Below, in pieces: positions 1 to 64,000 of a DNA stretch of 64,000 bases (positions are counted from its first letter, which is position 1; every line of letters begins with the position of its first letter). The DNA is from Pectobacterium peruviense (GTDB lineage: Bacteria; Pseudomonadota; Gammaproteobacteria; Enterobacterales; Enterobacteriaceae): NCBI RefSeq assembly GCF_002847345.1, contig NZ_LXFV01000007.1, positions 124,001-188,000 on the forward strand, in the 5' to 3' direction. The notes under the pieces were generated by a model, which was not told the origin of the DNA, searched no databases, and saw only the letters and a list, made by a program, of their open reading frames with translations. Made by a program: the position numbers and the translations under genes.

Positions 1-1
1 A

Positions 2-889
2 ATGCACTACGAGCTGCAAGAGAAAACACAGGAGTCGCTGGAAGCCACGCTATTTCAGTCTATCAGCGACTTTATTACCAGCCACCAGCGCCGTATCCGC
101 GAGCTTATTGCGATCTCTGTGGTGCTACCGGGGTTGGTTGATCCGGTTGCAGGTATCGTCCGCTATATGCCGCATATCAGCGTGAATAACTGGAAACTGG
201 TCGAAAATCTGCAACGCCACTTCAATGTCACCAGCTTTGTCGGTCACGACATCCGCAGTCTGGCACTGGCGGAACACTATTTTGGTGCCACTCACGACTC
301 ACTGGATTCTATTCTGGTACGTGTGCATCGAGGTACAGGCGCAGGAATTCTCGTCAACGGACAAATTTTTCTCGGCAGTAACGGCAACGTCGGCGAGATT
401 GGTCATATTCAGATCGATCCACTCGGCGATCGCTGCCATTGCGGTAACTTTGGCTGTCTGGAAACCGTCGTCGCCAACGGCGCAATTGAACAACGCGTAC
501 AGCATCTGCTCCGTCAGGGCTATCCCAGCAAGCTTTCTGCGAATAACAGTTCGATTTCAGCAATTTGCAAAGCGGCTAACCGAGGCGATGACCTCGCCCG
601 AGATGTGATCGAACAAGTTGGACTCAATCTCGGTAAAGCGCTTTCCATCGCGATCAATTTGTTCAATCCACAAAAAGTTGTGATTGCCGGTGAAATTACC
701 GAAGCAGAAAAAACGCTGCTTCCTGCGATTCAACGCTGCATCAACACGCAGGTACTGAAAGAATTTCGTCATAATCTGCCAATTGAGATCTCCAGCCTCA
801 ACCATCTTTCGGCTATCAGCGCCTTCGCATTGGTCAAACGTGCGATGCTAAACGGTGTTCTGCTACAACAATTGCTCGAAAACGCCTGA
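2..889 (+). CDS. nagC: N-acetylglucosamine repressor NagC, ROK family (5' end cut by window)
   Basis: This is the C-terminal three quarters of a ROK-family sugar-responsive repressor; about 110 residues carrying the N-terminal helix-turn-helix lie left of the window, so the first ATG seen is an internal codon. Visible features are the ROK kinase-like fold with GTGAG and GNVGEIGH motifs and the zinc-binding CHCGNFGCLE segment. The protein closely follows E. coli NagC to its end (VKRAMLNG, LLEN). NagC binds GlcNAc-6-phosphate and controls nag and glm genes. In E. coli nagD follows; here asnB follows directly, with no nagD between them. Confidence 0.95.
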   Translation: MHYELQEKTQESLEATLFQSISDFITSHQRRIRELIAISVVLPGLVDPVAGIVRYMPHISVNNWKLVENLQRHFNVTSFVGHDIRSLALAEHYFGATHDSLDSILVRVHRGTGAGILVNGQIFLGSNGNVGEIGHIQIDPLGDRCHCGNFGCLETVVANGAIEQRVQHLLRQGYPSKLSANNSSISAICKAANRGDDLARDVIEQVGLNLGKALSIAINLFNPQKVVIAGEITEAEKTLLPAIQRCINTQVLKEFRHNLPIEISSLNHLSAISAFALVKRAMLNGVLLQQLLENA

Positions 890-899
890 TTCCCTTTCT

Positions 900-934
900 G
901 GCCGGATTATGTAATCACTAAAAACCCGGCCTTT
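900..934 (+). terminator. possible weak terminator after nagC
   Basis: GGCCGG at 900-905 can pair with CCGGCC at 926-931 and is followed by only three T. The loop is long (20 bases), so this is a weak candidate. Confidence 0.3.
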
Positions 935-1092
935 CCTCTGCATTAATTTGACGAATCAACACCAAAAAAGCCAATAAATTAACGAAACACCACACCAATT
1001 GCTTTTTTCATTAAATAATATTGAATTCCTATGGCGTTTTGATGCTAAATCAATGGCACTAAGGTCGAATTCGTAATTACTGGGAGTCATGT

Positions 1093-2757
1093 ATGTGTTC
1101 TATTTTTGGTGTGCTTGATCTGAAAAGCGATCCTGTTGAACTGCGTAAGAAAGCACTGGAATTATCCCGTTTAATGCGTCACCGCGGACCAGACTGGTCC
1201 GGCGTTTATGCCAGCGACAAAGCGATTCTGGCTCATGAACGTCTGTCTATCGTTGACGTCAACACGGGCGCACAGCCGCTTTACAACGCCGAGCGCACCC
1301 ACATTCTGGCCGTTAACGGTGAAATTTATAACCATCAGGCATTGCGTCAGCAATACGGTGACCGTTACGCGTTTCAAACTGGCTCCGACTGCGAGGTCAT
1401 CCTTGCGCTGTATCAGGAAAAAGGCCCTGAATTCCTGGACGAACTGCGCGGCATGTTCGCTTTTGCGCTGTATGACAGCGAAAAAGACGCCTACCTGATC
1501 GGTCGTGACCATCTTGGTATTATCCCGCTGTACATGGGCTACGATGAGCACGGTAACCTGTACGTCGCTTCTGAAATGAAAGCGCTGGTGCCAGTTTGCC
1601 GTACCATCAAAGAATTCCCAGCAGGCAGCTACCTGTGGAGCAAAGACGGTGAAATCCGTGAATATTACCAGCGTGACTGGTTTGATTACGATGCCGTAAA
1701 AGACAACGAAACGGATAAAGTAGCGCTGCACGATGCACTGGAAGAAGCGGTGAAAAGCCACCTGATGTCTGACGTGCCTTACGGCGTGTTGCTCTCTGGT
1801 GGCCTGGATTCTTCCGTTATCTCCGCGATCACCAAAAAATATGCTGCACGTCGCGTAGAAGATGACGCGCGCAGCGAAGCCTGGTGGCCTCAGTTGCACT
1901 CTTTCGCCGTTGGTTTGGAAGGTGCGCCAGATTTGAAAGCCGCGCAGGAAGTCGCTAAACACCTCGGTACCGTGCACCACGAAATTCATTTCACCGTGCA
2001 GGAAGGGCTAGATGCGATTCGCGACGTGATTTATCACATCGAAACCTATGACGTCACCACGATTCGTGCCTCAACGCCGATGTACCTGATGTCGCGTAAA
2101 ATCAAAGCGATGGGCATCAAGATGGTGCTGTCAGGCGAAGGTTCTGACGAAGTATTCGGCGGCTACCTCTATTTCCACAAAGCGCCAAACGCCAAAGAGC
2201 TGCATGAAGAAACCGTACGTAAGCTGCTGGCACTTCACCAGTATGACTGCGCTCGCGCTAATAAAGCGATGTCAGCTTGGGGCGTGGAAGCTCGCGTGCC
2301 ATTCCTGGACAAAAACTTCCTCGATGTCGCCATGCGCATCAACCCGCGCGACAAAATGTGCGGCAACGGCAAGATGGAAAAACACATCCTGCGTGAGTGC
2401 TTTGAATCTGATCTGCCGCACAGCGTTGCCTGGCGTCAGAAAGAACAGTTCTCCGATGGCGTGGGCTACAGCTGGATCGACACTCTGAAAGAAGTGGCTG
2501 CAAATCAGGTTACCGATCAACAATTGGAAACTGCACGCTTCCGCTTCCCGTACAACACGCCAGGCTCCAAAGAAGCCTACCTGTACCGTGAAATCTTCGA
2601 AGAGCTGTTCCCCGTTCCGAGTGCAGCAGAGTGTGTCCCTGGTGGCCCGTCAGTCGCCTGTTCGTCGGCTAAAGCGATTGAGTGGGATGAATCCTTCAAA
2701 AAACTGGATGACCCATCAGGCCGCGCGGTTGGTGTACACCAATCAGCCTACAAATAA
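1093..2757 (+). CDS. asnB: asparagine synthetase B (glutamine-hydrolysing)
   Basis: It makes asparagine from aspartate, ATP and glutamine in the cytoplasm. Cys2 directly after the initiator Met is the class II glutamine amidotransferase nucleophile (MCSIFGVLD), and the C-terminal synthetase half has the PP-loop SGGLDSS at about residues 235-241. The 554 residues equal the E. coli AsnB length. A GGGAG ribosome site lies just before the ATG. It is a single gene, closed by a strong hairpin terminator. Confidence 0.97.
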   Translation: MCSIFGVLDLKSDPVELRKKALELSRLMRHRGPDWSGVYASDKAILAHERLSIVDVNTGAQPLYNAERTHILAVNGEIYNHQALRQQYGDRYAFQTGSDCEVILALYQEKGPEFLDELRGMFAFALYDSEKDAYLIGRDHLGIIPLYMGYDEHGNLYVASEMKALVPVCRTIKEFPAGSYLWSKDGEIREYYQRDWFDYDAVKDNETDKVALHDALEEAVKSHLMSDVPYGVLLSGGLDSSVISAITKKYAARRVEDDARSEAWWPQLHSFAVGLEGAPDLKAAQEVAKHLGTVHHEIHFTVQEGLDAIRDVIYHIETYDVTTIRASTPMYLMSRKIKAMGIKMVLSGEGSDEVFGGYLYFHKAPNAKELHEETVRKLLALHQYDCARANKAMSAWGVEARVPFLDKNFLDVAMRINPRDKMCGNGKMEKHILRECFESDLPHSVAWRQKEQFSDGVGYSWIDTLKEVAANQVTDQQLETARFRFPYNTPGSKEAYLYREIFEELFPVPSAAECVPGGPSVACSSAKAIEWDESFKKLDDPSGRAVGVHQSAYK

Positions 2758-2779
2758 TTCGATTTAATTTCATCAGTCA

Positions 2780-2805
2780 ACGGGCCTTTCATGGCCCGTT
2801 TTTGT
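2780..2805 (+). terminator. rho-independent terminator of asnB
   Basis: Stem ACGGGCC/GGCCCGT with a short CTTTCAT-type loop, followed by TTTTT. It lies 25 bases after the asnB stop. Confidence 0.85.
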
Positions 2806-2909
2806 GCGCTTAATTGATTGGGAATGCGTGCTTTTTGACGTTTTTCTCACCATACTGTTCACAACCCAAACAAACGATACATTGAGGACACTTTTCGGGA
2901 AAAAACTAG

Positions 2910-2938
2910 TTGACGCAATTAGGCCAACTACGCATAAT
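2910..2938 (+). promoter_or_regulatory. sigma-70 promoter of the tRNA operon, stringent type
   Basis: TTGACG (2910-2915) and CATAAT (2933-2938) are separated by 17 bases. The GC-rich run after the -10 box (GCGCCCCGC) is the discriminator typical of stable-RNA promoters under stringent control. The first tRNA begins 38 bases later. Confidence 0.75.
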
Positions 2939-2975
2939 GCGCCCCGCAACGCCGATGAAGGTGAAGCGGAAAGAT

Positions 2976-3052
2976 GGCTACGTAGCTCAGCTGGTTAGAG
3001 CACAGCACTCATAATGCTGGGGTCACAGGTTCGATTCCCGTCGTAGCCACCA
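2976..3052 (+). tRNA. metT: tRNA-Met (CAT), elongator
   Basis: 77-base cloverleaf with acceptor GGCTACG/CGTAGCC, encoded CCA end and anticodon CAT at 3010-3012. The body matches elongator Met tRNA (metT/metU), not the initiator type. First gene of a six-tRNA operon ordered like E. coli metT-leuW-glnUW-metU-glnVX. Confidence 0.96.
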
Positions 3053-3059
3053 TCTTTCT

Positions 3060-3144
3060 GCGGGAGTGGCGAAATTGGTAGACGCACCAGATTTAGGTTC
3101 TGGCGCCGCAAGGTGTGCGAGTTCAAGTCTCGCCTCCCGCACCA
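3060..3144 (+). tRNA. leuW: tRNA-Leu (TAG)
   Basis: 85-base class II tRNA with long variable arm, acceptor GCGGGAG/CTCCCGC, encoded CCA and anticodon TAG at 3094-3096. It looks identical to E. coli leuW as I remember it. Confidence 0.96.
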
Positions 3145-3200
3145 TTATCATCTTCTCGGTTTGACATTGCTTTTCGAAGCTTGTTAGTGTTTGTTGTGAT

Positions 3201-3275
3201 TGGGGTATCGCCAAGCGGTAAGGCACTGGTTTTTGATACCAGCATTCCCTGGTTCGAATCCAGGTACCCCAGCCA
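3201..3275 (+). tRNA. glnU: tRNA-Gln (TTG), first copy
   Basis: 75 bases, acceptor TGGGGTA/TACCCCA, CCA encoded, anticodon TTG at 3233-3235. An identical copy starts at 3312. Confidence 0.96.
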
Positions 3276-3311
3276 TTTCAAATAGTGTGTTAGAAAAATA
3301 TGTTGTCCTAT

Positions 3312-3386
3312 TGGGGTATCGCCAAGCGGTAAGGCACTGGTTTTTGATACCAGCATTCCCTGGTTCGAATCCAGGTACCCCAGCCA
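3312..3386 (+). tRNA. glnW: tRNA-Gln (TTG), second copy
   Basis: Identical in sequence to the Gln tRNA at 3201-3275, so this is a tandem duplication; encoded CCA end. Confidence 0.96.
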
Positions 3387-3436
3387 TCTACTTGATAGTA
3401 GAAGTTTTTAGGTGAAGTGATAACAGCAGTACATTT

Positions 3437-3513
3437 GGCTACGTAGCTCAGCTGGTTAGAGCACAGCACTCATAATGCTGGGGTCACAGGTTCGATTCCC
3501 GTCGTAGCCACCA
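3437..3513 (+). tRNA. metU: tRNA-Met (CAT), elongator, second copy
   Basis: Identical to the Met tRNA at 2976-3052 over its 77 bases, with anticodon CAT and encoded CCA. Confidence 0.96.
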
Positions 3514-3519
3514 AATTTT

Positions 3520-3594
3520 TGGGGTATCGCCAAGCGGTAAGGCACCGGATTCTGATTCCGGCATTCCGAGGTTCGAATCCTCGTACCCCAGCCA
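3520..3594 (+). tRNA. glnV: tRNA-Gln (CTG)
   Basis: 75 bases with the same acceptor and D arm as the TTG isoacceptors but anticodon CTG at 3552-3554. It starts 7 bases after the preceding Met tRNA. E. coli has two such genes (glnV, glnX); only one is present here. Confidence 0.95.
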
Positions 3595-3620
3595 AATTAA
3601 GCTGATAAAACAGCAAAGAA

Positions 3621-3654
3621 ACGGGGCGACAGTCGAAAGACGTCGCCCCGTTTT
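3621..3654 (+). terminator. terminator of the tRNA operon
   Basis: ACGGGGCGAC pairs with the matching GTCGCCCCG arm around an AGTCGAAAGAC loop, followed by TTTT. It is 27 bases after the last tRNA. Confidence 0.88.
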
Positions 3655-3728
3655 GTTATGTCTGGTATTAACATAGTCTAGTGCTAACATATCCAAATCA
3701 ATTATTCGATTTTCCCAAAAGGGCAGTC

Positions 3729-4361
3729 ATGAAGGTTTTATCTATATCCTCTGTTACTCATGATTTCAGCCACATTGTGGTGCCACGGCAGAATAACGTC
3801 AGCAAGTCGTGGCGATCAGCCATACGTGCGCAGTTAACCACTTTGTTACTCAGCGTGGCATTGCTGTTTTGCTTTCTCACACCAACTTATGCTGCCGGAG
3901 TAGCTTCTTTCAAGATGTCAGCGCAAACGTTCGCTGACCGGATGAATGCTAATCTGACGAAACTCAATATCCCGCTCAAACTGGCTATTAACGTGGAAAA
4001 GGGAACATCCGTCGATGATTTCCAGCACATTTTTAACGAGCACGTCGGATTAATTGGGTCGATAGAGAGTAAAAGCCAACAGCTTAATGGACTCGTGATA
4101 CTCAATGCCGCGTCAGAATCCCCAGAAGCAACAAGGCAGAATCTGCAAATCGTCACTGCCGCGTTTTCTGCGCTATTGGGTGAGGGCGCGTTATCAGGTG
4201 GAAATAGTCTCGAAAGCCCTGAGATGACCGAAATGATGTTCGGCCTGCTTCAGGATAGCCAGACCTCGGGTAAAGGTGTTCGGCAGATAGGAAATGTTCG
4301 CTTTAAGGCAACCACTAATGCGGACACCGATATTATCTTCACCGCCGAGCCAGCACTGTAG
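3729..4361 (+). CDS. exported protein of unknown function
   Basis: About 210 residues; I do not recognise the family. The ATG at 3729 is chosen because AAAAGGGC precedes it by about five bases; an in-frame GTG at 3681 has no such site. After a charged N-terminal stretch of about 30 residues comes a hydrophobic segment (LLLSVALLFCF) ending in TPTYA, which looks like a signal peptidase I site or a membrane anchor. The mature part is soluble, without cysteines or obvious motifs. It stands alone between the tRNA terminator and the convergent ubiF. Confidence 0.7.
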   Translation: MKVLSISSVTHDFSHIVVPRQNNVSKSWRSAIRAQLTTLLLSVALLFCFLTPTYAAGVASFKMSAQTFADRMNANLTKLNIPLKLAINVEKGTSVDDFQHIFNEHVGLIGSIESKSQQLNGLVILNAASESPEATRQNLQIVTAAFSALLGEGALSGGNSLESPEMTEMMFGLLQDSQTSGKGVRQIGNVRFKATTNADTDIIFTAEPAL

Positions 4362-4386
4362 CGGGCGGTGTCCCTATGATCATCAG

Positions 4387-5553
4387 TCAGACGCCAATGG
4401 CGTATTTCAATGCGCGCTGTTTTAACACACCAGCGCGCTGTGCGACCATCAATGCCATGTTGCGCGCAAAACTCAGCGGCGGTAATGCGTTACTGAACGC
4501 GTTATAGAACAAATCCATCCCGCTTTGCATCATCAAATTATCCGGCATACGGCGGCACTGGTAGCGCCGTAATACACGTTCAGAAGCCCATTCTTCTCCC
4601 GCATTACGCGCGTTAATCAACACATCCAGCAGCGCCTCAACGTCGCGATATCCCAGATTAACGCCCTGCCCCGCCAGCGGATTGATGGTATGCGCGGCAT
4701 CCCCCAACAGTACCAAGCCAGGCTTGATATAGGTTTGCGCATGGCGTCTGACCAACGGGAATGACCCAGCAGAGAGCGCCTTGACCGAGCCCAACCGCTC
4801 AGGAAACGCGATAGCAATTTCTTTATCCAACTGTGCAAGTGGCATCGCCTGAAGCTGGCGAATACGCTGTGGGCTGTCATACCACACCAGCGATCCCCAT
4901 TGGTCAAACAGCGGCAAAAACGCACGCGGGCCGCTCGGTGTGAACTGCTGCCAGGTAACATCCTGCTGGGGTTGTGAAGTTTCAACGCCGATTAACATAC
5001 AAGACTGACGATACTGCCAGCCGCTGATGCCAATCCCTGCCCACTGGCGAACCTGAGAGTTCGCGCCATCAGCACCAATCAGCAACGAAGCCGTTAGCTT
5101 CTGCCCGTCAGCAAGCTGTAAACACCAGCCATCATCCGTGCGTTGCAGACCCTGCGGCGTCGCTGGGCAATAACATTGGCAACGCTTCTCCTCCTGCAAA
5201 CTTTCCCAGAGTGCCAGTTGCAGCACACGGTTTTCCACCATAAAACCTAGTTCAGGCAGGTGAATGTCGGCAGCATCGAAAACTACTCTGGCGTTCGCCC
5301 ATTCCCAGGTTTCCAGCCGGCGGTAAGGCGCGCTGCGCATCTGCTGCACTCGCTGCCATGCACCCAGTTCTTTCAGTAACGCAACCGACGCATAGCCAAT
5401 TGCTGAGATCCGTAAATCTGGCGGACTGGTGGCATCAAATGGCGTTAGTATTTCCTGCTCAATCACCGCAACCTGAAATCCTTGCTGTGCCAGCCCGAGC
5501 GCCGCGGCCGCGCCAACCATTCCACCGCCAACCACAATCGCATCGTAATGCAT
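4387..5553 (-). CDS. ubiF: ubiquinone biosynthesis FAD mono-oxygenase UbiF
   Basis: UbiF (388 residues here) hydroxylates 2-octaprenyl-3-methyl-6-methoxybenzoquinol in aerobic ubiquinone synthesis. The N-terminal dinucleotide-binding motif VVGGGMVGAAAA, the middle LIGADGANS and the C-terminal GDAAHTINPLAGQGVNLG (FAD ribityl binding) are diagnostic of the UbiH/UbiF family. Its place between the Gln tRNA cluster and miaB, divergent to miaB, is the E. coli arrangement and separates it from UbiH and UbiI. Confidence 0.93.
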   Translation of the reverse strand: MHYDAIVVGGGMVGAAAALGLAQQGFQVAVIEQEILTPFDATSPPDLRISAIGYASVALLKELGAWQRVQQMRSAPYRRLETWEWANARVVFDAADIHLPELGFMVENRVLQLALWESLQEEKRCQCYCPATPQGLQRTDDGWCLQLADGQKLTASLLIGADGANSQVRQWAGIGISGWQYRQSCMLIGVETSQPQQDVTWQQFTPSGPRAFLPLFDQWGSLVWYDSPQRIRQLQAMPLAQLDKEIAIAFPERLGSVKALSAGSFPLVRRHAQTYIKPGLVLLGDAAHTINPLAGQGVNLGYRDVEALLDVLINARNAGEEWASERVLRRYQCRRMPDNLMMQSGMDLFYNAFSNALPPLSFARNMALMVAQRAGVLKQRALKYAIGV

Positions 5554-5784
5554 ATTGGCTAATCCCCTCTGATTCTGGTTTATTCACACCAGTAAAAATG
5601 CATGAAAATAGTGTACTGGATTTGCGGGTAACTTTTCAGAAAAGCCGCATTTTTATAGAAAGTAAGGGGTTATCAAATCAGCGCGGCTTCCAGCACTGGT
5701 CACAACGTCAGCTAACGATTACAATACCCATCCTAAATGAGGGGAATTTTTCCTATTCCTTCCGCACTGAGTAATGGCAAGTCG

Positions 5785-7209
5785 ATGACAAAAAAACTGC
5801 ATATTAAAACCTGGGGCTGTCAGATGAATGAGTACGATTCATCAAAGATGGCTGATTTACTGGGAAGTACGCACGGCTATGAGCTTACTGAAATCGCTGA
5901 AGAAGCCGATGTTTTACTGCTCAATACCTGCTCGATCCGTGAAAAGGCGCAGGAAAAGGTCTTCCATCAACTTGGTCGCTGGAAAGCGCTGAAAGATCTT
6001 AATCCGAAGCTGATTATTGGCGTCGGTGGCTGCGTTGCCTCACAGGAAGGTGCACACATTCGTGAACGTGCGCACTACGTTGACGTTATTTTTGGCCCAC
6101 AAACCTTGCACCGCCTGCCGGAAATGATTAATCACGTTCAGGGCACACGTAGCCCCATCGTTGACATCAGTTTCCCTGAAATCGAAAAATTTGATCGCCT
6201 GCCAGAACCGCGTGCCGATGGGCCGACAGCATTCGTTTCCATCATGGAAGGCTGCAATAAATATTGCACATTCTGCGTTGTGCCTTATACCCGAGGCGAA
6301 GAAGTCAGTCGCCCGTGCGATGATGTGCTGTTTGAAATCGCTCAACTAGCCGCGCAAGGCGTGCGTGAAGTTAACCTTCTGGGGCAGAATGTTAACGCCT
6401 ACCGCGGCGAAACCTATGACGGTGAAATCTGTTCTTTTGCCGAACTGCTGCGTCTGGTCGCCGCCATTGACGGGATCGACCGTGTTCGTTTCACCACCAG
6501 TCATCCGATTGAATTTACAGACGATATTATCAGCGTTTATGAAGACACACCGGAGCTGGTCAGCTTCCTGCATTTACCAGTGCAAAGCGGTTCTGACCGT
6601 GTTCTGACGATGATGAAACGCCGTCATACTGCGTTGGAATACAAAGCCATCATCCGTAAGCTGCACAATGCGCGTCCAGGTATCCTGATTAGCTCTGACT
6701 TTATCATCGGCTTCCCTGGCGAAACGCAGGCTGACTTTGAACAAACCATGAAGCTGATTGCCGATGTGAATTTCGATATGAGCTATAGCTTTGTCTATTC
6801 CGCCCGTCCGGGAACACCGGCTGCGGATATGGTCGATGACGTGCCGGAAGAAGAGAAAAAACAGCGCCTGTACCTTCTTCAAGAACGCATCACCCAGCAG
6901 GCAATGCGATTTAGCCGCCTCATGCTGGGCACCGTCCAGCGTATTCTGGTGGAAGGCACCTCGCGTAAGAGCGTGATGGAGCTATCTGGCCGCACGGAAA
7001 ATAACCGCGTCGTCAACTTCGAAGGCACGCCGGATATGATCGGTAAATTCGTCGATGTTGAAATTGTTGACGTTTATACCAACTCGCTGCGCGGCATCGT
7101 AGTGCGGACCGAAGATCAAATGGATCTGCGCGTACATGAATCACCGTCTTCCGTGATTGCTCGTACTCGTAAAGAGAATGAAATCGGCGTTGGGTTCTAC
7201 CAGCCGTAA
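5785..7209 (+). CDS. miaB: tRNA-2-methylthio-N6-dimethylallyladenosine synthase MiaB
   Basis: Radical-SAM methylthiotransferase that adds the methylthio group to i6A37 of tRNAs reading UNN codons. The start [20 protein letters not shown] at 5785 gives 474 residues, the E. coli length; an upstream in-frame start at 5737 would only add a non-conserved leader. The UPF0004 N-terminal domain has the three cluster cysteines ([18 protein letters not shown]), the radical-SAM CxxxCxxC is at C157/C161/C164, and a TRAM domain closes the protein. Confidence 0.96.
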
Positions 7210-7237
7210 TCAACGTTGATTCCAGTCTAAGCACAAT

Positions 7238-7265
7238 GATGGGTGGCTTTGTCACCCATTTTTTA
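7238..7265 (+). terminator. terminator of miaB
   Basis: ATGGGTG (7239-7245) pairs with CACCCAT (7253-7259) around a GCTTTGT-type loop and is followed by six T. Confidence 0.85.
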
Positions 7266-7531
7266 TGGCTGACTACTATTGCTGTCCCCTTTGGGCTGCT
7301 GCTCCTACATTTTTTACAGCAGGCTATTCTTATCCTTCAATCTGTTTCAATTTCAAGGCACTTGCATTTGCTTTTGCGAGACAGCATCCCAATATCATTA
7401 TTGTGACTTGCAGCATCGGGCATTCACGATGAATAATTCACTCACATGGCGGATACATCAGGCCATCTAATAACAGTTCATTTTGTGCGGGTAGAAAGAG
7501 TGCCAGCACCGTAACGCTCAAGAGGAATAAT
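7266..7531. other. intergenic region before ybeZ
   Basis: I see no convincing gene here. It should carry the promoter of the ybeZ-ybeY-corC operon. In E. coli this operon is heat-shock inducible, but I could not find a sigma-32 promoter with correct spacing. Confidence 0.4.
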
Positions 7532-8590
7532 TTGAACGTAACAACAAAAGAAATTGCCCTTGAACCCGCAGATAACCAACGCCTGCTCAGCCTTTGCGGC
7601 CCGTTTGATGACAATATTAAACAGTTAGAGCGTCGCTTAGGCATCGAAATCAATCGCCGAGACAATCAGTTCAAACTGGTCGGCAAGAACCTGCTGACGC
7701 AAGCTGCCGCCGATATCCTGCAACGCCTGTATGTCGATACGGCTCCAGTGCGCGGCGTCATCGGTGATATCGATCCTGAGCAAATTCATCTTGCGATTAA
7801 AGAATCTCGCGTGCTGGAGCAGTCTGCGGAACACACTCCTGACTATGGCAAAGTGGTCAATATCCGCACCAAACGCGGCGTAATCAAACCGCGCACGCCG
7901 AATCAGGCGCAGTATGTCGCCAACATCCTCGATCACGACATCACGTTCGGCGTTGGCCCAGCGGGAACGGGGAAAACCTACTTAGCCGTTGCAGCCGCCG
8001 TGGATGCATTGGAGCGTCAGGATATTCGCCGTATTCTGTTAACGCGCCCAGCGGTCGAAGCCGGTGAGAAGCTGGGCTTCCTGCCTGGCGATCTGAGCCA
8101 GAAAGTCGATCCCTACCTGCGTCCACTCTATGATGCTCTGTTTGAAATGCTGGGCTTTGAACGTGTCGAGAAGCTAATCGAACGTAACGTGATTGAAGTT
8201 GCACCACTGGCTTACATGCGTGGCCGAACGCTGAACGATGCCTTTATCATTCTGGATGAAAGCCAGAACACCACCATCGAACAGATGAAAATGTTCCTGA
8301 CACGTATCGGCTTCAACTCAAAAGCCGTCATCACCGGTGACGTCACACAGATCGACTTGCCAAAGAATCTGAAATCGGGCTTACGCCACGCGATTGAAGT
8401 GCTGGCCGATGTGGAAGAGATCAGCTTTAACTTTTTCCACAGCGAAGACGTGGTACGCCATCCGGTAGTTGCGCGGATTGTGAATGCCTATGAAGCATGG
8501 GAAAATGCCGACCAGAAACGTAAAGACGCCTTAGCAGAACAGCGTAAACGGGAAGCACAGGCTGCAGCATCAGATCAGGAGCAAAAATGA
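7532..8590 (+). CDS. ybeZ: PhoH-like ATPase YbeZ
   Basis: Cytoplasmic PhoH-family ATPase whose gene is linked to ybeY across bacteria and which is implicated with it in ribosomal RNA processing. Walker A is GPAGTGKT and Walker B is FIILDESQN. The start is TTG at 7532, preceded by AGAGGAAT at good spacing, and gives [15 protein letters not shown], which aligns with the E. coli N-terminus. The 352 residues include a charged Lys/Arg/Glu/Gln-rich tail. It overlaps ybeY by four bases (ATGA). Confidence 0.94.
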
Positions 8591-9066
8591 GTCAGGTGAT
8601 TCTCGATTTACAAATCGCCAGCGAGCAAGCACAGGGATTGCCGGAAGAAAAAGACTTTCAGCGCTGGTTGGAAGGCGTTCTGCCGCAGTTTCAGGAAGTC
8701 TCTGAAGTCACCATCCGTATCGTGGATGAGGCCGAAAGTCGCGACCTGAATAACACCTATCGCGGTAAGGACAAGCCGACCAACGTGCTGTCGTTTCCTT
8801 TCGAGGCACCACCTGAAGTCGAGCTTCCTCTGCTTGGAGATTTAATCATCTGCCGTCAGGTTGTAGAACGCGAAGCCGCAGAGCAGGAAAAAACCGTAGA
8901 AGAGCACTGGGCGCACATGGTTGTCCATGGTAGCCTGCATCTGCTAGGGTATGACCACATCGAAGACAGCGAAGCCGAAGAAATGGAAGCGCTGGAAACC
9001 GAGATTATGCAAAGTATGGGTTATGCCGATCCTTACCTTGCAGAAAAAGATGGCCTCACCGAATAA
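8587..9066 (+). CDS. ybeY: endoribonuclease YbeY
   Basis: Metal-dependent single-strand endoribonuclease in 16S rRNA 3'-end maturation and ribosome quality control. The zinc-binding histidines H114, H118 and H124 lie in [12 protein letters not shown] conserved TNVLSFPFE segment precedes them. Length is 159 residues. Translationally coupled to ybeZ by the ATGA overlap; followed by corC after a 128-base gap. Confidence 0.95.
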
Positions 9067-9194
9067 ATAGAAATACATTTTATATGGCCCGAGATCGGGA
9101 AGATATCGGGTACTTATCTGTTCCACATCAGCCACTGTGCCGCTTCCAGTTGCTGGCAATAATCCTTTAACAAGAGTGATGTTAATTAAAACGC

Positions 9195-10073
9195 ATGAGC
9201 GACGACCATTCTCAAAACAGCGATGCACCCAGTCCCAAAAAGGGCTTCTTTTCTCTTATTCTTAATCAGCTTTTTCACGGCGAGCCAAAAGATCGTAATG
9301 GTTTACTCACTCTGATTCGTGATTCCGAACAGAATGAACTGATCGATCCTGAAACACGAGATATGCTCGAAGGCGTCATGGATATCGCCGACCAGCGTGT
9401 GCGCGATATCATGATCCCTCGCTCACAGATGATTACGCTCAAGCGCGATCAAACGCTGGAAGAGTGTCTGGACGTGATTATCGAATCCGCCCACTCCCGT
9501 TTCCCCGTCATTAGCGAAGATAAAGACCATATTGAAGGCATCCTGATGGCCAAGGATTTGCTGCCGTTTATGCGCAGCGATTCCGAACCGTTCAGTATGG
9601 ATAAAGTTCTGCGTTCCGCTGTTGTTGTGCCGGAAAGTAAACGCGTTGATAGAATGCTGAATGAATTCCGCTCGCTGCGCTATCACATGGCGATTGTCAT
9701 CGATGAATTTGGTGGCGTATCCGGCTTGGTCACGATTGAAGATATCCTTGAGCTGATCGTCGGCGAAATTGAAGATGAATACGACGATGAAGAAGACAGA
9801 GATATTCGTCAGCTTAATCGTCAGACTTACACCGTTCGGGCGTTAACCGATATCGAAGATTTTAACGAGGCTTTCGGCACCCGGTTCAGCGATGATGAGG
9901 TCGACACCATTGGTGGCTTGGTTATGCAGTCTTTCGGCCATCTTCCTGCTCGTGGCGAAACCATCGACATAGAAGGTTACCTGTTTAAGGTTGCGATGGC
10001 AGACAGTCGCCGTATTATTCAGGTTCATGTCAGAATCCCTGACAATGCCCCTCAACCAAAATTGGAAGAATAA
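9195..10073 (+). CDS. corC: CBS-domain protein CorC (YbeX)
   Basis: 292 residues, the E. coli YbeX length. Two CBS domains span about residues 70-190 and a CorC/HlyC transporter-associated domain ([15 protein letters not shown]) closes the protein. There are no membrane spans, unlike CorB/CNNM relatives. It has been linked to cobalt/magnesium efflux and, through its operon with ybeZ, ybeY and lnt, to ribosome metabolism. Confidence 0.94.
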
Positions 10074-10080
10074 TTTGGCA

Positions 10081-11610
10081 ATGGTTGTCGCTTCGTTTCT
10101 ACAACGCCAGCAGGTTAAAGCCCTGCTGGCGCTCTTATTTGGTGCCTGTGGCACGCTGGCGTTTTCTCCCTTTGATTTCTGGCCTGCGGCGGTTATCTCG
10201 CTCATGGGTCTGCAGGCGCTGACGCTAAACCGCACCGCTCGCCAGTCAGCCTGGATAGGGTTTTGTTGGGGATTTGGTCTATTCGGCAGCGGCGTAAACT
10301 GGGTTTACGTCAGTATCGCGCAATTTGGCGGAATGCCGGGCCCTGTCAATGTTGCGATAGTCATTTTACTCGCCGCCTATTTGTCGCTCTATCCTCTGTT
10401 GTTTTCTGCCCTGCTCTCACGCTTGTGGCCTAAAACAACGCTGTGGCGTCTGGCGCTTGCCGCTCCCGTACTCTGGCAGCTAACCGAATTTCTGCGCGGC
10501 TGGGTGCTCACCGGCTTTCCGTGGCTGCAATTCGGCTACAGCCAAATTGACGGCCCGTTAAAAGGTATCGCGCCCATTCTGGGTATCGACACCATTACCT
10601 TCCTATTGATGTGCCTCAGCGGACTGCTCGTTTATGCCATCAATCAGCGAAAAATCGCACCCGCGGCCATCGCTATCGGTGTTTTCGTTTTATCATGGCC
10701 GCTGCGCAACGTGCAGTGGTATACCCTGCAACCTGAACGAGCCGTCAATGTCGCGCTGGTACAAGGCGATATCCCGCAGGCGATGAAGTGGGAACAAGAT
10801 GAGTTGTTGAATACACTGAGGATCTATCTGGATAACAGCCTGCCCTATATGGACAAGGCGCCTATCGTTATCTGGCCGGAAACCGCTATTCCCGATATTG
10901 AAAGCCGTCAGGGTACGTATCTGAAGCAGATTGACGATATCCTGCGTAGCCGTGATAGCAGCCTGATTACGGGTATCGTCGATATTCGGCGTGATGGCAA
11001 CAAGACTGATTTCTATAACTCAATTATCGTACTCGGCGACAAAAAGCCGTACAGCTACCCTACGACGAACCGTTATAACAAAAATCATCTGGTGCCTTTC
11101 GGCGAGTTTGTCCCGCTAGAAACGCTGTTACGCCCGCTGGCTCCGTTCTTCGATCTGCCGATGTCGTCGTTTAGCCGAGGTGACTATGTTCAGCCACAGC
11201 TTTCTGTCCATGGTTTCAAACTTAATGCCGCTATTTGCTATGAAATCATCTTAGGCCAACAGGTGCGCGATAATTTTCGGCCAGACACCGATATGCTGTT
11301 GACCATCTCGAACGACGCCTGGTTTGGCCGCTCAATCGGCCCATGGCAACACTTTCAGATGGCACGCATGCGCGCGCTGGAATTAGGGCGCCCTCTGGTT
11401 CGTAGCACCAACAACGGCGTCACCGCAGTGATTGCGCCAGATGGCAAGATCAGTGCCAGTCTGCCGCAGTTTACGCGTGCCGTGTTGGACACGCAGGTGG
11501 TTCCTGCAACCGGGATAACGCCTTATGCACGCTTCGGTTCCTGGCCGCTCTGGTTCGTTACGCTGCTGGGTGGCATCACTGCGGTCTTCTTCGGTTTACG
11601 TCGCCGATAA
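10081..11610 (+). CDS. lnt: apolipoprotein N-acyltransferase
   Basis: Inner-membrane enzyme that adds the third acyl chain to the N-terminal cysteine of lipoproteins. The N-terminal part has several membrane helices; the periplasmic nitrilase-like domain holds the catalytic Glu (IWPETAIPD), Lys ([13 protein letters not shown]) and Cys (AAICYEI). The ATG at 10081 aligns with E. coli Lnt (509 residues). An in-frame TTG at 10075 lies at better spacing from GGAAG (10064-10068), so two extra residues are possible. It begins just after the corC stop and is probably cotranscribed with it. Confidence 0.95.
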
Positions 11611-11634
11611 TCTGCTCTCTCCTCACTTCCCTAA

Positions 11635-11659
11635 GGGCATGCTTTTGCATGCCTTTTTT
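11635..11659 (+). terminator. terminator of the ybeZ-lnt operon
   Basis: GGGCATGC/GCATGCC stem with a TTTT loop, followed by six T, 25 bases after the lnt stop. Confidence 0.88.
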
Positions 11660-11664
11660 ATTTA

Positions 11665-11680
11665 TGGCACGGTATTTGCC
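11665..11680 (+). promoter_or_regulatory. sigma-54-type promoter upstream of gltI
   Basis: TGGCACG (11665-11671), four bases, then TTGC (11676-11679) match the -24/-12 consensus with GG and GC at the required spacing. It would start transcription near 11691 and leave a leader of about 370 bases before gltI. From memory, gltI is listed among sigma-54-dependent nitrogen genes in E. coli. Confidence 0.6.
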
Positions 11681-11760
11681 TCTTATTACCCTGTAAAGGG
11701 TTGTTTCTGTATTTTTTTGGATATTACGTCAGCGTAAAGCCCTCTCGCAGGGCAAGTAAC

Positions 11761-11775
11761 GCACCAACTTGGTGC
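11761..11775. promoter_or_regulatory. NtrC-like dyad (GCACCA-N3-TGGTGC)
   Basis: A perfect 6+6 inverted repeat with a three-base spacer, equal to the core of the NtrC consensus. A second right half-site (TTGGTGC) ends at 11804, 29 bases on. The dyad lies about 80 bases downstream of the predicted sigma-54 start, which is possible for an enhancer but unusual. The rest of 11810-12059 shows no gene I can support. Confidence 0.5.
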
Positions 11776-12059
11776 CAACCTCTGACTTTGCTGCCATTTG
11801 GTGCGGCGGATATCGCAAAAAGAAAACATTTCCATTTCAATCTATTTACAATCAGCTACTTTTTAACTGTGTACGCAGTAACTTCGCGCTTTAACGGTGC
11901 AACGTTATCACTGAGAAGTAGCAACGTGTCATGAGTGCTTCAGCGATACGATGTCAACTTGAAGACAGTGTTAACTTGAAGATAACGGACACATTAACCT
12001 TATGGTTATTGATGACAGCGCTATAACTATTGCAGCAACGACAGCAAAGGAGTTAGAAC

Positions 12060-12956
12060 ATGCAAATGCGTAAACTGGCATTATCACTGATTCTGCTTGG
12101 CACTGCCGCCAGTGCAGCCCAGGCTGAAGATCTGGCCGGTACATTGAAAAAGGTCAAAGATAATGGCGTGATCGTCATTGGCCACCGTGAATCATCCGTC
12201 CCTTTTTCTTACTACGATAATACGCAGAAAGTCGTCGGCTATTCTCAGGCCTACTCTGACAAAATTGTCGAAGCGATTAAGAAAAAACTGGATGCGCCTA
12301 ACCTGCAGGTCAAACTACTTCCTATCACCTCTCAGAACCGTATCCCTCTGTTACAGAACGGTACATTCGATTTGGAATGTGGTTCGACGACCAACAATCT
12401 GGAGCGTCAGAAACAAGCCGCGTTCTCTAACACCATTTTCGTTGTCGGTACGCGCCTGTTAGCCAAAAAAGATTCCGGCGTAAAAGACTTCCCAGACTTG
12501 GCAGGTAAAACTGTCGTAGTGACCTCCGGTACAACCTCTGAAGTTCTGCTGAACAAGCTGAATGAAGAAAAACAGATGAAGATGCGCATCATCAGTGCAA
12601 AAGATCATGGCGACTCCTTCCGTACGCTGGAAAGCGGCCGTGCTGTAGCCTTTATGATGGATGATGCTCTGCTGGCTGGCGAACGTGCAAAAGCGAAAAG
12701 TGCCGATCAGTGGGATATCGTTGGTAAAGCCCAGTCTGAAGAAGCCTACGGCTGTATGCTGCGTAAAGACGATCCGCAATTCAAGAAACTGGTTGATGAC
12801 ACCATCGCCGAAGTACAAACCTCTGGCGAAGCAGAAAAATGGTTTGATCGCTGGTTTAAACAACCGATTCCACCAAAAGATCTTAACTTGAACTTTGCAC
12901 TGTCAGACGAAATGAAAGCGCTGTTCAAAGCGCCAAATGACAAAGCGCTAAACTAA
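12060..12956 (+). CDS. gltI: glutamate/aspartate ABC transporter, periplasmic binding protein
   Basis: Binds glutamate and aspartate in the periplasm and delivers them to GltJK. A signal peptide ends at AAQA-ED (about residue 22), followed by a type 3 solute-binding domain (GTLKKVKDNGVIVIGHRESS). Length is 298 residues. The ATG at 12060 has AAAGGAG seven bases upstream; a second ATG follows two codons later. It heads gltIJKL. A terminator-bearing spacer separates it from gltJ, so much of the transcript probably ends after gltI. Confidence 0.95.
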   Translation: MQMRKLALSLILLGTAASAAQAEDLAGTLKKVKDNGVIVIGHRESSVPFSYYDNTQKVVGYSQAYSDKIVEAIKKKLDAPNLQVKLLPITSQNRIPLLQNGTFDLECGSTTNNLERQKQAAFSNTIFVVGTRLLAKKDSGVKDFPDLAGKTVVVTSGTTSEVLLNKLNEEKQMKMRIISAKDHGDSFRTLESGRAVAFMMDDALLAGERAKAKSADQWDIVGKAQSEEAYGCMLRKDDPQFKKLVDDTIAEVQTSGEAEKWFDRWFKQPIPPKDLNLNFALSDEMKALFKAPNDKALN

Positions 12957-13163
12957 TTAATAATGAGAATAAGGGCAGAATCACTCTGCCCTCTGATTGC
13001 TGATTCGTGGCAGGACAGACAGGCATGTGATGGTCGTTCCCCATCACATGTTGCCCCGAGAAATTTCGATAAACAGGAAAATAAACAATACGCCTGTAGT
13101 TTGAAAAAGAACGGGAATATGGCCGCTCATCAATCTTCAGGGTAGCTTCGCTACCCTTTTTTT
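12957..13163 (+). ncRNA. sroC: probable SroC sponge RNA (gltI 3' region)
   Basis: In E. coli and Salmonella SroC is cut from the gltI-gltJ spacer and titrates the small RNA GcvB. The same spacer here holds a small hairpin (GGGCAGA/TCTGCCC, 12973-12991), a perfect 10-bp stem (CATGTGATGG at 13024-13033 with its complement at 13041-13050) and an intrinsic terminator at the end. The exact 5' end is unknown; the call rests on position and structure, not on an alignment. Confidence 0.6.
13138..13163 (+). terminator. intra-operon terminator after gltI/SroC
   Basis: GGGTAGC (13140-13146), loop TTC, GCTACCC (13150-13156) and seven T. It ends 13 bases before gltJ, whose ribosome site (CCGGAG) follows directly. 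Confidence 0.88.
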
Positions 13164-13176
13164 ACCGGAGTTCGTT

Positions 13177-13917
13177 ATGTCAATAGATTGGAACTGGGGC
13201 ATATTTCTACAAGACGCCCCCTTCGGCAACACAACCTACCTCGGGTGGATTCTGTCCGGTCTGCAAGTCACCGTCACATTATCTATCTGTGCCTGGATTA
13301 TCGCCTTCCTCATTGGTTCTTTATTTGGAATCTTACGTACCGTTCCGAACCGTTTTCTTTCGAGCATTGGTACTTGCTACGTCGAGCTATTTCGCAACGT
13401 CCCACTGATTGTACAGTTCTTTACCTGGTATCTGGTGGTTCCTGAGCTACTTCCCGTCGACATCGGTATGTGGTTTAAAGCCGAGTTAGACCCCAATATT
13501 CAGTTCTTCCTATCATCAATGATTTGTCTGGGGCTCTTTACCGCTGCACGCGTGTGTGAGCAGGTGAGAGCAGGCATCCAATCGCTACCTCGCGGGCAAA
13601 AAGCCGCTGGGCTGGCGATGGGTCTGACGCTGCCACAAACTTACCGCTATGTGTTACTGCCCAATGCGTATCGCGTGATCGTTCCGCCGCTGACGTCAGA
13701 AATGCTGAATCTGGTAAAAAACTCGGCTATCGCATCCACGATTGGTCTGGTTGATATGGCGGCACAGGCAGGGAAACTGCTGGACTATTCCGCCCATGCG
13801 TATGAATCCTTTACCGCCATCACGCTGGCGTACGTTGGCATCAACGCCATCATTATGTTGATCATGCAGGTCGTTGAGCGAAAAACCCGTTTGCCGGGCA
13901 ATATGGGGAGCAAATAA
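13177..13917 (+). CDS. gltJ: glutamate/aspartate ABC transporter permease GltJ
   Basis: Inner-membrane permease of the HisMQ/GlnP type, 246 residues. It has several hydrophobic helices, the early family segment YLGWILSGLQVTVTLS and the ATPase-coupling loop with RAGIQSLPRGQKAAGLAMGL. Pairs with GltK and the ATPase GltL. gltK follows after three bases. Confidence 0.94.
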   Translation: MSIDWNWGIFLQDAPFGNTTYLGWILSGLQVTVTLSICAWIIAFLIGSLFGILRTVPNRFLSSIGTCYVELFRNVPLIVQFFTWYLVVPELLPVDIGMWFKAELDPNIQFFLSSMICLGLFTAARVCEQVRAGIQSLPRGQKAAGLAMGLTLPQTYRYVLLPNAYRVIVPPLTSEMLNLVKNSAIASTIGLVDMAAQAGKLLDYSAHAYESFTAITLAYVGINAIIMLIMQVVERKTRLPGNMGSK

Positions 13918-13920
13918 ACC

Positions 13921-14595
13921 ATGTATGAATTTGACTGGAGCTCAATTGGGCCAAGCATGCCGTACCTGATTCAGGGGATGGTAGTCACACTCAAAATTAC
14001 ACTAACAGCGGTAGTATTCGGGATTGTCTGGGGGACGGTTCTGGCGGTGATGCGCCTGTCGCCGATAAAGGCGATTAGCTGGTTCGCCAAACTGTATGTG
14101 AACCTATTCCGTTCCGTTCCGCTCGTCATGGTTCTGCTGTGGTTCTATCTGGTCGTTCCTAGCTTATTACAAAATGTGCTTGGGCTATCGCCGAAAACCG
14201 ATATTCGACTGATTTCAGCTATGGTAGCCTTCTCGCTGTTCGAGGCAGCCTATTATTCGGAAATCATTCGTGCGGGTATCCTCAGCGTATCGCGCGGTCA
14301 ATCCTCCGCCGCGTTAGCATTAGGGATGACACACTGGCAATCCATGAAGCTGGTTATTCTGCCACAGGCATTCCGCGCTATGGTGCCACTGTTGCTGACG
14401 CAAGGGATTGTTCTGTTTCAGGATACCTCACTGGTTTACGTGCTCAGCCTCGCTGATTTCTTCCGTACCGCCTCAACCATTGGCGAGCGTGACGGAACAC
14501 AAGTTGAAATGATCCTATTTGCTGGGTTCATTTATTTTCTCTTCAGCATTACTGCCTCAATGCTGGTCAGTTACCTGAAAAAAAGGACGGTTTGA
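13921..14595 (+). CDS. gltK: glutamate/aspartate ABC transporter permease GltK
   Basis: Second permease, 224 residues, with the EAA-type loop [20 protein letters not shown] that contacts the ATPase. The TGA stop shares a base with the gltL ATG (TGATG), which implies translational coupling. Confidence 0.94.
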
Positions 14596-15320
14596 TGATT
14601 TCCCTGAAAAATATCTCTAAATGGTACGGCCAATTTCAGGTGCTAGCCGACTGCTCCACAGAAGTAAAAAAAGGTGAAGTCGTAGTCGTCTGCGGGCCTT
14701 CTGGCTCGGGCAAATCAACCCTGATCAAAACCGTAAACGGCTTGGAACCAATTCAAAAAGGTGACATTACCGTCAATGGCATTATCGTTAACGATAAAAA
14801 AACCAATCTGGCCCAGTTACGTTCCAAAGTGGGAATGGTGTTCCAGCACTTTGAACTGTTCCCGCATCTGTCGATTATCGAAAATCTGACGCTAGCGCAG
14901 GTAAAAGTACTAAAACGCAAACGCGAGGAAGCTAAAACCAAAGCGCAGAAGCTGTTGGAACGTGTAGGGCTGTCGGCGCACGCTAACAAGTATCCAGGGC
15001 AGCTTTCCGGCGGCCAGCAGCAGCGTGTCGCAATTGCCCGCGCATTGTGTATGGATCCTATCGCAATGTTATTTGATGAACCGACATCTGCGCTCGACCC
15101 AGAGATGATCAACGAAGTACTGGACGTCATGGTTGAATTGGCACAAGAAGGCATGACCATGATGGTCGTCACCCATGAAATGGGCTTTGCCCGTAAAGTG
15201 GCGCACCGAGTGATCTTTATGGATGAGGGAAAAATTGTTGAGGACACCCGCAAGGATGATTTCTTCAATAACCCACAGTCCGAACGCGCGAAAGACTTCC
15301 TGGCGAAAATCCTGCATTAA
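14595..15320 (+). CDS. gltL: glutamate/aspartate ABC transporter ATPase GltL
   Basis: Polar amino acid ABC ATPase, 241 residues from the ATG at 14595 (an in-frame TTG one codon earlier is unlikely). Walker [10 protein letters not shown], signature LSGGQQQR, Walker [12 protein letters not shown] and the switch His in VVTHEM are all present. Last gene of gltIJKL. Confidence 0.95.
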
Positions 15321-15372
15321 TTATCAGATACAGCGTGCCGCGAGGCACGCTTATTTAGCACTTACAACAGCC

Positions 15373-15855
15373 TTACGGTTGAAACGGCTGGCGATGGAAC
15401 AAATCATGTGAGCATTTCGGGCAGAGCGGCAACACTTCAGGCGTGTAGAACGCGATGTGGTGATGGCAGTTTTCGCAGACCAGATTACCTAGCCCCACGA
15501 CTTCACCACTGTGGTACACCCCGTGATGATTCACATCTTTGAAGATCTCACGCCACTCCAACTGCGTTTTATCCGTAATATCCGCCAGTTCCTGCCACAG
15601 GCTTTCCTTGATCACTCGCATAAAAACGCTGTCGGTAAATTCATTCTGATTTTCACTGTAGCTGCGGCCAAACTCTTCCAGATCGCGCTGAACAGCTTGA
15701 ATTATCTGTTCTATTTCTTTCTGCGTCAGTTCCGAGCTTTCCTGCAAGGTTTTACGGGCGCTCAGCACCAGACTGTCGAGATCGCGTTCACCGTCGTTCA
15801 GCCGAGCCGTCACTGAAGCCATTAACTCGCGGTAATAGCGGGCTATTTTATTCAT
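15373..15855 (-). CDS. ybeL: zinc-ribbon protein YbeL
   Basis: 160 residues from MNKIARYYREL, the E. coli YbeL length. The start at 15855 has a strong GGAGG site; a longer in-frame extension is not conserved. The N-terminal two thirds are charged and helical. The C-terminal domain has paired CxxC motifs (CENC, CPKC) typical of a zinc ribbon. Function unknown. It is convergent with gltL. Confidence 0.92.
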   Translation of the reverse strand: MNKIARYYRELMASVTARLNDGERDLDSLVLSARKTLQESSELTQKEIEQIIQAVQRDLEEFGRSYSENQNEFTDSVFMRVIKESLWQELADITDKTQLEWREIFKDVNHHGVYHSGEVVGLGNLVCENCHHHIAFYTPEVLPLCPKCSHDLFHRQPFQP

Positions 15856-16164
15856 GCTTCCTCCTGAATAAGCGGGTTGAAAGGTGATAAAGAACGACGA
15901 TTCGCCGTCTGACACATCAGGCCAAAAACCGATACGTTGCCTATCTCTCTCTATTTTAGATTATTTTTTCCACCTGTCTGAGGAATTGTCGCCAATTTGC
16001 GCAATCCCTCGCAGTATGTTGCTTACAGATCAGAAATATTCCTCAGTCGGGCGCTGGGTGTTGTTGCCCGCGCCGCTTACGGCTATGCTATGCGGATCTT
16101 TTGTTATGAATCAGAAGAGGCTACTCACGTAGCGATTCTTCACTAAACAGGACCCCTGGCAGCC

Positions 16165-18747
16165 ATGCAAGAGCAATACCGCCCAGAAGAGATAGAAGCG
16201 GACGTCCAGCTTCACTGGCAAGAGAAGCAGACATTTAAAGTCACCGAACAGCCCGGCAAGGAAAAATACTATTGCCTTTCCATGCTGCCCTACCCTTCTG
16301 GCCGACTACATATGGGCCACGTCCGTAACTACACCATCGGCGACGTGATTTCCCGCTATCAGCGCATGCTGGGGAAAAACGTTCTGCAACCGATCGGTTG
16401 GGATGCGTTTGGCCTGCCTGCTGAAGGTGCTGCGGTCAAAAATAATACTGCGCCAGCCCCTTGGACATACGCCAACATCGATTACATGAAAAACCAGCTT
16501 AAACTACTGGGCTTTGGCTATGACTGGGATCGTGAAGTCGCGACCTGTAAACCCGACTACTATCGTTGGGAACAGTGGTTCTTCACCAAGCTGTACGAAA
16601 AAGGTCTGGTTTATAAAAAAACCTCCGCCGTTAACTGGTGTCCGAACGACCAGACCGTGCTGGCGAACGAACAGGTTATCGACGGCTGCTGCTGGCGCTG
16701 CGATACCAAGGTTGAACGTAAAGAGATTCCGCAGTGGTTTATCAAAATCACCGCTTATGCAGACCAATTGCTGAATGATTTGGATACGCTGGAAAGCTGG
16801 CCTGAGCAGGTCAAAACCATGCAGCGTAACTGGATCGGCCGTTCCGAAGGTGTGGAAATCACCTTTGACGTGGCAGACAGTGAAGAGAAACTGAGTGTTT
16901 ACACCACTCGCCCAGATACGTTCATGGGCGTGACCTACGTTGCTGTTGCCGCAGGTCATCCTCTCGCAGCGCAAGCTGCCGCAACAAATCCAGCGCTGGC
17001 TGATTTCATTGCAGAATGCCGTAATACCAAAGTCGCTGAAGCTGATATGGCGACGATGGAGAAAAAAGGCATGGCGACCGGCCTGTATGCCATTCACCCA
17101 CTGAACGGTGAAAAAGTCGCTATCTGGGTTGCCAACTTTGTTCTGATGGAATACGGCACAGGCGCAGTGATGGCCGTTCCGGGCCACGACCAGCGCGACT
17201 GGGAATTCGCCACCAAATATGATCTATCTATCAAGCCAGTTATTTTGAATGCCGATGGCAGCGAGCCCGATCTGTCCGCTCAGGCGATGACAGAAAAAGG
17301 CAGCCTGTTCAACTCCGGTGAATTTGATGGACTGGATTTCGAGGCTGGATTCAATGCCATTGCCGATAAGCTGGTAGAAAAAGGCATTGGTGAGCGTAAA
17401 GTTAACTATCGCCTGCGCGACTGGGGTGTCTCCCGTCAGCGCTACTGGGGCGCGCCAATTCCAATGGTGACGCTGGAAGACGGTACCGTTGTCCCAACGC
17501 CAGAAGATCAGTTACCGGTCATTCTGCCGGAAGATGTCGTGATGGATGGCATCACCAGCCCGCTGAAATCTAACCCAGAATGGGCGAAGACGACCGTTAA
17601 CGGTCAGCCAGCGCTGCGTGAAACCGACACGTTCGACACCTTTATGGAATCCTCCTGGTACTACGCGCGCTACACCTGCCCGCAGTACGATCAAGGAATG
17701 CTGGATCCGGCTGCTGCCAACTATTGGCTGCCCGTTGATCAATATGTTGGCGGTATCGAACACGCCATCATGCACCTGATGTATTTCCGCTTCTTCCACA
17801 AACTGATGCGCGACGCTGGTCTGGTTACGTCCGATGAACCTGCCAAACGTCTGCTGTGTCAGGGCATGGTGCTGGCCGATGCGTTCTACTATCTGGGTAA
17901 TAACGGCGAACGCAACTGGGTTTCTCCTACCGACGTTACCGTTGATCGTGATGAGAAAGGACGCATCGTTAAAGCCGTAGATAACGAAGGCCGTGACGTG
18001 GTCTACGCAGGCATGAGTAAAATGTCGAAGTCTAAAAACAACGGCATCGACCCGCAGGTCATGGTAGAGAAATACGGTGCAGATACCGTTCGTCTGTTCA
18101 TGATGTTTGCTTCTCCGGCAGAAATGACGCTGGAATGGCAGGAATCCGGCGTAGAAGGCGCGAACCGCTTCCTGAAACGCGTCTGGAGACAGGCATTCGA
18201 GCACACCGCGAAAGGTGCTGTAACAGCACTGGATATCACTACACTGACCGAAGATCAGAAATCACTGCGTCGCGATCTGCACAAAACTATCGCTAAAGTG
18301 ACCGATGATATCGGCCGTCGCCAGACCTTCAACACCGCGATCGCCGCCATCATGGAGCTGATGAACAAGCTGGCAAAAGCGCCGCAGGAAAGCGATCAGG
18401 ATCGCGCGCTGATGCAGGAAACGCTGCTGGCCGTCGTTCGTATGCTGTATCCGTTCACGCCGCACGTCTGCTTTACCCTGTGGCAAGCGCTGCAAGGTGA
18501 AGGCGACGTTGATACTGCGCCGTGGCCGGTTGCTGATGAGAACGCGATGGTAGAAGACTCCAAGCTTGTCGTCGTTCAGGTTAACGGTAAAGTACGTGGT
18601 AAAATTACCGTTGCCGCTGACGCCAGCGAAGAACAGGTTCGCGAACGCGCTGCTCAGGAACCGCTGGTCGCGAAATATCTGGACGGCGTCACAGTTCGTA
18701 AAGTGATTTATGTCCCTGGTAAACTGCTTAACCTGGTTGTGGGTTAA
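16165..18747 (+). CDS. leuS: leucyl-tRNA synthetase
   Basis: Class I aminoacyl-tRNA synthetase, 860 residues as in E. coli. The HIGH-type motif is HMGH within [14 protein letters not shown] and the KMSKS loop is complete. The connecting region holds the CP1 editing domain ([19 protein letters not shown]). The preceding spacer (15916-16164) shows no leader peptide or RNA switch I can support. First of a run leuS-lptE-holA-nadD. Confidence 0.98.
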
Positions 18748-18761
18748 GGCAAGGAGGAACT

Positions 18762-19316
18762 GTGCGACATCGTCTATTCACGTTGGTGCTGGGGCTAGCA
18801 GTGTTAATCACCGCTGGCTGTGGTTTTCATCTGCGCGGCACGACACAAGTGCCTGCGCAGTTACAAACGCTGGTGCTCGACAGCAGTGACCCTTATGGCC
18901 CGCTAACGCGTTCAGTGCGCGAGCAGCTCCGTCTCAGCGATGTGAAAATCGTTGACGACGCGACGCGTCAGGATATCCCGTCTCTGCGGGTACTGGGCTC
19001 AAGCGAAACGCGCGATACCGTCTCTATTTTTCAGGATGGTAAAACAGCGGAATACCAAATGGTGCTGACGTTGCAGGCGCAAGTGCTGATGCCGGGTGAA
19101 GATATTTATCCGCTCAGTGTGACGGTGTTCCGCACGTTCTTTGATAACCCGCTGGCTGCACTGGCGAAAGATGCCGAACAGGACATCGTCCGTCAGGAAA
19201 TGCGTGAGCAGGCTGCCCAGCAGTTAGTACGTAAATTGCTGACCATCAACGGTAGCCAGGAAGTCAAAAATCGGCTGCAGTCCACCGACTCAATCACTTC
19301 CGCCAAGCGTTCATGA
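18762..19316 (+). CDS. lptE: LPS-assembly lipoprotein LptE
   Basis: Outer-membrane lipoprotein that forms the plug in LptD and helps insert lipopolysaccharide. The lipobox is TAGC with Cys20, followed by [11 protein letters not shown], a hallmark of LptE. Start codon GTG at 18762 with AAGGAGGA upstream. 184 residues. The stop overlaps the holA start (ATGA). Confidence 0.95.
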
Positions 19317-20338
19317 TTCGGCTTTACCCCGAACAACTCACCGCGCAGCTCCATGAGGGGCTGCGCGGTTGTTATTTGGTCTTTGGTACAGACCCGCTCT
19401 TGCTGCAGGAAAGTCTCGACAGCATTAAACGGGTCGCTCAACAACACGAATTCAGCGAGCATTTCAGCTTCATCCTAGACCTGCACACCGACTGGGATGC
19501 AGTTTTCGGTACCTGTCAGGCGCTCAGCCTGTTTGCTTCGCGCCAATCTCTCCTGCTGATCTTGCCGGAAAACGGCCCGAATGCAGCGATGAGCGAAAAT
19601 CTGGTCAAGCTCTCTGGATTGTTACACCCCGACATTTTGCTGATTCTGCGCGGTCATAAGTTGACTAAAGCGCAGGAAAACAGCGCCTGGTTCAAAGCGC
19701 TGGCACAAGACAGTGTCTATATAAATTGCCTGACGCCAGAACAGGCACAGCTCCCACGCTGGGTTGCTCAACGCGCCAAAGTCATGAAGTTGACGCTGGA
19801 TGAACAGGCCACGCAGCTCATTTGCTATTGCTATGAAGGCAACCTTCTCGCACTGTCTCAGGCGTTAGAACGGCTCGCGCTGCTTTACCCCGATGGCAAG
19901 CTGACCCTGCCACGCGTAGAAAATGCAGTCAACGATGCCGCTCACTTCACACCGTTCCATTGGCTTGATGCGTTACTGGCAGGAAAAGGCAAACGCGCGT
20001 GGCACATTTTGCAGCAGCTAAAGCAGGAAGATTGCGAACCCGTCATTTTACTGCGTACGCTGCAGCGTGAATTGCTACAGCTGTTGGCGCTGAAACGGCG
20101 CATGTCAGACACACCGCTGCGCACGTTATTCGATCAGCAAAAAGTATGGCAAAACCGGCGTGACCTGCTCACTCAGGCACTACAGCGTCTCTCTCTTCAG
20201 CAGCTACAGCAGGCCGTGCGATTGCTGGCGCAGGTGGAGATAACGTTAAAGCAAGACTATGGTCAGTCCGTTTGGTCTGAACTTGAATCACTTGCCATGC
20301 TGCTGTGCGGCAAAGCCTTGCCGGAGGCATTCATCTGA
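19313..20338 (+). CDS. holA: DNA polymerase III subunit delta
   Basis: Clamp-loader subunit that opens the beta clamp; 341 residues. The N-terminus [13 protein letters not shown] and the segment [16 protein letters not shown] fit HolA, and the gene lies between lptE and nadD as in E. coli. Coupled by overlap to both neighbours. Confidence 0.95.
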
Positions 20339-20994
20339 ATAAGCCCACCGCAGTGCCATCGTTAACAGCATTTTTTGGCGGCACGTTCGATCCCATTCAT
20401 TACGGACACCTTCAGCCGGTCACCGCGCTGGCAAAGCTAGTGGGATTGACTCAGGTCGTCCTGATGCCCAATAACGTTCCGCCACATCGACAACAACCCG
20501 AAGCCAGTTCCCGGCAGCGTTTTCATATGGCTGAACTGGCTGTGGAAGGCAACCCGCTCTTTACCGTGGACGATCGTGAACTGCAACGGCAAACGCCCTC
20601 CTACACCATTGATACGCTGGAAGCACTGCGAGCTGAAAAAGGCCATGATGCGCCGTTGGGATTTATCATCGGGCAAGACTCGCTGCTGACGCTACACCAC
20701 TGGCACCGCTGGCAGGATCTGCTCGGCGTTTGTCATTTGCTCGTGTGCGCTCGCCCCGGCTATCGCTCGACGCTGGAAACGCCAGAATTACAACAGTGGC
20801 TTGACGATCATCAGACTCACATGCCTGAGGATCTTCATCAGCAACCGCATGGGCGAATCTTCCTGGCAGACACACCGCTGGTCACTATTTCCGCAACGGA
20901 TATTCGCCAGCGACGCCAGCAAGGTCTGGATTGCCACGATTTATTACCGCCTGTCGTACTCCGTTACATCAACGAACACAGCCTGTACCAATAG
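20335..20994 (+). CDS. nadD: nicotinate-nucleotide adenylyltransferase
   Basis: Makes nicotinate adenine dinucleotide from nicotinate mononucleotide and [14 protein letters not shown] (ATP-binding HxGH type) and ISATDIRQR at the C-terminus are the two family motifs. The start is not obvious: GTG at 20305 lacks a ribosome site, GTG at 20353 has none, and CTG at 20335, overlapping the holA stop, has GGAGG at ideal spacing. I chose CTG (219 residues). In E. coli cobC follows; here there is none. Confidence 0.9.
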
Positions 20995-21188
20995 CGCAGG
21001 TTTTCCCACCCATCAGCCACGGGCTTTATACCACTCGGCAAAAGCGCGTGATATACTCCGCGGCTGGTTTCAATCACCGGGAAAAACGGAAATTCTCGGC
21101 AATTACTCGGTGATTTACATTTTTCCTAAACAATTCAGCGCCACACGCGTTCATCAATTACTGACAGAACGCCATTGAGGGGGAACCT

Positions 21189-21506
21189 TTGCAAGGTCAA
21201 GCACTCCAAGACTTCGTTATTGATAAGGTCGATGACTTAAAAGCTCAGGACATCGTTGTACTCAACGTCCAGGGTAAATCCAGCATCACCGATTACATGG
21301 TTATCTGCACGGGCACATCTACACGTCATGTTGCATCTATTGCCGACCACGTCGTGCAATCCTCACGCGCGGCGGGTCTGATTCCACTCGGCGTTGAGGG
21401 TGAAAATGCCTCTGACTGGGTTGTTGTCGATTTAGGTGACGTGATGGTTCATGTATTGCAAGAAGAAAGCCGCCAGTTATACGAATTGGAAAAGCTGTGG
21501 GGCTAG
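21189..21506 (+). CDS. rsfS: ribosomal silencing factor RsfS
   Basis: Binds uL14 on the 50S subunit and blocks subunit joining in starvation. 105 residues from a TTG start with a strong AGGGGGA site; [13 protein letters not shown] aligns with E. coli RsfS, which as I recall also starts at TTG. The upstream spacer 20995-21188 contains no gene I can support. rlmH starts one base after the stop. Confidence 0.95.
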
Positions 21507-21507
21507 C

Positions 21508-21978
21508 ATGAAACTGCAACTGGTCGCCGTTGGCACCAAAATGCCCGACTGGGTGCAGACTGGCTTCACCGATTATATGCGGCGCTTCCCGAAAGACATG
21601 CCTTTCGAATTGCTCGAAATCCCAGCGGGGAAGCGGGGTAAAAATGCCGATATCAAACGCATTCTGGAGCGCGAAGGCGAACAGATGCTGGCGGCAGTAG
21701 GCAAAGGCAACCGTATTGTTACGCTGGATATTCCAGGTACTCGCTGGGAGACGCCGCATTTGGCGCAACAGTTGGAGCGCTGGAAACAGGATGGGCGCGA
21801 TGTCAGTCTGCTGATTGGCGGACCTGAAGGGCTTTCGCCGGAGTGCAAAGCCGCAGCGGAGCAAAGCTGGTCACTCTCACCATTAACGCTGCCACACCCG
21901 TTGGTGCGTGTACTGGTAGCGGAGAGCCTGTATCGTGCATGGAGCATTACGACTAATCACCCTTACCACCGGGAGTAA
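21508..21978 (+). CDS. rlmH: 23S rRNA pseudouridine-1915 N3-methyltransferase RlmH
   Basis: SPOUT methyltransferase of 156 residues that methylates pseudouridine 1915 in 70S ribosomes. [16 protein letters not shown] begins at 21508, just after the rsfS stop. Knot motifs [11 protein letters not shown] and [17 protein letters not shown] are intact. Confidence 0.96.
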
Positions 21979-22011
21979 GGCGATACGATGAAACATGTGA
22001 AATAACACTGG

Positions 22012-23916
22012 ATGAAAGTAGAACGTAAACCCTTTCGTGATTATACGGCTGAGTCTGCCCTGTTCGTGCGCCGCGCTTTGGTGGCATTTCTGGGCATTTT
22101 GCTGCTTTCCGGTGTATTAGTCGCTAATCTTTATCATCTGCAAATTTTGCGTGTTGATGACTATCGCACGCGTTCCAACGAGAACCGCATTAAGCTGGTT
22201 CCTATCGCGCCCAGTCGCGGCATTATCTACGACCGTAACGGTACGCCGCTGGCGTTGAACCGCACCATCTATCAATTAGAGCTGGTGCCCGACAAAGTCG
22301 ACAACCTTAACGATACGCTGGAAGCGCTGCGCCCGGTCGTCGATCTGACCGATAGCGATCTGGAAAATTTTGAAAAAGAGCGCAAGCGTTCACGCCGCTT
22401 TACCTCTATTCCGGTAAAAACCGGACTCGATGAGATTCAAGTTGCCCGTTTTGCCGTCAACCAATACCGCTTCCCCGGCGTTGAGGTTAAGGGCTATCAA
22501 CGCCGCTATTATCCTTATGGATCTGCACTAACCCACGTCACAGGCTATGTCTCCAAAATCACCGACAAAGAAGTGGAGCGACTGACCAAAGAAGAAAAAA
22601 TTGCCGATTACGCCGCCACGCGTGACATTGGCAAGCTGGGTATTGAGCGTCATTACGAAGATCTGCTCCACGGCAAACCCGGTTATGAAGAAGTTGAAGT
22701 TAACAACCGTGGCCGAGTGATCCGCCAGCTCCACGAACAGCCACCGCAGGCTGGGCGTGATATTTATCTGACGCTGGACCTAAGCCTGCAAATCTACATT
22801 GAAAAATTGCTGGAAGGCAGCCGCGCCGCCGTGATCGTGACCGACCCACGCGACGGCGGTATTCTGGCGATGGTTTCCACGCCCAGTTACGACCCCAACC
22901 TGTTTGTCGACGGAATTTCCACCAAAAATTATGCAAAATTACAAAACGATCCTAATCGTCCGTTGATCAACCGTGCAACACAGGGGATTTATCCTCCAGC
23001 CTCTACCGTTAAACCCTATATCGCGGTTTCCGCCCTGACCGCAGGTGTGATCACCACTAACACCAGCCTGTTCGATCCCGGCTGGTGGCAATTGCCTGGC
23101 TCAGAAAAACGCTTCCGTGACTGGAAAAAATGGGGCCATGGTCGCCTTAACCTCACCAAATCATTGGAAGAGTCCGCGGATACCTTCTTCTATCAGGTCG
23201 CTTATGACATGGGTATCGATCGCTTGTCTGAATGGATGACCAAATTTGGTTACGGCGAAAGAACCGGTATCGATATTTCGGAAGAAAGCAAAGGCAATAT
23301 GCCAACGCGAGAGTGGAAATTAGGACGATTCAAAAAACCCTGGTATCAGGGTGATACTATTCCAGTCGGGATTGGTCAAGGCTACTGGACTGCGACGCCT
23401 ATCCAGATGAATAAAGCCTTGGTTACGCTGATCAATGACGGCCAGGTCAAAACGCCGCATCTGCTTTATAGCTCGCGGGAAAATGGCGCGATCATACCTT
23501 TCAAACAGACCGAAAATCAGCAGATTGGCAACATCCACTCAGGTTATTGGGAAGTGGCGAAGGACGGCATGTATGGCGTAGCGAATAGGCCTAACGGAAC
23601 TGCCCACAAAAGTTTCGATGATGCACCTTATAAAATTGCAGCAAAATCCGGTACGGCACAGGTCTTTGGCCTGAAAGAAAACGAAACCTATAATGCGCAC
23701 AAGATCGCAGAACATCTGCGAGACCATAAATTAATGGTTGCGTTTGCCCCGTATAAGGACCCTAAAGTAGCGATGTCGATTATTCTGGAAAACGGTGGCG
23801 CAGGCCCGACCGTTGGCACCATCACCCGCCAGATCCTCGATCATATCCTGCTGGGTGATAACAATACCGATTTACCTAGTGCGCCACCTGCGCCACCGGG
23901 TAGCGAAAGTGAGTAA
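22012..23916 (+). CDS. mrdA: penicillin-binding protein 2 (elongasome transpeptidase)
   Basis: Class B PBP that cross-links side-wall peptidoglycan with RodA. One N-terminal membrane helix (residues about 20-42), pedestal domain, and transpeptidase domain with the active-site serine S331 (STVK), the SxN motif (SAD variant in EESADTFF) and KSGTAQ. Length 634 residues. The codon before S331 is Ala where E. coli has Gly. Followed by rodA after nine bases. Confidence 0.97.
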   Translation: MKVERKPFRDYTAESALFVRRALVAFLGILLLSGVLVANLYHLQILRVDDYRTRSNENRIKLVPIAPSRGIIYDRNGTPLALNRTIYQLELVPDKVDNLNDTLEALRPVVDLTDSDLENFEKERKRSRRFTSIPVKTGLDEIQVARFAVNQYRFPGVEVKGYQRRYYPYGSALTHVTGYVSKITDKEVERLTKEEKIADYAATRDIGKLGIERHYEDLLHGKPGYEEVEVNNRGRVIRQLHEQPPQAGRDIYLTLDLSLQIYIEKLLEGSRAAVIVTDPRDGGILAMVSTPSYDPNLFVDGISTKNYAKLQNDPNRPLINRATQGIYPPASTVKPYIAVSALTAGVITTNTSLFDPGWWQLPGSEKRFRDWKKWGHGRLNLTKSLEESADTFFYQVAYDMGIDRLSEWMTKFGYGERTGIDISEESKGNMPTREWKLGRFKKPWYQGDTIPVGIGQGYWTATPIQMNKALVTLINDGQVKTPHLLYSSRENGAIIPFKQTENQQIGNIHSGYWEVAKDGMYGVANRPNGTAHKSFDDAPYKIAAKSGTAQVFGLKENETYNAHKIAEHLRDHKLMVAFAPYKDPKVAMSIILENGGAGPTVGTITRQILDHILLGDNNTDLPSAPPAPPGSESE

Positions 23917-23925
23917 CAGACATTC

Positions 23926-25038
23926 ATGACCGATAGCCAACAAAAGGGATCGTTCTGGGCGAAAATCCACATCGATCTGCCATTTCTTCTCTGCATTCTG
24001 GCACTGCTGGGCTATAGCCTATTTGTCTTGTGGAGCGCTAGCGGGCAAGACGTCGGCATGATGGAGCGAAAAGTCATTCAAATTGTGCTGGGATTTACGG
24101 TGATGATCGTGATGGCGCAAATCCCCCCGCGCGTATACGAAGGCTGGGCCCCCTATCTCTACGTAGTCTGTGTGATTTTACTGCTAATCGTGGATATTTT
24201 TGGACAAATCAGTAAAGGCGCACAGCGCTGGCTGGACTTGGGTTTCATTCGTTTCCAGCCATCGGAAATAGCCAAGATCGCCGTACCTCTGATGGTTGCT
24301 CGTTTTATCAACCGTGATATGTGCCCGCCGTCGCTAAAAAATACGGCGATCGCACTGATTCTGATTTTTGTTCCTACGTTGTTGGTTGCCGCACAGCCGG
24401 ATTTAGGCACCTCAATTCTGGTCGCGTTATCCGGGTTGTTTGTCCTTTTTCTAGGGGGGATGAGCTGGAGCTTAATTGGCATCGCCGTGCTGCTACTCGC
24501 CGCGTTTATTCCGCTACTCTGGTTCTTCCTTATGCATGATTATCAGCGCGCCAGAGTCATGATGCTGCTCGATCCAGAAAGCGATCCCCTCGGTGCCGGA
24601 TACCATATTATTCAGTCGAAAATTGCCATAGGCTCAGGTGGCTTGTCTGGAAAAGGCTGGCTGCATGGCACACAGTCTCAGTTAGAGTTTCTGCCAGAGC
24701 GACACACTGACTTTATCTTTGCTGTGCTGGCAGAAGAGCTCGGGTTAATTGGCGTCTTGATTCTGCTCGCGATGTATCTGTTCATGATCATGCGCGGTCT
24801 GATGATCGCCGCTAATGCGCAAACCTCGTTTGGCCGGGTTATGGTCGGCGGGCTGATGTTAATTCTGTTCTTCTATGTTTTCGTCAATATCGGGATGGTT
24901 AGCGGTATACTTCCTGTCGTTGGCGTGCCGCTACCGCTAATCAGCTACGGCGGGTCGGCGCTGGTCGTCTTAATGGCGGGGTTCGGTATCGTCATGTCGA
25001 TACATACTCACCGCAAACTGCTATCTAAGAATTTATAA
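23926..25038 (+). CDS. mrdB: peptidoglycan glycosyltransferase RodA
   Basis: SEDS-family polymerase of the elongasome, 370 residues, with about ten membrane helices. The C-terminal signature [19 protein letters not shown] is intact, as are RFQPSEIAK and QPDLGTS. It is the partner of the upstream PBP2. Confidence 0.96.
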
Positions 25039-25051
25039 CACGAGGTGAGCA

Positions 25052-26170
25052 ATGCGTAAGGATTGGCTTTGGGTCGGCGTAGCAACTCTGGCGCTTGCGG
25101 CCTGTACCACAACGGAACAGCGGCAACCAGCGCCGCCAGTCACCCAAGTTTACAGCGGACCGACGGAAGAGATCGGTGGTGCAGAACCTCGTTATGAACC
25201 CTACAATCAGGGTACTCTGCAAGACTACAGCATCAAAGGCAAGACCTATAAAATTGTCAAAGATCCGCAAAACTTTAGCGAAGCGGGTTTAGCAACATGG
25301 TACGGCGAAGAAGCCAGCGGTAACCGCACGTCAATCGGCGAAGTTTTTGACCCTAATGCAATAACTGCTGCCCACCCGACGCTGCCCCTACCGAGCTATG
25401 TGCGCGTGACTAACCTAAGCAACGGTCGCCGTCTGGTTGTTCGAGTCAACGACCGCGGGCCTTACACGCCGGGCAGAATCATCGACCTGTCGAAAGCGGC
25501 AGGCGATCGACTCAACATTTCTAACAACACCAAAGTAAAAGTGGATTTCATCAGCGTCGCGCCTGACGGCACGCTCTCCGGTCCAGGAACCGTAGGCACC
25601 ACCGTTGCCAAGCAAAGCTTCTCCCTGCCGGAACGCCCGAGCTTTGGTGCCAGCGGACTGGGTACGCCCATGATGGAAACGACGTCCCCCACCGCCAACA
25701 GCGCCGTTCGCCCGATCAGCAATAGCAGCCTGAGCACACCAACAGAAAATGCTCAGCCGCAGAGCAGCGCACCATCGCACGGCGGCGGTTTTTTAGGGGC
25801 GCCTTCTGCACTGCGTGCTGGCGTGGTTGAGTCAAACGTGACGCCAACCGCAACACCATCCACTGCGCCAATGAACATCGCGCCAGCTGCCGCTGCGGTT
25901 ACCGCTCCTGCAGCAACAACGTCCTCTGCTACTACAGGTCGCTATGTGGTACAGGTCGGTGCCTTGAGCGATCAGCAGCGAGCGCAAACCTGGCAGCGCA
26001 GCCTAAGTGAACGCTTCCGTGTGGCGGGTAAAGTCACGGCAAGTGGTGGGCTGTACCGTATCCAACTGGGGCCATTCCAGAATCGTCAGCAAGCCGCTGA
26101 ACTTCAACAACGTTTGTCAGTCGAAGCTCAGCAGCAGTCGTTTATTACCGCCGCACCCGGCACTCTCTAG
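25052..26170 (+). CDS. rlpA: septal ring lytic transglycosylase-like lipoprotein RlpA
   Basis: Outer-membrane lipoprotein: lipobox LAAC with Cys18. The double-psi beta-barrel domain (about residues 80-175) contains TWYGEEASGNRTSIGEVFD, AHPTLPLPS and VRVNDRGPY, and the SPOR domain (about 295-372) binds denuded glycans at the septum. A Thr/Ala/Pro/Ser-rich linker joins them. Pseudomonas RlpA is a lytic enzyme; activity in enterobacteria is less clear. Confidence 0.94.
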   Translation: MRKDWLWVGVATLALAACTTTEQRQPAPPVTQVYSGPTEEIGGAEPRYEPYNQGTLQDYSIKGKTYKIVKDPQNFSEAGLATWYGEEASGNRTSIGEVFDPNAITAAHPTLPLPSYVRVTNLSNGRRLVVRVNDRGPYTPGRIIDLSKAAGDRLNISNNTKVKVDFISVAPDGTLSGPGTVGTTVAKQSFSLPERPSFGASGLGTPMMETTSPTANSAVRPISNSSLSTPTENAQPQSSAPSHGGGFLGAPSALRAGVVESNVTPTATPSTAPMNIAPAAAAVTAPAATTSSATTGRYVVQVGALSDQQRAQTWQRSLSERFRVAGKVTASGGLYRIQLGPFQNRQQAAELQQRLSVEAQQQSFITAAPGTL

Positions 26171-26335
26171 TAACGGATAATCGGCAGGCTCACGAAGCAA
26201 AAGCGGCGGCTATGGCATTGAACATACCGCCCTTTTGCAAAATCACGTAACGTAATGCCTGATGCCTGCCCTTTCCCCATCTGCTATAGTGTGGCTCGTT
26301 TTTAACTCATACCCACGGATGTTGTTGTTCCAATC

Positions 26336-27547
26336 ATGAATACTGTAAACACGTCTCGTTTTACTAAGCGTACTGCGCTTGGCGCACTGCTCGTCATTAG
26401 TGCCTCTTCCTTTGCCTATGCCGAAGATATCAATCTTAAAACGATGATCCCCGGCGTCCCGCAAATCGATGCTGAATCCTACATCCTGATTGATTACAAC
26501 TCTGGGAAAGTGTTGGCGGAAATGAATGCCGACACGCGCCGCGATCCGGCCAGCTTAACGAAGATGATGACCAGCTACGTCATTGGTCAATCGATTAAAT
26601 CAGGAAAAATCAGCCCGAACGACATCGTTACCGTCGGTAAAGATGCCTGGGCAACGGGTAACCCAACCTTCCAGGGTTCTTCCCTGATGTTCCTGAAGCC
26701 AGGCGACCGTGTGCCTGTTTCCCAATTAAATCGCGGCATTATCCTGCAATCCGGTAACGATGCCTGCGTCGCGATGGCCGACTACGTTGCGGGTAGCCAA
26801 GATGCTTTCGTTAACCTGATGAACGGTTACGTTAAAGCGCTGGGATTGCAAAACACCAACTTTGAAACCGTGCACGGTCTGGATGCACCCGGCCAGTTCA
26901 GTTCAGCGCGTGATATGGCCTTGATCGGTCAGGCGTTAATCCGAGATGTTCCAGAAGAGTACGCGACCTACAAAGAGAAAGAGTTCACGTTCAACAATAT
27001 TCGCCAGCCTAACCGTAACGGCTTGCTGTGGGATTCCAGCCTGAATGTTGACGGCATCAAAACGGGCCATACGTCATCAGCCGGCTTTAATCTGGTCGCT
27101 TCGGCAACAGAAGGCCAGATGCGCCTGATTTCGGCGGTACTGGGCGGGCGTAATGCTAAAGGACGTGAATCAGAAAGCAAAAAACTGCTGACCTGGGGCT
27201 TCCGCTTCTTTGAAACCGTCGCACCGTTGAAAGCAGGTAAAGAATTCGCTTCTGAGCCAGTTTGGTTTGGCGACAACGATCGCGTTGCGTTGGGCGTGGA
27301 GAAAGATGCCTACCTGACCATTCCGCGCGGCCGCATGAAAGATCTGAAAGCCAGCTATGTTCTGGACAACACAGAACTGCATGCACCATTAGCCAAAAAT
27401 CAGGTTGTGGGTTCCATCAACTTCCAACTGGATGGCAAGACCGTCGATCAGCGCCCGCTGGTGGTGATGAACGAAGTGAAAGAAGGCGGAATCTTTGGCC
27501 GCATGATCGATTACATCAAACTGATGTTCCATCACTGGTTCGGCTAA
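26336..27547 (+). CDS. dacA: D-alanyl-D-alanine carboxypeptidase PBP5
   Basis: Removes the terminal D-Ala of peptidoglycan pentapeptides. Signal peptide ends at YAED; active-site S73-LTK76, SGN ([10 protein letters not shown]) and KTG (GIKTGHTS) are intact. The C-terminal amphipathic anchor ([16 protein letters not shown]) holds it to the inner membrane. 403 residues, close to E. coli. A TATAGT -10-like box lies at 26285-26290. Confidence 0.96.
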
Positions 27548-27683
27548 TCCACCTTGTCTGGGGCCAAAACGTCCCCATATAAGTCGTATCCTTAACTCCC
27601 GCAGAATGCGGGAGTTATATTTTCTAGTATGATGTACATATGTCAGTGCTAATACCGACGGTATTACCCTATCTGGAGCGCAA

Positions 27684-27947
27684 ATGAAAACCAAATTAAA
27701 CGAACTGCTTGAATTCCCGTGCGTTTTTACTTACAAGGTCATGGGTGAAGCAAAGCCGGAGTTAGTCGATCTGGTCGTTGAAGTGGTACAGCGTCATGCG
27801 CCTGGCGACTACACTGCGCAGATCAAACCCAGCAGCAAAGGGAATTATCACTCTGTTTCCATCACCATCACGGCGACTCACATTGAGCAGGTGGAAACGC
27901 TGTACGAAGAACTGGGCAATATCGACATCGTGCGGATGGTGTTGTAA
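27684..27947 (+). CDS. ybeD: DUF493 protein YbeD
   Basis: Small conserved cytoplasmic protein of 87 residues with a ferredoxin-like ACT-type fold, located between dacA and lipB as in E. coli. GGAG lies six bases before the ATG. Function not established. Confidence 0.93.
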
Positions 27948-28062
27948 GAAGACAGTGCGGGAACATTGGCGAGTGCGGCACGGCTGCGTAACTATGGTTT
28001 TGTGACCACAGCTTTGTGTTGTGTAATTTTGCATAGTGCTGTTCGCTGAGGCTTCCCGCCGT

Positions 28063-28068
28063 TATAAT
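28063..28068 (+). promoter_or_regulatory. -10 box upstream of lipB
   Basis: A perfect TATAAT 25 bases before the lipB start; no good -35 at 17 bases. Confidence 0.4.
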
Positions 28069-28093
28069 CACCCCACCTTTCCTTAACCTGAAG

Positions 28094-28777
28094 ATGACAC
28101 ACTTGCTACAGGATAAGATCATCGTACGTCAATTCGGCGTGCAACCGTATGAACCCGTCTCTCTGGCGATGCATAACTTCACCGACCGACGTGATGATAA
28201 AACCCCAGATGAAATCTGGCTGGTTCAGCATCCTCGCGTATTCACACAAGGTCAGGCTGGCAAAGCCGAACATGTACTGATGCCCGGCGATATTCCCGTG
28301 ATTCAGAGCGATCGAGGCGGCCAGGTGACCTACCACGGCCCTGGTCAGCAGGTGATGTACGTGTTGATTGACCTGAAACGTCGCAAGCTCGGCGTTCGCC
28401 AACTCGTTACCACGATTGAAAATACCGTGATTGGTACACTGGCACATTTCCAGATTGAAGCCCATGCGCGCCCTGATGCACCCGGCGTCTACGTAGGTGA
28501 GCGTAAAATCTGTTCGCTAGGGCTGCGTATTCGTAAAGGTTGCTCTTTCCACGGGCTTGCGCTCAATATCGCCATGGATCTCTCTCCTTTCCTGCGCATC
28601 AACCCCTGTGGTTACGCGGGTATGGAAATGACGCAGCTAAGCGATCTGGTGCCAGGCGTGACGCTGGATGACACCTCGCCCGTGCTGGTGAAGACCTTTT
28701 TGCAGTTAGTCGGCTATTCCGCACCCGAATATATTCCGTGGAATCTGGACGTTCAGGGTAAGCCGCTTTTTGGTTAA
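28094..28777 (+). CDS. lipB: octanoyltransferase LipB
   Basis: Transfers octanoyl from acyl carrier protein to lipoyl domains. Conserved [16 protein letters not shown]-type lysine segment [20 protein letters not shown] and the catalytic cysteine in RINPCGYAG are present. 227 residues from the ATG at 28094. The product is the substrate of LipA, encoded next but from its own promoter. Confidence 0.95.
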
Positions 28778-28876
28778 CCTGTTTCATTCTGTCAATAAAA
28801 ATCAGTTAGTTAGACGACCGTTTTTTGATAAATTACATTTTATTCACATAATTTCTTCATTTTGATCGTGCAAGGG

Positions 28877-28905
28877 CTGATTGTGATTAGGCAAGATGAT
28901 ATAAT
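28877..28905 (+). promoter_or_regulatory. extended -10 promoter of lipA
   Basis: TGATATAAT (28897-28905) is an extended -10 with a perfect hexamer; a weak -35 (CTGATT) lies 17 bases upstream at 28877-28882. It leaves a leader of about 90 AT-rich bases before lipA. E. coli has the regulator gene ybeF here; this spacer (28778-29004) has none. Confidence 0.55.
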
Positions 28906-29004
28906 TTTTATAGTTTTTTAAAAAAAAGTTTAACAAAAAACATAATCCTTTGAATTTGAATAATAAATTTAAAGAAACGATTCAGAACTGGAACTTACGC
29001 AAAC

Positions 29005-29970
29005 ATGAGTAAACCGATTCAGATCGAACGCGGTGTCAAATACCGCGATGCCGATAAGATGGCCCTAATTCCGGTACGTACCGTCGTCACCGAACGCCAA
29101 GAGCTTCTGCGCAAACCTGAATGGATGAAGATTAAACTTCCGGCAGATTCGAGCCGTATTCAGGGAATCAAAGCGGCAATGCGCAAAAACGGGTTGCACT
29201 CAGTTTGCGAAGAAGCGTCCTGTCCGAATCTGACCGAGTGCTTCAACCATGGCACCGCGACCTTCATGATTCTGGGTGCCATTTGTACGCGTCGCTGCCC
29301 GTTCTGTGACGTTGCCCACGGTCGCCCGCTCACGCCGGATGCCAATGAGCCTGAGAAACTGGCACAGACGATCCACGATATGGGCTTACGCTATGTCGTG
29401 ATCACCTCCGTTGACCGCGATGACCTGCGCGACGGTGGTGCTCAGCACTTTGCGGATTGCATTAGCGCTATTCGCCGCAAAAATCCACATATTCGTATTG
29501 AAACGCTGGTACCAGATTTCCGTGGTCGTATGGATCGTGCGTTGGAAATCTTGACCGCCACGCCACCTGATGTGTTCAACCACAATCTGGAAAACGTGCC
29601 ACGCGTTTACCGTCAGGTTCGCCCTGGTGCGAACTATGAATGGTCGCTGAAGCTGCTGGAAAACTTCAAGAGCGCGCACCCGGATATCCCGACTAAATCT
29701 GGCCTGATGGTTGGATTGGGGGAAACCAATGCTGAAATTGTGGAAGTTATGCGCGATCTGCGCCGCCACGGGGTGACCATGCTAACGCTGGGACAATATT
29801 TACAGCCGAGCCGTCATCACCTTCCCGTGCAGCGCTACGTCAGCCCGGATGAGTTCGATGAGATGAAAGCCGAAGCGATGGCGATGGGCTTTACCCACGC
29901 TGCCTGCGGCCCGTTTGTTCGCTCGTCCTACCATGCCGACTTACAGGCCAAGGGCATCGAAGTAAAATAA
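29005..29970 (+). CDS. lipA: lipoyl synthase LipA
   Basis: Radical-SAM enzyme that inserts two sulfurs into octanoyl groups. C68/C73/C79 form the auxiliary cluster site and C94/C98/C101 the radical-SAM site, at the same numbers as in E. coli; the protein has 321 residues. The C-terminal RSSYHAD serine ligand is also present. Confidence 0.98.
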
Positions 29971-30006
29971 GCGCTCATAGTTTTTTACACATTTTTTGTG
30001 TGGAAT

Positions 30007-30039
30007 AAAAAACGGACGGCAATTGCCGTCCGTTTTTTT
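30007..30039. terminator. bidirectional terminator between lipA and tatE
   Basis: CGGACGGC/GCCGTCCG stem with AATT centre, T-run on the right and A-run on the left, so it can stop both lipA (+) and tatE (-). Confidence 0.88.
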
Positions 30040-30052
30040 ATCTGGAGTGCGA

Positions 30053-30250
30053 TCAGGATTCTTTGCGAGACGAATCATTCAGCGCAGCCGTTTCATCCGT
30101 CTTGGCTGGTTGATCATCATTCATCGCCTTCTTGAAGCCTTTAATCGCCGTACCTAAATCGCCGCCCAAGCTACGAAGTTTATTCGTACCGAACAGCAGA
30201 ATGATTAATGCGCCAATTACCAACAGTTTGGCAATACTGATACCTTCCAT
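30053..30250 (-). CDS. tatE: twin-arginine translocase subunit TatE
   Basis: 65-residue TatA/TatE-type protein: one N-terminal membrane helix, the FGTNKLRSLGGDLG amphipathic helix and a charged tail. TatE is a minor TatA paralogue; linkage to lipA and the short length favour TatE. Confidence 0.93.
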   Translation of the reverse strand: MEGISIAKLLVIGALIILLFGTNKLRSLGGDLGTAIKGFKKAMNDDQPAKTDETAALNDSSRKES

Positions 30251-30513
30251 ACAAACCTACCTGATTTACAGAGGCTGGAGACGCCAGCGAACGAGAACAC
30301 GTACTTGTCGAACTATTGTTGTCGAAAAAATGGTTGTCGAAAAAACTCTTTGTATCCTATGTCCTCTATGTAAAACCTTACGCAGCACGACACAATTGCC
30401 ATCTGTAACAAAGTAAGACGGCGCTTTCGCGTGCATTCAGATTGCTTTACAACTTTCCGCCCTGCATCACTACAAAAATCCCGTCTGACGGCGTAAACTT
30501 TTCACACTAAAGC

Positions 30514-30604
30514 GGAGATGACATTCCTCCCTACCCTAACGCCGATAAAAACGCTGGCGGCCTGAAAAATAGGGTACAACCGCCGCTCGGCTAATGATGT
30601 CTAC
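30514..30604 (+). ncRNA. probable fluoride (crcB) riboswitch with an internal extra hairpin
   Basis: Elements of the fluoride aptamer occur in order: GGAG-AUG at 30514-30520, a P1 strand GACAU (30520-30524) that pairs with AUGUC (30597-30601), CUCC (30527-30530) able to pair with GGAG as the pseudoknot, a small GCC/GGC hairpin (30582-30591), then UAAUG and a closing UAC (30592-30604). A 43-base insertion closed by ACCCUA/UAGGGU (30533-30575) sits between pseudoknot and hairpin. The gene downstream, crcB, is the classic target. The call is by eye. Confidence 0.6.
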
Positions 30605-30615
30605 GTCCACCTCGC

Positions 30616-30647
30616 AGAGAGGGCGTAGCGTCCTGCCCAAGACTCTC
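30616..30647 (+). promoter_or_regulatory. hairpin between fluoride aptamer and crcB
   Basis: GAGAG(GGC) at 30617-30624 can pair with GCCC and CTCTC (30635-30647). No T-run follows, so it may be part of an expression platform acting on translation or RNA stability. The rest of the 459-base spacer 30251-30709 shows no gene. Confidence 0.35.
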
Positions 30648-30709
30648 CGAGATCGCAAAACAATCCATGCGAAAATAATCCATGCAAAAGCAATCCAAGA
30701 AAGGTCTCT

Positions 30710-31093
30710 ATGTTTAGTACATTACTCGCGGTATTTATCGGTGGCGGAGTCGGTAGCGTGGCGCGCTGGCAGTTGGGCGTTAAGTTTAACAGCCTGTATC
30801 CAACGCTACCGTTGGGCACTCTGCTTGCCAACTTGATTGGGGCTTTCGTTATTGGCGGCGCGTTAGCCTTCTTCCTGCGCCATCCTCATCTCGATCAGGA
30901 CTGGAAAATATTGATTACTACTGGGCTGTGCGGCGGCTTAACGACGTTCTCGACCTTTTCCGCAGAAGTCGTGATGTTTCTGCAAAGCGGACAGCTGGCT
31001 GCGGCGGGGTTACACGTGCTGTTGAATTTGGCGGGCTCATTACTTATGACCGCATTGGCGTTTACCTTGGTCACCTGGGTGACAACACACTGA
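30710..31093 (+). CDS. crcB: fluoride channel Fluc/CrcB
   Basis: 127-residue dual-topology fluoride channel with four hydrophobic segments. Conserved [24 protein letters not shown] and the central [15 protein letters not shown] with the Phe box and sodium-site region are intact. It exports fluoride; the upstream candidate aptamer supports fluoride control. Confidence 0.95.
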
Positions 31094-31113
31094 TATCACG
31101 TGGAAAATAAAGC

Positions 31114-31141
31114 AAAAAAAACCCGCCATTGGCGGGTTTTT
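31114..31141. terminator. bidirectional terminator between crcB and cspE
   Basis: CCCGCC-ATT-GGCGGG with A-run on the left and T-run on the right serves both convergent genes. Confidence 0.88.
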
Positions 31142-31157
31142 CACGAAATCGGTATAA

Positions 31158-31367
31158 TTAAATAGCGTTAACGTTAGCAGCAGAAGGACCTTTGGCACCG
31201 TCAGTGATTTCGAACTCTACACGCTGACCTTCAGCCAGAGTTTTGAAACCATTGCTCTGGATTGCAGAGAAGTGTACGAACACATCTTTGCTACCGTCTT
31301 CTGGAGTAATGAAACCGAAGCCTTTCGACTCATTAAACCACTTAACACTACCTTTAATCTTAGACAT
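31158..31367 (-). CDS. cspE: cold-shock-like protein CspE
   Basis: 69-residue OB-fold RNA chaperone with RNP1 (KGFGFI) and RNP2 (VFVHF). [12 protein letters not shown] begins at 31367 with AAAGG upstream; a longer in-frame reading adds only leader sequence. CspE melts RNA and can antiterminate. In E. coli cspE is also close to crcB and tatE. Confidence 0.95.
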
Positions 31368-31584
31368 CAAACTTACCTTTACATGAATGAAAGACACAAA
31401 ATCTGTGTCAGGTACAGTACAACAATAGATTGACCTTTTGTCCAGTTGAAGTTGGATAAAAAGTGATAAAATTCGCTAAAAATGTATACCGAGCGACTTC
31501 GCTGCCCTATTTTAACTCGATGCAGAACGCAGAGAGCTCAGCTCGGACCGATTCATCACTTTTTATGATATCAAAGGAAGCACC

Positions 31585-32292
31585 ATGGTAAGCAAAACGC
31601 TGGGTCTGATCGGGGGTATGAGTTGGGAATCCACGATCCCGTATTACCGCATTATCAATGAATATGTGAAAAACCAACTTGGTGGCCTGCACTCCGCCAA
31701 AATCATTCTGCACAGTGTCGATTTTCATGAGATCGAACAATTGCAGTCACAAGGTGATTGGGCGCAGGCAGCAGCCGTACTGGGTAATATCGCCGCAGGG
31801 TTACGCCAGGCGGGGGCAGACGCTATCGTCATCTGTACCAACACCATGCATAAAGTCGCTGATGAGGTTGAACGCACCAGTCAGCTTCCCCTTTTGCATA
31901 TTGCCGATGCCACCGGTGCCAGCCTGAAACAGCACGGATTGAAGAAAGTCGGTTTGCTCGGTACCCGCTACACAATGGAGCAGGATTTCTATCGCCAGCG
32001 CATTCAGGAACGGTTTGGTGTGGACGTGATTGTTCCTGACCAAACGGGGAAAGAATTAGTTAATCGCATCATTTACGACGAACTGTGCCTTGGGAACATT
32101 AACGACACATCGCGGCAGGTTTATCGGGAAATTATCAAGCAGCTTGAACAGCAAGGAGCGGAAGGCATCATTCTGGGTTGTACAGAGATCCCGCTATTAA
32201 TCAGCACTGGAGATGCGACAGTTCCTCTTTTTGATACCAGTTACCTCCACGCCATCGCCGCAGCGAAATTTGCACTTAACCAGTCATCCTGA
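31585..32292 (+). CDS. ygeA: aspartate/glutamate racemase family protein (YgeA-like)
   Basis: 235 residues of the cofactor-independent Asp/Glu racemase superfamily. The paired catalytic loops are ICTNTMHK (C84) and LGCTEIP (C199), with GLIGGMSWEST at the N-terminus. It closely resembles E. coli YgeA, a broad amino-acid racemase. The ribosome site AAAGGAAG is well placed. It stands alone between cspE and an ERIC element, at the junction of two E. coli-like gene blocks. Confidence 0.85.
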   Translation: MVSKTLGLIGGMSWESTIPYYRIINEYVKNQLGGLHSAKIILHSVDFHEIEQLQSQGDWAQAAAVLGNIAAGLRQAGADAIVICTNTMHKVADEVERTSQLPLLHIADATGASLKQHGLKKVGLLGTRYTMEQDFYRQRIQERFGVDVIVPDQTGKELVNRIIYDELCLGNINDTSRQVYREIIKQLEQQGAEGIILGCTEIPLLISTGDATVPLFDTSYLHAIAAAKFALNQSS

Positions 32293-32370
32293 TGAATTAA
32301 ATAGAGAAAAACGAGATTCACACGCTGACCAATAATACCCTCTTTTATTTACTCAAGTTTCCCCTTTTTA

Positions 32371-32563
32371 CCCCTAAATAATTCGAGTTGCAGGAAGGCG
32401 GCGACACAGTGAATCCCCAGGAGCTTACTCAGGTAAGTGACTGGGGTGAGCGAGGACAGATTGGCTTAGCCAATTTGAACGCCGCTAGCGGTGGCCCTTC
32501 AGGGCGAGGTTCAGATATGGACCGAGTATTGCCAACGTATATGCAGCTTGAAGTATGACGGGG
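32371..32563. repeat. ERIC element with an internal insertion
   Basis: The core GTGAATCCCCAGGAGCTTAC (about 32409-32428) followed by TAAGTGACTGGGGTGAGCG is the enterobacterial repetitive intergenic consensus. Imperfect terminal inverted repeats are CCCCTAAATAATTCGAGTTGCA on the left and TGCAGCTTGAAGTATGACGGG on the right. It is about 70 bases longer than the copy at 36747; the extra DNA starts near 32460 and ends near 32530. Confidence 0.85.
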
Positions 32564-32602
32564 ATAGAAAAAAAGCAGTATTGAGAGACTCAATACTGCT
32601 TT
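32564..32602 (-). terminator. terminator of the 19-codon gene (minus strand)
   Basis: A 14-bp stem (AAGCAGTATTGAG with its complement, 32574-32602) is followed on the minus strand by seven T. It lies 52 bases after the stop of the small gene. Confidence 0.8.
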
Positions 32603-32653
32603 ATTCGTATGATTTTATTCCTGGTATGCAATGACTATCGGTACTTCTCGTTA

Positions 32654-32713
32654 TTATTTGCGTAACATTGCTTCAATAAAATCTTTCCAAGTACTCACTT
32701 CTGCTTCTACCAT
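32654..32713 (-). CDS. ypfM: 19-residue protein YpfM
   Basis: The predicted peptide is MVEAEVSTWKDFIEAMLRK. E. coli YpfM, from memory, is MIERELGNWKDFIEVMLRK: the same length with the shared core WKDFIE-MLRK. It lies divergent to yffB as in E. coli. An AAGAGG ribosome site sits seven bases upstream, a sigma-70 promoter precedes it and an intrinsic terminator follows, so it looks like a complete gene. The peptide can form an amphipathic helix; function unknown. Confidence 0.88.
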   Translation of the reverse strand: MVEAEVSTWKDFIEAMLRK

Positions 32714-32742
32714 GCGAACCTCTTGGTGATTAACGGCGACAT

Positions 32743-32771
32743 ATTATACGCACACTTTTTAATCAGGTAAA
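32743..32771 (-). promoter_or_regulatory. promoter of ypfM
   Basis: On the minus strand TTTACC (32766-32771), 17 bases, then a perfect TATAAT (32743-32748); transcription would start near 32736. Confidence 0.7.
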
Positions 32772-32946
32772 AGTGTTATGAAAGTATAAAAAGTGTACTA
32801 CCGTCTATTTCTGCAACGCAGTTCACAGTAGATCTCCCCGCCTTTTTTCGGCATGCTGGGCTATCGCACGATTGTGCCCAATCAGGCCATGCTGTCCTAC
32901 ACAGCAATCGTCATGCAACTCAATAAGCAGAAAGGATTTTACCCCT

Positions 32947-33324
32947 ATGGCGCTGACCCTATACGGCATTAAAAACTGTGACACCATGAAGAAAGCGCGC
33001 CGCTGGCTGGAAGATCAACAGGTGGCGTATCAGTTTCATGATTACCGCGTCGACGGTCTGGATGCACAGTTGCTACAGCGTTTTATCGATCAACTGGGGT
33101 TTCAGGCTTTACTCAACACGCGCGGAACGACCTGGCGTAAGCTCAGCGAAGAACTGCGTGAACGGATCAACAGCGATACTCTCGACAGCGCAGAGGCCGC
33201 TAAAAACATCATGCTGGAACAGCCAGCAGTGATTAAACGGCCTTTACTGATTGCCAATGACGGCAATGCGCTGCTTGGATTTAGTATCGACAGCTATCAG
33301 AAATTTATTGCGGAGAACAAATAA
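32947..33324 (+). CDS. yffB: ArsC/Spx-family protein YffB
   Basis: 125 residues with a thioredoxin-like fold of the arsenate-reductase/Spx superfamily: [17 protein letters not shown] near the N-terminus with a single cysteine, and [12 protein letters not shown]. The ATG at 32947 is used because [12 protein letters not shown] aligns with E. coli YffB; an upstream frame extension is not conserved. True arsenate reductase activity is doubtful. dapE follows one base after the stop. Confidence 0.92.
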
Positions 33325-33325
33325 C

Positions 33326-34453
33326 GTGTCTTGCCCAGTCATAGAGCTCGCTCAACAGTTACTTAAACGCCCTTCCCTCAGTCCGAATGACGAGGGCTGT
33401 CAGGCACTCATGATTGAACGCCTGACGGCAATTGGCTTTACCGTCGAAGCGATGGATTTTGGCGATACCCAAAATTTCTGGGCATGGCGCGGCACAGGGA
33501 AGACTCTGGCCTTCGCGGGGCACACTGACGTAGTTCCCAGCGGCGATGAAAGCCACTGGCAGCATCCGCCGTTTGAGCCCATCATTCGTGACGGTATGCT
33601 GTATGGTCGCGGCGCGGCAGATATGAAAGGTTCACTGGCAGCCATGGTGATTGCCGCCGAGCGCTTTGTAGCAGCCCATCCTAACCATCAGGGGCGCTTA
33701 GCGTTTCTGATTACGTCAGACGAAGAAGCCAGTGCCGTTAACGGCACCGTAAAAGTGGTCGACGCGCTGATGGCACGTAATGAGCGGTTGGACTACTGTC
33801 TGGTCGGCGAGCCGTCCAGCACGCATGTCGTGGGCGATGTGGTGAAAAACGGTCGTCGCGGCTCTATCACCGCGAATCTGCGCGTACACGGCGTGCAAGG
33901 GCACGTTGCCTATCCTCATCTGGCGGACAACCCCGTTCATCGTGCAGCACCAGCGTTAAACGAACTGATCGCCACCGAGTGGGATCAGGGCAACGATTTC
34001 TTCCCGCCAACCACCATGCAAATCGCCAATATTCAGGCCGGCACAGGTAGCAATAACGTCATCCCCGGCGAACTGTTTGTGCAGTTCAATTTCCGCTTCA
34101 GCACCGAATTAACGGATGTGTTAATCCAGCAGCGCGTGGCGGAATTACTGGATCGCCACCAGCTTGATTACACCATCGACTGGAAACTCTCCGGACAGCC
34201 ATTCCTGACCGCACGCGGCGAGCTGGTCGATGCCGTGGTGAATGCCGTCAGACATTACAACGAAGTCACCCCAGAGCTGCTGACCAATGGCGGCACTTCC
34301 GATGGCCGTTTCATTGCCCGCATGGGTGCGCAGGTTGTTGAACTCGGCCCCGTCAATGCCACGATCCACAAAGTGGACGAATGCGTCAGCGCGGCAGACC
34401 TGCAACTACTGAGCCGGATGTACCAGCGCATTATGGAGCAGCTCATCGCATGA
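33326..34453 (+). CDS. dapE: succinyl-diaminopimelate desuccinylase
   Basis: Di-zinc M20 amidohydrolase in lysine and peptidoglycan precursor synthesis. Start GTG at 33326 gives 375 residues ([13 protein letters not shown]), the E. coli length. Metal ligands lie in [34 protein letters not shown] (catalytic Glu) and LVGEPSS, and a C-terminal His in NATIHKVDE. The stop overlaps the next gene start (ATGATGA). Confidence 0.96.
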
Positions 34454-35124
34454 TGACGCCAGCAATGTTAACCGGTAAAAGTGACCAGCATCTGGTCGCT
34501 TTACACGGTCGTCATCGTCTTCAGCCGGAGGCAGTAACGGCGTTTCTGGCGCTACAGCATGCGGCAAAAACAGCGGGATTTAACCTACAGCCCGCCAGCA
34601 CGTTTCGCGATTTCGAGCGCCAGCGTCAGATCTGGAATAGCAAGTTTCGTGGCGAACGTGCCGTCATGGATGCCAACAGCCAACCGCTAGATATCTCGTC
34701 TCTGGACGACGGCGAACGCTGTGAAGCCATTCTGCGCTGGTCTGCGATGCCCGGCTCCAGCCGTCACCATTGGGGCAGCGATCTTGATATCTACGACCCG
34801 GATTTATTACCCGCAGACAGCGCGCTCCAGTTGGAGCCGTGGGAGTATGAAGAAGGTGGCTATTTTTCCGCACTGAACACGTGGCTGAGCGCGCACATGC
34901 ATGAATACGGTTTTTACCGGCCTTATGCGCACGATCTCGGCGGTGTCGCAGTCGAACCCTGGCATATCAGCTATTATCCATTAGCACAGTATGCGGAAGA
35001 ACAGCTTACACCGGACCTCATCCTTGCCGCCTGGCAAGATGAAGACATTGCAGGCTACCACTGGCTTTGCCAGCACTTGCCGCAGCTGTTTACCCGTTAC
35101 ATTCATAACGTTGATGAGGCGTGA
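34450..35124 (+). CDS. M15-type D-alanyl-D-alanine carboxypeptidase family protein
   Basis: About 224 residues of the VanY-like peptidase M15 family. Zinc-site segments are [24 protein letters not shown] (His and Asp ligands) and [10 protein letters not shown] (Glu-x-x-His). No signal peptide is visible, so it may act on cytoplasmic muropeptides like LdcA-type enzymes. The start overlaps dapE; ATG at 34450 or 34453. E. coli lacks this gene between dapE and ypfN. Confidence 0.82.
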
Positions 35125-35126
35125 CC

Positions 35127-35321
35127 ATGGCATGGCTGGCTGATTACTGGTGGATAATCCTGATTATCCTGATAGGCATGCTGATTAACGGCATCAAAGA
35201 ATTACGCAACGTTGACCATACGCGTTTTCTGCTCAACAAACCGAAATTGCCGCCGCATCGTGACAACAACGATAAATGGGACAATGAAGAAGACGACGAC
35301 TGGCCGAAGAAAAAACCCTGA
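35127..35321 (+). CDS. ypfN: small membrane protein YpfN (UPF0370)
   Basis: 64 residues: one N-terminal membrane helix ([16 protein letters not shown]) and an acidic, Pro/Lys-rich tail ([18 protein letters not shown]). The ATG at 35127 is seven bases after GAGG; an in-frame GTG at 35121 overlaps the previous stop. Same family and gene order as E. coli dapE-ypfN. Function unknown. Confidence 0.9.
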
Positions 35322-35332
35322 CGCCTGTCATC

Positions 35333-35379
35333 ACCAAACTGTCTGCACGCCAGCTAAGCTCGCGTTGCAGGCAGTTTGG
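35333..35379. terminator. hairpin between convergent ypfN and lysR-type gene
   Basis: CCAAACTGTCTGCA (35333-35346) pairs with TGCAGGCAGTTTGG (35366-35379). There is no T-run, so it may be a rho-dependent or processing signal. Confidence 0.4.
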
Positions 35380-35383
35380 ATTC

Positions 35384-36283
35384 TCACGCAGCGGGAACAA
35401 AACTTTCCGCACGATCCAGAAGAAAATCATAAAACTCTTTTGCGCACACCGAAAGCTGGCGTTCTTTATCCGTTACCAGATAGATGCCACGCTGCAACGA
35501 TAAATCCCGGAATGGAATAATCGCGATATCTTTGTGTTGGAACTGGAACAGCGTCAGCCCCGTCACAATACTTACGCCATAATTTGCCGCCACTAGCCCC
35601 ATCATGGTGGTTAACTGACGCACTTCCAGCACGTAGTTAAAACCCTCCGGTTCGATAAGCTGATCGGTGTACTGCCGGATGCTGGTGCCTTTGCAAAACC
35701 CGACAAACGGGTATTGCGCCACGTCGACCACATCAACACTGTTTTGCTGCGCCAGCGGATGCGAATTATGGCAGATCAAATAAAAACTGTCGGCGAACAG
35801 CATACGGGAGCTGAACGTTCCCGCTGACGGCTGCCCTGCCGTCAGCGCCAGGTCGGCACGCCCATCCAGCACGGCTTTCAGACAGCGATCCCACTGCGTA
35901 TCCAGCAGTTCAACCTTAATCTTGGGGTAAGCGCGGTGATATTGCGCTAGCACCTGAGGCAACCATTCCACCGCCATTGACGGCAGTACCGCCAGCACAA
36001 TTTTCCCTTTATAGCCTGTGGCATAAGACTTGATTTCACCCACGGCATCATCGTGGGTTTGCACCAGTCGACGGGCGATATCAATGAAATGGAGGCCGTC
36101 GGCGTTGAGCTGCACTTTGCGTGTATCACGGTCAAATAGCCGATAGCCGACTTCTTCCTCTAGCCCGGCAATTAATGAACTAAATGCAGGCTGAGAGAGA
36201 TTTATTTTCTGAGCGGCACGCGTGAAATTATCAGTCTCAGTCAGTGCGATAAAGGCGCGTAATTGTTTTATCGATAGGTTCAT
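35384..36283 (-). CDS. LysR-family transcriptional regulator
   Basis: 299 residues from MNLSIKQLRAFIAL at 36283; a longer in-frame reading extends into AT-rich leader. The N-terminal winged helix-turn-helix (FTRAAQKINLSQPAFSSLIAGLEEEVG) is followed by a periplasmic-binding-like effector domain. It stands divergent, 608 bases from the CitMHS-AtuA-Ato operon, so it probably controls that operon in response to its substrate. The effector is unknown. Confidence 0.9.
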   Translation of the reverse strand: MNLSIKQLRAFIALTETDNFTRAAQKINLSQPAFSSLIAGLEEEVGYRLFDRDTRKVQLNADGLHFIDIARRLVQTHDDAVGEIKSYATGYKGKIVLAVLPSMAVEWLPQVLAQYHRAYPKIKVELLDTQWDRCLKAVLDGRADLALTAGQPSAGTFSSRMLFADSFYLICHNSHPLAQQNSVDVVDVAQYPFVGFCKGTSIRQYTDQLIEPEGFNYVLEVRQLTTMMGLVAANYGVSIVTGLTLFQFQHKDIAIIPFRDLSLQRGIYLVTDKERQLSVCAKEFYDFLLDRAESFVPAA

Positions 36284-36746
36284 AGTGTTTTTATATAAAT
36301 AAAATGAAGTCTCCGGTAAGAAAGGAACAAATTCAATAGAAAACGAATGGCACCTACTATTTTTATGATCCTTCCCGCATTTATTTAATTCCATTCAAAC
36401 AACGTCCGGCATTCATAAAAATGGACATTCTAGATAAATATCACAAACCGTAAAAAACAATTGAACAAAAAGACCTAACTATACAAACCAAATCAACCAA
36501 TTAGCCATTAATAAGAAAACCAGAACAATTAATTCCATTAACAAATGAAATAAACCCATCAGATTTACGAATAAAACCATTGCTATTACGAGTTAGTATA
36601 AAGAGGGGCAGAGGTGATAAAAATAGCGCAGACAAAAAATCAAATGACTCTGGGATAAGCATTCATTTTTTATTTGTTAATTATTACATGGATTGTTATT
36701 GAGTTGTTTAATTTATTGTAAATGAAACATATGGGCAACATACAGT
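36284..36746. other. AT-rich divergent regulatory region
   Basis: No gene is visible. The length and AT content suit binding sites for the LysR regulator and promoters in both directions, but I could not pick a single T-N11-A operator with confidence. Confidence 0.45.
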
Positions 36747-36866
36747 CCCCTAAATAATTCGCGTTGCGTGAAGGCGGCAACCGAGCGAATCCTCAGGAAC
36801 TTACTCAGGTAAGTGACTGGGGTGAGTAAGGGCGGCCAACGCACAAGCAGCGTGAAGTATGACGGG
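36747..36866. repeat. ERIC element in the leader of the CitMHS operon
   Basis: 120 bases with ends CCCCTAAATAATTCGCGTTG and GTGAAGTATGACGGG and core GGTAAGTGACTGGGGTGAG, clearly the same family as 32371-32563 but without the insertion. It ends 26 bases before the transporter ATG, so any promoter further left would transcribe it as 5' UTR. Confidence 0.85.
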
Positions 36867-36891
36867 TAAATTATACTAATGAGGAACTTTT

Positions 36892-38214
36892 ATGCTGGCT
36901 CTCATCGGGGTACTCACCATAGCTACCCTGCTATTTTTCATCATGACAAAGCGAATGTCGCCTCTGGTGGCGCTCATCGTTATTCCGGTTCTCGGTGCAC
37001 TTGCCGCAGGTAGCGGCACCGATACCGCGAAATACGTCGTGGACGGCATCACCAAGCTGGCACCGATGGCAGCGATGTTTGTTTTTGCCATCGCCTTCTT
37101 CGGTGTAGTCACCGATGCCGGTATGTTTGATCCTATTATCAAAGGGATCTTACGCATGGTCGGCACCAACCCGGTAAAAATCATTATCGGTACGGGCGTG
37201 TTAGCACTGATTGCACACCTGGACGGCAACGGTGCCGTCACGTTCCTGATCACCATTCCTGCCATGCTACCGCTGTTTAATAAGCTCGGTATGGATAAGC
37301 GTATTCTGGTCGGCATTACGGCACTCAGCGCGGGGGTTAACTTCCTGCCGTGGACCGGGCCGATGATCCGTGCCGCCGCCGCGTTGAACACCACCACACA
37401 CGACCTGTTCATTCCACTCATCCCGGCACAGGTCTGTGGCCTGACGTTCATGGTGCTCATGGGCTATTACTGGGGCAAGAAAGAAGAGAAACGTCTGGGG
37501 CTGGCAGCAGGTAATCCACTGGCAGGTGGCTCGCGATCCATCACGGCTGAAGAGCATGTGAAAGAGCTGACCGATGCAGAAAAAGTGCTGCGTCGTCCGA
37601 AGATGTTCTGGGTCAACATTGCGCTGGTTCTTGCTGTTATCGGCACCATGGTGTTTACCAAAATTTCACCGACGGTCGCCTTCATGATCGCCCTGACGCT
37701 GGCGCTGATGTTCAACTACCCCAACGTTGAAATGCAGAAAGAGCGTATTAACGCCCACGCTAAAGCCGCACTGATGATGGCCAGCATTCTGTTCGCGGCG
37801 GGTGCCTTCACCGGCATCATGAGCGGTACGGGCATGTTGAAAGCCATGTCGCTCTCGGCAGTCAGCTTTGTGCCGGAATCTTTTGCCTCCCACATTCCGT
37901 TTATCGTCGGCCTGATCTCCATGCCGCTGAGTCTGGTGTTCGACCCTGATTCGTACTACTTCGGCATCATGCCAGTGATTGCCCACACCGTGGACATGCT
38001 GGGCGTACCGCCGATTCAGGTCGCACAAGCTTCCGTATTAGGACAGATGACCACCGGCTTCCCGGTTAGCCCGCTGACGCCAGCCACCTTCCTGCTGGTC
38101 AGTCTCGCGGGTGTCGATCTCGCCGACCACCAGAAGTTCTCTATTCCTGTGCTCTGGGCCGCCAGCGTCATCATGACGTTCGCCTGCGTCATCTTCGGGG
38201 TCTTCCCCTTGTAG
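36892..38214 (+). CDS. CitMHS-family carboxylate transporter
   Basis: 440 residues and about twelve membrane helices, typical for the CitMHS family that imports metal-citrate complexes by proton symport. Conserved AHLDGNGAVTFLITIPAM, GVNFLPWTGP and SLVFDPDSYYFGIMPV are visible. GAGGAA lies before the ATG. First gene of an operon of acyl-CoA metabolism, so the substrate is likely a citrate-like or hydroxy-carboxylic acid; citrate itself is not proven. Confidence 0.88.
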   Translation: MLALIGVLTIATLLFFIMTKRMSPLVALIVIPVLGALAAGSGTDTAKYVVDGITKLAPMAAMFVFAIAFFGVVTDAGMFDPIIKGILRMVGTNPVKIIIGTGVLALIAHLDGNGAVTFLITIPAMLPLFNKLGMDKRILVGITALSAGVNFLPWTGPMIRAAAALNTTTHDLFIPLIPAQVCGLTFMVLMGYYWGKKEEKRLGLAAGNPLAGGSRSITAEEHVKELTDAEKVLRRPKMFWVNIALVLAVIGTMVFTKISPTVAFMIALTLALMFNYPNVEMQKERINAHAKAALMMASILFAAGAFTGIMSGTGMLKAMSLSAVSFVPESFASHIPFIVGLISMPLSLVFDPDSYYFGIMPVIAHTVDMLGVPPIQVAQASVLGQMTTGFPVSPLTPATFLLVSLAGVDLADHQKFSIPVLWAASVIMTFACVIFGVFPL

Positions 38215-38274
38215 GGAACACACGATTCCCCTTGATTACGCCAACAGACACATTTCATTGATAAAGGTAAGTTT

Positions 38275-39615
38275 ATGAAAACAATTCGTATTGGTTCTGG
38301 CGCTGGCTATGCTGGCGATCGCATCGAACCGGCCGTAGAACTGGCTCAAAAAGGCGACATTCAGTATCTGGTATTTGAATGTCTGGCGGAGCGTACTATC
38401 GCTATCGGCCAAAAGCAGAAACAGCAGAACCCGGAAAAAGGCTACAACGAACTACTGGCCGACCGTATGCACGCCGTGCTGCCGCTCTGCCTGGAAAAAG
38501 GTATCAAGATCATCACCAATATGGGATCGGCGAACCCTGTCGCCGCCGGTCAGCGCGTATTGGAAATCGCCAAAGAACTCGGTGCAGACAAGCTGAAGAT
38601 TGCGATCGTCACTGGTGATGATGTGCACTCGGTGCTGATCGCACAAGATTCCAAATTGGATGAGATTGGCCTACCGGTTTCACGCTGCGGTAAAGACATT
38701 CTTTCCGCCAATGCCTATCTGGGTGCAGATGCGCTGGTTGAAGCGTTGCGTCAGGGTGCGGACGTCATTATCGCCGGTCGCGTTTCCGATCCATCTCTGT
38801 TTCTGTCCGCGATGATGTATGAATTCGACTGGGCTGCCGATGACTGGGATCGTCTGGGCAAAGGCACCTGCCTCGGCCACCTGCTGGAATGCGCAGGACA
38901 AATCACTGGCGGTTACTATGCCGATCCCGGTGTTAAAGACATCCCGAATCTTGACCGTCTGGGCTTCCCGATTGCGGAAATTACCGAAGATGGCAGCGCC
39001 GTGATCACCAAGGTTGAAGATTCCGGCGGCTGCGTCTGTGTGGATACCTGTAAAGAACAGCTGCTGTACGAAATCCACCGCCCGGACAGCTACATCACCC
39101 CAGACGTGATTGCCGATTTCAGCCACGTAACATTTACGCAAGACGGTGAGAACCGTGTGCGTGTACAGGGTGCAACCGGACGCGCAAAAACCGACACGCT
39201 GAAAGTGTCTGTCGGCTATCAGGACGGGTTCATCGGCGAAGGTGAAATTTCTTACGCCGGTCCCGGTGCAGTGGCGCGTGGCCGTTTAGCGCTGGATATC
39301 GTCAAAGGACGTTTTGCCCTGTGCCAGCTTGATCCTCAGGAAGTGCGCTACGACTTGATCGGCGTTGATTCACTGCACGGCGCACAGCGGTCGCAAAGCA
39401 GCGAGCCGTATGAAGTTCGCGCTCGCGTCGCAGCACGCTGCACCTCCAGAGCACAGGCGGTGAAAGTAGGCAACGAAGTCGAAACGCTCTATACCAACGG
39501 CCCGGCAGGCGGCGGCGGTGTTAACAAATCAGTGAAAGAAATACTGGCGATGGATTCCACCCTGCTGTCTCGCGCCTGCGTCACACCAGCCGTTGATTAT
39601 CTGGAGATTAAATAA
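38275..39615 (+). CDS. AtuA/DUF1446-family protein, large part
   Basis: 446 residues of the AtuA family (acyclic terpene utilisation), starting KTIRIGSGAGYAGDRIEPAVELA. AtuA proteins occur in catabolic clusters for terpenoid and branched acids; their reaction is not settled to my knowledge. In many homologues a C-terminal domain follows in the same chain; here it is a separate gene starting on the last base of this stop codon. Confidence 0.85.
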   Translation: MKTIRIGSGAGYAGDRIEPAVELAQKGDIQYLVFECLAERTIAIGQKQKQQNPEKGYNELLADRMHAVLPLCLEKGIKIITNMGSANPVAAGQRVLEIAKELGADKLKIAIVTGDDVHSVLIAQDSKLDEIGLPVSRCGKDILSANAYLGADALVEALRQGADVIIAGRVSDPSLFLSAMMYEFDWAADDWDRLGKGTCLGHLLECAGQITGGYYADPGVKDIPNLDRLGFPIAEITEDGSAVITKVEDSGGCVCVDTCKEQLLYEIHRPDSYITPDVIADFSHVTFTQDGENRVRVQGATGRAKTDTLKVSVGYQDGFIGEGEISYAGPGAVARGRLALDIVKGRFALCQLDPQEVRYDLIGVDSLHGAQRSQSSEPYEVRARVAARCTSRAQAVKVGNEVETLYTNGPAGGGGVNKSVKEILAMDSTLLSRACVTPAVDYLEIK

Positions 39616-39914
39616 TGAAACTGCGTGAAATTGCTCACTCTCGTACCGGTGATAAAGGAAATACCTCCAATATTTCGCTGATTGCTTACCGTGCGGAAGA
39701 TTATGAAGTGCTAAAAGAGAAGATCACTGCCGAAAAAGTGAAATCCTGGTTTGCCGATATCGTGACGGGTGATGTCGTCCGCTATGAGCTACCGAGCATC
39801 GGCGCACTGAACTTCGTCATGTACGGCGCACTCGGCGGCGGCGTCACGCGCTCACTGGCGCTGGACATGCACGGTAAAGGATTGAGCTCAGCCATACTGG
39901 ATATAGATATCTAA
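39615..39914 (+). CDS. AtuA-like C-terminal domain protein
   Basis: 99 residues (MKLREIAHSRTGDKGNTSNISLIAY). The HSRTGDKGN segment is typical of the ferredoxin-like domain at the C-terminus of AtuA proteins. It overlaps the upstream gene by one base and would be translated with it, so the two probably form one enzyme from two chains. Confidence 0.83.
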   Translation: MKLREIAHSRTGDKGNTSNISLIAYRAEDYEVLKEKITAEKVKSWFADIVTGDVVRYELPSIGALNFVMYGALGGGVTRSLALDMHGKGLSSAILDIDI

Positions 39915-39924
39915 TCCGATAACA

Positions 39925-39960
39925 GGGAACAGGTGGAGTTATTCAATTCCCTCTGTTCCC
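39925..39960 (+). terminator. intra-operon hairpin
   Basis: GGGAACAG (39925-39932) pairs with CTGTTCCC (39953-39960). No T-run follows. It may attenuate or protect the transcript between the AtuA pair and the CoA-transferase genes. Confidence 0.4.
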
Positions 39961-40077
39961 GCTAAATAACGTACATGTGCCGCAATGATTAGCAGGTATT
40001 TATTTACCTGCGGGGATTCGTGCGGCCATTTTTCAGAGCAACAACTTTCAGAGTCATTATTTAAGAGTAAATATGCA

Positions 40078-40734
40078 ATGAACAATAAAGTCATTGATGC
40101 CAGACATTTCCGTTCTTATTTATTTGACGGAATGACAATTATGTTCGGTGGTTTTATGGGCGTCGGAACACCGAAATTATTGGTAGATGAAATCATTAAA
40201 TCCGGCGTCTCTGATTTAACGCTGATTGGAAATGATACCGGGTTTGTCGATACCGGCGTTGGGCCGTTAATTGTCAGTGGTCAGGTAAAAAAACTGATTA
40301 CTTCACACATTGGTACTAACCCGGAAACCGGACGCCGTATGCTCTCCGGCGAGCTTGACGTAGAGCTGGTGCCACAAGGGACGCTGGCGGAGCGTATTCG
40401 CAGCGGCGGCGCGGGCTTAGGCGGTTTTCTGACACCTACCGGAGTTGGCACCATCGTCGAAGAGAATAAACAAAAAATAACAATTGACGATATTACCTAT
40501 TTATTAGAACTGCCAATCAAGGCAGATCTCGCCATATTACAGGCCAGCATTGCCGACACCAGCGGAAACCTTATTTATCACCTCACTGCCCGTAATTTTA
40601 ATCCGCTTATTGCGCTAGCAGCGAAGAAAGTCGTAGCGCAATGCGAGCAAGTTATTCCAGTTGGCCAACTTGCGCCGGAATGTATTGTCACCCCAGCGGC
40701 GCTGGTCGATCACCTTTATTTGGGAGAGAAATAA
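40078..40734 (+). CDS. atoD: 3-oxoacid CoA-transferase subunit A
   Basis: 218 residues, close to E. coli AtoD. Conserved [19 protein letters not shown] and the oxyanion-loop [16 protein letters not shown] are present. With subunit B it moves CoA from an acyl-CoA to a free acid. The ATG at 40078 is chosen over an earlier in-frame start because the AtoD-like part begins there. It overlaps subunit B by one base (TAATG). In E. coli AtoDA act on acetoacetate; the substrate here is not shown by sequence. Confidence 0.87.
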
Positions 40735-41381
40735 TGGATGCGAAAGAATTAATCGCCCGCCGCGTCGCGCTGGAACTGAAAAACGGTGACGTGGTGAATT
40801 TAGGGATTGGCTTACCCACCAAAGTCGCGAATTACGTGCCGCACGGCATCGAAGTTACCTTCCAATCAGAGAACGGCTTTTTAGGGCTCGGCGCGATTAC
40901 CGAACCGGATGGCAATCTGGTTAACGCCGGAGGTCAGGCATGCGGCATGGTGCCGGGTGCGGCAATGTTCGACAGCGCCTTTTCCTTTGCGCTGATTCGC
41001 GGCGGCCATGTCGATGTCTGCGTGCTGGGCGGCTTGCAGGTCGATGAACACGCCAACCTCGCCAACTGGATGGTGCCGGGAAAAATGGTGCCTGGCATGG
41101 GCGGCGCGATGGATCTGGTGGTCGGGGCGAAGAAGGTCATCATCGCCCTTGAGCACTGCGCCAAAAATGGCGATGCAAAACTATTGCACCAATGCACCTA
41201 CCCGCTGACCGCCGCCAATAAAGTCAGCATGGTCGTCACTGAACTGGCGGTCTTCCAGTTTATCGACCAGCAGATGGTGCTGACCGAAATCAGCCCCGAC
41301 ATCACCGTGGACGAACTGCGCCAAAAAACCGAGGCGAACTTCATCGTGTCCGCCGATGTAAAACCATTCAGCATTCATTAA
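40734..41381 (+). CDS. atoA: 3-oxoacid CoA-transferase subunit B
   Basis: 215 residues; the catalytic glutamate lies in [11 protein letters not shown], and [15 protein letters not shown] and [15 protein letters not shown] are family segments. The ATG overlaps the subunit A stop; GGGAGAG precedes it. Forms the A2B2 enzyme with the previous gene. Confidence 0.88.
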
Positions 41382-41392
41382 TCGAGGCGATC

Positions 41393-42571
41393 ATGAACGA
41401 CTCCGTTGTTATTGTTAATGCCAAGCGCACCGCAATTGGTAAATTTGCAGGCAGTCTGGCCAACACCTCTGCCATCGACATGGCATCTGCCACCATCCGT
41501 GACTGTCTGTCTACGCTGCCGGACACGCTGGCGATTGATGAAGTGATTCTCGGCAACGTGCTGCAAGCCGGCCTGGGCCAAAACCCCGCACATCAAGCCA
41601 GCCTGGCTGCCGGTCTGTCTTTTGAAACACCTTCACTGACCATCAGCAAAGTATGTGGCTCCGGTCTGAAGGCGGTTGTGCTGGGCGCACAGTCTATTCT
41701 GTCCGGCGATAATCAGGTCTGCGTGACTGGCGGGATGGAAAACATGAGCGCCGCGCCTTACCTGCTGGAGAAAGCGCGCCACGGTTACCGCATGGGAGAC
41801 GGCAAGCTTGTTGACATCATGATTAAGGATGGCCTGTGGTGTGCGTTTAACGATTACCACATGGGCACCACAGCGGAAAATATCGCCGAGCGCTACCAGC
41901 TCACGCGAGAAGAACAGGATCAGGTAGCGCTGGCATCGCAGCAGAAAGCCGTCGCCGCGATTGAAGCGGGTCGCTTCAAAGCCGAAATTACCCCGCTGTC
42001 ACTGCGTAGCAAAAAAGAGACGCGGATTTTCGATCGGGATGAATTCCCTCGTGCAGATACCACGCTGGCATCGCTGGCTGCGTTACGTCCGGCGTTTTCC
42101 GCTAACGGCACAGTCACCGCTGGCAATGCGTCCGGCATTAACGATGCCGCCGCGACGCTGGTGTTAATGCGTGAATCCGAAGCGAAAAAACAGGGGATTA
42201 CCCCGCTGGCGCGGATCCGCAGTTGGGCGTCTGCTGGAGTACCGAGTGAAGTAATGGGGCTGGGGCCGATTCCGGCAACGCAGAAAGCGCTGCTCAAGGC
42301 TGGGCTGACGATCGGTGATATCGACCTGATTGAAGCCAATGAAGCCTTTGCCGCACAGTTTCTAGCGGTACAGCGCGATCTGCAACTCGATCCAGAGAAA
42401 GTGAACGTGAACGGCGGTGCCATTGCTCTGGGCCACCCTATCGGTGCGAGCGGTGCGCGTATTCTCGTCACGCTGGTACATGCGCTGCACAGCTATAACA
42501 AAACGCTGGGATTGGCGACGCTGTGCATCGGCGGTGGGCAAGGTATCGCGATGATCGTCGAACGCGTTTAA
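41393..42571 (+). CDS. atoB: acetyl-CoA C-acetyltransferase (thiolase)
   Basis: 392 residues with nucleophile C88 ([11 protein letters not shown]), the NEAFAAQF and GHPIGASG motifs and the second cysteine C378 (LCIGGGQG). It would cleave a 3-oxoacyl-CoA made by the CoA-transferase to acetyl-CoA plus a shorter acyl-CoA. Last gene of the operon, before a terminator. Confidence 0.9.
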
Positions 42572-42597
42572 AGCGGGTTGTTGCCAGTCAAAAGACA

Positions 42598-42622
42598 ATG
42601 CAGGCCATTACGGCCTGCATTG
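42598..42622 (+). terminator. terminator of the CitMHS-AtuA-Ato operon
   Basis: ATGCAGGCC/GGCCTGCAT stem with an ATTAC loop. The T-rich tail is interrupted (TGCTTTCTT). Confidence 0.65.
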
Positions 42623-42669
42623 CTTTCTTCGTGCTACACATTTTGGGGAACAGCAACACGATTCCTCAG

Positions 42670-44340
42670 TTAAAACGTTTCCCAATTCGCATTCGATGAG
42701 CCAGCAGATGTGGGTTTGGGCAAAAGCGATTTCGGTAATGCAGTAAGAGAAGGTGCGCTCGCCGCACGGTGTTCCTGCGTAGCAGCCTGATCAATTTTGA
42801 ACACCTCAACCGCATTCTGCAAAAATCTAGCCTGCTCTTCCAATGCTGCCGCAGCAGAAGCCGATTCTTCAACCAGCGAGGCGTTTTGCTGCGTAACGCG
42901 ATCCATTTCATTAACCGCCTGCCCGACCTGATCGATCCCTCGGCTTTGTTCATCCGACGCCGACGCGATTTCGCCCATAATATCCGTCACCCGGCTCACG
43001 GCGCTGACGATTTCTTTCATCGTATCGCCCGCGTCTTTCACCTGCACAGAACCAGTATTGGCACGACTAACCGAATCATCAATCAGCGATTTGATCTCTT
43101 TGGCAGCCTGAGCACTGCGCTGTGCCAGCGTGCGTACTTCTCCCGCCACCACGGCAAAGCCCCGCCCCTGCTCACCCGCTCGCGCCGCTTCTACCGCCGC
43201 ATTCAACGCCAGAATATTGGTTTGGAAAGCAATGCTATCAATCACGCTGGTAATATGGGCGATTTTTTGTGAACTGTCAGAGATCTCATTCATCGTTTTC
43301 ACGACATTATCGACGACAGTGCCACCTTTGTTGGCCGTTTCTGACGCATTTTTTGCCAGCAGCGTAGCCTGACGCGCGTTGTCTGAATTCTGTTTCACCG
43401 TTGAGGTTAGCTGCTCCATGCTGGCCGCCGTTTCCTGTAGCGATGCGGCCTGTTGCTCCGTACGCGAAGACAGATCGTTGCTGCCTACCGAAATTTCACT
43501 GGCCCCGGAATGAATGGAGTTGGAACTGTCACGAACCAGACTCACGGTACGGATTAATGACTGCTGCATATCGTGCAGCCCCGCCGCCAGTTGGCTCATC
43601 TCATTACGACCTGCGGTATCAATATGATGCGTCAGATTACCCTCGGCGATAGCGCTGATATGCCGCATGAGCGTACGCAGCGGGTGCAAAAGAATGCGCT
43701 GCAACCCGATCCAACTGAGAATAATCACCAGCACGACGACCACAGACAGTGCGCCCAAAAGCCACAGCATCGTTTCAAATGCGACGTGGTTTTCCTGTAA
43801 GCCATCATCCGACAGCTGATTTTGTGCCGCACGCCAAGTTATGTAGGCATCCTGCATCGCCACGTTAAACGGCGTCGCCCCACTACTCAATTTCATCGCC
43901 GCCCCCGCCAATCCACCGGAAAGCGAATCCACAATATCATTCAGTAGTTTGTCGTAAGCGGTATAACTCGCCTCAAGTTTTTTGGATAACGCGTCATCCA
44001 ATCCGGGTGTATTAGGCAGAGACAAATAGTGTTTATAACTACTCTCTGAGGCGGCCAGTTGTGATTTAGCCTGCTGTAAAAGCGCCTGCATGGCCTCTTT
44101 ATCCGCATTCCCCATCATCATGTTTTGTATAATAGAACCGATAGCGATGCGCGTCTGATTCATCATAATCCAGGCATCAGTAAAGGCGGCCACATTCTGG
44201 TTAGAGCGTTGAGAAACAAGGAAACTGTCTCTATCGCTCATCAATGCTCGAACGGATAGCGCCCCTGTTAAAAACTGAGATATTCCTAATACAAACAATA
44301 AAATAACAAGGATAGTAATGACTTTTATACGCTTAAACAT
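42670..44340 (-). CDS. methyl-accepting chemotaxis protein
   Basis: 556 residues of the Tar/Tsr type: two membrane helices around a four-helix periplasmic sensor domain (about 35-190), HAMP domain, and signalling domain with methylation helices (EQQAASLQETAASMEQLT) and the conserved hairpin tip (DSIAFQTNILALNAAVEAARAGEQGRGFAVVA). The C-terminus NWETF is the CheR/CheB docking pentapeptide, so it is a full-length high-abundance-type receptor. The ligand is unknown; it is convergent with the carboxylate operon and may sense its substrate. Confidence 0.93.
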   Translation of the reverse strand: MFKRIKVITILVILLFVLGISQFLTGALSVRALMSDRDSFLVSQRSNQNVAAFTDAWIMMNQTRIAIGSIIQNMMMGNADKEAMQALLQQAKSQLAASESSYKHYLSLPNTPGLDDALSKKLEASYTAYDKLLNDIVDSLSGGLAGAAMKLSSGATPFNVAMQDAYITWRAAQNQLSDDGLQENHVAFETMLWLLGALSVVVVLVIILSWIGLQRILLHPLRTLMRHISAIAEGNLTHHIDTAGRNEMSQLAAGLHDMQQSLIRTVSLVRDSSNSIHSGASEISVGSNDLSSRTEQQAASLQETAASMEQLTSTVKQNSDNARQATLLAKNASETANKGGTVVDNVVKTMNEISDSSQKIAHITSVIDSIAFQTNILALNAAVEAARAGEQGRGFAVVAGEVRTLAQRSAQAAKEIKSLIDDSVSRANTGSVQVKDAGDTMKEIVSAVSRVTDIMGEIASASDEQSRGIDQVGQAVNEMDRVTQQNASLVEESASAAAALEEQARFLQNAVEVFKIDQAATQEHRAASAPSLTALPKSLLPKPTSAGSSNANWETF

Positions 44341-44612
44341 GGCACACCCTCTTTTTCCATAAGGATGTGATATTTATATCCGAAAAAAGAAGGGAAATAT
44401 TGAACACTCAACACAAATAAAAACATTGCCTATATTATTTAACATCAGAATATGGATTATATTATTTTTAATATGGATAAAATCTCATTCCAGAAAATAT
44501 ACTCTCTACATTAAATAGTGGCAGCGCCGAAAAATCATTACGCACACCGTACGTAATGATAACGAACACTGCCACATCAAACATCACCAATAAGATAATC
44601 TGATGAGTATAT

Positions 44613-45230
44613 TTATTTCAGATAAACCAGCGCCTGCTTCAGCATCTGCTCATCAATACCGTGCCCGACACCGGGTGCGATATCCAACGTAAACGACGTC
44701 CCGAGTTCCTGAAAGCGATGGGCGGCAGCATGAGCATGCCCAACCACAATGACGCCATCTGCTTCACCGTGAATCAGATGCACCGCGACATCAGCAAAGG
44801 CTTTTTCTGGTAAAACGGCAAAGCGGCCGCTGAACGCAATAATATGCCCAGCCAGCGAGGACTCAGACTTCAACGCTTCCAGCGACATGATGCTCCCCTG
44901 CGAGAACCCCACCAGCACGATTTGTTCCGCGCTAATGCCACTTTGTTCCTGCCAGTGGCGCACGGTATCCACAAAACGCGGCAAGTTTGCTTCAATACGA
45001 GATAACCGATTCTCTTCCGTGACGCCCTGAACAGAGAACCACTGCCGCCCGTCGCCATAGCCAGTACTGAACGGCCCGGCAATACTGACCACAATCGCCT
45101 GCGGTAAGGCGGCAGCAAAATAGCGCCCAATCTGCGCCATGCCTGCGGCGGTATCACCTACGCCATGAAACAGCAGGATTAATCGATTTGCTTCTGAGGG
45201 TTGCTGAACAACAACATAATCTTGATTCAC
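44613..45230 (-). CDS. ypfH: YpfH-like alpha/beta-hydrolase esterase
   Basis: 205 residues with the carboxylesterase fold: FHGVGDT oxyanion region, nucleophile S110 in GFSQGS, an Asp in HGEADGVI and a His in GVGHGID. Start GTG at 45230 has GGAGA six bases upstream. In E. coli ypfH lies between ypfN and tmcA; here it keeps that relative order but is separated from both by accessory DNA. Confidence 0.85.
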   Translation of the reverse strand: MNQDYVVVQQPSEANRLILLFHGVGDTAAGMAQIGRYFAAALPQAIVVSIAGPFSTGYGDGRQWFSVQGVTEENRLSRIEANLPRFVDTVRHWQEQSGISAEQIVLVGFSQGSIMSLEALKSESSLAGHIIAFSGRFAVLPEKAFADVAVHLIHGEADGVIVVGHAHAAAHRFQELGTSFTLDIAPGVGHGIDEQMLKQALVYLK

Positions 45231-45397
45231 GTTTCTCTCCTGAAGGCATGCGTCAAACGCAACACCTGGCGACAGTCGTCATAAAGTAGGGTTAATTCTC
45301 ACTATACGCCGCGTACTGACAGGAGAAATCGGGAATTACTGAACGAGATGTTCCATTTTTTGCAATGACAGAGGGAAAACCTCACAGCCTCGTCCTG

Positions 45398-45625
45398 TCA
45401 GTGCGGTTTGATAATACGGATCGTTGAGGCTGGATCGTTCGTCAAACAACGCGCCGGACGCACCGGCCGTTTGACCAATCCCCCACCGCAGTTCGGGCAG
45501 GCGTGGTGAAATACGGAATCCGCACAGTCAGGACAGAACGTGCACTCATAGGAGCAGATATACGTTTCGGCGTCCGGCGGCAAATCACAGTCGCAATGTT
45601 CACAGTTAGGGCGTAATTCCAGCAT
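45398..45625 (-). CDS. DUF1272 cysteine-rich protein
   Basis: 75 residues from MLELRPNCEHCD; the ATG at 45625 is preferred over a TTG 21 bases upstream. It has four CxxC-like pairs (CEHCDCDLP, CSYECTFCPDC, HHACPNCGG), so it probably binds zinc. DUF1272 has no known function. It is divergent to the autotransporter gene. Confidence 0.82.
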   Translation of the reverse strand: MLELRPNCEHCDCDLPPDAETYICSYECTFCPDCADSVFHHACPNCGGGLVKRPVRPARCLTNDPASTIRIIKPH

Positions 45626-45665
45626 CGGCTTATCCTGATTCAACAAAAAATTATGGCGCTCTCGC

Positions 45666-45691
45666 TGTCACTTTTCCGTGGTTATTGCACA
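45666..45691 (+). promoter_or_regulatory. ECF-regulon motif, copy 1, before the autotransporter
   Basis: TGTCACTTTTC then TTGCACA, with the first C of CAC (45669) 16 bases before the first T of TTGCACA (45685). The same two blocks at the same spacing occur at 53703-53728 (minus), 55629-55657 and 57978-58006. The autotransporter starts 164 bases downstream. Confidence 0.65.
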
Positions 45692-45855
45692 AAGATCAGT
45701 GAAGGAGACTGAGGTTCTTTTCTACCAGAAACCGCCCTTCATGCAAATAAGGTTTATACCCCGAAATAATGCATCGCATTAACGTCAACCTTACTTTCCA
45801 AATCCCTTTTTATTTGGGAGGCGGTTCCATGTTCTAGAAATGCAGGGAAAATAAA

Positions 45856-48816
45856 ATGACAGCAGCAGCGCAGCTATTTTCATTAAAAAAGAATGCGTCG
45901 TTAAAAAGAAAAACATTTCGGCAATCCATCATCGCTGCCAATATCAGTATCGCATTGCTGATGTTGGCAGGTTGTGGCAGTAGCGGAGGAGGCGGCGGTG
46001 AAACCGCCAGCGTCGCGCCAACGTCACCATCCCCAACAACACCGACGACACCTACCACACCCACGACGCCAACCACGCCGGAAACGCCGACAGCCTCCGC
46101 CGTTAAAGTCGGAATTATTGATTCCGGTCTGGAAGCTGGTCGGCCAGAATTTAATTACGGCAACCTGCATTTTTCATCGTTTATTGGAGGCAGCCCGCAA
46201 CTTAACGATGATCAAGGCGTTAACGGGCACGGTACGCTGGTCGCACTGGCGCTGGCTGGTTTGGCGACGGAAAGCTATGCGGGAGGCGTGGCACCAGATA
46301 GCGAACTCTACATCGCACAAGCATCGGCAAACAATCGCTTTAACTATCAAAACACGACGTCCGCCGTGAATTGGCTGCTCAATTCAGGCGTGAAAATTAT
46401 CAATATGTCCTACGCCGCGGATGAGCGACTCACCACCACCGCAGAGCTGAATAATGCCAGTAACAACTTTAGCTATCTCTTAGTCCGTAACGAATTGAAA
46501 AGCATCGTCGATGCCGAAGCACTGAGCATTGTCGCCACGGGGAATAATGCTGGTTCCACCCCCTCGCCTAATACTCAGATCCCACTGATTTTTGGTGATG
46601 CCTCGCTGCAAAAAGGCATTCTCGCCGTTACTGGCTACATCCCTGAATGGGTCGGGCAGGAAGGAACCGAGCGCCCTGCTGAACTTTACCTTTTTGATAA
46701 GTGCGGCAATGTCGCGGCCTACTGCATGAGTGCGCCAGGCTATGTGGATTATCCCGTTGCAGGCAGCAGTTCGTCTGAACGTTCGCACGGCACCTCTTTT
46801 GCCGCACCACGCGTTGCAGGCGGGGCATCCCGAGTACAGGCGGCCTATCCGTGGATGACCGGCTACAACCTGCAACAGACATTACTCACCACCGCGGCCT
46901 ACCACACCGATGGCTATACCCGATACGACGCAGAGAATTCTTACTACGAAATCATCAGGGACAGCGGAGGTAACGTCACAGGAAGTATTTTCCATCCCGC
47001 TTATATCGCGGTAGCCGATACCGCCAACGGACGCCCTTATAACGATACCTTTGGCTGGGGCGATCTGGACGTCGATAAAGCCGTAAAAGGCCCGGCAATG
47101 TTTTATGCCGATAACTTCACCGCTCGTTTAACCGCAGGCGATTACACGTTCGCTAACGATATCAGCGGCGACTACGGCCTGATCGTCAACGGCGCCAGCA
47201 ATGCGGGTGGCACTCTGCATTTGACCGGCACCAACACTTATAAAGGTGATACACAAATCACCGCCAACCGTTTGTACGTTGACGGATCAATTGCGGGTAA
47301 CGCCAGCGTATCCGGCTTCGGCACGCTAGCAGGAAAAGGCCGGATTGGCGGTAATGTGAATAATACGGGTATCGTTGCCACCACAGCAGAAGGCGGACTG
47401 ACCGTCGCAGGTAACTATACTCAGGGCAGCAGCGGCCTGCTGAACGTGACACTGGCAAATCCGTTTACCATAGAGGGAACGGCTACGTTAAATGGTGGAT
47501 TACGCGTTGGCCTGCCCAGCAACACCTACATCGTCCAAACGCAGGAAACGCTGCTGCACAGCAATCAGGGCATCAGCGGCACTTTTAGCACCACCGACCT
47601 CGGGCTATTCCTGACAGGAAACCTGACTTACGGCAGCAACGATGTCACGGGCGCATTCAGCCGCCTCAATACCGTAGACGCGGTCATCAACAGCGGCTTG
47701 CAAAGCGCCGCACAATTGCAGACCGCTGCCAATATCGAATCGGCGCTACAGGTTGCCGACCGCTGGTCAGCCTTATCCTCGACCAGCGAGCAGCAATCCA
47801 GTTTGCTGACGAAAGCCGCCGCATTCCAGCAGTTAGGCAGCGCGAGTGCCGCAGCCATCGCGCTGGATTCACTGTCTGGTCAGGCGCATGCATCCAGCAA
47901 TGCCATTCTGTTTAACAGCCTGGATTACCAGAACCAGTTACTGAATAACCGACTTGATCTGTTAGGGAACGGGAAGAACTACGGGCTATGGATTGAAACC
48001 GGAAAGCTGCGCGGCGATCTGAAACAGTCCGGCTATCTGGGTAGCCATTACGATATCACCCTGACGGCCATCGGTACGGATACCGATTTCAACACCCCAG
48101 GATTACGCGCCGGGATTGCCTATACCAACAGCCAGATCAAAGCAGACTACGACGGTAGCGGCGGCAGTAGTGAGAATGAGCTGCACGGAGTAATGACCTA
48201 CGCGCGCTACAACCTCACGCCGGAATGGTTCGTTCAGGGCAACCTGAGCTATCAGCACGGCCGCGATAAGCTGAAGCGTTCTATCTTGCTGAATAATGTC
48301 GAAGCCGTTTCCAGCAGCACGTCAAGCGATAGCTGGCAGAGCCTGCTCAAAATGGGATACGAATTTGCACTCAACGATATTTTTAGCGTTCAACCTTATG
48401 CAGGACTCAAATACAGCTACCTGTCTACTGGCGGATTTACGGATACCGGCAGCGCATTGGGTCTGACGGGAGAAGGCAACGACTATTCGCGTACCGTGGG
48501 TCTGACAGGGCTTAATCTGCGCGCCCTGCTGCAATGGAATCAGCGATGGTGGAGCAGCGTCGGCGTTAGCGGTGAGTACCAACATGCGTTTACCAACCCA
48601 TCGCTTGATGTCTCCGCCCGCTGGAGCGGACTGGGCCGCGAAGGAGAACGCCTCGATATACCGGGCATTCGACTGGACAAAGACTCGCAGTGGGCAGGCG
48701 TGAGGCTGGACGTGGGTAAAGCAGCGGATGCACGTTTCTTCCTGCGTGCTGACAAACACTTTGCCGATCGCGGTAACGAAGAAGTGTTGCGCGGCGGCGT
48801 CGACGTTTCCTTCTAA
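45856..48816 (+). CDS. subtilisin-like lipoprotein autotransporter
   Basis: 986 residues. A lipobox LAGC with Cys40 ends the signal peptide, then Gly and Thr-Pro repeats form a linker. The S8 peptidase domain has catalytic D89 (GIIDSG), H125 (GHGT) and S314 (GTSFAAP) and an Asn in ATGNNAG. A PATR-type beta-helix segment (TGTNTYKGDT, GNASVSGFGTLAGKG) leads to a C-terminal autotransporter barrel (about 690-986) ending in Phe. This resembles NalP of Neisseria and SphB1 of Bordetella, which cleave other surface proteins. It carries the ECF motif upstream. Confidence 0.88.
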   Translation: MTAAAQLFSLKKNASLKRKTFRQSIIAANISIALLMLAGCGSSGGGGGETASVAPTSPSPTTPTTPTTPTTPTTPETPTASAVKVGIIDSGLEAGRPEFNYGNLHFSSFIGGSPQLNDDQGVNGHGTLVALALAGLATESYAGGVAPDSELYIAQASANNRFNYQNTTSAVNWLLNSGVKIINMSYAADERLTTTAELNNASNNFSYLLVRNELKSIVDAEALSIVATGNNAGSTPSPNTQIPLIFGDASLQKGILAVTGYIPEWVGQEGTERPAELYLFDKCGNVAAYCMSAPGYVDYPVAGSSSSERSHGTSFAAPRVAGGASRVQAAYPWMTGYNLQQTLLTTAAYHTDGYTRYDAENSYYEIIRDSGGNVTGSIFHPAYIAVADTANGRPYNDTFGWGDLDVDKAVKGPAMFYADNFTARLTAGDYTFANDISGDYGLIVNGASNAGGTLHLTGTNTYKGDTQITANRLYVDGSIAGNASVSGFGTLAGKGRIGGNVNNTGIVATTAEGGLTVAGNYTQGSSGLLNVTLANPFTIEGTATLNGGLRVGLPSNTYIVQTQETLLHSNQGISGTFSTTDLGLFLTGNLTYGSNDVTGAFSRLNTVDAVINSGLQSAAQLQTAANIESALQVADRWSALSSTSEQQSSLLTKAAAFQQLGSASAAAIALDSLSGQAHASSNAILFNSLDYQNQLLNNRLDLLGNGKNYGLWIETGKLRGDLKQSGYLGSHYDITLTAIGTDTDFNTPGLRAGIAYTNSQIKADYDGSGGSSENELHGVMTYARYNLTPEWFVQGNLSYQHGRDKLKRSILLNNVEAVSSSTSSDSWQSLLKMGYEFALNDIFSVQPYAGLKYSYLSTGGFTDTGSALGLTGEGNDYSRTVGLTGLNLRALLQWNQRWWSSVGVSGEYQHAFTNPSLDVSARWSGLGREGERLDIPGIRLDKDSQWAGVRLDVGKAADARFFLRADKHFADRGNEEVLRGGVDVSF

Positions 48817-48974
48817 TCATCCATGACGCTGGCGGCATCTCCGTCGGCGTCAATTTGATATCCACGCCGTCACCGAAAAGAACACGTTATATTAGAAAGT
48901 GCAGACTCACTCTTTTTAGGTATCCTTTTTCTACCATATCAGCCACCACAATTCTGAAACAAAGGAAGTAAGAA

Positions 48975-49346
48975 ATGGCACAGGACAGAGATGAAATCTA
49001 TCGACTCGTGGGCGAACTGTTGCGCAGCATCCAAGATGGCGATCCAACTGCTTTAGTAGATTTTGGCGTGAGCCCGGCTATTTACGAAGAGATTCTTGAG
49101 GAATTGGATAGCGTGGGGGAAAACATGGCGGAACTGACGCTTCCGCCTTATAACATAGCTTTTACACCAGATAGAACGGGCAGGATTCCCCTGTGCAGTT
49201 ACGCGATGGACGCCTCCCCTCAGCGCAAGAGAGTGGAATGCCAGCTCTGGTCTAGAGAGAAAAAGACCGAACTGACGTTAATTGCCGACTACCCAGAGAA
49301 ACCGGGGAAAACGTCTCTGCTTTTCCGACTCTTAGAAACGCAATAA
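48975..49346 (+). CDS. conserved protein of unknown function
   Basis: 123 residues, starting MAQDRDEIYRLVGELLRSIQ. I do not recognise the family with confidence. It is soluble, acidic in the N-terminal half (EEILEELDSVGENM), with a basic segment near residue 80 and no signal peptide. AAAGGAAG lies before the ATG. It stands alone between the autotransporter and the convergent ABC transporter, and I see no ECF motif before it. Confidence 0.75.
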   Translation: MAQDRDEIYRLVGELLRSIQDGDPTALVDFGVSPAIYEEILEELDSVGENMAELTLPPYNIAFTPDRTGRIPLCSYAMDASPQRKRVECQLWSREKKTELTLIADYPEKPGKTSLLFRLLETQ

Positions 49347-49373
49347 CTCCGCCCCTGTTTGAGCGGAATTATT
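49342..49373. terminator. hairpin between convergent genes
   Basis: AATAACTCCGC (49342-49352) pairs with GCGGAATTATT (49363-49373) around a CCCTGTTTGA loop. No T-run, so only a candidate terminator for either side. Confidence 0.45.
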
Positions 49374-49395
49374 CCATTGAAGACAGCAGACAGCA

Positions 49396-51198
49396 TCACT
49401 CGCCGCGCCAGGCCAAACCACGTTCACTAAATGCCCTATCCGAATCTGGATGCGGCGGTGCGTCATCGCCCATATGAGTATCCCTCTCATGCCGACGGTC
49501 ACTTTCGGCTAACGGTGTCAGGTGTAAATGATGAGTATGCAAAGCCGCCAGCGATTCCCGATGCGCTACGCTGATAATCGCGCTGTCAGGTAAGGCAGTG
49601 ACCAATGCCTGATACACCAGTTGCTCTGTCTCAGGATCGAGCGCACTGGTCGCTTCATCCAGAAAAACAAAATCTGGCCGATGCAACAATGCACGGGCTA
49701 TCGCCATTCGCTGCTGCTCACCGCCGGATAACCGCTGCTGCCAGCGATCTTCCTCATTCAACTGTGAGGCCATGTTCGGTAATTCGCTGTCGATGAGCGC
49801 CTGTCGGCATTGTTCGTCGGTAAAATCCCGCACATTGCCGGGGTAGCACAACGCCGCTTTCAGCGTTCCCGTCGGGAGGTAGCTTTTCTGCGGTAAAAAC
49901 AGCGTGCGGCAGTGGCGAGGCAGTGCAATCGCCCCGCTACCGTGCTGCCATAGTCCGGCACAGGCGCGCAGCAGCGTGCTTTTACCCACACCGGATGCGC
50001 CGTTAATCATCCAGCGTTCACCGGGCAAGACCTGCCAGTCATCTAACGCGGTCAGCGCACGGCCATCCGGCGTTAACAGCCGCAGATTCTCGCAGGAAAA
50101 CCCAAGGCCATCGTGTTCCGTCACCCGAATAGGTGATGATGTCCGCACGCTTTTGTTCAGCGCTTCTTCCATATCCTGCAAACGCTTCGTCAGCGCCAGC
50201 CAGCGTGTGAAGGACTGATACGCCTGCATAAAATAGCTCAGCGTCGCCCCCAGAGAACCGTAAGCCATCTGAATCCGCGTTAAATCGCCAAAGGTGAGCT
50301 CGCCACGTAACAGCTGTGGCAGCGCCAATAGCGTCGGCAACGGTGAAAGAAAATGGCTAAACAGGCTCTGACCAAACGACACCTTAAAACCACGCAGCAG
50401 CACAGACAGCGCATTGTCACGCACGCGAGCGAACCGCTGAGCCAGCCGCTCGCCTTCCCGCGCCCCTCCCTGATAGAAGGCAATCTGTTCCGCGTTTTCA
50501 CGTAACTGAACGCCCAGAAAACGGAAGTCACCTTCCGCATTCTGTTGGTTCATATTCAGCTTTATCAACGCCTTACCCAGCCAGTGTGACAGCGCAACCT
50601 GAAGGATATATTCGATATAGAGGGCGTAAACCATATAACCGGATATCGCCCAGTCGCTGCCCATAAACGAGAAACGCAGTACCCCAGAAACCGACCATAG
50701 CAGCGCCGTGTACGTGACGGTGCTGATGACGACCGAGATAAGGCCGAGAAAAAAATTCAGCGAGGCCGACACCAGTTCGTTAACGTCATCGGCGATACGC
50801 TGATCGATATTCGACAGCGCACCGTCTCTCTCTATTTCGTAATAAGCCGATGTCCCCGTCCAACGCCGGATATAGTGGAGCGTCATCCAGGTACGCCAGC
50901 GCAACGCCAGATAGCCTTGACTGAGTACGTTTATCCATCTCAGCATCATCGCGCTCAAACCGAGGATGAAGCTGAAGATAAACAGCGGCTTTATTTGCTC
51001 CCAATCCAGCCCAATCAACGCATCGGTGAATTTCCCCGAGACTCGGTTCGCCTCCACGCTGATGTAGGCCGTACCCAGATTGATGCTAATAATCACCGCC
51101 AGAATAAACAGCGCCAGATACTTCTCTGGCGTCTGCCAATAGGGCATCAGAATCTGGCCGATGCCCGGTTTTGTCGTACTCGTCTCGCTTGCGTTCAT
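49396..51198 (-). CDS. ABC transporter, SbmA/BacA/YddA-like permease fused to ATPase
   Basis: 600 residues. The N-terminal part has about six membrane helices of the ABC_membrane_2 family (TLHYIRRWTGTSAYYEIE, NIDQRIADDVNEL); the C-terminal ATPase has Walker A GASGVGKST, signature LSGGEQQR and Walker B FVFLDEATSAL. Relatives include E. coli YddA and Rv1819c of Mycobacterium, an importer of peptides and cobalamin with an exporter fold; SbmA/BacA import peptides but lack the ATPase. It lies 74 bases after the receptor gene on the same strand, so it may carry the receptor ligand across the inner membrane. A C-terminal tail rich in His, Asp and Arg is unusual. Confidence 0.87.
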   Translation of the reverse strand: MNASETSTTKPGIGQILMPYWQTPEKYLALFILAVIISINLGTAYISVEANRVSGKFTDALIGLDWEQIKPLFIFSFILGLSAMMLRWINVLSQGYLALRWRTWMTLHYIRRWTGTSAYYEIERDGALSNIDQRIADDVNELVSASLNFFLGLISVVISTVTYTALLWSVSGVLRFSFMGSDWAISGYMVYALYIEYILQVALSHWLGKALIKLNMNQQNAEGDFRFLGVQLRENAEQIAFYQGGAREGERLAQRFARVRDNALSVLLRGFKVSFGQSLFSHFLSPLPTLLALPQLLRGELTFGDLTRIQMAYGSLGATLSYFMQAYQSFTRWLALTKRLQDMEEALNKSVRTSSPIRVTEHDGLGFSCENLRLLTPDGRALTALDDWQVLPGERWMINGASGVGKSTLLRACAGLWQHGSGAIALPRHCRTLFLPQKSYLPTGTLKAALCYPGNVRDFTDEQCRQALIDSELPNMASQLNEEDRWQQRLSGGEQQRMAIARALLHRPDFVFLDEATSALDPETEQLVYQALVTALPDSAIISVAHRESLAALHTHHLHLTPLAESDRRHERDTHMGDDAPPHPDSDRAFSERGLAWRGE

Positions 51199-51272
51199 GC
51201 GCCGTTTCTACCTGCTGATTCGTGTGAATGACCGTTCTCGTTATTTGTCTAACAGATTGGCCGAACGGATTA

Positions 51273-53648
51273 TCAGAACGAATACGTCCCAGTGAGACGC
51301 CACGTCCGCCCTTCCTTCACTCCGATATACAGCGGCGTCGTGCTGGTGTAGTAGATATCGCGATCGAAGACGTTATTGACGCCCAGCGTCAGCGACCAGT
51401 CAGGCTGGCGGTAAAACACCGATGCATCGGTTGATGCCGAGCTGCCGATAGTGAAGACGTTATTGGTCGGGCCGTTCTGCGTTTTCGATGAACCGCTGAT
51501 ACCGACTGATGCACCGGCACCCTGATAGCGTCCAGACTGCACTTCATAAGACGTCCACACGTTTCCAGAGTGGCGCGGCGTAATCGTGCTACGAACGGTG
51601 GTAGGATCCTTATTATCCGAGTAGGTATAGCTGGCCGTGACATCCCATCCCGGCAACAAAGAACCATTCAAATCCACGTCAAAGCCTTCGCTCTTTCTCC
51701 CCGTGGTCGCAATCGGGAAACCGTTTCTATCCGTTACCGCCAGGTTTTTTTGCTCAATGCTGAATACGGCTGTCGTCAGCGTGAGGTTGTCATCAAGCAG
51801 GTTAAACTTCAGCCCAGCTTCTTTAGACTGCCCCGTCGTTGGCGGGAGCTGGACACCAGAGCGTGAAACCTGCGCGCTGCCGCTAAAGCTATTCAGCAAG
51901 TTGGCGTAAATCGTAACGTCCGGTGTGATATCGAAGCTAATGCCGTAATTGGGGATCCACTTGGTCGCGGTATACGTAGATGCTCGCGTTCCCACCAAAT
52001 AGCTGTTGTTCCATGTCGAGCGCTTCACCGCCAGTTGGAAATGCAGGCGGTCAAAGACATCGATCTGATCCTGGAACAAGAAACCACTTTGAATCAGCTT
52101 GGACGTGTACGTCCGGCTATTCGGTTCACCGATGCTGGGGAACACCAGCGAGTCTGGGTTATACACGTTCCCATTGGTCATCAGGATAAAGCTGCCGTCA
52201 TAGCTGGCGTAGCGTTCATGCTTATAGTCATGACCGACCAACAAGGTCTGAGTGACGGGCCCGGTTTCGATTTTCCCGCGAATATCATTTTGCTGGCTCC
52301 ACGTCTGATTAGTGGATTTATAGGCCAGCGGGTGGCTGATTTTGTTGCCATTGGCGGCGATATCCAGCGTTTCGTTCATCTTCATCTGCGAAGCTGTGCT
52401 CTGGAAACCCGCTTTACTATTAAATGTCCAATCGTCGACGAGCTTTTGCTCCAATTCATAATAGGCATTCGTCGTTTTCATCTTGTTATGATCGTCTTTA
52501 TCCCCCAGACGATATTCCGGCAGCTTCTGTATTCTTCCGTTAGCGTAAATCGTCCCGGCAGGTCCCGATTTACGTGCCTGATTGACTTCCGCACCAACGG
52601 TGATCCGCGTATTGTCGTTTTTCCAGGTCAGCGCTGGGGCTAAATAATCACCGTGGTTACCGTTGTAATCAGGAAAGGAGTGCTGAGATTTCATGGTTGA
52701 GGCATTCAAACGGTAGCTGAACGCTTTATCGTCCGTGATCGCGCCGCCCAGATCGATAGCCGTTTTAAATTCACCGTAGCGCGCCGCCTCGACTTTGAGG
52801 ACATGCAACGGTTCGGTTACCGGTTTTTTACGCACAACGTTAATGGTTCCCGCGGCGGAGCTGCTCCCCGCGAGCACCGATTGTGGCCCTTTCAGCACTT
52901 CGACACGTTCGACCCCCTCAATCGCCGTGCCCTGACCAATACCGGCATTGCTGGAGCCCGACAGGCCATCCGTCGCACCGGACGTTACGGCATAGCCGCG
53001 CATCCAATACGTAGGCGCACCACGGTTTGATTGAATGGTGACCACGCTGCCCGAGTTTTTTAACGCCTCTTCCAGCGATGTGGCCTGGCGGGCAGTAATC
53101 AGCTTATTACTGATTACCTGAACCGACTGTGCCGTTTGCTGCAACGACGTGCTGGTGCGTAATGCCGAAGAGGAGGTGCCGGGGTTCAATACGGTTTCAT
53201 CTTCACTGCCTGCGCTGACGGTAATCGCTGGTAGCGTTTTATCACTCGCCTGCGCCACTTCTGCATCATTAGCGCGGGAAGAAACAATGGTCAGCGTGCC
53301 ATTACCCGTCGTCGTCAATAATAACGGCGTACCTTGCAGCAAGCGTAAAATAGCCTGACGCGTTGAATAATTGCCATTCAGCGCGGCACTCTGATAATTC
53401 GCCACCAGCGCAGGATTAAAAGAGAGCGTCTGTTTGCTTTGATTGGCGATTGCCAATAGCCCTTTTTGCAGGTCGCCAGCAGGAATAGAAAATGCCACAG
53501 TGTCATTTTCACCCGCCGCATAGACGGTCATAGGAACGGTCGTCGCCCCCACGAATAACGCAGAATTAATCGCCAACATATTAGTGAAGAATAAGCGTTT
53601 CTTAAAACCCAACCCCAGAGCGGGAGAGGCAGTATTACGTTTTTTCAT
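51273..53648 (-). CDS. TonB-dependent receptor with N-terminal signalling domain
   Basis: 791 residues. After a long signal peptide (cleavage near residue 44, TVYA) comes a secretin/TonB N-terminal (STN) domain (about 50-120), found only in receptors that signal to FecR-type anti-sigma factors. A TonB box-like LPAITVSAG, a plug with VERVEVLKGPQSVLAGSSSAAGTINVVRK, and a 22-strand barrel ending in Phe follow. It looks like a siderophore-type receptor, but the ligand cannot be read from sequence. An ECF motif lies 55 bases before the start. Confidence 0.92.
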   Translation of the reverse strand: MKKRNTASPALGLGFKKRLFFTNMLAINSALFVGATTVPMTVYAAGENDTVAFSIPAGDLQKGLLAIANQSKQTLSFNPALVANYQSAALNGNYSTRQAILRLLQGTPLLLTTTGNGTLTIVSSRANDAEVAQASDKTLPAITVSAGSEDETVLNPGTSSSALRTSTSLQQTAQSVQVISNKLITARQATSLEEALKNSGSVVTIQSNRGAPTYWMRGYAVTSGATDGLSGSSNAGIGQGTAIEGVERVEVLKGPQSVLAGSSSAAGTINVVRKKPVTEPLHVLKVEAARYGEFKTAIDLGGAITDDKAFSYRLNASTMKSQHSFPDYNGNHGDYLAPALTWKNDNTRITVGAEVNQARKSGPAGTIYANGRIQKLPEYRLGDKDDHNKMKTTNAYYELEQKLVDDWTFNSKAGFQSTASQMKMNETLDIAANGNKISHPLAYKSTNQTWSQQNDIRGKIETGPVTQTLLVGHDYKHERYASYDGSFILMTNGNVYNPDSLVFPSIGEPNSRTYTSKLIQSGFLFQDQIDVFDRLHFQLAVKRSTWNNSYLVGTRASTYTATKWIPNYGISFDITPDVTIYANLLNSFSGSAQVSRSGVQLPPTTGQSKEAGLKFNLLDDNLTLTTAVFSIEQKNLAVTDRNGFPIATTGRKSEGFDVDLNGSLLPGWDVTASYTYSDNKDPTTVRSTITPRHSGNVWTSYEVQSGRYQGAGASVGISGSSKTQNGPTNNVFTIGSSASTDASVFYRQPDWSLTLGVNNVFDRDIYYTSTTPLYIGVKEGRTWRLTGTYSF

Positions 53649-53702
53649 TTTTCCCTCGTCAATTGCTTCAAAAAATCAGTTTTTATTGGTCTTCGTATGA
53701 TT

Positions 53703-53728
53703 TGTGCAATGACGATGAAAAAGTGACA
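53703..53728 (-). promoter_or_regulatory. ECF-regulon motif, copy 2, before the TonB-dependent receptor
   Basis: On the minus strand TGTCACTTTTTC, then ATTGCACA; CAC to TTGCACA is again 16 bases. The copy is almost the same as the one at 45666 (TGTCACTTTT and ATTGCACAAA shared). The receptor starts at 53648. Confidence 0.65.
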
Positions 53729-53729
53729 G

Positions 53730-53749
53730 CGGGAAAGTCATTTTTCCCG
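53730..53749. repeat. inverted repeat upstream of the receptor promoter motif
   Basis: CGGGAAA and TTTCCCG flank GTCATT. It lies directly upstream of copy 2 of the ECF motif and may be an operator or part of the promoter's upstream region. The remainder of 53750-54062 shows no gene and no convincing Fur box. Confidence 0.4.
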
Positions 53750-54062
53750 TAATTATTTTTTCTCGGTAGAAAACAGATTGATTTGGAAAAACCTTTTCTC
53801 TGTATTTTTAAATATAAAAAATGAATCACTCTACTCTTATGAATCGTATTTTTTATCTCCCGCTAAGAAACATCCAGAAATAGCAATTTACCCATTCCAG
53901 TCAGTAACAGAACATTTCTAACTAACGATAGAAAAAAAACGTGGTTTGACTCCTGCAAATTTTGACTTAAAAACAGCACAGGACGCATCGTTCCTTTTGT
54001 TCTGCGGCCCTGGGGTATCCCGGTTCAAGCATTGTTGTGATTTACGCGATTTAAGGATGCCC

Positions 54063-54584
54063 ATGTACACAGAGGCTGTTAAAAAACCCGACTTACTGTC
54101 ACTGATATTTCGCAGCGATTATCGCTGGCTAACGGAAAGATTACGCCGCCGTATTGCCTACGGCTGTGAAGCGGAAGATGTCGCCTCAGAGGCATTTTTA
54201 CGTTTAGCCTCGCTACCAAATCTTGCCAACGTACAGGAACCGCGCGCGATGCTAACCACACTCGCCAAACGCGTACTGTATGAAAACTGGCGTCGCCGCG
54301 ATCTGGAAAAAGCCTATCTCACCGCGCTGGCGAGTAAACCTGAATTTCACCATCCGTCGCCGGAAGAGCAACAGCTGTTGATGGAGGCGCTGCTCACTAT
54401 CGATCAAGCGCTGGATGGGCTATCCACCAAAGCACGGCAGGCATTTCTGTTCAGCCAGCTTGATGGCATGACCTATGCCGACATTGCCGTACAGCTCGAT
54501 GTCTCCGCCAGTATGGTGAGAAAATATATCGCCAAAGCGCTGACCAACTGCTATCTGGCCACGCAGGACAGCAGTGACTTATAG
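54063..54584 (+). CDS. FecI-type ECF sigma factor
   Basis: 173 residues. Region 2 (FRSDYRWLTERLRRRIAYGCEAEDVASEAFLRL) and region 4 (DGMTYADIAVQLDVSASMVRKYIAKAL) are typical of iron-starvation-type ECF sigma factors. AAGGA lies five bases before the ATG at 54063; a second ATG at 54057 overlaps that site. Directly followed by the FecR-type gene. It is the likely reader of the four shared motifs, though no copy precedes its own gene. Confidence 0.9.
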   Translation: MYTEAVKKPDLLSLIFRSDYRWLTERLRRRIAYGCEAEDVASEAFLRLASLPNLANVQEPRAMLTTLAKRVLYENWRRRDLEKAYLTALASKPEFHHPSPEEQQLLMEALLTIDQALDGLSTKARQAFLFSQLDGMTYADIAVQLDVSASMVRKYIAKALTNCYLATQDSSDL

Positions 54585-54593
54585 GTGAACCGC

Positions 54594-55568
54594 ATGGCAA
54601 GACGACACATGGATGACCCGATTGCCGAACAGGCGATTGAATGGATGGTGCTGCTGCGTTCCGGCGAAGCAACACAGACCGATTACGATGAATACCGCCG
54701 CTGGCGATACGAAAACCCTCTGCATGAGCGCGCCTGCCAACGCATCGAGCAAACGCTGGGGAAATTTCAGCCTCTTCTCGCCGCACTGCCTCACGAACCG
54801 ATTCGTCAGGCGTTATTAGCACCCTCAGGTCGGCGCAAAGTCCTGCAATATGGACTGGGCATGGTGGCTGTCGCCTCGCTAAGCAGTCTGCTACTTAACC
54901 AGCATTACCCCCTGTCACCGCTTCTGTCCGATGTGAAGACTGCCACGGCACAGCGCCAGCAGGTTCCACTCAGCGATGGCAGCACGCTCATGTTGAACGC
55001 GCGTACCGCCGTCGATATCAACGTTGAACCAGAAAATACCCTTCGTCAGGTCGGCATTCTCAACGGTGGTATCTTCGCGAAGATTAAGTCGGATGCACAG
55101 CGCCCTTTTATTATTGATACCCACATGGGCAATATCGTCGCACTTCAGGCCAATGTGAACGTGCGTTATGAAAGCGGCGGCATCCACGTCGGCGTGCTGG
55201 ATAACATCGCCAAGGTGACTAACCATGCAGGGCAAAGCCTGCGCCTTCACGCGGGTCAGGGCGTCTGGTTCGATCGCTCAACGCTCTATCAGGTTGCCGT
55301 CACGCCGGAGGCAGAAAGCGCCTGGATGCAGGGTCGTCTGGAAGTCCGCGATCGCTCGCTGGCGTCGGTCATCAGCGAGCTGCGTGATTACACTCCCGGC
55401 ATTATCCGGTTAGATCCCGCTATCGCCGATCTGCGCGTCAGCGGCAATTTCCCGCTAGATAACCTGAACTACACGCTGGATTCTCTGGCGCAAACCATGC
55501 CCATCGCGATTGTGCATACCACCGATTACTGGATACATATCCGCGCCGCCGACGCCAGACGCGTATAA
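54594..55568 (+). CDS. FecR-type transmembrane sigma regulator
   Basis: 324 residues: cytoplasmic N-terminal domain (ERACQRIEQTLGKFQ), one membrane helix (about residues 85-105), FecR domain (VPLSDGSTLMLNARTAVDI) and a C-terminal STN-like region that would contact the receptor signalling domain. The ATG at 54594 has AGGTGA six bases upstream; a GTG at 54585 abuts the sigma stop. It should pass the ligand signal from the receptor to the ECF sigma factor. Confidence 0.9.
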   Translation: MARRHMDDPIAEQAIEWMVLLRSGEATQTDYDEYRRWRYENPLHERACQRIEQTLGKFQPLLAALPHEPIRQALLAPSGRRKVLQYGLGMVAVASLSSLLLNQHYPLSPLLSDVKTATAQRQQVPLSDGSTLMLNARTAVDINVEPENTLRQVGILNGGIFAKIKSDAQRPFIIDTHMGNIVALQANVNVRYESGGIHVGVLDNIAKVTNHAGQSLRLHAGQGVWFDRSTLYQVAVTPEAESAWMQGRLEVRDRSLASVISELRDYTPGIIRLDPAIADLRVSGNFPLDNLNYTLDSLAQTMPIAIVHTTDYWIHIRAADARRV

Positions 55569-55628
55569 GCGATGGCTCGCAAAGGTGGTAGTCAGGGATG
55601 GCAAGCCGCAAAAAATTTCACGCACGTG

Positions 55629-55657
55629 GTGACACTTTTCCTGCCTCGTTGCACATC
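55629..55657 (+). promoter_or_regulatory. ECF-regulon motif, copy 3, before tonB
   Basis: GTGACACTTTTC, seven bases, GTTGCACATC; CAC to TTGCACA is 16 bases. It is preceded by an A/T-rich tract (CAAAAAATTTC) that also precedes copy 4. The tonB GTG is 82 bases downstream. Confidence 0.7.
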
Positions 55658-55738
55658 GTTAATAGAGGTCATCACAATCCCGATGTTCAGGGCGGCATAA
55701 AGCGCTCAACACCGTAAGCAAGAGCAGCAGAGGAAAAC

Positions 55739-56620
55739 GTGCAACAGGCATCCGTGCAACACCTTTCATTAAACGCGCGCGTTGATGCGGCACCCGCCGC
55801 ACGGCGTGACGTCGCACCCGCACAGCCGTCGCGCAGCATGACGGTGGCAGCGCCCGCCCGGGGAGAAATGGGGAAGATTGCGCTCAGCTTTCTGACGGTT
55901 GCGCTGATCCATGCAGGTGTCGCCGCCTTACTCATCACGCGAACCACCGAATACACACCGATCAACCTGCTCAATCCAGCAGCCAGTATCAGCATTCAGG
56001 CCACGATGGTTGACGCACCGGAACCTGAACCGATTCCTGAACCGTCGCCGGAGCCACCCGTGCTGACATCAGAACAGGGTGAACGTGAAATTGCGCCCGT
56101 TCCTGAAAAGCCAGTCGTTGAGGAACAGCAAACGCCACCGCCTCCGGTCAAAAAAGAGGTTCACCAGCCGCCGGTTAAGCCAGTGGTAAAACCGCAGCCC
56201 GTCCGCCAAAAAACCACCGCCGAGCGTCAGCCTGCGGCGCGTCCGGCGCCGGAGCCGTCTCCCGCCGCACCGGAAGCGACGCCAGGCCCGCTGACGACAG
56301 CCAGCAAAGGCAATCTGATGCAGAACAGCCCGGGGGCGCAGCCTAAACAGGTCGCATCCGTTGGCTGTGTCGTCCCGCAACCTGACTACCCTCGCCGCGC
56401 CAAGCGTCTCCAGCAGGAAGGCAATGTGCTGGTTCGTCTGGTAATTAGCCCAGAGGGACGACTGATTCGACACGACATTGCTCGCAGTAGCGGCTATGAC
56501 GCCCTCGATCAGGCCGCGATTGAAGCCGTGGCGCAGGCACGCTGTACGCCTTACCGCGAAAATGGACAGGCCATTACCGTCATGACGATTCAGCCCGTTA
56601 ATTTCCGGCTGACTCACTAA
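55739..56620 (+). CDS. TonB-like energy transducer
   Basis: 293 residues from a GTG with GAGG five bases upstream. A cytoplasmic N-terminal extension of about 45 residues precedes the membrane helix (IALSFLTVALIHAGVAALLI with the conserved His of TonB). A Pro/Glu/Lys-rich spacer follows (about 93-185), then a C-terminal TonB domain (QPDYPRRAKRLQQEGNVLVRL). It is a dedicated second TonB beside the housekeeping one presumably elsewhere, and shares an operon with exbB and exbD. Confidence 0.9.
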   Translation: MQQASVQHLSLNARVDAAPAARRDVAPAQPSRSMTVAAPARGEMGKIALSFLTVALIHAGVAALLITRTTEYTPINLLNPAASISIQATMVDAPEPEPIPEPSPEPPVLTSEQGEREIAPVPEKPVVEEQQTPPPPVKKEVHQPPVKPVVKPQPVRQKTTAERQPAARPAPEPSPAAPEATPGPLTTASKGNLMQNSPGAQPKQVASVGCVVPQPDYPRRAKRLQQEGNVLVRLVISPEGRLIRHDIARSSGYDALDQAAIEAVAQARCTPYRENGQAITVMTIQPVNFRLTH

Positions 56621-56698
56621 GAAAGCACCTGCGTTGAAATAGCGCATCCGCCGTTTCGCAAACACGCCCGAATCAGGTTATTGCATAAGAGGTCATAT

Positions 56699-57439
56699 AT
56701 GAACACGTTAGATATCCACCATTTCTGGCAGCAGGGCGACGTGGTCACCCACTCGGTAGCCATCATTCTGCTCATCATGTCGCTGCTGTCATGGACGGTC
56801 ATGCTGCTCAAAGCACGACAGCTGTTCGCCTTGAACAAGAGCGTGCAATACAGTCGGAATACCTTTTGGCAGGCAACCAGCCTGCAAGAGAGCGTCGAGA
56901 AATTCGGTAAGCAGCGTTTTAACCCGTTCCGCGATCTGGTGATCGAAGGACATGCGCTGCTGAAACACCCACACAAATTCTCTTCCACGTTGGGCGGACA
57001 CGTCGATCTCAGCGACTGGCTGGTGCGCGGCCTGAGCAACACGCTGGACACCAACTCAGGCAAACTGCAATCCGGCCTCGGCACGCTGGCATCTATCGGC
57101 AGTACCGCGCCGTTTATCGGCTTGCTGGGCACCGTGTGGGGCATTTTTCACGCGCTACAAACCATCAGTACCATCGGCCAGCCCGATCTGGCTCAGGTTG
57201 CTGGCCCTGTCGGCGAAGCCTTGATCATGACGGCGTTTGGCCTGTTCGTGGCGATTCCCGCTGTACTGGGATTCAACGCGATCAACCGCCGCAATCGCAT
57301 CGTTCTGCATGCCATGAATCGCTTTGCGCACGATCTGCACGCTTACCTGCTGACTGGCGCACGCGTGGATACCAGTATTACCGACCTTAATAGTGCGGCG
57401 CGGTATGAGCCGACTCACCCCGTTGAGCGCTCCGCCTGA
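56699..57439 (+). CDS. exbB: ExbB-like proton channel protein
   Basis: 246 residues of the MotA/TolQ/ExbB family with three membrane helices; LGTLASIGSTAPFIGLLGTVWGI and ALIMTAFGLFVAIPAV are the channel helices. The ATG at 56699 has AAGAGG upstream; an earlier in-frame TTG is not supported. Confidence 0.92.
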   Translation: MNTLDIHHFWQQGDVVTHSVAIILLIMSLLSWTVMLLKARQLFALNKSVQYSRNTFWQATSLQESVEKFGKQRFNPFRDLVIEGHALLKHPHKFSSTLGGHVDLSDWLVRGLSNTLDTNSGKLQSGLGTLASIGSTAPFIGLLGTVWGIFHALQTISTIGQPDLAQVAGPVGEALIMTAFGLFVAIPAVLGFNAINRRNRIVLHAMNRFAHDLHAYLLTGARVDTSITDLNSAARYEPTHPVERSA

Positions 57440-57453
57440 AGAGGAACATAGCC

Positions 57454-57876
57454 ATGAGTATGTCATCCCCGTTTGAAAGTCAGGAAGACGCCCTGCTTAA
57501 CGACATCAACATGACGCCGTTTATTGATGTCATGCTGGTGCTGCTGATCGTGTTCATGATCACCCTGCCGGTCATTAATCATGCCGTCAAAGTGGAACTA
57601 CCGCGCGCCAGCGTCGAAAAAATCAAGAAAGATCCACAAGCTGTGGATATCGCGATTACCGCAACCGGACAAATGAACTGGAATAAAGAAGCGGTCGATG
57701 ATGCCCAACTGATCGCCAAACTCGATGCGGCCTCAGCCGAAGGCACTCACCCGAATATACGGCTGTTTGCCGATCAGGCCGTCGAATATGGTCGGGTAGC
57801 GTATGTCATGACGAATGCCCAGCAGCGTGGCCTGAGCAAAATCGATTTCGTCCTGCAACCCGCCAAAGCCCCCTGA
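57454..57876 (+). CDS. exbD: ExbD-like proton channel protein
   Basis: 140 residues with one membrane helix and the proton-carrying Asp25 in TPFIDVMLVLLIVFM; the periplasmic domain ends with KIDFVLQP. With ExbB and TonB it powers the receptor. Confidence 0.92.
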   Translation: MSMSSPFESQEDALLNDINMTPFIDVMLVLLIVFMITLPVINHAVKVELPRASVEKIKKDPQAVDIAITATGQMNWNKEAVDDAQLIAKLDAASAEGTHPNIRLFADQAVEYGRVAYVMTNAQQRGLSKIDFVLQPAKAP

Positions 57877-57886
57877 CTTCCTCTTT

Positions 57887-57922
57887 CGCTCTGGTGCTGA
57901 CAGCCTCGCCAGCATCAGAGCG
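57887..57922 (+). terminator. hairpin after exbD
   Basis: CGCTCTGGTGCTG (57887-57899) pairs with CAGCATCAGAGCG (57910-57922), 13 pairs with one G-T. No T-run; it may end or stabilise the tonB-exbBD transcript before the next ECF motif. Confidence 0.45.
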
Positions 57923-57977
57923 CATCATCTTCTCCATCATCCGAATGCCTCAGCGTAAAAAAAAGTTTCGGCCTGCG

Positions 57978-58006
57978 GTGACGCTTTTCTTTCTTCGTTG
58001 CACATC
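57978..58006 (+). promoter_or_regulatory. ECF-regulon motif, copy 4, before the tldE-like gene
   Basis: GTGACGCTTTTC, seven bases, GTTGCACATC; CGC to TTGCACA is 16 bases. 23 of 29 bases or so agree with copy 3, including the upstream A-tract. The tldE-like ATG lies 36 bases downstream. Confidence 0.7.
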
Positions 58007-58041
58007 ATGAGTAGAACACTGTCACGCATGGATACCGAATA

Positions 58042-59406
58042 ATGTCTTCTCTTGATGAATCCCCCGTTCTTGCTACGCCGCAGACCGACACGCTTCAGTC
58101 GCTGGCCGGAGACGTGCTGAACTTCGCGGCCGCAAAAGGCGCGAGTCAGGCGGTCGTCAGCGTCTCGCAGGGAAACCGCCGCACCATCCGCGTCAGGAAC
58201 GGCGATATTGATACGCTGACGCAAAACCAAAGCCGCTTCCTGTCCGTTACGGTCTACTTCGGCCAGCGCGCAGGTACCGTTTCTTCGACCTTGTTTAGCA
58301 AGGAAGCGTTGCAGGATGCCGTGGACGCCGCCAGCACGCTGGCAAAATATGCCGATGAGGATCCGTGTAGCGGCCTGCCGGAAGCGCAGCATTTTGCCCG
58401 TGATATTTACGATCTTTCGCTGCACAACGCCTATACGCTGACAGTTGAGCAAGCACTGTCGCTGGCACTGCGTGCCGAGCAGGTCGCCAATACCACGCAT
58501 GAGCATGGCTACAGCGAGAGCACGGAAATCACCTCGCAGCAGGGAGACTTTATTCTGGCGAACTCTGCCGGTTTTTCGGCAGGTTACCCAACATCGTTAC
58601 ACACCCTATGGAGCCATGCGATTGCGCGTAATGATACACAACGCCAGCAGGGTTTCTGGCACACCACCGGCAGAGCGCCGTCTCTGCTGGCCTCGCCAGA
58701 GACTATCGGACATACCGCCGCGCAACGTGCGGTGGCACAGCTAGGTGCACGAAAACTCTCAACCCGCCGCTGTCCAGTGCTGTTTGACGCCCCTGTGGCG
58801 CACAGCCTGATTCATCATCTGGTCGGTGCGCTGAGCGGCGCGGCGCTTTATCGATCCACGTCATTTCTGGGTCAGTGCCTCGGTGAGGCCATCACTGCAC
58901 CGCACCTGAGCCTGTATGAAAATCCGTTTATTCCTGGGGCACTGGCTAGCGCCTGCTTTGATGCCGAAGGCGTCGCCGCGACTCCGCGGCATGTCATCCA
59001 CGATGGCATTGCACAAGGCTATTTTCTCTCAAGCTACAGCGCTCGACGCTTGGGGCTCACGACGACCGGACACGCAGGTGGAGCCTATAACCTGAGTGTC
59101 AGCAGCAGCCAAAGTCGCGCTGGCGATGACTTGCCAGCGCTGTTGCGCCAGATGCACACAGGACTGCTGGTCACCACGCTGCTAGGACACGGACTGAACC
59201 CAATGACGGGCGACTATTCGCAGGGTGTGGCGGGCTTTTGGGTCGAAAACGGCGAAATTCAGTATCCGGTCGAAGAGATCACCATTGCAGGCAACCTGAA
59301 AACGCTGCTCCTGCACTGTGTCGCGCTCGGGGCGGACATCCACACGCAGGGCAATCTCTCCTGCGGTTCCCTATTGATTGAAGAGATGCAGATCGCCGGG
59401 CAGTAA
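58042..59406 (+). CDS. TldE/PmbA-like protein (paralogue)
   Basis: 454 residues, near the E. coli TldE length. The C-terminal half follows TldE closely (HLVGALSGAALYR, SYSARRLGLTTTGHAGG, GAAGFWVENGEIQYPV-type segment VAGFWVENGEIQYPVEEI, AGNLK). TldE is the non-catalytic partner of TldD; together they cleave unfolded peptides and trim microcin B17 and CcdA in E. coli. The N-terminal half is more divergent. Since it sits in a TonB operon rather than in the usual place, it is probably a second copy dedicated to this system. Confidence 0.88.
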   Translation: MSSLDESPVLATPQTDTLQSLAGDVLNFAAAKGASQAVVSVSQGNRRTIRVRNGDIDTLTQNQSRFLSVTVYFGQRAGTVSSTLFSKEALQDAVDAASTLAKYADEDPCSGLPEAQHFARDIYDLSLHNAYTLTVEQALSLALRAEQVANTTHEHGYSESTEITSQQGDFILANSAGFSAGYPTSLHTLWSHAIARNDTQRQQGFWHTTGRAPSLLASPETIGHTAAQRAVAQLGARKLSTRRCPVLFDAPVAHSLIHHLVGALSGAALYRSTSFLGQCLGEAITAPHLSLYENPFIPGALASACFDAEGVAATPRHVIHDGIAQGYFLSSYSARRLGLTTTGHAGGAYNLSVSSSQSRAGDDLPALLRQMHTGLLVTTLLGHGLNPMTGDYSQGVAGFWVENGEIQYPVEEITIAGNLKTLLLHCVALGADIHTQGNLSCGSLLIEEMQIAGQ

Positions 59407-59440
59407 TCCCACATCGCGTCACAGAAACAGGATCACCATC

Positions 59441-60886
59441 ATGGCAATACACGCTTCCAGAGCGCCAGTCTCACCTGCGCTGTCGGCATTTTCGCTGGAA
59501 ACGACGGAGATAACGCACGCACTGAACCACATCATGCAGCGTCAGGTGGACTATGCCGATCTCTATTTTCAGCGCCGCCAGCAGGAAGGCTGGCAGTTAG
59601 AAAACGGCATCGTGCGCCCAACAGGATTTAGTCGCGATCAGGGCGTTGGCGTCCGCGCCGTCAGCGGCGAGAAAACGGCGTTCTCCTACACGAATGACCT
59701 CCGTCCGCAGGCGATTCTGCAAGCGGCCAATACCGTAAGAGAAATCAGCCGTCAGGGACAGAACGCCACGGTGGCATTACCCGCATCGCTGCCGCACGGC
59801 ACAACCGCACTCTATCCGTCAGACAATCCCTTACTGGCCGTAACCGAGGAACATAAACGTCAGCTTCTGCTCTCGATCGACAGACAGGCGCGCGCCCGCG
59901 ATCCCCGCGTGACGCAGGTAACGGCCTACCTGAATGCTTCACACGAAACCATTCTGATCGCCCGACATGACGGTCGGCTCGCCACCGATGTTCGCCCGCT
60001 GGTGAATCTGGTCATCAATGTCGTCGTCGAACAGCAGGGTCGCAGGGAGAATGGTTCCAGCGGTGGCGGGCGACGCCTCGACTACCGATTCTTTGCTGAC
60101 GAGACGGTCAGCCAGTGGGTTAATCAGGCTGTCGATCAAGCGCTGAATAATCTGGATGCCAGTCCGGTGCCAGCAGGCACTTACAGCGTAATCCTCGGTG
60201 CAGGTTCGCCCGGCATTTTGCTGCATGAAGCTATCGGGCACGGGTTGGAAGGCGATTTTAATCGCAAAGGCAGTTCCGCATTTTCCAGTCTGTTAGGAGA
60301 ACGCGTCGCCGCGCCGGGCATTACCGTCGTGGATGACGGCACGCTCGCCAACCGGCGGGGTTCGCTGCATGTGGACGATGAAGGCACGCCGTCGCAGTGC
60401 ACGACATTAATCGAGGACGGCATCCTGCGCGGGTATTTACAGGACAGCCTCAACGCCAGACTGATGAATACCGCCCTGACGGGCAATGCACGTCGGGCTT
60501 CCTACTCCGCGCTGCCGCTGCCGCGCATGACCAACACCTACATGCTGGCAGGACAATATCCCGCCGAAGAAGTGATCGCGTCGGTCAAAAATGGCCTCTA
60601 CGCCGTCGGCTTCGGCGGCGGGCAGGTTGATATCAGCAGCGGGAAATACGTTTTTTCCACCACCGAAGCCTACCTGATTGAAAATGGACGCGTCACTCGC
60701 CCGGTTAAAGGTGCCACGCTGATTGGTCACGGACCAGAAGCACTGCTGCACGTCGCGATGGTGGGCAACAATCTGGCGTTGGATGACGGCAATATCGCCT
60801 GTACCAAGGAAGGCCAATCCTTGCCCGTCAGCGTCGGCCAGCCAACGCTTCGTATCGACAACATGACCGTAGGCGGCTCGCAGTAA
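59441..60886 (+). CDS. TldD-like metalloprotease (paralogue)
   Basis: 481 residues from MAIHASRAPV, equal to E. coli TldD. The catalytic HExxxH is H262-E263-A-I-G-H267, at the E. coli numbers. GSGGGRRLDYRFF, GTLANRRGSLHVDDEG and the C-terminal GHGPEALLHVAMVGNNLALDDG are family segments. It should form a heterodimer with the upstream TldE-like protein and cleave peptides in the cytoplasm. The 34-base gap indicates one operon. Confidence 0.9.
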   Translation: MAIHASRAPVSPALSAFSLETTEITHALNHIMQRQVDYADLYFQRRQQEGWQLENGIVRPTGFSRDQGVGVRAVSGEKTAFSYTNDLRPQAILQAANTVREISRQGQNATVALPASLPHGTTALYPSDNPLLAVTEEHKRQLLLSIDRQARARDPRVTQVTAYLNASHETILIARHDGRLATDVRPLVNLVINVVVEQQGRRENGSSGGGRRLDYRFFADETVSQWVNQAVDQALNNLDASPVPAGTYSVILGAGSPGILLHEAIGHGLEGDFNRKGSSAFSSLLGERVAAPGITVVDDGTLANRRGSLHVDDEGTPSQCTTLIEDGILRGYLQDSLNARLMNTALTGNARRASYSALPLPRMTNTYMLAGQYPAEEVIASVKNGLYAVGFGGGQVDISSGKYVFSTTEAYLIENGRVTRPVKGATLIGHGPEALLHVAMVGNNLALDDGNIACTKEGQSLPVSVGQPTLRIDNMTVGGSQ

Positions 60887-60951
60887 GCCGTGCGTCACGG
60901 TTCATTGCTCCCTACTTAACTTACTCACGATTTTCTCTAAACGGAGACACC

Positions 60952-62217
60952 ATGTCAGACGCCATTATCACTGCCAACGATACCTCGCTGGATGCGTTGC
61001 TCACGACTAGCGACAAACCCATTCTGCTCGACCTGTGGGCACCCTGGTGCCAGCCGTGTAAAACGCTGGCTCCTCTGCTGAACACGATTGCCGATAACAC
61101 GCCAGACAACCTGACCGTCGCCAAGCTGGATGTGGAGCAATATCCGGCATTCATGCAGCGTTTTGGCGTGCGTGGTATTCCTACGCTGCTGCTGTTTAAA
61201 AATGGGCAAGAGATTTCACGGCAGATCGGCGTGAAAACGCTGGCACAGCTACGCGGCTGGCTGGAATCGCACGAGATTGCGATACAGAACACCGCACAGC
61301 CGCTGGCAGACACTCGCGTTACGTGGAGCACGTTCTATGGTGATGCTTCACTGCACACTTTCCTCCACCAGCGGCTACGTCAACATGCGGCGGACGGTAA
61401 TATCGAACACGCATTTTCCCCCTACTGGCAGGACAACAAAGGCTCAGTCTCTGCTGCACTGGCGCACAGTGCAGATATTCGCATCTTTGAACGCATCACC
61501 GGATTACCGGCCGCACTCGGGCTGCTGCTGGAAAAACTGCCGAGCACCACACCAGAACAGGTTGATGCCCTCTTTGCGGCTCTCGCTCCGGGAAAAACGG
61601 TAGATGGCGTGGCGCTGCAATGGCTGCACCACTGGTTAAGTCACGAAGGAAATCCGTGGTCTGACTGGCTGGTAGATGAAACCGTAGACGGCTTGCGCCA
61701 GCAGTGGATTCAGGCAATTTCACGGCTGTTAGCGGGCGAAGCCGTGGCAGAAAGCGAATGGACGGCACTGCATCAGCAGGCAATAAGCTGGGAAGAAAAA
61801 GCGGCTACCGAACTGGGCCTGGAAAAGAATATTGCAACAATACTCGCCAGCCTATCGCCGCCGCCTGCCGCGTCCGACGCTGATAGCTGGCGCAGCATCA
61901 GCACCACTCTTGGCTTCGCGCTGGCGCAGATCCTGCAAATTAAAGACGGATGGAGCAGAGAAGAACGCGCAACGCCAGATAAGCGCTTCCGCTGGTTTCA
62001 GGCACAGGAAGACGCCACGCCGAGCAAAAAACTAACGGATGAGCAAATTACCGCGCTACGTGAACAGTGGCTTCAGGAGAACTCGGATTTTTCCGCGAAA
62101 GAGGACGCATTTTATCAGCGCTACCCACAGCTGTCAGAAGCGCAGAAAATCCCCTTGCAGGAAACGCTGTGGGAATTGCTTCGTCGTGCACCCACCTTCA
62201 AATCACAGCTGGACTGA
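60952..62217 (+). CDS. thioredoxin domain fused to a long uncharacterised region
   Basis: 421 residues. The N-terminal 110 residues are a thioredoxin with active site WCQPC (C33, C36), the cis-Pro loop GIPTLLLF and good helices. The remaining 300 residues are mostly helical and match no family I recognise; segments such as SPYWQDNKGSVSAALAHSA and the Trp-rich LHHWLSHEGNPWSDWL are distinctive. No signal peptide, so it is cytoplasmic. It follows the TldD-like gene by 65 bases and may reduce disulfides in the imported ligand or act as a holdase like CnoX. Confidence 0.82.
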   Translation: MSDAIITANDTSLDALLTTSDKPILLDLWAPWCQPCKTLAPLLNTIADNTPDNLTVAKLDVEQYPAFMQRFGVRGIPTLLLFKNGQEISRQIGVKTLAQLRGWLESHEIAIQNTAQPLADTRVTWSTFYGDASLHTFLHQRLRQHAADGNIEHAFSPYWQDNKGSVSAALAHSADIRIFERITGLPAALGLLLEKLPSTTPEQVDALFAALAPGKTVDGVALQWLHHWLSHEGNPWSDWLVDETVDGLRQQWIQAISRLLAGEAVAESEWTALHQQAISWEEKAATELGLEKNIATILASLSPPPAASDADSWRSISTTLGFALAQILQIKDGWSREERATPDKRFRWFQAQEDATPSKKLTDEQITALREQWLQENSDFSAKEDAFYQRYPQLSEAQKIPLQETLWELLRRAPTFKSQLD

Positions 62218-62289
62218 TACCGTAGTCTGCACCTTCATAACGCGGCGTTGACGCGTCCTTCTGATAATCCATGATGCTGGCAGCCACGC

Positions 62290-62314
62290 TGTCAGCGTCA
62301 GCGTCAGCGTCAGC
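62290..62314. repeat. hexamer tandem repeat (GTCAGC)4
   Basis: Four copies of GTCAGC in the spacer after the thioredoxin-fusion gene, inside a stretch that resembles the region after the autotransporter stop (48812-48860). No gene is called in 62218-62505. Confidence 0.7.
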
Positions 62315-62505
62315 ATGATAGCGAAAAAGTAGATACGCCTGCCGCCACTCCAATAAACCTGATGATTCAATAGTAAAAAAATGGTCGAATAGCCATGACA
62401 AGTAACGATTAACATTGTTATCGAGGCACGGTTAAGGCCGTTGTTCGTGGGTTTAAAAGGATTCAGACAACACATCCACACACTGTCCTACTCGGGTGAA
62501 TAACC

Positions 62506-62688
62506 ATGCAAGACGAATCAACGAAAAACTATTTTGAAACCAGTGATGGAGCCGTTCGCATTTGGATCGAACAAGGCACATCTATCCAGATCCAGGCAAT
62601 GACAGAACATCACGATCCCGTTGAGCTCTCTGCATCGGAAGCATTGGAAATAGCAAACGTGCTGCAAAAATTCGCGACGCGTCTCTGA
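62506..62688 (+). CDS. small protein of unknown function
   Basis: 60 residues, MQDESTKNYFETSDGAVRIW, acidic, with a C-terminal helix (ASEALEIANVLQKFATRL). I do not recognise it. The upstream ribosome site is weak (GGGTGA). It is convergent with tmcA. The composition looks like a real protein, but a conservation test is needed to be sure. Confidence 0.6.
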   Translation: MQDESTKNYFETSDGAVRIWIEQGTSIQIQAMTEHHDPVELSASEALEIANVLQKFATRL

Positions 62689-62729
62689 CAAAATTACGCG
62701 ATGAGCAGCTTTAGTGTTGCTATCTATAC

Positions 62730-64000
62730 CTACATTACGCTTCTTCGCCAGCGCTCGCACCGTTGCGCATCAAGATCGATTAGCGCACTGGTGGTTTCTT
62801 CTCGCCAACGCTTCAGGAGCGCCTTCTTGCCCGTTAGCCCTAACGTAGCAGCCGTCTGTTCGCTTTCATCCGGTGTTTCCGCCAACAGACGTAGCGCAGG
62901 CTGCGGCAACGAGGAGTGGATCAGCAGGCGGCAGATCGCGGCAAAACTAGCCTCCATAGGCCGATGCGCAAACGCAAATCCCGCCAGCTCACGCCAGTCG
63001 TCGTCATTCAGCGCAATACTTTCGGTATACAGCTCCGTATTTTCCGTCTGCGGCAGTGCGAGGCTCAGCGGAATCATGCGTTGTAGCCAATACCAGTCAC
63101 GCGCCAATTGCTGGCTTCCCTGCTGCGCCAGTTCATACCCCGCCTCACTTAGCGGCAGTATCGCCATCGCGCTATAGCAGCCACTACTGGCCTCAAGATG
63201 ACTGCCGATACGCACCAATTGAAACCCACACGATTCCCAGAACACCCACAGATCTGGCTGATAGCCGAAGCTAACCGACAGATAATCCAGCGCCTGCTGT
63301 TGTGCCTCACGAATCTGCTCTTCGATTAATGCTCGCCCTATCCCCTGTCGGCGAGATGACGACGCAATCGCAATCCGGCTCACGCGACGTGCACGCAGCA
63401 TCGGCGCATTCCACAGGCCAGCATGCGCCGCCAGCGATTGCGCCACCAGATTACCGCGCGGGCGTCGCCGTCCAGCCCAGACGTCATGGGCCAGTGACTC
63501 AGACAGCCCGCCTTCCTCCACCAGCCACAACACGCCACAAATATCATCCGCCACCTGTGCGCTGGCAATGTGCATGCCCGGCGCATCCATCAGACGGCGC
63601 AGATCCAACGGCGAGGTACGATAATGAGCACTGCACAATAGCGCGTAGCACCACGTCAGGCGTTCGGGGTGTGCCAACCAGTCGTCGGCACGTTCAGTTC
63701 GAATATTCAGTTCAGCAGAAGGCAGAGTCAGAGCGCCATCAGCGAGATTCAGCGGAGAATGAAGCAAGGCTGGTTCGTTGAACAATAGCGCCTGATCCAG
63801 CACGCGTTCTAGCGGATCGTTAGCGGCCCAGCGCAGAGGATCGTCCAGCGAAAATACGCGACACTGCGGCAATGCCGCACAAAACTTCAGCAGAAAACCC
63901 CGGCCCGTGCCTTCATACCCCTGCACCGTCGTGGTCATCAAAATACGAGGAAAATAGGGCAACAGCGCAGTCAGTACAGAAGACGGAATCGCCGCCGCTT
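62730..64000 (-). CDS. tmcA: tRNA(Met) cytidine acetyltransferase TmcA (N-terminus cut by window)
   Basis: The C-terminal 420 or so residues of TmcA, open to the right edge; the first M in frame is an internal Leu codon (TTG). TTTVQGYEGTGRGFLLKF belongs to the helicase-like part; the GNAT acetyl-CoA loop is SSRRQGIGRALI; the tail follows E. coli TmcA. It makes N4-acetylcytidine 34 in elongator tRNA-Met, two genes of which lie in this window. Confidence 0.93.
   Translation of the reverse strand, partial: AAAIPSSVLTALLPYFPRILMTTTVQGYEGTGRGFLLKFCAALPQCRVFSLDDPLRWAANDPLERVLDQALLFNEPALLHSPLNLADGALTLPSAELNIRTERADDWLAHPERLTWCYALLCSAHYRTSPLDLRRLMDAPGMHIASAQVADDICGVLWLVEEGGLSESLAHDVWAGRRRPRGNLVAQSLAAHAGLWNAPMLRARRVSRIAIASSSRRQGIGRALIEEQIREAQQQALDYLSVSFGYQPDLWVFWESCGFQLVRIGSHLEASSGCYSAMAILPLSEAGYELAQQGSQQLARDWYWLQRMIPLSLALPQTENTELYTESIALNDDDWRELAGFAFAHRPMEASFAAICRLLIHSSLPQPALRLLAETPDESEQTAATLGLTGKKALLKRWREETTSALIDLDAQRCERWRRSVM

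Follow-up and report, generated by a model that had tools for sequence, protein, structure and literature searches.

Our computational analysis indicates that four copies of one bipartite motif, lying on both strands of the window (the whole 64-kb stretch of DNA analysed here), very probably act as promoters for a single small regulon, and that their reader is RNA polymerase with the FecI-type sigma factor encoded at 54063. The sequence-only reading of this DNA had proposed such a scattered regulon, and the specificity of the motif, its conservation and its co-occurrence with the sigma gene all support it. The motif copies, scored against the 28-bp motif defined below, and the genes of the cassette are as follows.

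45664..45691, + strand: motif copy 1, predicted promoter of the autotransporter gene; 0 mismatches
45856..48816, + strand: subtilase autotransporter, predicted regulon member in Pectobacterium (PF00082, PF03797)
49396..51198, - strand: ABC transporter, SbmA/BacA-like membrane part fused to an ATPase (PF06472, PF05992, PF00005)
51273..53648, - strand: TonB-dependent receptor with N-terminal signalling (STN) domain (PF00593, PF07715, PF07660)
53703..53730, - strand: motif copy 2, predicted promoter of the receptor and ABC transporter genes; 0 mismatches
54063..54584, + strand: FecI-type ECF sigma factor, the putative motif reader (Sigma70 regions 2 and 4)
54585..55568, + strand: FecR-type anti-sigma/sigma regulator (DUF4880 and FecR domains)
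55628..55655, + strand: motif copy 3, predicted promoter of tonB-exbB-exbD; 0 mismatches
55739..56620, + strand: TonB (PF03544)
56681..57439, + strand: ExbB (PF01618)
57454..57876, + strand: ExbD (PF02472)
57977..58004, + strand: motif copy 4, predicted promoter of the tldE-tldD-thioredoxin genes; 0 mismatches
58042..59406, + strand: TldE/PmbA-like peptidase subunit (three PmbA_TldD domains; PRK11040 394.6 bits, below the cutoff of 438)
59378..60886, + strand: TldD-like peptidase subunit (PRK10735 598.4 bits, cutoff 513)
60952..62217, + strand: thioredoxin with a long C-terminal extension (PF00085 at residues 6-105 of 421)

The blocks CRCTTTT and TTGCACA occur where the earlier reading placed them, with 16 bases from the first C to the first T and 0 mismatches in each copy. 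The gap between the blocks is nine bases rather than the seven it had given, and the A-tract it had described for copies 3 and 4 is indeed there but does not set them apart, being present upstream of all four. In a scan of the whole genome (59 contigs, 4.78 Mb), the short pattern CRCTTTT/TTGCACA has exactly four perfect matches, those in the cluster. The same is true of the 28-bp extended motif, GSTGWCRCWTTT-N6-TNR-TTGCACA, a pattern fitted to the sites after their discovery and not set beforehand; the genome holds one further match to it, with 3 mismatches, compared with two for the reversed pattern used as a control, and at up to two mismatches it reveals no extra regulon members elsewhere. 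Allowing one mismatch in the short pattern adds 8 matches in the genome, a number so close to the 6 of its reversed control (0-1 mismatch) that we regard them as background. Within the 64 kb, two mismatches add no copy to the four perfect ones; shuffled versions give a mean of 1.44 matches at this tolerance and reach four in 3 of 100 cases, so the evidential weight rests on the perfection of the four copies. As had been claimed, no copy precedes the sigma gene itself at up to two mismatches.

The motif is also kept beside orthologous genes. Across Enterobacterales and Pseudomonas the cassette takes at least four layouts, in which each unit retains its own motif copy, and 14 of the 30 loci that encode a related sigma (L013-L026, from Pectobacterium, Acerihabitans, Rahnella, Biostraticola, Pantoea, Brenneria and Pseudomonas) carry the motif beside the cassette. 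A copy with at most one mismatch precedes the receptor gene in 19 of 19 orthologous loci, and one precedes tonB in 20 of 20 (two mismatches in L026, at most one in the others). Where tldED follows exbD, tldE has its own copy in all six Pectobacterium loci, with one mismatch in L013; L014 has no such copy, and its 20.5-kb locus has no tldED. A separate ABC transporter gene is preceded by the motif in both loci that have one. The autotransporter copy is the least conserved target: compared at the level of the locus, the gene was found in five Pectobacterium loci and in none of the others, and the motif has decayed to two mismatches in L017. In L051 and L043 the motif is present and the autotransporter was not found, leaving two orphan copies with no recognised cassette gene downstream (no open reading frame of at least 100 amino acids lies between motif and next gene in L043; the L051 copy was examined by reading the sequence and alignment), and one further genome (G163, L045) has a single motif match with no cassette gene within 12 kb. 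Two of the checks that the sequence-only reading had put forward, genome-wide specificity and conservation next to orthologues, favour the regulon, the latter in two gene orders.

Conservation and fixed position alone would also fit an operator bound by an activator or repressor, with the real promoters elsewhere. We consider this very unlikely, given that the motif is asymmetric, keeps a strict register and is oriented towards the gene in each unit of the cassette, and that the scan of the cassette proteins turned up no classical regulator. Moreover, positions that played no part in finding the sites are conserved as well (over 50 unique sites, partly related and many from close relatives): the A-tract, which occupies the place of an UP element, T-C-R before TTGCACA, and purines 7-11 bases after it, in the predicted start region. 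A neighbouring FecI clade from Pseudomonas genomes (L082-L088) bears on the same question. Its loci show the pattern TATAAA-N13-YTGCWCA, itself read off those loci, with 12 matches in 7 of 8 loci, none at spacers of 12 or 14, and none in 406 kb of motif-bearing loci; conversely, the cassette's own motif has no match in the loci of this clade. The -10-like block and the register are the same in both clades, while the -35-like block is TATAAA in the neighbour, an arrangement that favours a promoter read by a sigma factor over an operator bound by a regulator. Like the cassette, the neighbouring clade has Fur-like scores of at most 13 of 19; it differs in its receptor and, in L083, in a gene for a family-5 solute-binding protein that lies behind a second copy. 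A -10-like word common to all other FecI loci is not well supported: the strict form TYGCWCA follows fecR in 7 of 24 of them, a count that does not clearly exceed what shuffles give (mean 2.24, maximum 7), and the L084 match lies far from the fecR end; the shared block is hence firm for the TATAAA clade only.

TTGCAC resembles TTGACA and might be read as a conventional sigma-70 -35 box, and 11 of 41 sites do have four of six -10 matches at spacers of 16-18. The mean -10 match over the 41 sites is nevertheless 2.71 of 6, and shifted positions give a mean of 2.46 (sd 0.37, maximum 3.56), so that no clear -10 stands at the right spacing, and this reading, which leaves both the upstream block and the co-occurrence with the sigma gene unexplained, is almost certainly wrong.

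As to that co-occurrence, eight of 392 related genomes have an orthologous sigma (at least 70% identity), and the motif is found in all eight, of which only G151 and G087 were new when the extended pattern was set, and in 1 of the 384 others. Among 249 Pseudomonas genomes, five have the sigma beside the cassette; two exact copies occur in four of these, and in the fifth, G577, both units have the one-base variant TCGCACA. Of the remaining 244, three have one match, identical in all of them. Since the genome encodes three further FecI-type sigmas, one of them could in principle be the reader; the exact motif is absent, however, from all 48 genomes that have only such paralogues, and no copy with up to three mismatches lies near the three paralogues here, which makes that assignment highly improbable. 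The sigma proteins themselves point the same way: M151 and R153 of region 4.2 are present in 17 of 17 motif-bearing sigmas, compared with 4 of 25 and 1 of 25 others. Weighing against this, twelve positions, not confined to region 4.2, separate the two groups, and although a branch of the best tree sets the motif-bearing sigmas apart, it is weakly supported (61/28; present in 62% of bootstrap trees).

The protein at 54063 has regions 2 and 4 of the ECF type; it scores 332.6 bits with NF008889 (cutoff 181) and 172.2 bits with the FecI model NF041727, below the cutoff of 260. A FecR partner lies directly beside it, and the system has a candidate bipartite target promoter that is missing before the sigma gene. 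FecR gave no tblastn match at E up to 1e-8 in L079 and L080, two diverged Pseudomonas loci in which the sigma gene sits behind the motif of the tonB operon. The receptor's STN domain reaches 33.9 bits in the window (cutoff 28.4) and stays below cutoff, at 17.3-23.2 bits, in L018, L023, L079, L080 and L081. In the proposed scheme, the receptor, with its STN domain, would bind an extracellular substrate and pass the signal on via FecR, which would release or activate the sigma factor. Region 4.2 of the sigma would then read the -35-like block GSTGWCRCWTTT and region 2 the -10-like block TNRTTGCACA, with the A-tract at about -55 to -45 acting as an UP element and transcription starting about 7-11 bases after TTGCACA. 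This would turn on the receptor and ABC transporter, TonB-ExbBD, TldED and thioredoxin and, in Pectobacterium, the subtilase autotransporter; the sigma gene and fecR have no motif copy of their own here.

Two features of the locus had not been mentioned in the earlier reading, namely the lack of a detectable Fur box and a cassette resembling one for peptide import and digestion. A consensus scan gives no support for control of the sigma gene by Fur, which is usual, though not universal, among iron-starvation sigmas: no Fur-like site of at least 14 of 19 occurs in the window, the best score in the 250 nt upstream of the sigma gene is 11 of 19, rising to 12 when 450 nt are taken, and the scan is likewise negative before 12 of 12 motif-clade sigma genes (best 13 of 19). 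The three other FecI genes of the genome each have a site just upstream (15, 15 and 14 of 19), as do the FecI loci L031, L033 (16) and L038 (15), and strong sites are lacking in L027, L028 (13), L041 (12) and L034 (11). A Zur-like scan, run without a control, gave nothing convincing (best 14 of 23).

The cassette itself suggests peptide uptake and digestion rather than simple iron collection. A siderophore-type receptor, TonB-ExbBD, an SbmA/BacA-like transporter, thioredoxin and TldDE would together suit peptide capture. TldD and TldE are best known from peptide maturation and breakdown, and the best solved relative of the ABC transporter is 6tqe, the mycobacterial multi-solute importer Rv1819c. 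It is quite possible, although we do not favour it, that the locus is instead an ordinary iron-siderophore uptake regulon in which TldDE and thioredoxin are bystanders; this question concerns the substrate and not the promoter. The receptor does belong to the TonB-siderophore subfamily (TIGR01783, 269 bits, cutoff 223.5), its nearest solved chains being CntO/FoxA, FpvA and FhuA, and the Fur scan relied on a consensus only, for which shuffles of the AT-rich region upstream of the sigma gene reach 14 of 19 in 11 of 200 cases. Against it stand the Fur-like sites at the other three FecI genes and their absence here, and the fact that the tldD, tldE and thioredoxin genes travel with the cassette in two orders, the thioredoxin gene in both Enterobacterales and Pseudomonas loci. 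Returning to peptide uptake, it is tempting to speculate, at somewhat less than even confidence, that this FecI-type branch has escaped from regulation by iron: independent of Fur, it would sense an external peptide and switch on a line of capture, import, reduction and digestion, with a modular promoter specificity in which the -10-like block is constant and the -35-like block changes with region 4.2 of the sigma.

Among the titles listed in searches of open-licence papers, none describes the motif or the cassette. With its four predicted promoters and the sigma clade that matches them, this genome offers a delimited regulon for studying FecI-type promoter choice, all the more as two neighbouring clades have one block in common and differ in the other. 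The locus further suggests a dedicated route of uptake, possibly independent of iron, in which TldD/TldE would act on the imported substrate.

The closest parallel is FecI-FecR-FecA of Escherichia coli, which likewise combines an ECF sigma, a FecR with DUF4880, an STN receptor and a sigma gene without its own target motif. The cassette differs in its four separate target units and in its -35-like block, GWCACT as opposed to GGAAAT at fecA. PMC9249621 describes fecIR as not autoregulated and Fur as binding at fecA and fecI, whereas the cassette has no recognisable Fur box. With Fus of Pectobacterium and YddA-YddB-PqqL of E. coli, as presented in PMC5095587 and PMC3855560, it shares a TonB-dependent receptor and a fused ABC transporter. 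In contrast to these systems, it has TldD/TldE and thioredoxin in place of a periplasmic M16 protease, none of which was found among the cassette proteins scanned in the window, and it brings its own TonB-ExbBD, FecI/FecR and siderophore-type receptor. Finally, the membrane domain of its transporter matches SbmA_BacA, with 6tqe as best solved relative, and so resembles SbmA/BacA-type importers and Rv1819c, to which the cassette adds a dedicated outer-membrane receptor and predicted sigma control.

Our analysis confirms the four motif copies and supports the interpretation, proposed from the sequence alone, that the copies of the motif CRCTTTT-N9-TTGCACA are the putative target set of one regulon, controlled by the FecI-type ECF sigma factor encoded at 54063..54584 (+); this reading is backed by the specificity of the motif in the genome, its conservation beside orthologues and its co-occurrence with the sigma factor. 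Encoded at the locus are a subtilase autotransporter, an SbmA/BacA-like ABC transporter carrying a fused ATPase, an STN-domain TonB-dependent receptor, the FecI-type sigma factor (which shares 99% identity with its Pectobacterium versatile counterpart), FecR, TonB, ExbB, ExbD, TldE-like and TldD-like proteins, and a thioredoxin extended by about 300 residues. A small protein at 48975-49346, with no NCBIfam or Pfam match, is kept in Pectobacterium near this cassette at varying places (L014 15438, L016 18922). Four perfect copies of the motif were recovered in the window, at the following distances from motif end to start codon, counted from coordinates:

45669, plus strand: copy before the autotransporter gene, 164 bases
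53725, minus strand: copy before the receptor gene, 54 bases
55633, plus strand: copy before tonB, 83 bases
57982, plus strand: copy before the tldE-like gene, 37 bases

Allowing up to two mismatches revealed no additional copies within the window, and shuffled controls at this threshold gave a mean of 1.44 matches, reaching four in 3 of 100 shuffles. The motif passed the specificity check in the whole genome (4,784,226 bases; the window is G000:C7:124001-188000), where these four were the only perfect matches; eight one-mismatch matches lay outside them, versus six with 0-1 mismatch for the reversed control. An extended motif, GSTGWCRCWTTT-N6-TNR-TTGCACA, which adds positions conserved in relatives to the window pattern, still matched all four copies perfectly. 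It had one other genomic match with three mismatches (two for the reversed control), and because it was fitted to the sites, this gap is descriptive and carries no formal P value. Two details of the sequence-only reading needed correction: the blocks are separated by nine bases rather than seven, and the A-tract, ascribed to the tonB and tldE copies only, is found at all four.

Among 392 genomes of the family, an orthologous sigma factor (70-100% identity) occurs in eight, five known from loci of the initial sigma scan, one being the window's own and two new (G151 and G087), and all eight carry at least one exact motif match. Of the 384 genomes without the orthologue, one has an exact match (G163), with no cassette genes within the surrounding 12 kb, and the 48 with paralogous FecI-type sigma factors only (E up to 1e-30) have none. 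In 249 Pseudomonas genomes, where counts are lower bounds since the best 14 sigma candidates per genome were scored, at least 12 yield a match to the sigma factor with E no higher than 1e-50, and at least five of these have the gene beside a TonB-ABC-TldDE cassette. Four of these five carry two exact motif copies each, and the fifth (G577) has a variant, TGTCACTTTT-N9-TCGCACA, before both units. Seven other sigma-matched genomes (50-55% identity, no cassette) gave no motif match. Among all 244 genomes other than the five, these seven included, three hold one identical match, and the 3 kb fetched from one of the three (G408) contained no cassette gene.

One scan of genome contigs returned 30 loci with relatives of the window sigma factor; the motif adjoins the cassette in 14 (L013-L026), and the other 16 (L027-L042) show no match at up to two mismatches. 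The motif precedes both receptor and tonB in Pectobacterium, Acerihabitans, Biostraticola, Pantoea, Brenneria and four Pseudomonas species, and precedes tonB in Rahnella, where the contig stops short of the receptor. TldED lies within the receptor operon in Acerihabitans, Biostraticola, Pantoea and Brenneria, within the tonB operon in Pseudomonas L023-L026, and in a separate unit behind its own copy in Pectobacterium, while G425 and G487 (L079, L080) have an ABC-thioredoxin-TldED block with its own copy. At the level of sequence, motif copies track transcription units across these differing cassette orders, and the conservation beside orthologues that had been named beforehand as a check was indeed found: copies are kept at 19/19 receptor, 20/20 tonB (L026 with two mismatches), 6/6 separate tldE and 2/2 separate ABC units, counts that are not independent because near relatives are among the loci. 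One locus without tldED (L014) also lacks the tldE copy. In the complete genomes from which 12 of these loci come, exact TGNCRCWTTT-N9-TTGCACA matches were placed by their coordinates: all belong to the cassette or precede the autotransporter, apart from a single Brenneria match that adjoins an esterase gene, at the place of the autotransporter in Pectobacterium; no autotransporter was found in the 13 kb fetched.

Orphan copies stand beside an esterase gene at L043 6646 (-), with no mismatches, and L051 16701 (-), with one, and no autotransporter gene was found next to them. In the Pseudomonas cassettes of L079 (1941-14241) and L080 (1187-13484), in which no fecR was detected, the sigma gene forms part of the tonB operon and so follows a motif copy, an arrangement that suggests positive autoregulation. 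Both have an extra relative of the C-terminal part of the thioredoxin gene, without a Pfam match in L079. At L081 (1067-6312), two ABC transporter relatives lie in tandem, and the thioredoxin gene was matched over its thioredoxin-domain part only.

Several features suggest that the motif is a sigma-factor promoter. Conservation at 50 unique sites extends outside the search pattern, with an A-tract 12-20 bases upstream, TTGCACA flanked by T-C-R in front and W-A behind, and purines at 7-11 bases downstream; no sigma-70 -10 element was seen at motif sites. A neighbouring FecI-type sigma clade (L082-L089) has TATAAA-N13-YTGCWCA, with 12 matches in seven of eight loci, the eighth (L089) stopping just past fecR, and none with spacers of 12 or 14. 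This pattern was derived from sequences after fecR, and four further matches 6-7 kb away (L083, L084, L087, L088) were not used for it. It has no match in 406 kb of motif-bearing loci, nor does the window motif in the TATAAA-clade loci. The -35-like blocks of both clades start 19 bases upstream of the -10-like block. The predicted regulon of the window is of FecI type and has a -35-like block of its own. Before the receptor of a related Paraburkholderia cassette (L034, 11573-11614), TTGCACA is accompanied by TGGAAATC at the -35-like place, which resembles the fecA -35 GGAAAT; this promoter possibly links the fecA-type and window-type promoters. The idea that all FecI sigma factors share one -10-like block was not supported (7 of 24 loci, versus a shuffle mean of 2.24 and maximum of 7).

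The motif-bearing sigma factors form one side of a tree branch with weak support (61/28); their nearest group is L034 and L035 (84/79), and the TATAAA clade belongs to the group just beyond that one. Twelve positions separate 17 motif-bearing from 25 other sigma factors, including M151 (17/17 versus 4/25) and R153 (17/17 versus 1/25), both taken to be located in the region 4.2 recognition helix.

A crude scan with a 19-bp Fur consensus, scored as matches of 19, gave no Fur-like site of 14 or more anywhere in the 64 kb window, and the three other fecI genes of the same genome, an internal positive control, have sites of 15, 15 and 14 just upstream. Best scores within 250 bases are 10-13 for 12 motif-clade and 10-13 for eight TATAAA-clade sigma genes. 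Scores elsewhere are 16 (L031, L033) and 15 (L038), and those of L027 and L028 (13), L041 (12) and L034 (11) are unremarkable too. One 14-match site occurs in 7 of 17 orthologous loci, six inside exbD or receptor genes and one (L046) past the cassette; shuffling an AT-rich window region reached 14 matches in 11 of 200 trials. The regulon is apparently uncoupled from Fur, a lead and not proof.

The receptor falls in a siderophore-receptor subfamily, and the inner part of the cassette (SbmA/BacA-like importer, thioredoxin, TldD/TldE) looks made for a peptide. We hold peptide uptake with moderate confidence, and a peptidic metallophore would fit both the receptor type and the peptide-like inner part. 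Two further loci bear on function; at L083, the one of the four distant TATAAA-clade places that was opened, the neighbouring gene belongs to a family whose substrates are often peptides:

L083, 9779: first TATAAA-N13-YTGCWCA copy
L083, 16832: second copy, before a family-5 solute-binding protein gene
L044 (G087), 7276-7301, plus strand: unlinked perfect copy of the window motif
L044 (G087), 7419-10525: macA-macB-type genes

The G087 copy, about 118 bases before the macAB-type operon and some 4.1 Mb distant on the contig from the sigma locus of that genome, makes this operon a likely extra regulon member, placing export beside import.

Our literature searches, limited to open-licence papers, turned up no title on the window motif or cassette. 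The regulon described here is apparently Fur-uncoupled and tied to a peptide-processing cassette. For the Fec system, the review PMC9249621 reports that fecIR does not regulate its own expression and that both fecA and fecI are bound by Fur; PMC5095587 and PMC3855560 deal with the Fus and YddAB-PqqL systems.
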